Shown here piece by piece: positions 1 through 26,634 of a stretch of DNA of 26,634 nucleotides (the first letter of the stretch is position 1; each line of letters starts with the position of its first letter). The notes beneath the pieces were generated by a model. The model made no database searches, had not been told where the DNA came from, and was given only the letters and a program-made list of their open reading frames with translations. The stretch spans positions 1 to 26,634 of IMG/VR virus record IMGVR_UViG_3300035666_000139. The stretch is one strand, 5' to 3'. The DNA is from a virus. The position numbers and the translations under genes were made by a program.

Positions 1-191
1 TGACGATCAACATCAACAACGGGTACACCGCCGTGTCTATGAGCGAGTTTTTCTCGCTGGCGGCCAATGATCGCATCGAGATCATGTTTGCCGCAGACGA
101 TACGGCCATCACGGTGGATAATGTCGCAGCCACGGCTTTTGCGCCCGCCGCTCCGGCCGTCGTGCTGGCGGTGACCCAGGTTCAACAGTGA
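1..191 (+). CDS. Phage virion protein, C-terminal fragment
   Basis: An open frame enters from the left edge (codons begin at position 3) and ends at the TGA at 189-191, giving about 62 residues of a C-terminus. It contains SMSEFFSLAANDRIEIMF, a pattern familiar from jelly-roll, C1q-like or carbohydrate-binding C-terminal domains of phage tail and head-fibre proteins, followed by an Ala/Val-rich tail. It sits seven bases upstream of the tail fibre gene and is probably part of the same late operon. The N-terminus lies outside the window, so fold and role cannot be fixed; a virion role is inferred from context and style. Confidence 0.6.
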   Translation, partial: TININNGYTAVSMSEFFSLAANDRIEIMFAADDTAITVDNVAATAFAPAAPAVVLAVTQVQQ

Positions 192-198
192 GAGCACC

Positions 199-1224
199 AT
201 GAGCGTTTCGCTTTCCCCCTACGCTGGCGCCGGGGCGCAGTTCTTTGACAACAATGGCAACCCGCTGGCTGGGGGGCTGATCTACACCTACGCTGCCGGC
301 ACCACCACGTTAGAGGCGACGTACACCAGCAGCAGCGGTGGCACGGCAAACGCCAACCCTATTGTGCTGGACAGCGCCGGCCGCACGCCCGCGCAGATCT
401 GGCTGACAGAAGGATCGTCGTACAAGTTCGTGCTGGAAACGGCTCTTGGCGTCACGATCAAGACGGACGACAACATTTTTGCGTCGTTTGAGCTTGCGAC
501 AGAAGTTGGCGTCGTTGTTAACCGTGGTGGCAACAGCGTCAATACCAACACTGCTGTAGGCGGCGTACCTGGAAATCCGCCAACCGGCGCCGCCCTTAAC
601 AGCAACACCACGGGGTCGAACAACACCGCAGTGGGCTACAACGCCCTGACGGCCAACACGGACGGCTTCCAGAACACCGCCGTTGGCTCCGAGGCGCTAG
701 ATGCAAACATTTCGGGTGACTACAACACTGCGGTTGGCTACCAGGCGTTGACGGCAGCCAGCACGGCGAACTACAACACCGGGGTGGGTTACCGGGCGCT
801 GAACGCGGCTACCACGGGTGCAGGCAATACGGCGCTGGGAAGCGATGCGTTGCTGCTTGTAACCGGCGCAAACAACGTTGCCGTGGGCTACGCTGCCGGC
901 AACTCGCTAACCACTGGCAGCAACAACATCGTCGTCGGCTACGACGCCGACGGCTCATCGGCCACGGTCAGCAACGAAATCACGCTAGGCAACAGCAGCA
1001 TCACGTCGATGCGCGTGCCAGGCCTGACGCTCACGTTCAGCGCCAAATACTTCAACAACGGCACATTAACTGTGGGCACGCTGCCGGCAGCGGCTACCGC
1101 AGGCGCAGGCGCCCGCGCTGTGGTGACGGACGCCAACGCAACGACATTCCATTCGATCGTAGCCGGCGGCGGCGCGAACGTCGTGCCCGTGTTCAGCGAC
1201 GGCACCAACTGGCGGATTGGGTGA
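199..1224 (+). CDS. Tail fibre/spike protein with YadA-head-like repeats
   Basis: A 341-residue protein. Residues 1-95 form a typical podovirus fibre N-terminus (FFDNNGNPLAGGLIYTY, then a segment ending in a YKFVL strand), the part that usually attaches to the tail. Residues about 141-250 hold seven imperfect repeats of roughly 17 residues built on NTAVGYxAL, the left-handed beta-roll motif of trimeric autotransporter heads. The C-terminus (VPVFSDGTNWRIG) matches the usual fibre ending. A trimeric receptor-binding fibre is the likely role. The start is supported by GAGAG shortly before the ATG. It lies between a structural protein and the ejection proteins. No chaperone or autoprotease domain is visible. 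Confidence 0.85.
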   Translation: MSVSLSPYAGAGAQFFDNNGNPLAGGLIYTYAAGTTTLEATYTSSSGGTANANPIVLDSAGRTPAQIWLTEGSSYKFVLETALGVTIKTDDNIFASFELATEVGVVVNRGGNSVNTNTAVGGVPGNPPTGAALNSNTTGSNNTAVGYNALTANTDGFQNTAVGSEALDANISGDYNTAVGYQALTAASTANYNTGVGYRALNAATTGAGNTALGSDALLLVTGANNVAVGYAAGNSLTTGSNNIVVGYDADGSSATVSNEITLGNSSITSMRVPGLTLTFSAKYFNNGTLTVGTLPAAATAGAGARAVVTDANATTFHSIVAGGGANVVPVFSDGTNWRIG

Positions 1225-1232
1225 GGTGAATC

Positions 1233-3602
1233 ATGGCAAAGCTAACGTCAAAAGGCACTTACGCCGTTTCTGACTGGTCGAACGTTGACGCCCTGTTTCC
1301 GAAAACTCGGATGGGGACTGGCGCGGAAGACTCTGACGTCACATACCAGAATGACGCCTACACGCAATTCAAGAACCTAGAGAGCGGCTACTGGCTCCAG
1401 TTTTTGCCGCAACTTGGGTTTACTGGGCCGACTACCAAAGAGGTTGTCAACTCCCCCGGCACGGAAAACGAACAAAGAACGACGACGATTTCCGACGAGG
1501 CCGCTGCTGCAATCCAGCAGTTCAAAGCGCAAGGCTACGATGTTGTCATCAATCCCAACAAGATTGATTCTGGCAAAAAAAGCGCAACCGAATTTGCGTT
1601 TAAGACGCCAGATGGCAAGTTTCAAAAGACTTGGGAATACACCGGTGGCGCATGGTACGAGCAAGTTGCTCCGTACCTTGGATTGGTGCTGCCGGGAATC
1701 CTTGGCATGGCGGGCATTACCGCCGGTAGTCTCGGGGCGTCTATCACAGGGCAAACGTCTAACACTCTGCTGAACAACGCCGTCGGCGGAGCCATTATTG
1801 GCGGCGCAAAAGAACTGATTACCAGCGGCGGGGATGTTGAGTCCGCCATCAAGGGCGCCCTGACTGGCGGCGCGCTGGGTGCTGCGGCAGAGTTGGCGCA
1901 GCCATACATCAAGGACGCCGCAAACGCACTCTCGCGGCTGACCGGCGATGAAGTCGCTCAGTTGGCCGGCACCGATGCTGCGGCAACAGACGTTGCTGGC
2001 GACGTGGGCAGCGTGGATGTAGGTGGTGGGGCGCCGTTTATTGGCGACGAATTGTTGTCGCCAACAAATTTGGACAACGCCTACGCTAGCCTGTCGGATT
2101 ACGGAAGAACCGTTTACGACGCAGAGATTTCGCTTGGCACAACGCCTGACACAGCCCTTATCAGGGCCTACAAGGCAGATGCGCTGAACTTCCCGACGAC
2201 CGGCAACGCGCTGGCGACGGGCGGCGCTGAGGCAACTGGAAATGCGCTGGCCACGGACCAAAATGCGTTAGCTGGAAATGCGCTAGCATCTGCTCAAGAC
2301 CAATTTAACTTTGCAGGATTTACCGGGCCGCAATTTGCAAGATACGACGATTTGGTATCGTCTGGGTTGCCGCCAGAGATTGCGCGCGCACAAGTGTTGC
2401 AAGAGTTTGGGGCTCTTGATGTCGGCGCAGTTACTGGCGGCGCAACAACTGGAGCCGTTACCCCGCCCGGCGGCGTGGCAACCGTTGACCTGACCGCCGC
2501 ACAAACCGCTGGCCAAACCGCAGGCGCAGGCACTGTCGCCGACGCCGGAGCCAACCTCGGAGCCGCAGGCACTGCCGCAGGCGTAGTGGGAGCGGGTGCT
2601 GCGGGCGCGGGCGTTGCGGGTACAGGAACTGCTGGCGGCGGCCTGACCGTGCCTCCAGGCGCTGGGCTTGGCAATGCCGGTGCGATTACCACGCCAGGCG
2701 GCCTTGATTCGACCGTAGCAGGCGGCGGTGGCATCACTGCCGGCACAACTGGCGGCGCCGGTCTTGACACCAGCGGCCTAGTGCTCGGCGGCGCGCTCGG
2801 CGCAGGCGCTGCGGCAGGATCTGCGTTGCCTGTGGGAAGTGCTGCGGCAGCGGGATCGGCGCTGGGCGCCGGCACTGCCGCAGGAGCAGCAGCCGGCCTC
2901 ACCGGCATCCCCGTCGTCGACGACTTCCTCAAGTACATCGGCACGCCCGCAGGCGCTGCGGCGCTGGGTGCGTTCGGCAGTCTGGCGGGCGGGTATCTGA
3001 CGGGCCAAGCGGCAAAAGACGCGGCGCAGATCCAAGCGCAGTCGGCGGCAAACGCTCTCAAACTGCAGGAAGATCAGTTCGAATACCAGAAAAGCCTGCT
3101 GGAGCCGTACCGCGCGCGTGGCGAGTCTGCGCTGAACCGCTTGGCGGGCGTCATGGGCCTCGACGGCCAAGCCGCCCAGCCGCAGCAACTGCTGGAAATG
3201 GACCCCGGCTACGCCTTCCGCCTGGGTGAGGGCATGAAAGCGCTGGAGCGCGTGCAGGCCGCGCGGGGCAACATGCTGTCTGGCGGGGCGATCAAGGCAG
3301 GCCAGCGGTACGCGCAGGACTTCGCCTCGGGCGAGTACGGCAACGCGTACAACCGGCTAGCCAACATCGCCGGATTGGGGCAAACTGTCGGCGGTCAGTT
3401 GGGCTCTGCGGCCCAGCAGTTTGGCCAGACGGCAGGGGAAACGATGTCTCAAGGCGCAAATGCACTGGCGGCGGGGCGCATCGGCCGCACCAGCGGCTAC
3501 ATGAGCGGCATCGGTGGTGCCGTGGGCGCCTATCAGAACTACCAAAACCAGCAGCAGCAGAATCAGCTGTTCCGCGACATCTACGGCCGCATGGGAGGCT
3601 GA
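1233..3602 (+). CDS. Internal virion / DNA ejection protein (large, Gly-Ala rich)
   Basis: A 789-residue protein starting at an ATG preceded by GAGGTGAATC. Residues about 150-215 are hydrophobic and glycine-rich (GILGMAGITAG and similar). Residues about 320-570 are very low complexity Ala/Gly/Thr with repeated GNALA and GAGAAG-type words. The C-terminal 180 residues carry a conserved phage 'DNA transfer protein' pattern: a Gln-rich helix, LLEPYRARGESALNRL, LLEMDPGYAFRLGEGMKALE, AARGNMLSGGAIKA, and a Gln-rich end. In podoviruses such proteins travel inside the capsid or tail and form the channel through the cell envelope during DNA ejection. Placement between the fibre and two further ejection-like genes supports this. 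The middle region could also be assembly-related rather than membrane-active. Confidence 0.75.
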   Translation: MAKLTSKGTYAVSDWSNVDALFPKTRMGTGAEDSDVTYQNDAYTQFKNLESGYWLQFLPQLGFTGPTTKEVVNSPGTENEQRTTTISDEAAAAIQQFKAQGYDVVINPNKIDSGKKSATEFAFKTPDGKFQKTWEYTGGAWYEQVAPYLGLVLPGILGMAGITAGSLGASITGQTSNTLLNNAVGGAIIGGAKELITSGGDVESAIKGALTGGALGAAAELAQPYIKDAANALSRLTGDEVAQLAGTDAAATDVAGDVGSVDVGGGAPFIGDELLSPTNLDNAYASLSDYGRTVYDAEISLGTTPDTALIRAYKADALNFPTTGNALATGGAEATGNALATDQNALAGNALASAQDQFNFAGFTGPQFARYDDLVSSGLPPEIARAQVLQEFGALDVGAVTGGATTGAVTPPGGVATVDLTAAQTAGQTAGAGTVADAGANLGAAGTAAGVVGAGAAGAGVAGTGTAGGGLTVPPGAGLGNAGAITTPGGLDSTVAGGGGITAGTTGGAGLDTSGLVLGGALGAGAAAGSALPVGSAAAAGSALGAGTAAGAAAGLTGIPVVDDFLKYIGTPAGAAALGAFGSLAGGYLTGQAAKDAAQIQAQSAANALKLQEDQFEYQKSLLEPYRARGESALNRLAGVMGLDGQAAQPQQLLEMDPGYAFRLGEGMKALERVQAARGNMLSGGAIKAGQRYAQDFASGEYGNAYNRLANIAGLGQTVGGQLGSAAQQFGQTAGETMSQGANALAAGRIGRTSGYMSGIGGAVGAYQNYQNQQQQNQLFRDIYGRMGG

Positions 3603-3603
3603 C

Positions 3604-4800
3604 ATGCCGATCAATCCGAACATCCCGCTGCAAGCAGCGAACATTCCGCAGATCCGGTATCAGCCGGAGTCGCAATTTGAGTCGTTTGCCAAGATCCAGC
3701 CGACGCTGAATGCGATGCGTCAGATGCGGCAGGAACAGATGCAAACGCAGCAGAGCATGGCGGAACAGCAAGCGCTGCAAGAGATCCGCCAGCGCGGCTA
3801 CGATCCAGAGGAGATCGGTACGCTGCTGCAGATGCACGGCAAGACACAAGCGCAAATGGAGCTGGGCGTCAAGATGGTGAATGCTGCGCGCGCGGCAAGA
3901 GCCGATCAGCGGCCGTCGGTGGTTGGGCCTGGTTCGGCTCTTATCTCGCATGAGGGCAAAGAGCTGTATCGAGCCCCTCCAGTTGAAAGAGCGGAGCCGC
4001 CTGGCACCGAAATTTTGCAACTGCTCCGCGAACTCAATGCTTTGCCGGCCGACAGTCCTGATCGTGCGGTGTTGAAGGCGCGGATTGACAGGCTCAACGC
4101 CCCGCCTTCTGGCGTGACCATTCAAATGCCGGTTCCGGTTTACGATCCTAAAACCGGACAGACAACCTACGTTACACGAGAAGAGGCGCTCGGCAAAACG
4201 CCTGCATCTGCGGCACCAAAGCCGGTAGACACTACACAGTCAGAAGAACAGGCCGCAACTGCAACTGCGCGTCTTTTGAGAAGGTCGCGTGAAATATCTG
4301 CCGCGCTTCAACGCAGCCCTGCGGCAGAAGCCCCCAGTGCGATGGAGGCGTCAATTCAAAACATACCCGGCCTAAGTGCAGCAACCAATCTTGTCAGAAG
4401 TTCTGACAGGCAAATTGTCGCATCCGCTCAAGACGACATTCTTGATGCTTTGCTGTATCTGGCCACCGGCGCAGCGTACAACAAAGAGCAGCTGCAGCAA
4501 CAAAAGAATGCGTATTTGGCCTCATGGTCTGACAGTGCGGCAACCAGAGCAGTGAAACGCCAACGTCTTACTGACATGGTTCGGGATGCAAAAATTCGCG
4601 CCGGCAACGCTTGGACGCCGGAGCTTGATTCGCAGCTAAATTTGCTTCTTGAGAGCCCGACGATGCGACGGCAAAGCACTGGAGGAGCCGCGCAACCTGC
4701 GCCACGGCGCACGGCACCACAGTCATCCGCAATTCCTGCTGGCGTTGACCCGGAAGACTGGAAGTACATGACCGACGAGGAGAAAGCGCTGTGGAAATGA
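3604..4800 (+). CDS. Internal virion / ejection protein
   Basis: A 398-residue protein. The ATG at 3604 directly follows the TGA of the previous gene and gives MPINPNIPLQAANIPQIRY, a usual start for this class. An upstream in-frame extension to 3514 lies inside the preceding gene and is not chosen. Residues about 40-100 are Gln/Met-rich helices (QMRQEQMQTQQ), probably coiled coil. Residues about 240-360 carry a conserved phage domain with SDRQIVASAQDDILDALLYL, then a GAAYNKEQL motif and a stretch ending TRAVKRQRLTDMVRDAKIRAG. The C-terminus ends with a WKYMTDEEKALWK helix. Its position in a three-gene block between fibre and holin suggests a virion protein ejected with the DNA. No enzyme motif is seen. 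Confidence 0.7.
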   Translation: MPINPNIPLQAANIPQIRYQPESQFESFAKIQPTLNAMRQMRQEQMQTQQSMAEQQALQEIRQRGYDPEEIGTLLQMHGKTQAQMELGVKMVNAARAARADQRPSVVGPGSALISHEGKELYRAPPVERAEPPGTEILQLLRELNALPADSPDRAVLKARIDRLNAPPSGVTIQMPVPVYDPKTGQTTYVTREEALGKTPASAAPKPVDTTQSEEQAATATARLLRRSREISAALQRSPAAEAPSAMEASIQNIPGLSAATNLVRSSDRQIVASAQDDILDALLYLATGAAYNKEQLQQQKNAYLASWSDSAATRAVKRQRLTDMVRDAKIRAGNAWTPELDSQLNLLLESPTMRRQSTGGAAQPAPRRTAPQSSAIPAGVDPEDWKYMTDEEKALWK

Positions 4801-6857
4801 CTGTTGAGCAGCAGCGCGCACTTGCGGTTGCGCGTGCGCGTCGTCGCAGAGCAGAAACTTCTACAACGCCACCTGGCCAAATTCCTGGCGCTGGACCGTA
4901 TCAAGCGCCGCCCGCAGCGGAAATTCCTGTTGGGCGCAGGGTTGCGCAAGGCGTCCAGCGCAACGTCGGTCAGATCGTCGGCGCGCTTCAACCATCCGCA
5001 GAAATGCTTGCGGGCGCCGGTGGAGCAGTTCGCGGTGCTGCGGCGATGGCTCCGGCCGGACCGGTGGCGGCGGCCGCAGGCGGACTGGCGGGCGGAATTG
5101 CTGGCTTCACTGGCGCACGCACCGGGGCAGAGTTGCTGCAGGGCCAGCAGCCTGACGTGCAAGGCGCGGTTCAAGAAGCGGTTACCGGAGAACTTATCGG
5201 GCGAGGTGCCGCGTCTGCAATTCGCACTGGCGCGCGCGGCCTAGACTACCTGCGATCGCTGCCGCAGAACAAGGCCGTCAACATTGCTCAACAGGCGGCA
5301 GGGTCGGAAGCGAAAAACATCCGCGCTGCACTGCAAGGCGCAGAACCGGGCTTGACGCCCCCTCAGGCAACGGCAGAATCACCGCGGCAAGCGTGGCAGG
5401 CGCTGCTGGCCTTTGAGCCCACAGACTTCGCTGCGGACGTTGCTCGCCGGCAGCAGGCGCTGTCGCAGGCTCAATTGGCCGCTCTTGGCGGCGGCGCATC
5501 TGCCACTGCGGCACGCGAGACTGCGGAGGCCGGCAAGCGCGAACTGACTGACATCACGTCGCCAATGCGCGAAACGGAACTTGCTGCGGCCAACGAGGCT
5601 CAGCGAGTGATGAATGCGCTGGTGCCGCGCAGGCAGCAAAAGCAAGCGTCAATGGTGTCTGCTCTGCAAGAATCCGGGCGTACAGGCACTGAAGCCGCGC
5701 AACGCACAGAGTCTGCCGTTCAGCAGTTGCAGCGCGTGGTTCCCGAACAAATTCCATCCGTCAGCGCCCGCCAAGCGGCTCGCGTTCAGGCGGCGGCTGG
5801 AGCTCAGCAGCAGGAGGCGTCGAATCTGTTTGCCGACATTTCCCGCCAGCGTCGAGCCGAGCGGGATTTTATTGACCGGCAGATTGGCAGCTTGGAGGCG
5901 TATGGGCTAAAGCCGCTGGACATCAATCCTGTGGTGCAGCGAATTGACACAACGCTCAACACGCCCGGCATTCGCGCCAGCACGGATGTGACGCGAGTCA
6001 TGTCGCTGCTGAAAGACGATTTGCTCACGCTTGCGGAGCGCAACGGTGGCGTCATTGACGCGCATGACCTGTACACGCTGCGCAAGGAAGGCGTGGCGCA
6101 GCGCGTGCGGGATGTTCTGAAGCAGGACGATCCGAAGGCGGCAGCAAAGGTCACTGCGGCAGTGGTGGACAAGTTCCGCCCGCTCATCGACAACGCGATT
6201 GAGCAGGCAGGCGGCACTGGATGGCGTCAATATCTTGACACCTACAGCAAGGGCATGGACGTTATTGCGCGTAAGCAGATGGCAGCGCAGGCGCTGGACA
6301 TGTTCAAGGGCAACCCGCAGGATTACGTCAGGCTGGTGCGCGGCGACAACCCTGATGCGGTGGAGGCGATCTTTGGCCCCGGCCGCTACAGCATCTTCAA
6401 AGAGATGACCGCAGAGATGCCGACGCTGGACAAGGTTGCGCGCATCGTTGAAGCGGACAAACTGGCGGCAGAAAAGGCCGCCGGCGGCAGGGGCGAACTG
6501 GCGCAAATCTTGGAAGCCAATCGCGCAAAGTTGCGGCTTCCGAACTGGTTCAGTCCGACCATCACGGCCGCAAACATGCGACTTGCCGACGTTGAGAAGC
6601 GCGTTGACAAGAAGACCATTGACATGATCCGCAAAGCGGCAGAGTCCAATCAGGGGCTGATTGATCTGCTGGACGGCCTGCCGGTCAAAGAGCGCCAAAA
6701 GCTGATGCGGCTTGTAACAGACATTTCCACGTCTGGCGTCGGTCAAGCAGTCATTCCTGCGGCGCGCGCAGCAGTTGCGCCGACAATCGGCGAACTGTCC
6801 CGCAAGGCAGAAAACGCCCTCGCCCCCGAACCCATCAACGCCCTGACCGCGCCATGA
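4797..6857 (+). CDS. Large internal virion / ejection protein
   Basis: A 686-residue protein when started at the ATG at 4797, which overlaps the previous stop as ATGA; a GTG two codons upstream is also possible. The N-terminus is strongly basic (ALAVARARRRRAE), followed by a Pro-rich linker and a Gly/Ala-rich hydrophobic stretch at about residues 70-130 that could insert into membrane. The rest is mostly long charged helices rich in Ala, Arg and Gln, compatible with coiled coils. It lies directly before the holin gene with a 4-base overlap. Size, composition and context suit a third ejection protein of a P22/T7-like set. No transglycosylase or peptidase motif could be recognised, so no enzymatic role is proposed. 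Confidence 0.65.
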   Translation: MTVEQQRALAVARARRRRAETSTTPPGQIPGAGPYQAPPAAEIPVGRRVAQGVQRNVGQIVGALQPSAEMLAGAGGAVRGAAAMAPAGPVAAAAGGLAGGIAGFTGARTGAELLQGQQPDVQGAVQEAVTGELIGRGAASAIRTGARGLDYLRSLPQNKAVNIAQQAAGSEAKNIRAALQGAEPGLTPPQATAESPRQAWQALLAFEPTDFAADVARRQQALSQAQLAALGGGASATAARETAEAGKRELTDITSPMRETELAAANEAQRVMNALVPRRQQKQASMVSALQESGRTGTEAAQRTESAVQQLQRVVPEQIPSVSARQAARVQAAAGAQQQEASNLFADISRQRRAERDFIDRQIGSLEAYGLKPLDINPVVQRIDTTLNTPGIRASTDVTRVMSLLKDDLLTLAERNGGVIDAHDLYTLRKEGVAQRVRDVLKQDDPKAAAKVTAAVVDKFRPLIDNAIEQAGGTGWRQYLDTYSKGMDVIARKQMAAQALDMFKGNPQDYVRLVRGDNPDAVEAIFGPGRYSIFKEMTAEMPTLDKVARIVEADKLAAEKAAGGRGELAQILEANRAKLRLPNWFSPTITAANMRLADVEKRVDKKTIDMIRKAAESNQGLIDLLDGLPVKERQKLMRLVTDISTSGVGQAVIPAARAAVAPTIGELSRKAENALAPEPINALTAP

Positions 6858-7060
6858 ACCTCACCCTCGAACAGAAGTCCGACATCGTGACAGAAGTCAC
6901 AAAGGCGGCTCCCCCTGTGACGGTAGCGGGTGCCACAATCGCCGGCATGCAGGTCAACGACATGATCCTCTGGGCGACGCTGCTCTACCTCGTACTCCAG
7001 ATCGGCTTTCTGCTGTATCGCTGGGGAAGGTTGCATTTCCAAGGCAGGGAAAGCGAATGA
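6854..7060 (+). CDS. Small holin-like membrane protein
   Basis: A 68-residue protein overlapping the upstream gene by ATGA. It has a polar N-terminus, a Pro/Val/Ala-rich moderately hydrophobic stretch (residues 19-32), one clear membrane span (residues about 36-55, MILWATLLYLVLQIGFLLY) and a short basic tail. This resembles small holin or pinholin-class proteins of podoviruses, which set lysis timing by permeabilising the inner membrane. It is the first gene of a lysis cassette, followed by an exported protein, a second holin-like protein and an endolysin. The holin call rests on architecture and position. Confidence 0.75.
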   Translation: MNLTLEQKSDIVTEVTKAAPPVTVAGATIAGMQVNDMILWATLLYLVLQIGFLLYRWGRLHFQGRESE

Positions 7061-7329
7061 AACACGCGGCACTGGCCCTTCTGATCGCGGCCGGTGCTGC
7101 GAACGCCAACGTCGTGGCCATCGCCACGCACGAGAACATCCGCTTGGAGTTGCACAACGCCGCAGGCCCGTGCCAAGAGCGGGCGCTGTGGGCAGTAATC
7201 ACTGACGGCAAACGCACCATCAGCGGATGCTGGGTGCCAAAGCCGCCGGATCAGGTCGCCATTGCCTGGCTGGATGGCGACTACACCACGCTGCCAATCA
7301 GCGTGTTTCGTGAACCGGAGAAGCTATGA
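7057..7329 (+). CDS. Small exported protein in lysis cassette
   Basis: A 90-residue protein that overlaps both neighbours by ATGA. The N-terminus (MKHAALALLIAAGAANAN) is a typical Sec signal peptide with a likely AxA-type cleavage near residue 17. The mature part has about 70 residues with two cysteines (GPCQE and SGCW) that could form a disulfide in the periplasm. I recall similar small exported proteins in phages of Gram-negative hosts but no established function. Between two holin-like genes it could be a lysis accessory factor or a periplasmic regulator of the holin. There is no lipobox, so it is not an Rz1-like outer-membrane spanin. Confidence 0.7.
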   Translation: MKHAALALLIAAGAANANVVAIATHENIRLELHNAAGPCQERALWAVITDGKRTISGCWVPKPPDQVAIAWLDGDYTTLPISVFREPEKL

Positions 7330-7730
7330 ACCCGCTACTGGTAGGCCCGCTATTTGAGGTGGGCAAGACGCTGATTGACCGTTTCTTCCCGGACCCGGAG
7401 AAGAAGCGCGAGGCCGAGGCAAAGTTCCTCGACATGGCCATGCAGGGTGAACTGAAGCAGGTCATCGCGCAACTGGAGATCAACGCCCGCGAGGCTGCGC
7501 ACCCGACGATCTGGGTTGCCGGGTGGCGTCCGTTCGTGGGCTGGGTGGGCGGCCTGGGCCTGTTCTATGCCACGATTGGCCAGCCGTTGCTGACCTGGGC
7601 TGGCATGATCAAGGGCTGGCCTGCACCGCCCGTGCTGGACACGGATCTGCTGTGGGTCGTGCTGTCCGGGATGCTGGGCATTGGGGGTCTCAGAACCTAC
7701 GAGAAGTCGAAGGGAGTGGCGTCGAAATGA
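7326..7730 (+). CDS. Holin of the 3-TM (GTA-holin-like) family
   Basis: A 134-residue protein with ATGA overlaps on both sides. The N-terminal half is an amphipathic/charged region (FFPDPEKKREAEAKFLDMAMQ) as in Holin_3TMs family members. Membrane-type segments lie at about residues 62-82 (WRPFVGWVGGLGLFY) and 105-123 (WVVLSGMLGIGGL), and the family-typical ending LRTYEKSKG is present. The WRPFVGW and GMLG.GGLRTYEK motifs are the basis of the call. It directly precedes the endolysin and may release it or energise lysis. With a second small holin-like gene 270 bases upstream, one may act as antiholin or pinholin. Confidence 0.85.
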   Translation: MNPLLVGPLFEVGKTLIDRFFPDPEKKREAEAKFLDMAMQGELKQVIAQLEINAREAAHPTIWVAGWRPFVGWVGGLGLFYATIGQPLLTWAGMIKGWPAPPVLDTDLLWVVLSGMLGIGGLRTYEKSKGVASK

Positions 7731-8098
7731 GCGTTGAATGGAGCCGCTACCCCAACTTCAAGCGCGATGAATTCACCTGCCGCTGCGGCTGCGGCAGGAA
7801 CGAGATGAAGCCCGAGTTCCTAGAACGGCTCCAGGCGCTTCGCAGCGCCTACGGCAAGCCTCTGCACGTCACCAGCGGCTATCGATGCCCACAGCACCCT
7901 GTAGAGGCCGCCAAAGCCCAGCCTGGGATGCACAGCACCGGCCTGGCTGCGGACATCGGCATCAGTGGTGCCGAGGCCGTCACGCTGCTGCGCTTGGCGC
8001 TGGATGCCGGGTTCCGGGGCGTCGGGGTGCAGCAGAAGGGTAACGGGCGGTTCCTACACGTCGATCTGCGGGAGACGCCAACGATTTGGAGTTATTGA
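7727..8098 (+). CDS. Endolysin, M15 zinc D,D-carboxypeptidase-type (Peptidase_M15_3)
   Basis: A 123-residue protein starting at the ATGA overlap at 7727; an in-frame extension to 7523 lies inside the holin gene and is rejected. The N-terminus FTCRCGCGRNEM and the motif HVTSGYRCPQHP are typical of phage M15A peptidases. The metal site is visible as H69-x6-D76 (HSTGLAAD) and H111 (FLHVD); R53 in SGYR belongs to the substrate pocket. The enzyme cleaves peptide cross-links or stem peptides in peptidoglycan. It has no signal peptide, so it should depend on the holins for export. Its last codons overlap the 3' end of a leftward gene by 7 bases. Confidence 0.93.
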   Translation: MSVEWSRYPNFKRDEFTCRCGCGRNEMKPEFLERLQALRSAYGKPLHVTSGYRCPQHPVEAAKAQPGMHSTGLAADIGISGAEAVTLLRLALDAGFRGVGVQQKGNGRFLHVDLRETPTIWSY

Positions 8099-8310
8099 GG
8101 CGAGCGCATCCGATCCAGTTCGCGCCTCCAGTGCTGCTTGCGCTCCTCAAGCCATGCTAGGGCTTCTTCCTCGCGCTTGAGGGCAGCGCGCAAGTCGTCG
8201 GCCGCATCTGCCACGCGGTCAAACTCTGCGCGGTGCGGTGCGTACGGCAGGGCGGCGGCGAGGGCGTCCAGCAGGCGCTGGGCGGCTTGGGGGGTGTTTA
8301 TCTCAGACAC
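8092..8310 (-). CDS. Small coiled-coil protein, unknown function
   Basis: A 72-residue protein. A GTG at 8310 (VSEINTPQAAQRLL) is preferred over the ATG at 8355 because it overlaps the TGA of the upstream winged-helix gene, in keeping with the tight coupling of the operon. The C-terminal half is a charged amphipathic helix (ALKREEEALAWLEERK then HWRRELDRM), likely a coiled coil. It is the last gene of the leftward operon, and its TAA (8092-8094) lies inside the endolysin stop region on the opposite strand. No function is recognised. Confidence 0.6.
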   Translation of the reverse strand: MSEINTPQAAQRLLDALAAALPYAPHRAEFDRVADAADDLRAALKREEEALAWLEERKQHWRRELDRMRSPQ

Positions 8311-8521
8311 TTGGCGGGCTCCAAAAATATCGGTAGTGCCGTGCGACTCTGCCAAAGTTTTTGCGTTGGATCAGGTGTTCTTCCATCAGCATATGAAGCC
8401 ACCAATGTATTGTGGTTCTGTCCATGCCGGTAAGCTCAGAAAGTTCGTCCACTGTCCGAGGGGCGCGAACCAACAGCCCCAGCATGTCCACGATCTTTGA
8501 CCGATTGGGTGCGGCTCTCAT
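8303..8521 (-). CDS. Winged helix-turn-helix DNA-binding protein
   Basis: A 72-residue protein started at the ATG at 8521, which has an AAGGA ribosome-binding site nine bases upstream. A longer form from 8590 would overlap the neighbouring Cys protein by about 150 bases and is less likely. Residues 8-55 read as a winged helix: an IVDMLGLLVRAPRTVDEL helix pair, a recognition helix around TGMDRTTIHWWLHML, then a short wing (EEHLIQRK). This suggests a small transcription regulator, perhaps acting on the phage's own early operon. The target is unknown. Confidence 0.7.
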   Translation of the reverse strand: MRAAPNRSKIVDMLGLLVRAPRTVDELSELTGMDRTTIHWWLHMLMEEHLIQRKNFGRVARHYRYFWSPPSV

Positions 8522-8675
8522 CACTTGGTATCCTTTGCTCGCACGGAACGCCCTCCAGTTCCCACGGTCCAGTCCACACTTGTCGCTCATGCGGCGGGTC
8601 GGTGCGGCGTCGGCAGGTCACGCACTCTGGCAGGTCAGTGCCGATGCAGCGGGCTACGTCGGCGGGGAGGGTCAC
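8436..8675 (-). CDS. Small Cys-containing (putative zinc) phage protein
   Basis: A 79-residue protein with a GTG start at 8675 that overlaps the preceding micro-ORF stop (GTGA) and has AAGGAG six bases upstream. The first 50 residues follow a pattern I recognise in many phage early regions: RC..., ECVTCRRRT, a Trp-rich middle and VPCEQRI. Cys10, Cys18, Cys21 and Cys45 could bind one zinc. The last 30 residues look unconserved and overlap the winged-helix gene by 86 bases. No function is established for the family as far as I recall. Confidence 0.6.
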   Translation of the reverse strand: MTLPADVARCIGTDLPECVTCRRRTDPPHERQVWTGPWELEGVPCEQRIPSDESRTQSVKDRGHAGAVGSRPSDSGRTF

Positions 8676-8728
8676 GTTTGCTCCTTGATTTCATGCGCCT
8701 GCTGGGCGGCGGTTCGTAGGTCAGTCAT
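8672..8728 (-). CDS. 18-codon micro-ORF, translationally coupled
   Basis: The ATG at 8728 overlaps the upstream stop (ATGA), and its own TGA overlaps the GTG of the downstream gene (GTGA). The 18-residue product MTDLRTAAQQAHEIKEQT resembles the N-terminus of longer small phage proteins that begin MTDLR.AAQQAL, so it may be a truncated remnant kept because ribosome transit couples translation of its neighbours. Alternatively it is a true leader peptide. The call rests on the double overlap only. Confidence 0.45.
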   Translation of the reverse strand: MTDLRTAAQQAHEIKEQT

Positions 8729-8913
8729 ATCCACAACTCCCACAGCCAGATCAGCCCCCAAGTGCCCATAATGACCACAAAAGCCATCACTGCCGCCACC
8801 TCCACAGAATAATCGCGCCTCGGCCGAGGCGAGTCAATCAGCGTGCAGGCCTCGCGGTACGGGCACGACCGGCCCTGTTCGCACAGGCCGTCGCAGCAGT
8901 TTCTGTCGGTCAC
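8725..8913 (-). CDS. Small Cys-rich single-pass membrane protein
   Basis: A 62-residue protein from a GTG at 8913 with a strong AAGGAGG five bases upstream. The ATG at 8946 would overlap the preceding gene and is rejected. Residues 1-23 have five cysteines (NCCDGLCEQGRSCPYREAC), a pattern seen in small phage proteins of unknown function. Residues 37-61 form one hydrophobic segment rich in Trp (VEVAAVMAFVVIMGTWGLIW). This suggests an inner-membrane protein with a small metal-binding or disulfide head. It is coupled to the upstream 49-residue gene by a 4-base overlap. Confidence 0.7.
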   Translation of the reverse strand: MTDRNCCDGLCEQGRSCPYREACTLIDSPRPRRDYSVEVAAVMAFVVIMGTWGLIWLWELWI

Positions 8914-9059
8914 TTGATCCTCCTTGCCGGCACTGCCAGCAGCCAACGGTCACCCAGCAGGCGGATCGAGCGGATCCACTGCCGGGTGTTGTGTCGATCA
9001 ATCCGGCGGTCGCCGGATGCCCACAGGGCGCGTGCGCGCTTGAGCATCCGGGTGTTCAC
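8910..9059 (-). CDS. Small basic phage protein (49 aa)
   Basis: A GTG at 9059 overlaps the stop of the upstream gene as GTGA, and the TGA at 8910-8912 overlaps the next GTG. The 49-residue product has RARALWASGD, a basic RRIDRHNTRQWIRSIR stretch and LLGDRWLLA, a pattern that recurs in short proteins of temperate and virulent proteobacterial phages (usually with LGDKWLLA). It is strongly basic and may bind nucleic acid. The function is unknown. Confidence 0.65.
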   Translation of the reverse strand: MNTRMLKRARALWASGDRRIDRHNTRQWIRSIRLLGDRWLLAVPARRIK

Positions 9060-9634
9060 TCTGCTTGCTCCTCAAAGCGCGTCACGCGGAATGTGCCGAA
9101 CGGGCCGCGCTTCTCCGGGCGGAAGTCGCCGATGCCAATGCTCAGGCCGGACTGCTCCAGCAGCATCTGCGCGTCTTCGACCTTCATCAGAGTATCGTCC
9201 ACGCCGATGCTGAACTTCAGCCCCCAGCAGTCAAACCTGGGGCGGTGCCGCATCACGCGACCCTTGGTGGCGGGGATCGTGACCGGCCGTGAGTCCACCT
9301 CGTAATCGGTAGCGGGGCCAGAGCCGTTCATCACCGTGATGGTGGGCTCAAAGATGCGGATCGCGCTAGGCACGATGAACCGCATCGACTTGCGCGACCC
9401 GGGCATTTTGTAGTTCGTGCCGGCCGCCCCCATCGCGTTGGGGATGGCGAACGCGCTGATGTAGAACGTTCCGTCAGGGTGACGGTAGGCAACCTTCTCC
9501 GCCTGCTCGCGTGGAGTGCCTCGGTTCTGCACCACGCCGCGCGCCTTGCCGCTGCTGGAGGTCTCGGCGTCCTCGCCGAAACGGTGCATCAGAAGAGGTT
9601 GAATGCCACGAATTTCAATGCTGATCAGTTTCAC
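9056..9634 (-). CDS. Conserved phage protein, RAMP/Cas7-like features, recombination operon
   Basis: A 192-residue protein from a GTG at 9634 with GGAG seven bases upstream; a longer frame to 9661 lacks a site. The N-terminal strand ISIEIRGIQPLLMHRF, the YISAFAIPNAMGAAG segment and the C-terminal glycine-rich loop GIGDFRPEKRGPFGTF followed by a strand resemble the ferredoxin-like RAMP fold of Cas7-type proteins. I recall homologues in many proteobacterial prophages, always without an assigned role. Here it is in the leftward operon with RecT and a YqaJ exonuclease, so a single-strand nucleic-acid-binding role is an attractive inference. No catalytic residues are evident. It follows the pentamer array. 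Confidence 0.65.
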   Translation of the reverse strand: MKLISIEIRGIQPLLMHRFGEDAETSSSGKARGVVQNRGTPREQAEKVAYRHPDGTFYISAFAIPNAMGAAGTNYKMPGSRKSMRFIVPSAIRIFEPTITVMNGSGPATDYEVDSRPVTIPATKGRVMRHRPRFDCWGLKFSIGVDDTLMKVEDAQMLLEQSGLSIGIGDFRPEKRGPFGTFRVTRFEEQAE

Positions 9635-9677
9635 GTCAAATCTCCGTTGGTTAAAACACACTCACATTTGGGCGAAA

Positions 9678-9910
9678 TTGCCCTGCCTTGCCTCGCCGCG
9701 CCTCGCCACGCCAGGCCGTGCCTCGCCACGTACCATGCCTTGCCAAGCCCCGCATCGCCATGCCGTGCCCCGCCTGGCCGAGCCACGTACCTTGCCATGC
9801 CACGCCGTGCCGCGCCTCGCCTTGCCGTGCCAGGCCGTGCCGCGTACCTTGCCTTGCCAAGCCTCGCCTGGCCTCGCCTCGCCCTGCCTAGCCATGCCCG
9901 GCCATGTACC
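9678..9910 (-). repeat. Pentanucleotide array (GGCNN)n with 57-bp higher-order period
   Basis: On the plus strand the segment is 41 pentamers NNGCC; 40 match and one (9750-9754) is CCGCA. They fall in blocks of 10, 10, 10 and 11 (9678-9727, 9735-9784, 9792-9841, 9849-9903). Each block is closed by a 7-base separator ending in GTACC (9728-9734, 9785-9791, 9842-9848, 9904-9910). The leftward transcript is therefore GGTACNY(GGCNN)10 repeated four times, mostly at 57 bases. The two N positions vary freely, so this is not a simple slippage repeat. It fills the gap between the HTH gene and the RAMP-like gene in an operon otherwise packed with 4-base overlaps. Confidence 0.95.
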
Positions 9911-9914
9911 ACGA

Positions 9915-10091
9915 TCAACGCTCGGCCTCGGCCTCGTAAGCCAGCACGTCAGCCAAGCGGTAACGGGCCTGGCCACCGATCTTCAGCCACGTCGGGCCTT
10001 TGCCCTGGTGTCGCCAGTTCTCCAGCGTGCCCACGGCGACCTTCCACCTGGCGGCCAGTTCTTCGGTGGTCAGGAGTTCGTCTTCGTTCAT
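9915..10091 (-). CDS. HTH_17/excisionase-type small DNA-binding protein
   Basis: A 58-residue protein. The ATG at 10091 overlaps the RecT stop as ATGA. The sequence LLTTEELAARWKVAVGTLENWRHQGKGP followed by KIGGQARYRLADVLAYEAE is the standard MerR-like winged helix of the HTH_17 / excisionase family: TEELA helix, VAVGTLENWR recognition helix, then the wing RYRLADV. Such proteins can be Xis-like recombination directionality factors or small transcription regulators. With no integrase in the window, a regulator of the recombination operon is as likely as excision. It ends five bases before the pentamer array. Confidence 0.8.
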   Translation of the reverse strand: MNEDELLTTEELAARWKVAVGTLENWRHQGKGPTWLKIGGQARYRLADVLAYEAEAER

Positions 10092-10867
10092 ACCGCGCCC
10101 TCCTCGGCGTCAATGATCTCGGCATCCACCGGTGGTGCCTGCTCGGTTCGCGGTGCCTGCTCGGCGTCAATCTCGTCGGCGCGGCGCTGCACTGCGGCTA
10201 CCACGCGGTCGCGGTCCTTACCCTTGGGCACGCGGCGCATTTGTGGGCGCAACAATTCCAAAAACTCTCGCGTGGCGGCAGATTTGATTGTCTTGATTAG
10301 CGCATCCACGTCAACTGCGGGCGGCGCAGGAATTGCTGGCGCAGGATCGGCAACTTCCTCGGCGTTGCCCATGTCGCGCACGATAGTTTGCGGGGCCATG
10401 TCTTGACCTTCCTCCTCAGAATAGGTGCCGACAACAACGCCCGGAAACACGGTGCGAATACCTTCCGAAATGCAGCGAGAACGCAGCATCTGCCGTGGAT
10501 ACTTTGTCCACGTCTGATTGCCCAACAGGCCGGCCTTGCGACCCATCTCGACGGTCCACTCAATGGTGACGCTGCCGCCTTTGGGGTGCGAAAACGTACC
10601 GACCACGCGCTGGTCCGTGTAGTCGCTCCATTCCACCTTGCCGCCTGCGGTCTGGAAGCGAGCCAACATGGCGTCGGCCTTCAGCGTGGGCCGGCCGTTG
10701 ATGACGTGGTAATCGCGGGCGGCGATGGCCGGGTGCATTCCCTCGGCCTGCGCGATCAGCATCAGGGCCATCGCTTGGTCGGGCGTCTTGACGCCGAACA
10801 GGCCGGACTTTGCGACGGCCAGCGCCATGCGCTCGACTTGGTCTACGGGGATCAGTGCGGTGCTCAT
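10088..10867 (-). CDS. recT: RecT-family single-strand annealing protein
   Basis: A 259-residue protein from the ATG at 10867 with GGAAAG upstream. The order of motifs fits RecT/Bet: TPDQAMALMLIAQAEGMHP, then AARDYHVINGRPTLKADAMLARF, a Gly/Trp-rich core with WSDYTDQRVVGTF and VTIEWTVEMGRKAGL, then WTKYPRQMLRSRCISEGIR and a GVVVGTYSEEE segment; the C-terminus is charged and variable. RecT anneals complementary single strands and promotes strand invasion together with a 5'-3' exonuclease. The YqaJ-type exonuclease is 284 bases upstream in the same operon, with one small gene between. The symbol denotes the family. Confidence 0.88.
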   Translation of the reverse strand: MSTALIPVDQVERMALAVAKSGLFGVKTPDQAMALMLIAQAEGMHPAIAARDYHVINGRPTLKADAMLARFQTAGGKVEWSDYTDQRVVGTFSHPKGGSVTIEWTVEMGRKAGLLGNQTWTKYPRQMLRSRCISEGIRTVFPGVVVGTYSEEEGQDMAPQTIVRDMGNAEEVADPAPAIPAPPAVDVDALIKTIKSAATREFLELLRPQMRRVPKGKDRDRVVAAVQRRADEIDAEQAPRTEQAPPVDAEIIDAEEGAV

Positions 10868-10879
10868 ACAGTGCTTTCC

Positions 10880-10897
10880 GGGGCGGCAAGCCGCCCC
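10880..10897. promoter_or_regulatory. Intergenic hairpin before recT
   Basis: GGGGCGG (10880-10886), loop CAAG, CCGCCCC (10891-10897): a perfect 7-bp stem in the only gap (38 bases) between recT and its upstream gene. On the leftward transcript it ends right beside the recT ribosome-binding site GGAAAG and has no U-tract, so it is not a canonical terminator. It could modulate RecT translation, stabilise the downstream mRNA, or be a processing site. Confidence 0.5.
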
Positions 10898-10905
10898 TGT
10901 GGTGA

Positions 10906-11154
10906 TCAGTCAGTCAGGCCCGGGCTTTCTTCGGCCGGGACGGCTTCGGGCAGGCCCACGGTTTCCACCATAACGCCAGAGGCCATCAGCGAGATGATGT
11001 CGTCGTGCGTGGCGGGCGCGATCACGAATTGCGGCGTGACGTGGCGCAGCACGTCGGCCACGGTGTAAGCCCGCACCAGTCGCTCGTTGCCCTCTGCGTC
11101 CATCACGGTCCACGCCTTCATCACGCGCGTGTAAGTGCGCTTCTTGTCGCTCAT
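10906..11154 (-). CDS. Small protein of recombination operon, unknown function
   Basis: An 82-residue protein. The ATG at 11154 overlaps the exonuclease stop as ATGA and has GGAAGGAAAG just upstream. The N-terminus is basic (MSDKKRTYTRVMKAW), followed by two short strand-like segments and an acidic C-terminus. No family is recognised. Its fixed place between the exonuclease and RecT suggests a small adaptor or modulator of the recombination pair, but this is only context. Confidence 0.65.
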   Translation of the reverse strand: MSDKKRTYTRVMKAWTVMDAEGNERLVRAYTVADVLRHVTPQFVIAPATHDDIISLMASGVMVETVGLPEAVPAEESPGLTD

Positions 11155-11789
11155 TGCTTTCCTTCCGCAAGACGCCGCAGCGCCTCGACTTTTTCGCCGA
11201 CCTCCGACAGAAACAACGTGATGCGACCTTCGAGGTCGGCGATAAACGCCGCATCACGGGGAATACGCTGAACGTACAGCTGCAATGGCTCGGGCATACG
11301 CGGGTCATACGACACGAAATCGCACCACTGGCGGCCGGTGATCCACATCTGGCCCTGTACCTGTGGCATGTGATCTGCGGGCATTCCGCCCAGCAGCGTC
11401 TCGATGTGGACCGCGCTGTTGTACGGGCACTTGATCTCAATCAGTCCGTCCCAGTCCACCAGGCCGTCAGGCGAGCAGCCGGCATACAGGACGTCGTGGG
11501 CGACGAAGCCCGTCTCCTCCACCTCAGTGCCCGTGTGGGCCTCGTACGCGGCACGCGCTGCAAATTCCTGCTGGGTGCCCCAGAGCATGGCGGCAGTGGT
11601 GAACTTCTGGATAGCGCGACCGGTCAGGCGCTCGACGACCAGTTCGGTGAGGTAGTCCTTCGCTGCCTGCGCCGGCTTGTTGCCGCCTTTCAGCGTGGCC
11701 ATCGCGTCGCGGAAACGGCTGGCGGTAACCTTGCCGCATCTAGCGGCGTACCAGTCGTCGGAACGCTGGTCTGCGGTTTCGAGGATCAT
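11151..11789 (-). CDS. YqaJ/lambda-exonuclease-family 5'-3' exonuclease
   Basis: A 212-residue protein from the ATG at 11789, which has AAGGAG eight bases upstream; the extension to 11969 lies in the next gene. QRSDDWYAARCGKVTASRF is the usual N-terminal YqaJ motif. PD-(D/E)XK nuclease residues are visible: E75 in GTQQE, D108 in GCSPDGL and E118-x-K120 in LIEIKCP, followed by the VQGQMWITGRQWCDFVSYDPR helix-strand typical of the family. It resects double-strand ends to give 3' single strands for RecT. The gene order exonuclease, small gene, recT, all leftward, is a standard phage recombination module. Confidence 0.92.
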   Translation of the reverse strand: MILETADQRSDDWYAARCGKVTASRFRDAMATLKGGNKPAQAAKDYLTELVVERLTGRAIQKFTTAAMLWGTQQEFAARAAYEAHTGTEVEETGFVAHDVLYAGCSPDGLVDWDGLIEIKCPYNSAVHIETLLGGMPADHMPQVQGQMWITGRQWCDFVSYDPRMPEPLQLYVQRIPRDAAFIADLEGRITLFLSEVGEKVEALRRLAEGKQ

Positions 11790-11802
11790 GCTGCGGTCTC
11801 CT

Positions 11803-12207
11803 TCAGAACCAGAAGTGGTTGTCGTCGCACTGGGCGCGCTTGATCTCGTCCTCATAGCGTTCCCAAGCGCGGCTGGTGATATCGCCGTCCTTGGCCCGCA
11901 GGTAGCGGGCACGCAGCTCATACACTGCGGGCACGATGCGGTCGATGTGGCCGGCGAACACCAGGGCAATCAACTGATCGGCAGTGGCCTGCTGCAACTC
12001 GGCCGGCACGGCCGTCAGGTCAAGTGGCGTCTCGTCGGTGGTCGCCTCGTGGGCCAACCAGTCAGTGATGAACAGCGGCGTCCTCAGCATGTCGTCCTTG
12101 GCCGCCTCGATGTCGAGGTCGATGTCCTCATAGTCATACCTCGGGTCATGGGGATGACCCGTATACGGGCCGTAGTCCGGGTCGTAGTAGGCTTGGCTGA
12201 TCCTCAT
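11803..12207 (-). CDS. First gene of leftward operon, unknown function
   Basis: A 134-residue protein started at the ATG at 12207 (GGAG six bases upstream), preferred over the ATG at 12249, which has no such site and lies in the control region. The N-terminal 50 residues are rich in Tyr, Asp and Pro (YYDPDYGPYTGHPHDPRYDYEDIDLDIE is the region, at residues 7-34) and strongly acidic. The middle is helical, with ATADQLIALVFAGHI and a charged C-terminus ending in aromatic residues. No family is recognised. Being promoter-proximal, it should be among the earliest products; an acidic DNA-mimic role is conceivable but unsupported beyond composition. Confidence 0.6.
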   Translation of the reverse strand: MRISQAYYDPDYGPYTGHPHDPRYDYEDIDLDIEAAKDDMLRTPLFITDWLAHEATTDETPLDLTAVPAELQQATADQLIALVFAGHIDRIVPAVYELRARYLRAKDGDITSRAWERYEDEIKRAQCDDNHFWF

Positions 12208-12362
12208 CGTCTGCTCCTGTTTTGTTTGGGGACGGACGGATGTTGCCACGATGGCCCACGATGGTCAACTACAATCGACGCAATAACCCACTATTCCACG
12301 CGGGCTTTGCGAGCGGCGGCGACGGTGGCATGATGCGAGCCCCGACGACGATGGGATAGACG
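12208..12362. promoter_or_regulatory. Divergent promoter/operator region with CCACGATGG repeats
   Basis: This 155-base gap separates the leftward recombination operon from the rightward replication operon. It holds two direct copies of CCACGATGG exactly one helical turn apart (12246-12254 and 12256-12264). Two more GACGATGG words lie at 12347-12354 and 12359-12366, the last overlapping the rightward start codon. A leftward -35-like TTGACC (complement of 12263-12268) is followed after 17 bases by a weak -10-like CAACAT (complement of 12240-12245), which puts the tandem repeats within the spacer. A TACAAT (12270-12275) could serve rightward transcription. An operator for a phage repressor is inferred. 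Confidence 0.5.
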
Positions 12363-12923
12363 ATGGACAGGAAAACGAAAGCACTGATTGATGGACTGCC
12401 GCCTGCGCTGCGCAACCTGCTGTTGACGCGCACTGAGGAGGAGGGCGAGTGCCTGATCTGGACAGGGATGACCTGCGCAGCGTTCACGCGAGTGCCGCGC
12501 TGCCACTACGACTCTACCGGCGCGCACACAAAAGCCTCGCGCTCGCTGCGGCGCACGATTGCCGAGGCAATGGCGGGCAAGCCGTTGGGCAAGTTCGTGG
12601 CGTCCTGTATGTGCGGCACGCCGCTGTGCGTGCATCCCGCTCACCTAAGTGTGATGACCAGAAAAGCCGCGATGCAGCGGGCGTCGGCCGCAGGCAAGAT
12701 CAAGGGCGCGGCAACGACTGCGCGCAATCGTCTGAGCGGGCTGCGCCGGCGCAAACTCAACGACGATCAGATTCGGGAGATCCTGGCCCGCAGCGACGAA
12801 TCGCAGTCGCGCCTGGCGCTGGCGTACGGCGTCTGCCGCGCGACGATCGGCAACATCTTGCGCCGCAAACGGCGCGCGTCAGATGATATTTGGTCCGCTG
12901 TTTTTGCGAGGCTGGCAGCATGA
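12363..12923 (+). CDS. HNH-like zinc protein with C-terminal HTH, catalytic His replaced
   Basis: A 186-residue protein. Residues about 60-105 match the phage HNH pattern of the 'CgnPlCvnPeHL' type (SLRRTIAEAMAGKP, CGTPLCVHPAHL). In active relatives a V.H.C precedes this; here the run is VASCMC, so the usual His position is Cys. Residues about 140-180 form an HTH tail (LNDDQIREIL, QSRLALAYGVCRATIGNILRRKR) seen in homing nucleases and resolvase-like proteins. It is the first gene of the rightward operon and overlaps the VRR-NUC gene by ATGA. It may be a weak endonuclease or a DNA-binding regulator derived from one. Confidence 0.75.
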   Translation: MDRKTKALIDGLPPALRNLLLTRTEEEGECLIWTGMTCAAFTRVPRCHYDSTGAHTKASRSLRRTIAEAMAGKPLGKFVASCMCGTPLCVHPAHLSVMTRKAAMQRASAAGKIKGAATTARNRLSGLRRRKLNDDQIREILARSDESQSRLALAYGVCRATIGNILRRKRRASDDIWSAVFARLAA

Positions 12924-13402
12924 CAGAACGAGGCAGACGCACCCTGCGCGAGCAGATGCTCCGCAATCAGGCAACCGAAAACCTGTACGCCGCACTCAGC
13001 GGCAAACCGGCGCGGGAACTGCCGATACCGGCAGAGCCGAAAAAACGCGCACCAGCGCAGCCGTCAGGCGAGCCGAGCGAGGCCGAGATCCTGCGGGCGA
13101 TCGTGCAGCTGCTGAAGCGGCACCCGAAAGTCGCCATGTCGTGGCGCCAGAACTCCGGCACTTTCCAAGAGCGCAACCGCGACGGCAGCGTGCGCTATAT
13201 CCGGGCGAACACCCAGCGCGGCATGAGCGACATTATGGGCACGCTGAAGGACGGGCGCACGCTGGCCATCGAGGTCAAGTCGCGCACCGGCCGCATGAGG
13301 CCCGGGCAGGAGGAGTTCCTCGCGTCGATCCGCGCTGCGGGTGGCGTGGCGGGGGTTTGCCGCAGTGTTGAGGATGCAATCAGGCTGTTGGAGGGCGAAT
13401 GA
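12920..13402 (+). CDS. VRR-NUC domain nuclease
   Basis: A 160-residue protein from the ATGA overlap at 12920. After a basic N-terminal 50 residues, the VRR-NUC fold is clear: helix with E55 (SEAEILRAIVQLL), WRQNSGTF, RANTQRGMSDIMGTL with D104, TLAIEVKS with E118 and K120, GQEEFL with Q130, and the closing GGVAGVCRSVEDAIRLL. The family are PD-(D/E)XK structure-specific nucleases, standalone in many phages and a domain in FAN1. It probably resolves branched or flap DNA during phage replication. It is coupled to both neighbours by 4-base overlaps. Confidence 0.9.
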   Translation: MTERGRRTLREQMLRNQATENLYAALSGKPARELPIPAEPKKRAPAQPSGEPSEAEILRAIVQLLKRHPKVAMSWRQNSGTFQERNRDGSVRYIRANTQRGMSDIMGTLKDGRTLAIEVKSRTGRMRPGQEEFLASIRAAGGVAGVCRSVEDAIRLLEGE

Positions 13403-14529
13403 ATGAGTTGGCTCTTTTCGCGGGCGCTGGTGGAGGCATACTCGGAGGCCACCTCCTCGGGTGGCGAACCGTCTGCGCCGTTGAGTGGGAACCCTACGCC
13501 GCAAGCGTTCTTGCCGCCAGACAGAATGACGGCCTTTTCCCGCCCTTCCCGATTTGGGATGACGTTCAGTCCTTTGACGGAAGACCTTGGCGCGGCAGTG
13601 TTGATGTGGTGTCAGGAGGCTTCCCGTGCCAAGACATCAGCGTGGCCGGCAAGGGAGCAGGCATTGACGGAGCCCGCAGCGGAATGTGGGGGCACATGGC
13701 GCGGATCGTTGGCGAGGTTCGACCCCGCTACGTCTTCGTGGAGAACAGCCCAGCCCTCCTTACTCGAGGACTTGGGCGAGTCCTCGGTGACCTGGCCGCG
13801 CTCGGGTACGACTGCCGCTGGACAGTGCTGGGAGCTGCCGACGTTGGCGCCCCGCACCAGCGGGATCGGTTCTGGCTTGTCGCCAGACGGAGTGAAGACG
13901 TTTCACACGTTGAACACGAGCGGGCTGGATGGGGGGAGCAACAGCCGGAGGGCTTTGGCGAAAAGAGCAGAGTGGCCGACGCCGCGAGCGGGGAACCCTG
14001 GCAGTCGCCCGAACGGAAAGGGAGGCAAAGTGCTGGCCGAGGAGGTGGAGATTGCGGCAGGACTGAGGCAGCGCGGGGAGAGGATGTGGCCCACGCCGAC
14101 AACCATGCGCGGCATTACGAAAGAAGCCGCCGAGAAGGAGTGGGATCGGAAGGGGAGCGCGGATCTGCGCATGGCAGTGCATTTGTGGCCCACGCCGAGA
14201 GCCAGCGAAAACGATCAGGGCCGCAAAGCAGATGGGATGATGGACGGGGAAAGCAGTTGGAAGGCGCAGGGCCGTGGGGCGACGCTTACGACTGCGGTTT
14301 TGAGATGGACTACACCCACGGCGCACAACGCCAAGGGAACGAATGCTCCCAGCGAGAACGACCGGAACACGCCGACATTGGCGGCGCAGGTTGGTGGGCA
14401 ACTGAACCCGACGTGGGTCGAGTGGCTCATGGGGTGGCCGCTCGGGTGGACAGACTTAAAGCCATTGGAAACGGGCAAGTCCCCCTTTGCGCCGCAACAG
14501 CATTCAAATTACTGACGGAGACGGCATGA
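13399..14529 (+). CDS. dcm-like: DNA (cytosine-5) methyltransferase
   Basis: A 376-residue protein from the ATGA overlap at 13399. C5-methyltransferase motifs are in order: motif I LFAGAGGG (residues 6-13, SAM binding), motif IV GGFPCQDIS with nucleophile C77, motif VI ENS (115-117, usually ENV), motif VIII QRDRFW (154-159) and motif IX-X RLKAIGNGQVP (about 352-362). Between VIII and IX, where a target-recognition domain is expected, the sequence is low complexity, polar and punctuated by VADA/VAHA words. It probably methylates phage DNA against host restriction. The whole gene also contains another long frame (13403-14515). It is followed by the primase with an ATGA overlap. Confidence 0.92.
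   Translation: MNELALFAGAGGGILGGHLLGWRTVCAVEWEPYAASVLAARQNDGLFPPFPIWDDVQSFDGRPWRGSVDVVSGGFPCQDISVAGKGAGIDGARSGMWGHMARIVGEVRPRYVFVENSPALLTRGLGRVLGDLAALGYDCRWTVLGAADVGAPHQRDRFWLVARRSEDVSHVEHERAGWGEQQPEGFGEKSRVADAASGEPWQSPERKGRQSAGRGGGDCGRTEAARGEDVAHADNHARHYERSRREGVGSEGERGSAHGSAFVAHAESQRKRSGPQSRWDDGRGKQLEGAGPWGDAYDCGFEMDYTHGAQRQGNECSQRERPEHADIGGAGWWATEPDVGRVAHGVAARVDRLKAIGNGQVPLCAATAFKLLTETA
13403..14515 (+). CDS. Nested overlapping ORF, 'MSWLFSRALV' phage protein family
   Basis: A 370-codon frame lies wholly inside the methyltransferase gene, shifted by one. Its ATG at 13403 directly follows the VRR-NUC stop codon, so it is placed for reinitiation. The N-terminus MSWLFSRALVEAYSEA, the FDPATSSWRTAQ and TWPRSGTT segments, repeated WPTPRA/WPTPTT words, and the end QLNPTWVEWLMGWPLGWTDL match, as I recall, a phage and prophage protein family annotated as separate genes of unknown function. 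No domain or catalytic motif is recognised. Either both frames are translated or the recalled family consists of shadows; overprinting is my preferred reading. Confidence 0.6.
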   Translation: MSWLFSRALVEAYSEATSSGGEPSAPLSGNPTPQAFLPPDRMTAFSRPSRFGMTFSPLTEDLGAAVLMWCQEASRAKTSAWPAREQALTEPAAECGGTWRGSLARFDPATSSWRTAQPSLLEDLGESSVTWPRSGTTAAGQCWELPTLAPRTSGIGSGLSPDGVKTFHTLNTSGLDGGSNSRRALAKRAEWPTPRAGNPGSRPNGKGGKVLAEEVEIAAGLRQRGERMWPTPTTMRGITKEAAEKEWDRKGSADLRMAVHLWPTPRASENDQGRKADGMMDGESSWKAQGRGATLTTAVLRWTTPTAHNAKGTNAPSENDRNTPTLAAQVGGQLNPTWVEWLMGWPLGWTDLKPLETGKSPFAPQQHSNY

Positions 14530-16865
14530 AACTCGATTTCTCCGCGCTTGCGCAGCGCCTTCTTCTCGGCAGCGAAACCCTCGTCCCGCAGTGGCTCCCC
14601 GGCGGCAGGCGCAGAGGCCATGAGTGGGTCTGCGGCGACCTGGCGGGCGGCGAGGGAACCTCGCTGAGCGTCAACCTGCTGTCGGGCCTGTGGGCCGATT
14701 TCGCCACAGACGACAGGGGCGGCGACCTCATCTCGCTCTACGCCGCGATCCACGAACTCACGCCCGGCGAGGCATACCGGGAACTCGACGACGGCAGCAC
14801 GGCCGAGCCGCCAGCGCGACCAGCGAAACCGACAAAACCGCAGCGCACCGTGGTCACGCCAGTGCCCGAGGCGGCAGCGGACTGCGAGTGTGTACACCCG
14901 CTATACGGCGCACCGTCGGCCCGCTGGACGTACTGGGACGGCAACGGGGAGGTGCTGGGCTACGTCGCCCGGTACGACCCGGCAGGGCAGCGCAAACAGA
15001 TTGTGCCGTGGACCTGGGACGGCAACCAGTGGGGAATGGGCCAGTGGCCGGTTCCGCGCCCGCTGTACCGGCTACAGGAACTGGAGGCCCGCAGCGCAGA
15101 CCCGGTGCTGATCGTAGAGGGCGAGAAAGCCGCAGACGCGGCGGCGGCGATCAGCGGGCCGTACGTCGCCGTGACCTGGCCCGGTGGAGGGCAGGCCGTC
15201 AGCCGCGCCGACTGGCGGCACGTCCACGGGCGCAAAGTCCTCCTGTGGCCCGACGCCGACGAACCCGGCATCCAGACCATGCAGCGCCTGGCGGCGATGC
15301 TGGCGCCGCACTGCCCGGAGGTCAAGATCATCGACCCGGCAGGGATGCCTGACGGCTGGGACGCTGCGGATAGCGGGTTCGCCAGCTGGGCCGAGGCGCG
15401 GGCTTGGATCGCGCCGCGCACCAGCGTCTACACGCAGCAGCCGGAACCCGAGCCGCCGAAACCGGCGGGGCCGGATGAGCCGCAGAGCGAGGAACACGCG
15501 CAAGCGCAGGCCGCAGCAGACAAGCGCGATCCGTCGCTGCTGGAGGTCGGCGAGTGGCACAAGCGCTTCGCCTACGTCGTGCCGGACGATGCTTATTTCG
15601 ACATCCAGCAGTGTGTCGAGTACACGCGCAATTCGTTCAACGCGCTGTATCGGCACGTCCGGTGCCACTCAATCCACGCCAGTGCATCAGGCGCAGCGCG
15701 CCGGGTCGAGGCGGCCACCAGTTACGACGAAAACCGAGCGGCGATGCGCGGTCGGATACTGCAGGGGATTACCTATGCGCCTGGGCGCGCGGTCCTGTGC
15801 GAGCACGTCGGACAAGTGTATGGGAACAAATGGCGCAACGCCCGCCCGGACTGCGTGGGCGGCGATCCTGGCCCGTGGCTGGCGCACGTCGAGCGGCTGA
15901 TCTCGGACCCGGCAGAGCGCGCGCACCTGCTCGACGCGATGGCGTTCAAGGTCCAGCATCCCGGCGTCAAAATCAATCACGCGCTGCTCATCGGCGGCGT
16001 TCCTGGCGCGGGGAAAGACAGCATGATCGCGCCCCTGCTGTACGCGATTGGCGGGGAAAACAAGACCAACTGCACCAGTGTCGAGGCCGCAGAATTGCAG
16101 CAGGTCTGGGGATATTTCCTCGAAAACGAGGTGATTATTTTTAACGAACTGCGGCAGTCTGAGGCGATCGACCGTCGCGCGCTGGAAAACCGGCTAAAGC
16201 CCATCCTGGCCGCGCCGCCGGAACTGCTGACGGTGCAGCGCAAGGGTCAGCATCCGATACAGGTCCTGAATCAGGCGCTCGTCATCGGCATGACGAACTA
16301 CCGGGACGCGATCGCGATCCCGTCGGAGGATCGGCGCTGGTGGGTGACCTGGACCGACGCCCCGAGGATGCGCGAGGAAGATTCGCTCGCCCTGTGGGCC
16401 TATTTCAAGGCCGGTGGTTTGCAGGCCGGTGCAGCATACCTGCGGCAGCGTGACGTTAGCCGGTTCAATCCGGCGGCGACCCCGCCGTGGACCGATGCAA
16501 AGTCGATCATGGTCGGCAGCGCGCGCACGTCGGCAGAATCTTGGATCATTGAGCGCATCGAAAAGAAAGCGTTGGACTTCCGGCACGGTTTCGCCGCAGG
16601 CCCCTGGCAGGCGCTGGTTGATCGGCTACAGGATCACGCGCCGCAGAATGTCAGGCTGAACGTCCCCGCACTGCTGCACGCGCTGTCTGAATGCGGGTGG
16701 ACCGACGTCGGGCTGGTGAAGACGAAGCGCTATGGCACGCGCCGTCATATGTGGCTATCACCAGACTGGCGCGGCACGAAGACCGAGGCCAGGGACGCGG
16801 CAGAGACGGCGCACACTGCGACCGTCCACCCGTTCCGACCGAATTACCGCACCGCTGACGACTGA
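14526..16865 (+). CDS. Primase-helicase (TOPRIM plus SF3/DUF5906 helicase)
   Basis: A 779-residue protein from the ATGA overlap at 14526. Residues about 30-75 resemble a primase N-terminal nucleic-acid-binding region (SGLWADFATDDRGGDLISL). A TOPRIM domain follows with VLIVEGEK (194-201, Glu198) and DAD (243-245). After a Pro/Glu linker (about 305-345) comes an SF3-type helicase: Walker A GGVPGAGK (490-497), Walker B VIIFNEL (536-542) and TNYRDAIAIPSEDRRW, typical of the DUF5906 helicase core. A C-terminal winged-helix-like part ends the protein. It likely primes and unwinds DNA at the phage origin. It is the main replication gene of the rightward operon; no phage DNA polymerase is seen here. 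Confidence 0.92.
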   Translation: MKLDFSALAQRLLLGSETLVPQWLPGGRRRGHEWVCGDLAGGEGTSLSVNLLSGLWADFATDDRGGDLISLYAAIHELTPGEAYRELDDGSTAEPPARPAKPTKPQRTVVTPVPEAAADCECVHPLYGAPSARWTYWDGNGEVLGYVARYDPAGQRKQIVPWTWDGNQWGMGQWPVPRPLYRLQELEARSADPVLIVEGEKAADAAAAISGPYVAVTWPGGGQAVSRADWRHVHGRKVLLWPDADEPGIQTMQRLAAMLAPHCPEVKIIDPAGMPDGWDAADSGFASWAEARAWIAPRTSVYTQQPEPEPPKPAGPDEPQSEEHAQAQAAADKRDPSLLEVGEWHKRFAYVVPDDAYFDIQQCVEYTRNSFNALYRHVRCHSIHASASGAARRVEAATSYDENRAAMRGRILQGITYAPGRAVLCEHVGQVYGNKWRNARPDCVGGDPGPWLAHVERLISDPAERAHLLDAMAFKVQHPGVKINHALLIGGVPGAGKDSMIAPLLYAIGGENKTNCTSVEAAELQQVWGYFLENEVIIFNELRQSEAIDRRALENRLKPILAAPPELLTVQRKGQHPIQVLNQALVIGMTNYRDAIAIPSEDRRWWVTWTDAPRMREEDSLALWAYFKAGGLQAGAAYLRQRDVSRFNPAATPPWTDAKSIMVGSARTSAESWIIERIEKKALDFRHGFAAGPWQALVDRLQDHAPQNVRLNVPALLHALSECGWTDVGLVKTKRYGTRRHMWLSPDWRGTKTEARDAAETAHTATVHPFRPNYRTADD

Positions 16866-16924
16866 AACATGGCCGTCGAACTACACGACATCCATCATCA
16901 ACTCAACCACAAGGAACCGCTACC

Positions 16925-17152
16925 ATGCGCGACACTGAAGACATCGCTTACGCAATCAGTAGGTTGGCCGCAGCCATCACCCCGACGAATGCGATTCCGT
17001 TCAAAGGTCCACTGGGGCATCAGGTCGGCAGCTTGACCGAGGCCATTATTTACGCCGCAGATACGATTGCCGACTCAATCAATCGACTGGAATTTATGGT
17101 TGAGGAGGTGCGCGACGCGATCGCGGAACTCAATCCTCCTGCCGGCAAGTGA
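16925..17152 (+). CDS. Small protein after primase, unknown function
   Basis: A 75-residue protein with AAGGA ten bases before its ATG, 59 bases after the primase stop. It is mostly helical with heptad-like spacing (AIIYAADTIADSINRLEFMVEEVRDAIAEL), suggesting a small coiled-coil oligomer. No family is recognised. It is the last rightward gene before the switch to the leftward operon; its TGA abuts the A-tract of the leftward terminator. Confidence 0.65.
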   Translation: MRDTEDIAYAISRLAAAITPTNAIPFKGPLGHQVGSLTEAIIYAADTIADSINRLEFMVEEVRDAIAELNPPAGK

Positions 17153-17187
17153 AAAAACGCCCCCGGGAGACTAGCTCAACCGGGGGC
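17151..17187 (-). terminator. Intrinsic terminator of the leftward small-gene operon
   Basis: GCCCCCGG (17159-17166) pairs with CCGGGGGC (17180-17187) around a 13-base loop. Read leftward, this 8-bp GC stem is followed at once by GTTTTTTC (complement of 17151-17158), the classical Rho-independent layout. Read rightward there is no T-tract, so it should stop mainly the leftward operon that begins near 19349, keeping it from running antisense into the primase gene. Confidence 0.8.
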
Positions 17188-17243
17188 CGAACGGGCTTTC
17201 ACCCGAGGAGACAGACGACCGGCCACGCGGGCCGGCGTGCGCA

Positions 17244-17306
17244 TTATAGGTCCAGCAGCAGCGCCAGCAGCAGGGCAATCAGAATTGCCAGCAGGGCGGC
17301 GATCAC
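17244..17306 (-). CDS. 20-residue hydrophobic micro-protein, coupled
   Basis: The GTG at 17306 overlaps the stop of the upstream gene (GTGA), and the frame ends at a TAA (17244-17246). The product is almost entirely Leu, Ile and Ala with a terminal Asp-Leu, long enough to span a membrane once. It is the last gene before the leftward terminator. Its overlap and composition suggest real expression, for example as a membrane-modulating micro-protein, but a chance open frame cannot be excluded. Confidence 0.45.
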   Translation of the reverse strand: MIAALLAILIALLLALLLDL

Positions 17307-17560
17307 GGCTCGAACTCCAATGCAGCCGCAAGCGGCGCATCGCGCCAGGAGCCGCAGGCAGCGCGCACGGCGGCGTCCTCTGCGGCATACCATAGCCGCA
17401 CCAGAGGCGGGGAGAAAATCAGCCCGTCTCGGCGTAGCAGGGCGTGACGGTGCGCTACCTCGGGGTTGACGTCGGCCTGCGCGAAAACCGCTTCGGCGGC
17501 GGCGATGCCGCGCGCTAGGTCGTCTGGCGGACGTTCAATATTTTTGAATGTCAGGGGCAT
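17303..17560 (-). CDS. Small phage protein, unknown function
   Basis: An 85-residue protein. The ATG at 17560 overlaps the upstream stop as TAATG, with GGAG eight bases before it. It is helical and acidic-to-neutral, with LRRDGLIFSPPLVRLWYAAEDAAV near the middle. No family is recognised. It belongs to a leftward set of tightly spaced small genes. Confidence 0.65.
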   Translation of the reverse strand: MPLTFKNIERPPDDLARGIAAAEAVFAQADVNPEVAHRHALLRRDGLIFSPPLVRLWYAAEDAAVRAACGSWRDAPLAAALEFEP

Positions 17561-17838
17561 TACTTTTCTCCAGTAGCGCGGGCGATGGCGGCGCGGGCAG
17601 CGCTAATCGCATTGGCAAGGCTGTCGCCGCAATTCGCGTCAGACGACTCGATGATGCTGCGCAACGCTGCCAGCAGATCAGGCGCGGCAGCGATCAGGCG
17701 GGCATTAGAGTTTACATTTCCACTTTCATTAGACAGCGTTGCAATATCGAACATTTCTCCATCGAATTCGGTTCTGATGAACTCCGCTTCATCGCATGAA
17801 TGGTCAATTTCTATCGTCCAGGGTCCAGGGGTATGCAT
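17560..17838 (-). CDS. HTPGPW-type phage protein
   Basis: A 92-residue protein. The ATG at 17838 (MHTPGPW) is chosen because the GGAG site is seven bases upstream; an ATG two codons earlier would be too close to it. The start HTPGPWTIE and the later NARLIAAAPDLLAALRSI segment are hallmarks of a very widespread family of small phage and prophage proteins of unknown function. The N-terminal part looks like a small beta domain and the C-terminal part like a helical hairpin. It lies among other early-type small genes. Confidence 0.8.
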   Translation of the reverse strand: MHTPGPWTIEIDHSCDEAEFIRTEFDGEMFDIATLSNESGNVNSNARLIAAAPDLLAALRSIIESSDANCGDSLANAISAARAAIARATGEK

Positions 17839-17852
17839 CGTCATTCTCCAGG

Positions 17853-18011
17853 TCAAAACAGCGCCACCGGAACATCATCCGGCGGCGGGCTATAGCGCGG
17901 CACAGGACGCGCGCCAGGGGGCTGGACGGGGTAGTCCAGCAGCGAGGGTGGAAAAGGCCACACAGGCCCGCGCAGGGGCTGCGTGGGCCGGGTCTGCGGA
18001 ATCGGGGTCAC
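17853..18011 (-). CDS. Small proline-rich protein, unknown function
   Basis: A 52-residue frame whose GTG at 18011 overlaps the stop of the upstream micro-ORF (GTGA). About a third of the residues are proline (for example PPSLLDYPVQPPGARP). It has no recognisable domain. The coupling and the close fit between its neighbours argue for translation; it could be a disordered adaptor. Confidence 0.5.
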   Translation of the reverse strand: MTPIPQTRPTQPLRGPVWPFPPSLLDYPVQPPGARPVPRYSPPPDDVPVALF

Positions 18012-18097
18012 AGCGCGAAACCGATCAGCGCGCCCAGGGCGAGGCCGATCAGAACAGCGCCGATGAGGTCGGCCAGGGTGAGGGGGATATCGTGCAT
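18008..18097 (-). CDS. 29-residue glycine-zipper membrane micro-protein
   Basis: The ATG at 18097 is preceded by GGAGGG six bases upstream, and the TGA at 18008-18010 overlaps the next GTG. After a short polar start (MHDIPLTLAD), the rest is one hydrophobic segment with glycines at 13, 18, 22 and 26, giving GxxxGxxxG, a pattern used for tight helix packing in membranes. It may oligomerise in the inner membrane (for example as an exclusion or pinholin-like factor). The family is unknown. Confidence 0.55.
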   Translation of the reverse strand: MHDIPLTLADLIGAVLIGLALGALIGFAL

Positions 18098-18099
18098 GG

Positions 18100-18258
18100 T
18101 CAACCCTCCACGCGATCCAGAGCCGCCAGCGCGGCAGGCAGGGCGAGCCATTCCGTCAGCGGCAGCACGTCAGCAGCGCGACCCGGGCGCAGGGTGACGC
18201 GCTGCACCTGATATAGGCCGGCACGCGTGGCAGATTGCAGGGCTAGCAGGGTTTCCAT
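18100..18258 (-). CDS. Small phage protein (52 aa), unknown function
   Basis: The ATG at 18258 has GGAG seven bases upstream. The 52-residue product has an amphipathic N-terminal helix, a strand YQVQRVTLRPGRAADVLPL and a Leu/Ala-rich C-terminal helix. It ends two bases before the next ATG. No family is recognised. Confidence 0.6.
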   Translation of the reverse strand: METLLALQSATRAGLYQVQRVTLRPGRAADVLPLTEWLALPAALAALDRVEG

Positions 18259-18274
18259 CGTCTATCTCCAGTAA

Positions 18275-18293
18275 GCCCGGCACCATGCCGGGC
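18275..18293. promoter_or_regulatory. Intergenic hairpin in leftward operon
   Basis: GCCCGGC (18275-18281), loop ACCAT, GCCGGGC (18287-18293): a perfect 7-bp stem in the 74-base gap between two small leftward genes. No T-tract follows on either strand, so it is more likely an mRNA-processing or pausing element than a terminator. Confidence 0.45.
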
Positions 18294-18332
18294 GAATTAG
18301 TGTCGGCGGGCTGGCTTACGCCACGCTGACGT

Positions 18333-18524
18333 CTACTGTGGCCAGTGGCGCACGATCGCACCATCTGGCGCGCGCAGGGTCACCTTATGCGGGCCGCTCG
18401 GCGCGTGCGCGTAGGCCCATGAGGCATCAGCGTAGGCTTCGAGCGCCTCGCGTTCGGTGGCGTATTGGTCTTCGACCTTACCCGTCCAATCGGGCGAGCG
18501 GAAATACTGGGTCAGGGTGTACAT
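18333..18524 (-). CDS. Small phage protein (63 aa), unknown function
   Basis: The ATG at 18524 is preceded by AAGGA seven bases upstream. The 63-residue product begins MYTLTQYFRSPDWTGKVEDQ, has a helix TEREALEAYADASWAY and a strand pair HKVTLRAPDGAIVRHW, so it should be a compact alpha/beta domain. No named family is recognised; the pattern is reminiscent of small phage proteins that begin with a strand-helix unit. Confidence 0.65.
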   Translation of the reverse strand: MYTLTQYFRSPDWTGKVEDQYATEREALEAYADASWAYAHAPSGPHKVTLRAPDGAIVRHWPQ

Positions 18525-18590
18525 CTGTCTGTCCTTTCATTCGCGCGGGATCGCACGCTGATACCCGGCACGCCGGGTAACGGCCTACGA

Positions 18591-19349
18591 TCAAACGGCA
18601 GGCTGGATCGCGATAACCCGGCGCGCGTGCCCGGTCGCATGATCGGCGATCACAATCGATCGCGCGCGCTTCGTGGTCCCTGCGCAGAGCATGCAATCGG
18701 AACACTGCGCCTTACGGCCACCTTCGGCACTCGCCGGGCATGTGACTTCACGATCCTGACGGTCGACACCATTCGACACCCGGAAATACCGCATGCCGAT
18801 TGACTCGGCCTGCCGGGCTTCAGCGCGCGTATCGGCAGAGGCCATCACCAATGGCGACCACGCTGCAGCGTCAAACCCGACGGCCTGCCATTGGTGCGTA
18901 TAACCAACGTGGCCATCGGCCATCGATGCCAGCATGCGCCACAGGTCGACCGGCGCAGCTGCAGGATCACCATATGACCCGATACGCAGTCGACGGCCTG
19001 CAAGCGCTTCGCGCACTTGATCAACCGTCTCGGCACGCGCGTATGACCCGCGCCGAAACGCGCGGTATATCGACAACGGGGCTTCGCCCGTCCTAACATA
19101 GCAGGGTGACGACGGCAGACCCGCGCGAGCAAGCATGCTGGCCAGTAGGGGGCGATGCGGACACTGTCCGCAGACCGACGCATCGTCGCCGGTTTTCGCC
19201 GCAGTGTGCGGTTCCACGTCGGCGCGCAGGATCCACGACTGGATCAATTCGCCGGTCTTAGCATTCTTCGACCCGCGCGCCTTCAAGCCCGTCAGGATCA
19301 CCACAATCGGCCTGCCGTCGATCGCCGACGGCCCACGGTAAACAATCAT
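18591..19349 (-). CDS. Conserved Cys-rich phage protein, possible TIM-barrel-like, unknown function
   Basis: A 252-residue protein from the ATG at 19349 with GGAG eight bases upstream; the ATG at 19418 lies in the leader and is rejected. It starts MIVYRGPSAIDGRPIVVILTG and has two Cys groups: CGQCPHR...CYVR near the first third, and CPAS...CSDCMLCAG near the C-terminus. Between them come strand-like motifs LRIGSYGDPAAAP, VGYTHQW, LVMASADT and RYFRVS, suggesting a beta/alpha barrel. I recall close relatives in many phages (possibly labelled DUF7227), all without a known role. Metal or iron-sulfur binding by the Cys groups is inferred. It is the first gene of the leftward small-gene operon. Confidence 0.75.
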   Translation of the reverse strand: MIVYRGPSAIDGRPIVVILTGLKARGSKNAKTGELIQSWILRADVEPHTAAKTGDDASVCGQCPHRPLLASMLARAGLPSSPCYVRTGEAPLSIYRAFRRGSYARAETVDQVREALAGRRLRIGSYGDPAAAPVDLWRMLASMADGHVGYTHQWQAVGFDAAAWSPLVMASADTRAEARQAESIGMRYFRVSNGVDRQDREVTCPASAEGGRKAQCSDCMLCAGTTKRARSIVIADHATGHARRVIAIQPAV

Positions 19350-19363
19350 CGTCTGTACTCCGC

Positions 19364-19404
19364 GCGGGTCTATCGCCCGCAGTGTCTGCGCCGACCATCG
19401 GCGC
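19364..19404 (-). promoter_or_regulatory. Two tandem hairpins in the leader of the leftward operon
   Basis: GCGGG (19364-19368) pairs with CCCGC (19376-19380) over a 7-base loop, and GCGCCGA (19388-19394) pairs with TCGGCGC (19398-19404) over a 3-base loop. Both lie in the 5' leader of the 18591-19349 gene, just upstream of its ribosome-binding site. The second is a near-perfect 17-base palindrome and could be a protein-binding operator; together they could shield the ribosome site. Confidence 0.4.
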
Positions 19405-19468
19405 CACACCGGCATCATCGCCGCCGAACCTTACGCAAAACTTACAGCTTCCAGGCGGGGGCGAAATC

Positions 19469-19809
19469 GGGGGGGCTACGGTTTCGGGGGTGTTCCCTCT
19501 AGGGGGGCAGCGGGGGGCTATGGTTTCATCTACAGGTTTAGGACTGTGTGTTTAGCAGGGGGAATGCGGGGGGCTACGCCCCCCATAGCCCCCCAGCCCC
19601 CCGAGACCATCCCGGGGGCAGCGGGGGGCTACGCCTACGCTACTGGGGGGTGCAGTCTGACCATAGCCCCCGATAGCCCCCGCCCGATGGGGGGCAGCGG
19701 GGGGCTACGTTTGCAGAAGAGAACCCGGCGGTTCGACGATAGCCCCCGATGGCCCCCCGATGATGCGAGATAGAGCCCGGGGGCGCCGGGGGGCTACGCG
19801 ATAGCCCCC
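19469..19809. repeat. G-tract inverted-repeat array (GGGGGGCTA / TAGCCCCC)
   Basis: GGGGGGCTA occurs at 19470, 19512, 19568, 19623, 19699 and 19788, often within the longer word CAGCGGGGGGCTACG. Its complement TAGCCCCC occurs at 19586, 19664, 19674, 19740 and 19802. Adjacent copies can form strong hairpins, such as GGGGGGCTA (19568-19576) with TAGCCCCCC (19586-19594), and 19789-19796 with 19802-19809. The array fills a gene-free stretch between the divergent leftward operon and the terminase genes. It could be a packaging recognition site, replication origin, or transcription barrier. The many G-runs also allow G-quadruplex formation. Confidence 0.85.
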
Positions 19810-20017
19810 GCCCAGGTGCGCGGGGATACGGTACGGGGTAGGGTATCGGGGCCAGGGAGCGGATACTCCCCGGGGTATGACCCCCCCACCCCCAGCCCCG
19901 GTGGGGTCCGAGCGAAAGCCCGGCAATGGTACGGACCCCCCGCAGCCAATTTTTTTTCCAACGCTTCCCGCCCATCCCCCAGACAAATTTTTTGAATTTC
20001 CGCAGTATCATCGCCTT
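19810..20017. other. Gene-free stretch before the terminase, with inverted repeat and A/T tracts
   Basis: No convincing gene is seen. GGGGTCCG (19903-19910) pairs with CGGACCCC (19932-19939) over 21 bases, followed ten bases later by T8 (19950-19957) and another T-run near 19988. These are the only A/T-rich tracts in a very GC-rich surrounding. A -10-like TATCAT lies at 20006-20011, very close to the terminase ATG. The stretch may hold a promoter, a packaging site or a DNA-unwinding element; a poor rightward terminator is a weaker alternative because the T-run is detached from the stem. Confidence 0.4.
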
Positions 20018-20482
20018 ATGTTCCGCGACCTTCCTATCACCGCCAGAGAGCTAAAAGCCACGCCCGCAACGTTGGAGCGCATATACGACGGCGCGAAGCT
20101 GGGATTGCGCGGCGATTCGCTTGCGCTGGCTGCGGGTTTGTTGCCGGTGGAGTTGGCCCGGCTGAAGCTGATGGACCCGATCGCAGAGATCGCGGAAATG
20201 AAGGGCAGGGCGGACAGCGAAATGACAATGTCGCGCACGCTGTACGAAGCCGCGGAAGCGGGGGATTCGAAGGCGGCGCTGGAGTTCTTGAGGCACAGGC
20301 ATGAGTGGCAGGCAGCCCAGCGCATTCAGGTGGATGTCGCGCAGTCGATTTCGATTACTGCGGCGCTGGAGATGGCCGAGAAGCGCGTAAAGGCCGCCGA
20401 GGCGGTTGAGGATGCGGTGGAAATCCGTAGACCGCTGGCGCGGCCGCAGGCTCTGGCGGAAATGGCTGACGGTCCCGTGTAA
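20018..20482 (+). CDS. terS-like: Terminase small subunit-like protein
   Basis: A 154-residue protein. The ATG at 20018 (MFRDLPITARELKATP) is chosen; an in-frame ATG at 19877 would add 47 proline-rich residues read from the repeat region. Residues 10-60 are helical with a helix-turn-helix-like DSLALAAGLLPVELARL, residues 60-110 form a charged helical core (EMTMSRTLYEAAEAGDSKAALEFLRHRHEW), and the C-terminus is variable. Size, architecture and the TAATG overlap with the large terminase gene support a small terminase that recognises the packaging site. Its homology is weak by eye, so context carries weight. Confidence 0.75.
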   Translation: MFRDLPITARELKATPATLERIYDGAKLGLRGDSLALAAGLLPVELARLKLMDPIAEIAEMKGRADSEMTMSRTLYEAAEAGDSKAALEFLRHRHEWQAAQRIQVDVAQSISITAALEMAEKRVKAAEAVEDAVEIRRPLARPQALAEMADGPV

Positions 20483-22014
20483 TGCAGACGACGAAATACA
20501 CCCCGCAGGAGGAACAGGCGCTGATGAGTCGCCTGTGGAGCGCCAAGCTCCGCGACGACCCCGAAGCGTTCGTGATGTTCGTGTTTCCCTGGGGCGAGAA
20601 GGGTACGCCGCTGGAAAAGCGCAGCGGGCCACGGAAATGGCAGCGGGAGATTCTGCGGAAGATAAAAGCGCACATCGAGGAAAACGGCGACCGCGATATG
20701 TACGAGGTATTCCGCCTGGCGGTGGCCTCGGGGCGAGGGATCGGGAAGTCCGCGCTGGTGAGTTGGCTCGTACTCTGGATGCTGTCGACGCGGATCGGCG
20801 CAAGCGTGATCGTGAGTGCGAACTCCGAAGCGCAGCTCAGAAGCGTGACCTGGGCCGAGATTACGAAGTGGCTGGCGATGCTGATGAACGCGCACTGGTT
20901 TGAGATCAGCGCGACGCGGATTGTGCCGGCGAAGTGGCTCACCGAACTGGTGGAGCGCGACCTGAAGAAGGGCACCCGATACTGGGGCGCGGAGGGTAAG
21001 CTCTGGAGCGAGGAAAACCCCGACGCGTACGCTGGCCCGCACAACGACGACGGCATGATGGTTGTGTTTGACGAGGCCTCGGGTATTCCGAACAGTATCT
21101 GGAGCGTTGCTGCGGGGTTTTTTACCGAGAACACGCCGCACAGGTTCTGGTGCGCGTTCAGTAACCCACGGCGGAACTCTGGGTATTTTTTCGAGTGTTT
21201 TAACGCCAAGCGGAACTTCTGGAAGACGCAGAATATCGACGCCAGGACGGTCGAAGACACCGATAAAGGCGTGTACCAGGCGATTATTGACGAGTACGGC
21301 GAGGATTCGCCGCAGGCAATGGTTGAGGTATACGGCGAGTTCCCCGGCGCGGATGAATACCAGTTCATCCCGCTGGGGCTGGTGGAAGAAGCCGGTAAGC
21401 GGCCGCCGATGCGCGACCCGGAGGCACCCGTGGTGCTGGGCGTGGACCCCGCGCGGTACGGCGCTGACGCGACGATTATTGTGGCGCGCCGGGGCCGGGA
21501 TTTGCTCGAAGTGCGACGGTTCCGGGGCGATGACACGATGACGGTGGTGGGGCACGTCATTGAGGCGATTGAGGATTTTCGGCCGGTGCTGACGGTGATT
21601 GACGAGGGCGGCCTGGGCGCGGGCGTGCTGGACAGACTGCTGGAGCAGCGGTATAAGGTGCGCGGTGTGAATTTTGGCTGGAAGGCCAAGGATCAGAAGG
21701 CGTACCAGAACAAGCGGGCTGAGATGTGGGGCGCGATGAAGCAGTGGCTGCGCACGGCGTCGATCAAGGACGACAGGAACCTGAAGAAAGACCTGTGCGG
21801 CCCGAGGACGCGGCCGAACTCGTCGGGCGCGATTGCGCTGGAGACGAAGGAGCAGATGAAAACCCGGGGCTTGGCTTCGCCTGACGCTGCTGACGCACTG
21901 GCGGTAACGTTTGCGTTCCCCGTGGCGCACAGGGAGTACAATCCGCGCAGCCAGCACCGGGTGGTTACGACGCACGGGGGAGCCATGCAGTCGGCCGGGT
22001 GGATGGCGCACTGA
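20482..22014 (+). CDS. terL: Terminase large subunit
   Basis: A 510-residue protein whose ATG overlaps the previous TAA. The ATPase half has Walker A SGRGIGKS (residues 83-90) and Walker B VVFDEA (194-199). The RNase-H-like nuclease half has acidic residues at D322 in LGVDPARYGAD, D374-E375 in VIDEGGLG, and D468/D471 in SPDAADAL. The enzyme cuts concatemeric DNA and pumps it into the prohead through the portal. Length and motif spacing fit a complete protein. It follows the small subunit and is separated from the portal gene by four small genes. Confidence 0.95.
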   Translation: MQTTKYTPQEEQALMSRLWSAKLRDDPEAFVMFVFPWGEKGTPLEKRSGPRKWQREILRKIKAHIEENGDRDMYEVFRLAVASGRGIGKSALVSWLVLWMLSTRIGASVIVSANSEAQLRSVTWAEITKWLAMLMNAHWFEISATRIVPAKWLTELVERDLKKGTRYWGAEGKLWSEENPDAYAGPHNDDGMMVVFDEASGIPNSIWSVAAGFFTENTPHRFWCAFSNPRRNSGYFFECFNAKRNFWKTQNIDARTVEDTDKGVYQAIIDEYGEDSPQAMVEVYGEFPGADEYQFIPLGLVEEAGKRPPMRDPEAPVVLGVDPARYGADATIIVARRGRDLLEVRRFRGDDTMTVVGHVIEAIEDFRPVLTVIDEGGLGAGVLDRLLEQRYKVRGVNFGWKAKDQKAYQNKRAEMWGAMKQWLRTASIKDDRNLKKDLCGPRTRPNSSGAIALETKEQMKTRGLASPDAADALAVTFAFPVAHREYNPRSQHRVVTTHGGAMQSAGWMAH

Positions 22015-22023
22015 GGGTCTGTC

Positions 22024-22278
22024 ATGGCAAAGTCGGTGTCTCTGAGCGTTGGTCGAGGCGAAAAGCTGCCCACGAAGCAGGGCGCTGGTCTGACGGCTAA
22101 AGGCCGCGAGAAGTACAACCGTGAGACCGGCAGTAATTTGAAAGCGCCGGCGCCAAATCCGAAGACTGAGGCTGACAAGGCGCGGAAGAAGTCGTTCTGT
22201 AGTAGAATGCACCCTATCGCAGAAAAAAGCGAAGAGGGTAGCCGTGCAAAAGCCGCAATGCGACGCTGGAAGTGTTGA
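22024..22278 (+). CDS. Small basic phage protein (DUF6321-like)
   Basis: An 84-residue basic protein starting MAKSVSLSVGRGEKLPTKQG, followed by GLTAKGREKYNRETGSNLK and KKSFCSRMHP, and ending with AKAAMRRWKC. This order is known to me from a widespread phage family located between terminase and portal, often called DUF6321, without a settled function. Its basic nature and position suggest a DNA-associated or capsid-interior protein. It appears full length. It lies two bases before the homing endonuclease start. Confidence 0.8.
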   Translation: MAKSVSLSVGRGEKLPTKQGAGLTAKGREKYNRETGSNLKAPAPNPKTEADKARKKSFCSRMHPIAEKSEEGSRAKAAMRRWKC

Positions 22279-22279
22279 A

Positions 22280-22717
22280 ATGTGGGCCGACATCCAAGGA
22301 TACGAAGGCCGATACCAAGTGAGCACGCTTGGCCGGGTCAAGTCCTTGGCTCGTTTCCGCAAAACCAAAGGCGGCGGCCAAACTTGGATGCCTGAGCGCA
22401 TCATGCGTTTGACGCCCAAGAAAGAAACCGGGCGCACCAAACCGTATGTTGAAGTGCGTTTGCGTGACGGCGGCCCAAGAACTGAGCCTTGCAGGTCGTT
22501 TTTGGTGCATCGGCTTGTAGCGCACGCGTTTATCAAGCCGCTTGAGCGCGACGAAGAAGTTGATCACCGCAATGGCGTGCATTCAGACAACCGCGTTGAA
22601 AATCTTCGAGTGTTGCACAAGGTTGAGCATGGCAGAATGCACCCCTGCATAGTGCATAGAGCGACTGTGCAGGGCGGAAAAGGTCAACTTTTGCCCTCAC
22701 ACATGAGGACAGCATGA
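22280..22717 (+). CDS. HNH homing endonuclease with NUMOD4 domain
   Basis: A 145-residue protein from the ATG at 22280; an upstream GTG at 22244 lies inside the previous gene. NUMOD4 is visible at residues 1-22 (MWADIQGYEGRYQVSTLGRVK). The HNH_3 nuclease core follows: VHRLVAHAFI, then EEVDHRNGVHSDNRVENLRVL with the catalytic His in VDHRNG and the Asn residues in place. Such genes are free-standing homing endonucleases that cut intronless or unoccupied sites. It sits between two small basic protein genes and overlaps the next by ATGA. The last 25 residues are atypical. Confidence 0.88.
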   Translation: MWADIQGYEGRYQVSTLGRVKSLARFRKTKGGGQTWMPERIMRLTPKKETGRTKPYVEVRLRDGGPRTEPCRSFLVHRLVAHAFIKPLERDEEVDHRNGVHSDNRVENLRVLHKVEHGRMHPCIVHRATVQGGKGQLLPSHMRTA

Positions 22718-22878
22718 AAAAACCCGGCGATCCAGGGCTCTACGCCAACATCAACGCCAAACGCGAGCGCATTGCTGCAGGAAGCGGCGAAAAAATGCGC
22801 AAGCCAGGCGCCAAAGGCGCGCCGACGGCCAAGGATTTCCGCGAGTCGGCCAAAACGGCCAAACCGAAGGGGAAATGA
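22714..22878 (+). CDS. Small basic phage protein (54 aa)
   Basis: The ATG at 22714 overlaps the homing endonuclease stop. The 54-residue product with GLYANINAKRERIAAGSGE, KMRKPGAKGAPTAKDF and a Lys-rich end is a very common short protein between terminase and portal genes in podovirus-like phages. It has no known function that I recall. High Lys/Arg content suggests nucleic-acid or scaffold interaction. Confidence 0.8.
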   Translation: MKKPGDPGLYANINAKRERIAAGSGEKMRKPGAKGAPTAKDFRESAKTAKPKGK

Positions 22879-22879
22879 C

Positions 22880-23026
22880 ATGCCTCTGGTGAAATCGGCG
22901 TCCAAGGACGCGTTTCGCAAGAACGTGAAGACCGAAATGGCGCACGGCAAGCCGCAAAAGCAGGCTGTGGCCATTGCGTACAACACGCAGCGTGCGGCCA
23001 AGGCGCCTGCGAAGGGCAAGAAGTAA
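22880..23026 (+). CDS. Small basic phage protein (DUF6496-like, 48 aa)
   Basis: The ATG at 22880 is one base after the previous stop. MPLVKSASKDAFRKNVKTEM, then HGKPQKQAVAIAYNTQR, is the signature of a short helical family found beside phage portal genes (DUF6496-like). It is basic and has the PQKQAVAIAY helix seen in almost all members. The role is unknown, but the position is highly conserved. It is followed by the portal gene after one base. Confidence 0.8.
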   Translation: MPLVKSASKDAFRKNVKTEMAHGKPQKQAVAIAYNTQRAAKAPAKGKK

Positions 23027-23027
23027 C

Positions 23028-25181
23028 ATGGCACGCGACGACGGCATCAACGGGGCTCGGCGGGTAGCCGACGGCGGCTCGGACAAGTCTGAACTGCTGG
23101 CAGAAATGCGCACGCGGATGCAGTCCGCGCAGGCTGCGTTTTCGCTCACGCGGCAGGCTGAGCTGGACGACCTGCGGTTTATGGCCGGCAGCCCGGACAA
23201 CAACTGGCAGTGGCCGCAGGACGTGCTTGCAACGCGCGGCAGCGTGCAGGGCCAGACGGTAAACGCCAGGCCGTGCCTGACGATCAACAAACTGCCGCAA
23301 CACGTCCGCAACGTCACCAACGAGCAGCGCCAGAACCGCCCTAGCGGCAAGGTGATCCCTGCCGACGACCGCGCCGATCCCGAGGTGGCCGAGATTTTTG
23401 ACGGCATCGTGCGGCACATCGAGTACATGTCTGACGCCGACGTGGCGTACGACACGGCCTGCGACAATCAGGTCACGTTCGGCGAGGGGTACATCCGCCT
23501 GCTGACGGAGTACTGCGACGAGGACACGTTCGATCAGGACATCCGCATCGGCCGCATCCGCAACGCGTTCAGCGTGTACATGGACCCGATGATCCAAGAC
23601 CCCTGCGGGTCGGATGCGCGGTACTGCTTCATCACGCAGGACATCACTGTCGACGAGTTTGAGCGGATGTTCCCCGACGCCACGCCGATTACGACGCTGC
23701 GCACGCAGGGCGTGGGCGATGCGTCGATGGGGTACTGGCTGAACGAAAACACGGTGCGGATCGCCGAGTATTTCCGCATCGAAGAAGAACGCGCCACGCT
23801 GAACCTCTATCCTGGCGGCTTGACGGCGTTCAAGGGGTCGTTTGAGGCTCGCCAGATGGAAGCGATGGGCATGGAGCCCCTGCGCACGCGGGAGTCGTCC
23901 AAGCGCGTTGTAAAGTGGATGAAGACCAACGGTTTTGAGGTTTTGGAGGAGCAGGACTGGGTCGGGAAGTACATTCCCGTGGTGCGCGTGGTGGGCAACG
24001 AGTTTGAGGTGGATGGCGAGATCCACGTCTCGGGCTTGGTGCGCAACGCCAAGGACGCCCAGCGCATGTACAACTACTGGGTGTCGCAGGAAGCCGAAAT
24101 GCTGGCGCTGGCCCCGAAGGCGCCGTTTATCGGGTACGGCGGGCAGTTTGAGGGCTACGAGAACCAGTGGAAGACGGCCAACACGCAGAACTGGCCGTAT
24201 CTGGAGGTAAACCCTGATGCCACAGACGGAGCCGGAAACTCTTTCCCGCTTCCTCAGCGGGCGCAGCCGCCGATGGCGCAGCAGGGGCTTATCGCCGCCA
24301 AGATGGGCGCCGCTGACGACATCAAGGCAACCACGGGCCAGTACGACCCATCTCTCGGCGCGACTTCCAACGAACGATCGGGCCGCGCTATTCTGGCTCG
24401 TCAGGCTCAGAGCGATACCGGAACCTACCACTATGTGGATAACTTGGCCCGAGCCATACGCCATGTGACGCGCCAGATCATCGACATGATCCCGAAGATC
24501 TACGACACGCAGCGCGTGGCGCGGATCATTGGCATGGACGGCCAGACGTCGATGGCCAAGATCAACCCGATGCAGCCCGAGCCGGTGCGCGAGTTGAAGG
24601 ACCAGAACGGCGTCACCATCGAGAAGATCTACAACCCCAGCGTCGGCCGATACGACGTTGTGGTCACCACGGGTCCGTCGTACCTGACCAAACGCCAGGA
24701 AGCGATGGATGCCATGTCGCAGATCCTGCAGGGTTCGCCGCAGTTGTGGGCTGTGGCCGGCGACCTGTTTGTAAAGAACATGGACTGGCCTGGCGCGGAA
24801 GAACTGGCTGAGCGCCTGCGCAAGACGATCGACCCGAAGTTGCTGCAGGATCAGGACGACCCGGCGTTGCAGGCTGCAAACCAGCAGATTCAGGTGCTGA
24901 CGCAAGAGATGCAGGCCATGCAGCAGATGCTGCAGAACGTCCAGCAGTCGATGGAAGCGCAGAAGATGAAGGTCGACACGTTCAAGGCCGAGTCTGACGC
25001 CGAGATTAAGGCGTACGAGGCCGAAACGCGTCGTTTGCAGGCTGTGCAGACCGGCATGACGCCCGAGCAAGTGCAGGAGATCATCATGCAGACCATGCGC
25101 GACATTGCCACTGTGGGCGACATGTCGATCGCTATGCAAGGCCAGATGCCCACGGCTGCACCACAGGGGATGCCAGTATGA
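23028..25181 (+). CDS. Portal protein, P22 type
   Basis: A 717-residue protein started at the ATG at 23028; the longer frame begins inside the previous gene. Family features of P22-like portals are present: LDDLRFMAGSPDNNWQWP and RPCLTINKLPQHVRNVTNEQRQNRP near the N-terminus, FGEGYIRLLTEY, VYMDPMIQDPCGSDARYCF, PYLEVNP and SNERSGRAILARQAQS further on. Residues about 605-700 form a Gln/Met-rich coiled coil (QQIQVLTQEMQAMQQM), like the barrel region of the P22 portal. The dodecameric portal is the DNA gate of the capsid and docks the terminase and tail. It overlaps the next gene by ATGA. Confidence 0.93.
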   Translation: MARDDGINGARRVADGGSDKSELLAEMRTRMQSAQAAFSLTRQAELDDLRFMAGSPDNNWQWPQDVLATRGSVQGQTVNARPCLTINKLPQHVRNVTNEQRQNRPSGKVIPADDRADPEVAEIFDGIVRHIEYMSDADVAYDTACDNQVTFGEGYIRLLTEYCDEDTFDQDIRIGRIRNAFSVYMDPMIQDPCGSDARYCFITQDITVDEFERMFPDATPITTLRTQGVGDASMGYWLNENTVRIAEYFRIEEERATLNLYPGGLTAFKGSFEARQMEAMGMEPLRTRESSKRVVKWMKTNGFEVLEEQDWVGKYIPVVRVVGNEFEVDGEIHVSGLVRNAKDAQRMYNYWVSQEAEMLALAPKAPFIGYGGQFEGYENQWKTANTQNWPYLEVNPDATDGAGNSFPLPQRAQPPMAQQGLIAAKMGAADDIKATTGQYDPSLGATSNERSGRAILARQAQSDTGTYHYVDNLARAIRHVTRQIIDMIPKIYDTQRVARIIGMDGQTSMAKINPMQPEPVRELKDQNGVTIEKIYNPSVGRYDVVVTTGPSYLTKRQEAMDAMSQILQGSPQLWAVAGDLFVKNMDWPGAEELAERLRKTIDPKLLQDQDDPALQAANQQIQVLTQEMQAMQQMLQNVQQSMEAQKMKVDTFKAESDAEIKAYEAETRRLQAVQTGMTPEQVQEIIMQTMRDIATVGDMSIAMQGQMPTAAPQGMPV

Positions 25182-25540
25182 GTTGCGAGAAGTTCATCGG
25201 CCAGCTGTTCTTGGCGCGTGATGTCACGCACAGCGTGCATCTGAACACCCGTTCGTACGCCAAGCACAAGGCGCTGGCCAAGTTCTACGACCAGATCATT
25301 GACCTGGCAGACAGTTTTGCCGAGGCGTATCAAGGCAAGTACGGCCTGATTGGCTCGGTGGAATTGCAGCAGGCCACCAAAACAAACAACGTGGTGGAGT
25401 TCCTTGAGGACATGGTGCAGACCATCATGGACACCCGTTACGATGTTGTCGAAGAGGAATGCACGCCGCTGCAGAACATCATCGACGAGATTCTGGCGCT
25501 GTTTTACAGCACCCTGTACAAGCTAAAGTTTTTGGCTTAA
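25178..25540 (+). CDS. DUF5856-like four-helix phage protein
   Basis: A 120-residue protein from the ATGA overlap at 25178. The pattern HLNTRSYAKHKALAKFYDQI, then DLADSFAEAYQGKYG, and two more helices resembles proteins I recall as DUF5856 and looks like a ferritin/Dps-style helical bundle. The conserved His, Glu and Asp residues in the first two helices could bind metal, but no complete ferroxidase site is certain by eye. In virions a Dps-like fold could protect or bind DNA. It sits between the portal and a virion protein gene. Confidence 0.7.
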   Translation: MSCEKFIGQLFLARDVTHSVHLNTRSYAKHKALAKFYDQIIDLADSFAEAYQGKYGLIGSVELQQATKTNNVVEFLEDMVQTIMDTRYDVVEEECTPLQNIIDEILALFYSTLYKLKFLA

Positions 25541-25549
25541 AGGAATATC

Positions 25550-25978
25550 ATGGCGTCGTACAACAAGTTTAACGACTTTTCTGAACAGCTTGTCGAAGGT
25601 GTCCATGATTTTGGCGCCAACACGTTTAAAGTTGCGTTGAGCAATTCTGCGCCGACCGCATCAAATACGGTTTTGGCCGACATTACTCAAATCAGCGGAA
25701 CCAATGGTTACACCACTGGTGGCACCGCAACAACGATTGCCGTTTCGGAAACCAGCGGCACTACGACGGTAACCGGCACTCAGGTTGTGTTTACGGCGTC
25801 CGGCGGCAGCGTTGGCCCGTTCCGTTACGTTGTGCTTTACAACGATTCCGCCACGTCTCCGCTAGACGCGCTGGTGGCTTGGTGGGATTACGGTAGCAGC
25901 ATCACGCTGGCTGACGGCGAGACGTTTACCGTCAAGTTCTCGAATACCACGCCTGGGGCAATCTTCACGCTGGCTTGA
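25550..25978 (+). CDS. Phage virion-associated beta-rich protein
   Basis: A 142-residue protein with AAGGA shortly before the ATG. The sequence MASYNKFNDFSEQLVEGVHDF, DTFKVAL-like NTFKVALSNSAPT, VGPFRYVVLYND, and the ending ETFTVKF is common in head-to-tail regions of phage genomes and is Thr/Ser/Gly rich and beta-stranded. It is likely a head decoration or tail-associated protein. No catalytic motif is present. Confidence 0.75.
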   Translation: MASYNKFNDFSEQLVEGVHDFGANTFKVALSNSAPTASNTVLADITQISGTNGYTTGGTATTIAVSETSGTTTVTGTQVVFTASGGSVGPFRYVVLYNDSATSPLDALVAWWDYGSSITLADGETFTVKFSNTTPGAIFTLA

Positions 25979-25980
25979 TC

Positions 25981-26193
25981 ATGATCAAGATCGACTTCGA
26001 GTTTGACACCCCTCACGGGGTGTTTCGAGACGCTCTTCATCTTCCTGATGGGCATGGCTTCAGCGACAGCGAAATTCAAGCCATGAAGGAGCAACGGCGA
26101 GACAACTGGATTGCTGTTGTTACAGCGCCGCCTGTAGAGGAGCTTGCGCCTGAGTACGTTGAGATTGACGGCGTCCGTTATGTAAAGGCGTGA
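25981..26193 (+). CDS. Small phage protein (70 aa), unknown function
   Basis: The ATG at 25981 is chosen; a TTG two codons upstream overlaps the previous stop. The product has a strand start MIKIDFEFDTPHGVFRDAL, a GFSDSEIQAMKEQRRDNWIAVV helix-strand and an EYVEIDGVRYVKA end typical of small structural accessory proteins encoded between virion genes. No function is known. Confidence 0.7.
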   Translation: MIKIDFEFDTPHGVFRDALHLPDGHGFSDSEIQAMKEQRRDNWIAVVTAPPVEELAPEYVEIDGVRYVKA

Positions 26194-26194
26194 C

Positions 26195-26634
26195 ATGGCT
26201 GACAGGTACTGGGTCGGCGGCTCGGGAAGCTGGAATAGCACCACAAAATGGAGCACTACCTCTGGTGGTGCTTCAGGCGCTTCTGTTCCTACGGCGGCGG
26301 ACAACGCCATCTTTGACGCCAACTCAAGTGCCGCCCACTACATTGTCACCGTTACAGATAATGCCACTTGCGCTAATCTGACGTTTACTCCTGAGCCTGT
26401 TGATGGTGTCACGCAGTTTGCTGTTGGCGTTAATTTTGTCATTGCTGGCACCTTTTCCACTTCAGGAACCCAAGGCAACCGCAGAGCTTGGTTTAGGTCT
26501 TCTACCTATGGCCTGATGCGGGATATGCAGATTGCCACCATTGGCACTGTGACCGATGTTGATTTCAGAGACATTCGCGTTACAGGCACTGGCGGTACAT
26601 TGACGGGCACAAGAATTGGTGACCTTAGAGGCTG
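26195..26634 (+). CDS. Phage virion protein, N-terminal part
   Basis: About 146 codons, running off the right edge, from an ATG one base after the previous stop. The N-terminus MADRYWVGGSGSWNSTTKWS, then SGASVPTAADNAIFDA and a strand-rich Thr/Gly continuation, is a familiar start of large beta-helical phage structural proteins. Pectin-lyase-like beta-helix or a tail-associated surface protein is plausible. The remainder lies outside the window, so size and domain content are unknown. Confidence 0.75.
   Translation, partial: MADRYWVGGSGSWNSTTKWSTTSGGASGASVPTAADNAIFDANSSAAHYIVTVTDNATCANLTFTPEPVDGVTQFAVGVNFVIAGTFSTSGTQGNRRAWFRSSTYGLMRDMQIATIGTVTDVDFRDIRVTGTGGTLTGTRIGDLRG

What the first reader, a model, noticed from the sequence alone, without database searches (positions are those of the whole stretch)
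9678..9910. NNGCC pentamer array with a 57-bp superperiod inside the recombination operon
Forty of 41 pentamers keep GCC while two positions vary freely, and every tenth or eleventh pentamer is followed by a 7-base separator ending in GTACC, resetting the phase. Slippage alone would give identical units, so the pattern suggests selection for spaced GGC on the transcribed strand with a 57-base module. It sits in an operon otherwise free of gaps, between an HTH gene and a RAMP-like gene and next to recT. It could be a recombination hotspot, a binding array for the neighbouring proteins, or a structured RNA.
Basis: seen in the sequence. Interest (0 to 1): 0.8.

Follow-up and report, generated by a model that had tools for sequence, protein, structure and literature searches.

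The report
Phage VIPR guide-RNA array
The odd five-letter repeat is a row of guide-RNA genes of a VIPR system, a recently described relative of CRISPR that phages use against rival phages; this is a new example of it, not a new kind of system.

Summary
The array is real: 41 pentamers at 9678-9910, 40 with GCC, in modules of 57, 57, 57 and 62 bp, each ending in NNGTACC. On the gene strand it reads GGCNN. It is not a recombination site. The next gene (9056-9634, minus, 192 aa) has a Csm3/Cas7 (RAMP) fold, and its family profile hits the solved 'SUSP1 Vipr protein' (PDB 36pp, E 3.7e-17). A 2026 preprint (PMC13142463) describes VIPR: a phage RAMP protein loaded with RNAs of alternating GGY/NN, whose NN letters recognise DNA noncontiguously and silence competing phages. 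Of 161 loci with this protein, 157 have GGY/NN runs on its strand (708 runs, against 2 on the other strand). In close module pairs, 41 of 45 differences fall in NN. I found no natural target for this phage's guides. The window's own features are GGTAC phase-shift junctions, one short 3' hairpin and a neighbouring HTH gene. Verdict: new member of a known, very recently described kind.

The parts
9678..9910 (-). vrRNA array: four modules GGTAC-NN-(GGCNN)10-11; in transcription order 9910-9849, 9848-9792, 9791-9735, 9734-9678
   Evidence: transcription inferred
9670..9683 (-). short hairpin GGGCAATTTCGCCC right after (and overlapping) the last module, candidate 3' tail
   Evidence: kept with 4 or 5 pairs in two sublineages; folds no better than shuffles in the window (z 0.26)
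9056..9634 (-). vipr gene, 192 aa, 21.3 kDa, GTG start after GGAG (start inferred)
9915..10091 (-). 58-aa HTH-like gene between recT and the array; candidate vipr-accessory protein (vap), or simply a phage HTH gene
   Evidence: translation; related ORFs upstream of Vipr in 35 loci (family 3); no Pfam hit for a 49-aa part of it; HTH label by eye
10088..10867 (-). RecT-like annealing protein, neighbour, not part of the system as far as the evidence goes
   Evidence: phrog_561 E 4.6e-31

Best explanation
This is a phage-borne VIPR system. The minus-strand array is transcribed and gives one guide RNA (vrRNA) per module. Vipr, the Cas7-like protein encoded just downstream, coats each vrRNA, holding each GGY triplet and leaving the NN dinucleotides free. 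The NN letters together pair with double-stranded DNA in which one base is skipped between dinucleotides. Binding silences genes of competing phages or prophages. Shown here: architecture, strand polarity, constraint on GGY, free NN, fold, and homology to Vipr. Inferred from the published SUSP1 and P. fulva systems: transcription, loading, the one-base-skip rule, silencing and inter-phage use.
For: Family profile hits PDB 36pp 'SUSP1 Vipr protein' E 3.7e-17. Fold is Csm3/Cas7: Foldseek E 2.4e-6, Z 11.4, rmsd 4.5 A, 166 residues. GGY/NN runs on the gene strand in 157 of 161 loci, 708 sense runs v 2 antisense. 79 of 107 loci found by the DNA pattern alone hold the protein; 68 of 72 new loci found by the protein alone hold sense runs. 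Differences between close modules: 1 at GG, 3 at Y (all C/T), 41 at NN. Module content changes between close relatives. The published definition (alternating GGY/NN, 9-16 repeats, RAMP protein, phage genomes) fits.
Against: No target found: 0 exact hits in IMG/VR for four 9-NN patterns at the published spacing, no excess over shuffles in 2.46 Mb. No long structured tail between modules as in SUSP1. No certain vap gene. First N is purine-rich (64%), not fully free. One locus (L179) has its array on the other strand.
Confidence: 0.92

Rival explanations
1. The array RNA is only a coat or self-regulatory site: Vipr polymerises on GGY every 5 nt, much as TRAP binds GAG repeats (recalled), to control its own message, and NN is filler.
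For: GGY is constrained and NN is not; array lies in the leader of the gene; no target found.
Against: The published relative uses NN as guide in binding and reporter tests. Arrays are often downstream of the gene or split by other genes, which does not suit a leader switch.
Confidence: 0.05
2. Recombination hotspot or DNA binding array for RecT or the HTH protein.
For: RecT and exonuclease genes lie upstream and related ORFs occur in 40 loci each of those surveyed (families 1 and 2).
Against: Array and Vipr occur together without a recT annotated nearby in mycobacteriophages Saal and LittleE. Polarity follows the Vipr gene, 708 runs v 2.
Confidence: 0.02
3. Neutral short-tandem-repeat expansion.
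For: Pentamer periodicity; module number varies among close relatives.
Against: Slippage gives identical units, but all 16 NN types occur; GG changes once in 45 differences; arrays go with one protein family in 49 of 51 cluster representatives by the automatic test.
Confidence: 0.01

Closest known systems
VIPR (Viral Interference Programmable Repeat), SUSP1 type, bioRxiv 2026.04.26.720920 (PMC13142463; text parts 1-3 of 4 read, supplement not)
   Same: RAMP protein of about 20 kDa, phage-encoded, arrays of alternating GGY/NN in the gaps beside the gene; 11 GGY or more per unit
   Different: Modules are divided only by a GGTAC phase shift, with one short hairpin after the last instead of a structured tail per vrRNA; vap not certain; type not assigned. 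The preprint names staggered arrays with overlapping vrRNAs (its fig. S18, not seen), which may be the same thing
Type III-A CRISPR Csm3 and type VII Cas7
   Same: Predicted fold of the protein; oligomer on an RNA is expected
   Different: No CRISPR repeats or contiguous spacers; 5-nt period with fixed GGY in place of a 6-nt footprint (latter recalled)
TIGR-Tas (PMC12045711, search listing only)
   Same: Guide arrays in phages outside CRISPR
   Different: Different protein and array; here a RAMP fold and GGY/NN pentamers
TRAP (recalled)
   Same: A protein oligomer reading a triplet about every 5 nt, 11 per unit
   Different: Unrelated protein as far as known; TRAP spacers carry no targeting information

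Membership tests
VIPR | RAMP-family Vipr protein with RRM-like core and glycine-rich loop | tested here: met
   profile hit to SUSP1 Vipr, E 3.7e-17; Csm3-like model; invariant GxGDFRPEKxGxFGxF stretch
VIPR | thumb domain | not tested
   the model was not dissected
VIPR | alternating GGY/NN repeats, 9-16 per vrRNA, in gaps beside vipr, same strand | tested here: met
   10-11 GGC plus one out-of-phase GGT per module; polarity
VIPR | hypervariable NN with conserved GGY | tested here: met
   45 differences: 1 GG, 3 Y, 41 NN, over all clusters surveyed
VIPR | invariable structured 3' tail | tested here: inconclusive
   one conserved short hairpin after the last module only, z 0.26
VIPR | vap accessory gene | tested here: inconclusive
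   HTH gene 9915-10091 is a candidate; the phrog_15946 partner was found in 15 of 51 clusters, not in the window's
VIPR | found in phage or provirus genomes | tested here: met
   virus record with terminase and portal
VIPR | vrRNA expressed and bound by Vipr | not testable with these tools
   needs RNA sequencing and pull-down
VIPR | DNA targets at one-base skip in competing elements | tested here: inconclusive
   no target; searches were limited
CRISPR-Cas class 1 | CRISPR repeats with contiguous spacers | tested here: not met
   the array is GGY/NN pentamers; no repeat-spacer array among the tandem repeats of the window
CRISPR-Cas class 1 | several cas genes together | tested here: inconclusive
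   20 window ORFs scanned with PHROGs show none named as Cas; the 201-aa ORF has no PADLOC hit; other ORFs were not scanned against Cas models

The most novel reading that the evidence does not exclude
The window shows a distinct compact guide layout: several vrRNAs set head to tail, divided only by a GGTAC two-base phase shift, with a single short hairpin after the last. One transcript would carry several guides whose ends are set by the protein filament losing register rather than by a tail, hairpin or ribozyme, and guides turn over faster than the surrounding phage genome.
Probability: 0.3. Interest if true: 0.55.

Novelty: new member of a known kind. Interest (0 to 1): 0.47.

Why it matters
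VIPR is proposed as a forerunner of CRISPR and, in the papers searched here, appears only in a 2026 preprint. This locus adds a phage lineage with a different array layout, and the survey adds carriers among mycobacteriophages, a Gordonia phage, a cyanophage and many uncultivated phages. The strand polarity and the GGY constraint were seen in a set assembled before the preprint was found. Close relatives with different modules make the turnover of inter-phage guides directly testable.

Tried and rejected
Recombination hotspot and DNA binding array: rejected, see rivals. RNA structure inside modules: rejected, mean z -0.015 over 292 modules against pentamer-order shuffles. Protein-coding reading: open frames through GGCNN are trivial because stops need rare NN values (own reasoning). 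Rfam: nothing in the window.

Target searches. Own locus DNA at spacings 5, 2, 3, 6 (294 runs of 9 or more units in 51 representatives): mean ranks 0.534, 0.513, 0.527, 0.507, no excess. One search had a masking error that made its spacing-5 result worthless; discarded. Held phage DNA: 572 ten-pentamer windows against 1.06 Mb at spacing 5 and 2, 3, 4, 6, 7, no clear excess (spacing 3: 45 v 32 at 17/20 or more). 487 full runs at spacings 3, 5, 4: spacing 3 had six scores above 8.3 against one for shuffles, not convincing. 111 runs of the window's cluster against 2.46 Mb including 80 related phages: 17/18 matches 7 v 3 (spacing 3), 4 v 1 (5), 12 v 1 (2, in redundant loci), 5 v 0 (4), so no spacing stands out. 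IMG/VR: 0 hits for four 9-NN patterns. An 8-NN pattern gave 94 stretches; the commonest hits are one peptide family (HDVKIVETLVDAD and the like), and no hit fits more than 4 of the 6 following guide letters (93 hits): taken as chance. Own record with up to 3 mismatches: none.

Gene-level nucleotide differences were computed on misaligned frames and are not used; only its module distances are. The partner family phrog_15946 occurs in 15 of 51 clusters, not beside the window's gene. Genome contigs: 12 stretches with the array pattern, of which 2 hold the protein; the rest were not studied.

Full report
Observation. The array is present as described. Read on the minus strand, the direction of the neighbouring genes, each module is GGTAC followed by NNGGC pentamers. 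GGTAC-NN-GGC is a step of 7 instead of 5, so every module starts in a new phase.

Surroundings. The genes here are on the minus strand: exonuclease (11151-11969) and RecT (10088-10867) by PHROGs, a 58-aa HTH-like gene (9915-10091), the array, and a 192-aa gene (9056-9634). The 201-aa reading of the last gene belongs to phrog_4652, unknown function, with no Pfam hit and no PADLOC hit. The record is a 26.6-kb virus record with terminase and portal genes.

Linkage. A DNA pattern GTACC(NNGCC)5 gave 107 stretches in IMG/VR; 79 of the 107 hold a homologue of the 192-aa protein. Starting from the protein instead gave 77 loci, 72 of them under new locus ids; 68 of these 72 have GGY/NN runs of 8 or more units on the gene strand. 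Pooled with 7 annotated phage loci, 2 genome loci and the window there are 161 loci in 51 clusters at 60% identity. The same pair is in mycobacteriophages Saal, Donkeykong, Quico, Brocalys and LittleE, cyanophage Cy-LDV1 and Gordonia phage Trine (homology). The cassette sits in different places; in LittleE it lies between tape measure and tail genes on the other strand.

Polarity and constraint. Over all 161 loci there are 708 sense runs in 157 loci and 2 antisense runs in 2 loci. One of the two, L179, lies just upstream of the gene and is a real exception; L194, L203 and L204 have no run at this threshold. In the 51 representatives, 326 runs hold 3,946 pentamers: 2,938 GGC, 672 GGT, the rest departures from GGY, and all 16 dinucleotides are used. 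In core pentamers the first N is purine-rich (64%) and the second nearly even. Among 25 pairs of nearly identical modules, differences are 1 at GG, 3 at Y (all C/T) and 41 at NN. Many loci were found through the array itself, so linkage is best judged from the protein-found set; polarity is not affected by that choice.

Protein. AF2 with 42 aligned homologues gives pLDDT 83.4 and pTM 0.79. Best matches in the PDB are Csm3 and type VII Cas7 (Foldseek E 2.4e-6; Z 11.4 at 4.5 A over 166 residues). The profile search of PDB sequences finds 36pp, 'SUSP1 Vipr protein', E 3.7e-17 (listing and alignment only). A tblastn of the window's protein finds 126 phage records, mostly Escherichia and Salmonella phages including Felixounavirus, at about 25% identity.

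Known system. [quoted passage not shown] I read parts 1-3 of its 4-part text, not the supplement. It describes Vipr, vrRNAs of 9-16 YNNGG repeats with a 3' tail, recognition of double-stranded DNA by NN with one skipped base, silencing, and targets in satellites and prophages. Searches under other words had missed it. Before finding it I had written the discontinuous-guide hypothesis in the notebook, with the wrong spacing (5).

What is particular here. Close relatives (Vipr 99% identical) have 3-5 modules. L140 is identical to the window in all four modules. In the eight other full-length relatives compared, three of the four window modules have no near counterpart (best per-base distance 0.18-0.29, about what unrelated modules would give since GGC is fixed; own estimate), and the fourth is at 0.06-0.10. 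GGTAC junctions between modules occur in 2 of 51 clusters, whereas most compact junctions elsewhere are shifted by 4, an overlap of one base (95 of 119 in the representatives). After the last module a hairpin of 4-5 pairs is kept in two sublineages but folds no better than shuffles in the window. No promoter- or terminator-like site was found at 9560-10200.

Targets. None found; details and failed controls are under Tried and rejected. Loci L171 and L173 gave reciprocal 17/18 matches at the published spacing. In one of the two the skipped base is the codon wobble position; the other lies in no long frame. With 7 such matches against 3 in shuffles I do not claim them.

Verdict. A VIPR locus: new member of a known kind, with an array layout worth comparing with the types in the preprint.

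Noticed in passing
L136 (mycobacteriophage LittleE) 1470-3085; L139 (Gordonia phage Trine) 2850-3100; L104 at 7068: Separators between GGY/NN modules hold stem-loops like the T-arm of tRNA (GTTCGANTC between G+C stems): 5 sense matches in 17.6 kb of separators against 14 sense in 514 kb elsewhere, and 0 antisense in the separators. This would suit cutting by host tRNA enzymes. Rfam found no tRNA at L136 1250-3250.
   Followed up: partly
L088, separators downstream of the Vipr gene: Modules are divided by about 43-nt hairpins (GGGCCGCAC...GTGCGGATTTGC) whose inner stem differs between copies yet seems to keep pairing (by eye; fold z -2.0 to -4.5 in six copies against simple shuffles).
   Followed up: partly
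L133 3795-4250, L137 3400-3981 and 13 other clusters: A second gene of family phrog_15946 (unknown function) lies downstream of Vipr in 15 of 51 clusters, a candidate accessory (vap) gene.
   Followed up: partly
L179 5798-5912: The only array close to a Vipr gene on the opposite strand (23 units, 19 GGY).
   Followed up: no
L171 2538 and L173 7535: Two Vipr phages whose guides each match the other's DNA 17 of 18 letters at one-base skip; may be chance.
   Followed up: partly
NZ_CP054613.1 2497251-2497805 (Paenibacillus cellulosilyticus, 2.7-Mb record in the plasmid collection): A Vipr homologue (27% identity, E 2e-8) where no gene is listed.
   Followed up: no
L157 2971-3040, minus strand: Rfam int-alpA RNA match just above the gathering score (36.8 v 35.8).
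   Followed up: no
window 13399-14529: DNA methyltransferase gene (phrog_363); this stretch gives the best nucleotide matches of window 12000-19900 in known phages (70-79% identity among the rows shown).
   Followed up: no

Follow-up and report, generated by a model that had tools for sequence, protein, structure and literature searches.

A phage C5-cytosine DNA methyltransferase probably encoded as two polypeptides in two reading frames of the same DNA

The window analysed here is a stretch of 26,634 nucleotides, positions 1 to 26,634 of IMG/VR virus record IMGVR_UViG_3300035666_000139, and its gene content marks it as coming from a tailed phage, with terminase, portal and ejection proteins. 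Near its center is a C5-methyltransferase gene (alpha, read in frame 0) that wholly contains an open reading frame of 370 codons (beta, coding for the MSWLFS protein) in the +1 frame; the coordinates of both, of their parts and of their neighbors are shown in Table 1. The location of the alpha/beta gene within the replication block is consistent with, rather than proof of, a protective methyltransferase role. Two further long frames, of 736 and 799 codons, are open on the minus strand at 20326–22536 and 22740–25139, opposite the terminase and portal genes, and these probably reflect GC-rich codon bias.

Table 1. Features of the alpha/beta locus and its neighbors, in window coordinates.
Feature	Coordinates	Strand	Basis or remark
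HNH-type endonuclease	12363-12923		upstream of alpha
VRR-NUC/endonuclease-like gene			upstream; ends at the TGA shared with the dual start
GGAGG Shine-Dalgarno and dual start ATGAATGAG	13390..13407	+	sequence; relatives share the layout
alpha, C5-methyltransferase, 376 aa	13399..14529	+	frame 0; PF00145 E=3.1e-34; phrog_363 E=1.3e-69
alpha residues about 1-166, motifs I-VIII; about 350-362, motif X (VDRLKAIGNGQVP)			frame 0
beta, MSWLFS protein, 370 aa	13403..14515	+	+1 frame; phrog_1008 E=3.5e-26
Frame 0-dominant part (motifs I-VIII), beta residues 1-160 beneath	13403..13878	+	codon-position rates; BLOSUM test
beta variable region, repeated [W/T][P/T]TP cassettes; frame 0 a predicted-disordered spacer	13972..14401	+	
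Motif IX, beta frame (LNPTWVEWLMGWPLGWT)	14402..14452	+	invariant columns; form and place
Motif X, frame 0 (VDRLKAIGNGQVP), overlapping the beta C-terminus	14449..14487	+	frame 0 dominant
Primase/helicase	from 14526		downstream of alpha, ATGA overlap

The alpha and beta start codons lie 4 nt apart within ATGAATGAG (ATG at 13399 and ATG at 13403, respectively), and the TGA at 13400–13402 is the stop codon of the upstream VRR-NUC-like ORF. The GGAGG at 13390–13394 has a spacer of 4 nt to the alpha start and of 8 nt to the beta start. An earlier note on this DNA had described a 1,113-base frame lying wholly within the methyltransferase gene, with both starts placed at the VRR-NUC stop, and had taken the beta ending WTDLKPLETGK for the +1 reading of motif X; both ORFs and both starts are as it described, and WTDLKPLETGK is indeed the +1 reading of VDRLKAIGNGQ. 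In the relatives, an NTG is located 4 nt ahead of the beta ATG at 151 of 162 loci, the beta ATG itself is present in nearly all, and a G-rich Shine-Dalgarno peak lies at -13 to -9 relative to it. The remaining 11 of the 162 (about 7%) have no NTG at the alpha position, and alpha must therefore start elsewhere there. At these loci (L018 and ten others) the NTG at -4 to the beta ATG is replaced by TTA, CTA or CTC, and those with TTA or CTA retain the beta-frame stop as TAA.

The alpha protein has the motifs I–VIII expected of PF00145, including the catalytic PCQ and ENV/ENS, with FAGAGGG, GFPCQDIS, VENS and GAPHQRDR all present in frame 0. Motif X follows the variable region as RLKAIGNGQVP, with the GNxVxP pattern and a helix predicted at pLDDT 84. 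Motif IX is absent from the alpha chain and is found instead in the +1 frame, so the enzyme counts as a C5-methyltransferase only when the two chains are taken together. An AlphaFold2 model of alpha aligns with M.HhaI over 187 residues (Z 16.7); residues 1–168 and the motif X helix are confidently modelled, and residues 169–358 have pLDDT values of 30–44.

The beta protein is less readily recognized. The window beta has no match in Pfam, isolated betas have no methylase match there, and a beta profile compared with solved structures gave no convincing match (best E 0.13). Its AlphaFold model is of low confidence (mean pLDDT 53), with the motif IX helix at about 87. All 79 aligned nested betas match PHROG 1008 ('DNA methyltransferase'), a family that also takes the second genes of phages Eros, Phlei, Euratis, Andrew and Leyra, and that carries no statement of a subunit role or of dual coding. 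Nineteen beta columns are invariant, among them L334, N335, W338–E340 and L342–W345 of motif IX; LNPTWVEWLMGWPLGWT has both the form and the location of this motif, and at nearly all loci the distance from its start to the downstream RLKxIGN of motif X is 38 nt. Units of the [W/F/L]PTP type, each about 39 residues long, make up the variable region, with 0–5 per beta (WPTPRAGN, WPTPTTMR, WPTPRASE and TTPTAHNA in the window). Across 180 betas there are 416 such cassettes in 88 arrangements, and recognizable types recur between loci; single-linkage clustering lumped half of the cassettes into one cluster, and only the smaller, clear types were relied upon. Their position and shuffling suggest that the units may be target-recognition cassettes, each for one target.

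In the window alone, the +1 frame remains open in 11% of synonymous-codon shuffles (P about 0.11), which is not significant, and window-only openness was dropped as evidence. Relatives were sought in IMG/VR with the beta and the alpha proteins, and the counts are among the matches listed, at least 600 stretches for each. Relatives retrieved with the alpha protein are unselected for the +1 frame, and among the matches listed this frame is open to motif X in 41 of 42 complete alphas; the +2 frame of the same 42 has about 19 stops on average. Frequent +1 stops in close relatives, which had been named beforehand as grounds for doubting a second gene, were not seen, one relative (L153) having a stop. 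At 91 motif-filtered loci there are no +1 stops, against 254 expected in the motif I–VIII part and 179 from the variable region to motif X, and the 33 alpha-found loci among them likewise have none, against 94 and 75 expected. The expectations derive from synonymous shuffling, and these figures overstate the independent evidence since the loci are kin, but the deficit is total. At 198 of 198 loci, beta takes the +1 frame with respect to alpha and has no stops under the variable region.

Which frame is constrained in which part was determined from codon-position rates, expressed as differences per site at alpha positions 1/2/3 in 38 disjoint close pairs, with alpha positions 1, 2 and 3 corresponding to beta positions 3, 1 and 2. 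Under motifs I–VIII the rates are typically about 0.07/0.03/0.16 and alpha is dominant in seven of eight bins. In the variable region they are about 0.26/0.08/0.08 and beta is dominant in all six bins, as it is in motif IX (0.125/0.041/0.031; 7/7 bins together with the variable region), and at motif X alpha is dominant again (0.044/0.023/0.186). From these rates and the correspondence of positions, the main reading frame is handed over cleanly at the domain borders, from alpha to beta and back to alpha. The alpha stretch beneath the beta variable region is simply kept open, as beta-synonymous changes there have no effect on alpha beyond the control (+0.18 vs +0.13).

Constraint on beta beneath motifs I–VIII is seen in changes that are synonymous in alpha. 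The resulting beta changes are conservative, with a BLOSUM score of +0.39 (95% interval 0.33–0.46, stops excluded) vs -0.04 (-0.14 to 0.05) in the unused +2 frame as control, and the test is positive in all five sub-regions. Synonymous divergence is minimal under beta DRMTAFSRPSRFGMTF and around SWRTAQPS..SVTWPRSG. Neighboring genes proved weak controls for synonymous conservation, the window neighbors being shared by too few relatives and the pooled neighbor genes having only a modest synonymous reduction at equal identity, and the patch profile and BLOSUM test were therefore used instead.

Together, these overlap-aware tests of constraint (stop deficit, BLOSUM and codon-position rates) argue strongly for the dual coding that the earlier note had proposed. 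Its description of a long overprinted pair holds for the N-terminal 160 or so beta residues under motifs I–VIII, which look to be the sole part of the MSWLFS protein that is truly overprinted, and fails for the second half. Nor does the pair account for the origin of an unrelated orphan family, as the note had surmised, since the second half of beta comprises the variable region and motif IX belonging to this very methyltransferase, and over that stretch the beta frame is the more constrained of the two. For beta residues 1 to about 160 we see an even chance that they form a domain born by overprinting within motifs I–VIII, the beta start having moved upstream from within alpha to 4 nt past the alpha start, and that this domain acquired its own role, most probably to clamp or dose alpha.

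The same parts are arranged in several ways in related phages and prophages. In Mycobacterium phage DillTech15, gp66 has motifs I–VIII, four PTP cassettes, motif IX and motif X, the same parts as in the window, but all in one frame, and the +1 frame has 13 stops. Its motif IX is AAAFPEWMMGWPAGWV, and the window beta motif IX aligns with EWMMGWPAGW. The window alpha aligns to gp66 residues 1–212 (E=1e-35) and the window beta to residues 181–410 (E=4e-7); Mycobacterium phage Eros contributes a further match, its second gene covering residues 253–439 (E=5e-45). Eros, Phlei, Euratis, phiBT1 and Andrew have a staggered form in which alpha ends past motif VIII and a +1 beta carries the cassettes, motif IX and motif X; the second protein of the staggered relatives is an annotated gene, and mostly non-overlapping. 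Motif X is in the +1 frame at L172, L235, L001 and L004 (and L005), and frame 0 then has 3–7 stops under the variable region. L172 (Paraburkholderia adhaesiva, 2983–4497) and L235 (a Spirochaetia genome, 3001–4167) are useful natural experiments on frame 0 decay: motif X is in the beta frame, alpha stops soon past motif VIII, the variable region has six to seven frame 0 stops, and the beta frame is open.

Several individual loci have features of their own. Five (L072, L086, L181, L238 and L160) have motif X in frame 0 yet have one or two frame 0 stops under the variable region, which may reflect decay, sequencing error or another arrangement. In Streptomyces phage phiBT1 (NC_004664.2; L001, 2293–3340), gene 9.1 is labelled 'DNA methylase may be inactive', and an unannotated +1 ORF (2411–3340) bears cassettes, motif IX and motif X, so that this may simply be an active enzyme in two pieces. 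Gene 34 of Streptomyces phage Euratis (L004, 2360–3355) is annotated from 2768, but the +1 ORF extends back to 2360 and its part ahead of the annotated start is homologous to beta; the gene start has probably been called too far downstream. In Pseudomonas phage phPA-G (L008, 2501–3229) the beta frame is annotated as a hypothetical protein and the alpha methyltransferase frame is unannotated.

No beta was found without alpha, all 88 genome and named-phage loci examined having a methyltransferase in the neighboring frame. The stand-alone homologues for which the earlier note had suggested a search are thus lacking among these loci, but this does not refute coding, as the second protein is an annotated gene in the staggered relatives and is fused in frame in the single-chain ones.

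In our interpretation (probability about 0.88), the locus codes for a single C5-cytosine DNA methyltransferase made as two polypeptides, each read from its own frame of the shared DNA. Judged by sequence, this reading draws on the two frames and their conserved openness, the switch in frame dominance, the amino-acid constraint, and the finding that a single-chain enzyme is homologous to both parts. Both chains would be translated from one messenger with one Shine-Dalgarno sequence, initiating at the starts 4 nt apart. Alpha would form the large domain (motifs I–VIII and X), with AdoMet binding and catalysis, and beta the small domain, with motif IX and the proposed target-recognition cassettes for DNA recognition, the two assembling into a heterodimer that acts as one methyltransferase. 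The alpha codons under the beta variable region would be an unstructured open spacer that brings the ribosome to motif X, and the first 160 or so residues of beta an overprinted extension, constrained at the amino-acid level and perhaps forming an interface with alpha. Each cassette would specify one target site, and we infer that methylation would protect the phage DNA from restriction.

The +1 frame could instead be an untranslated shadow, open only through GC-rich codon usage and the constraint on the methyltransferase, as might be suggested by the 11% of window shuffles that remain open and by the lack of a Pfam family for beta. We give this a very small chance, given that no +1 stops occur at the 91 loci where 433 are expected, that beta is dominant in the variable region and synonymous changes are beta-conservative, and that when motif X moves, frame 0 decays and the +1 frame does not. 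Another alternative is that beta is an independent overprinted protein with its own job (e.g. anti-restriction) unrelated to methylation. In its favor, alpha alone does not account for the conservation of the first 160 beta residues, and the single-chain relatives lack an equivalent of them. The second half of beta, however, shares homology with the small domain of a single-chain C5-methyltransferase, and every beta at the loci examined was accompanied by alpha, which makes an independent role highly improbable.

Programmed frameshifting, in which ribosomes would pass from frame 0 (motifs I–VIII) to +1 (variable region and motif IX) and back for motif X to make a single canonical chain, is also unlikely, with a small chance of being correct. 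The constrained parts, read in frames 0, +1 and 0, would spell a canonical enzyme, and single-chain relatives exist. Two opposite shifts would be required, however, and frameshifting needs neither a beta start, where the ATG, about 8 nt from the Shine-Dalgarno sequence, hardly varies, nor an open and constrained +1 frame under motifs I–VIII, both of which are seen.

Lee, Kam and Shaw reportedly described in 1995 that in M.EcoHK31I the gene for the small subunit lies within that for the large one, in a different frame. In this enzyme (YGGCCR) the larger subunit has motifs I–VIII and X, and the smaller polypeptide has motif IX (PMC3404938), which, compared by description, is the division seen in the window. 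The window differs in that beta begins 4 nt after alpha and extends across the entire alpha gene, and in that the beta N-terminus is overprinted and constrained. The target-recognition domain (TRD) of M.EcoHK31I is predicted to be in the larger subunit (PMC3404938), a published placement that is a counterpoint to the split-enzyme interpretation, whereas in the window the constraint on the variable region lies in the beta frame, and alpha is predicted to be disordered there; we therefore liken the window enzyme to M.EcoHK31I and do not identify it as one. M.AquI (CYCGRG) is also made as two polypeptides, with motifs I–VIII in one and IX–X in the other (PMC3404938). Unlike M.AquI, the window enzyme keeps motif X in alpha, but L172, L235, Eros, Phlei and Euratis have the M.AquI order, with motifs IX and X in the small subunit. 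Work on tandem target-recognizing domains in multispecific phage C5-methyltransferases is cited in the reference lists of PMC8936443 and PMC12707154, and by analogy with these domains each cassette here may have its own target. The SPR, phi3T and H2 enzymes similarly have tandem exchangeable units between motifs VIII and IX, but are single chains, whereas the enzyme here is split and has a cassette specificity that we infer. Our literature search found no paper on the phage overlap at scale.

At 1.1 kb this is a long and well-supported case of overlapping frames, present in hundreds of viral contigs and in prophages from several bacterial phyla. It accounts for a family whose members are labelled 'hypothetical' in some records and as another 'DNA methyltransferase' in others. 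When only frame 0 is cloned or annotated, as for many phage C5-methyltransferases, the proposed recognition half would be missing and the enzyme would seem inactive. For overlap-detection methods, the change of dominant frame where domains meet is a clean positive control, and with single-chain, staggered and nested forms all available, it can be tested directly how an overlapping gene arises and what it costs. If the overprinting origin of the beta N-terminus holds, the gene would be a dual-coding mosaic whose dominant frame runs 0, +1, 0 over the length of one enzyme, and its exchangeable specificity cassettes would be evolving under the demand that both frames stay readable.
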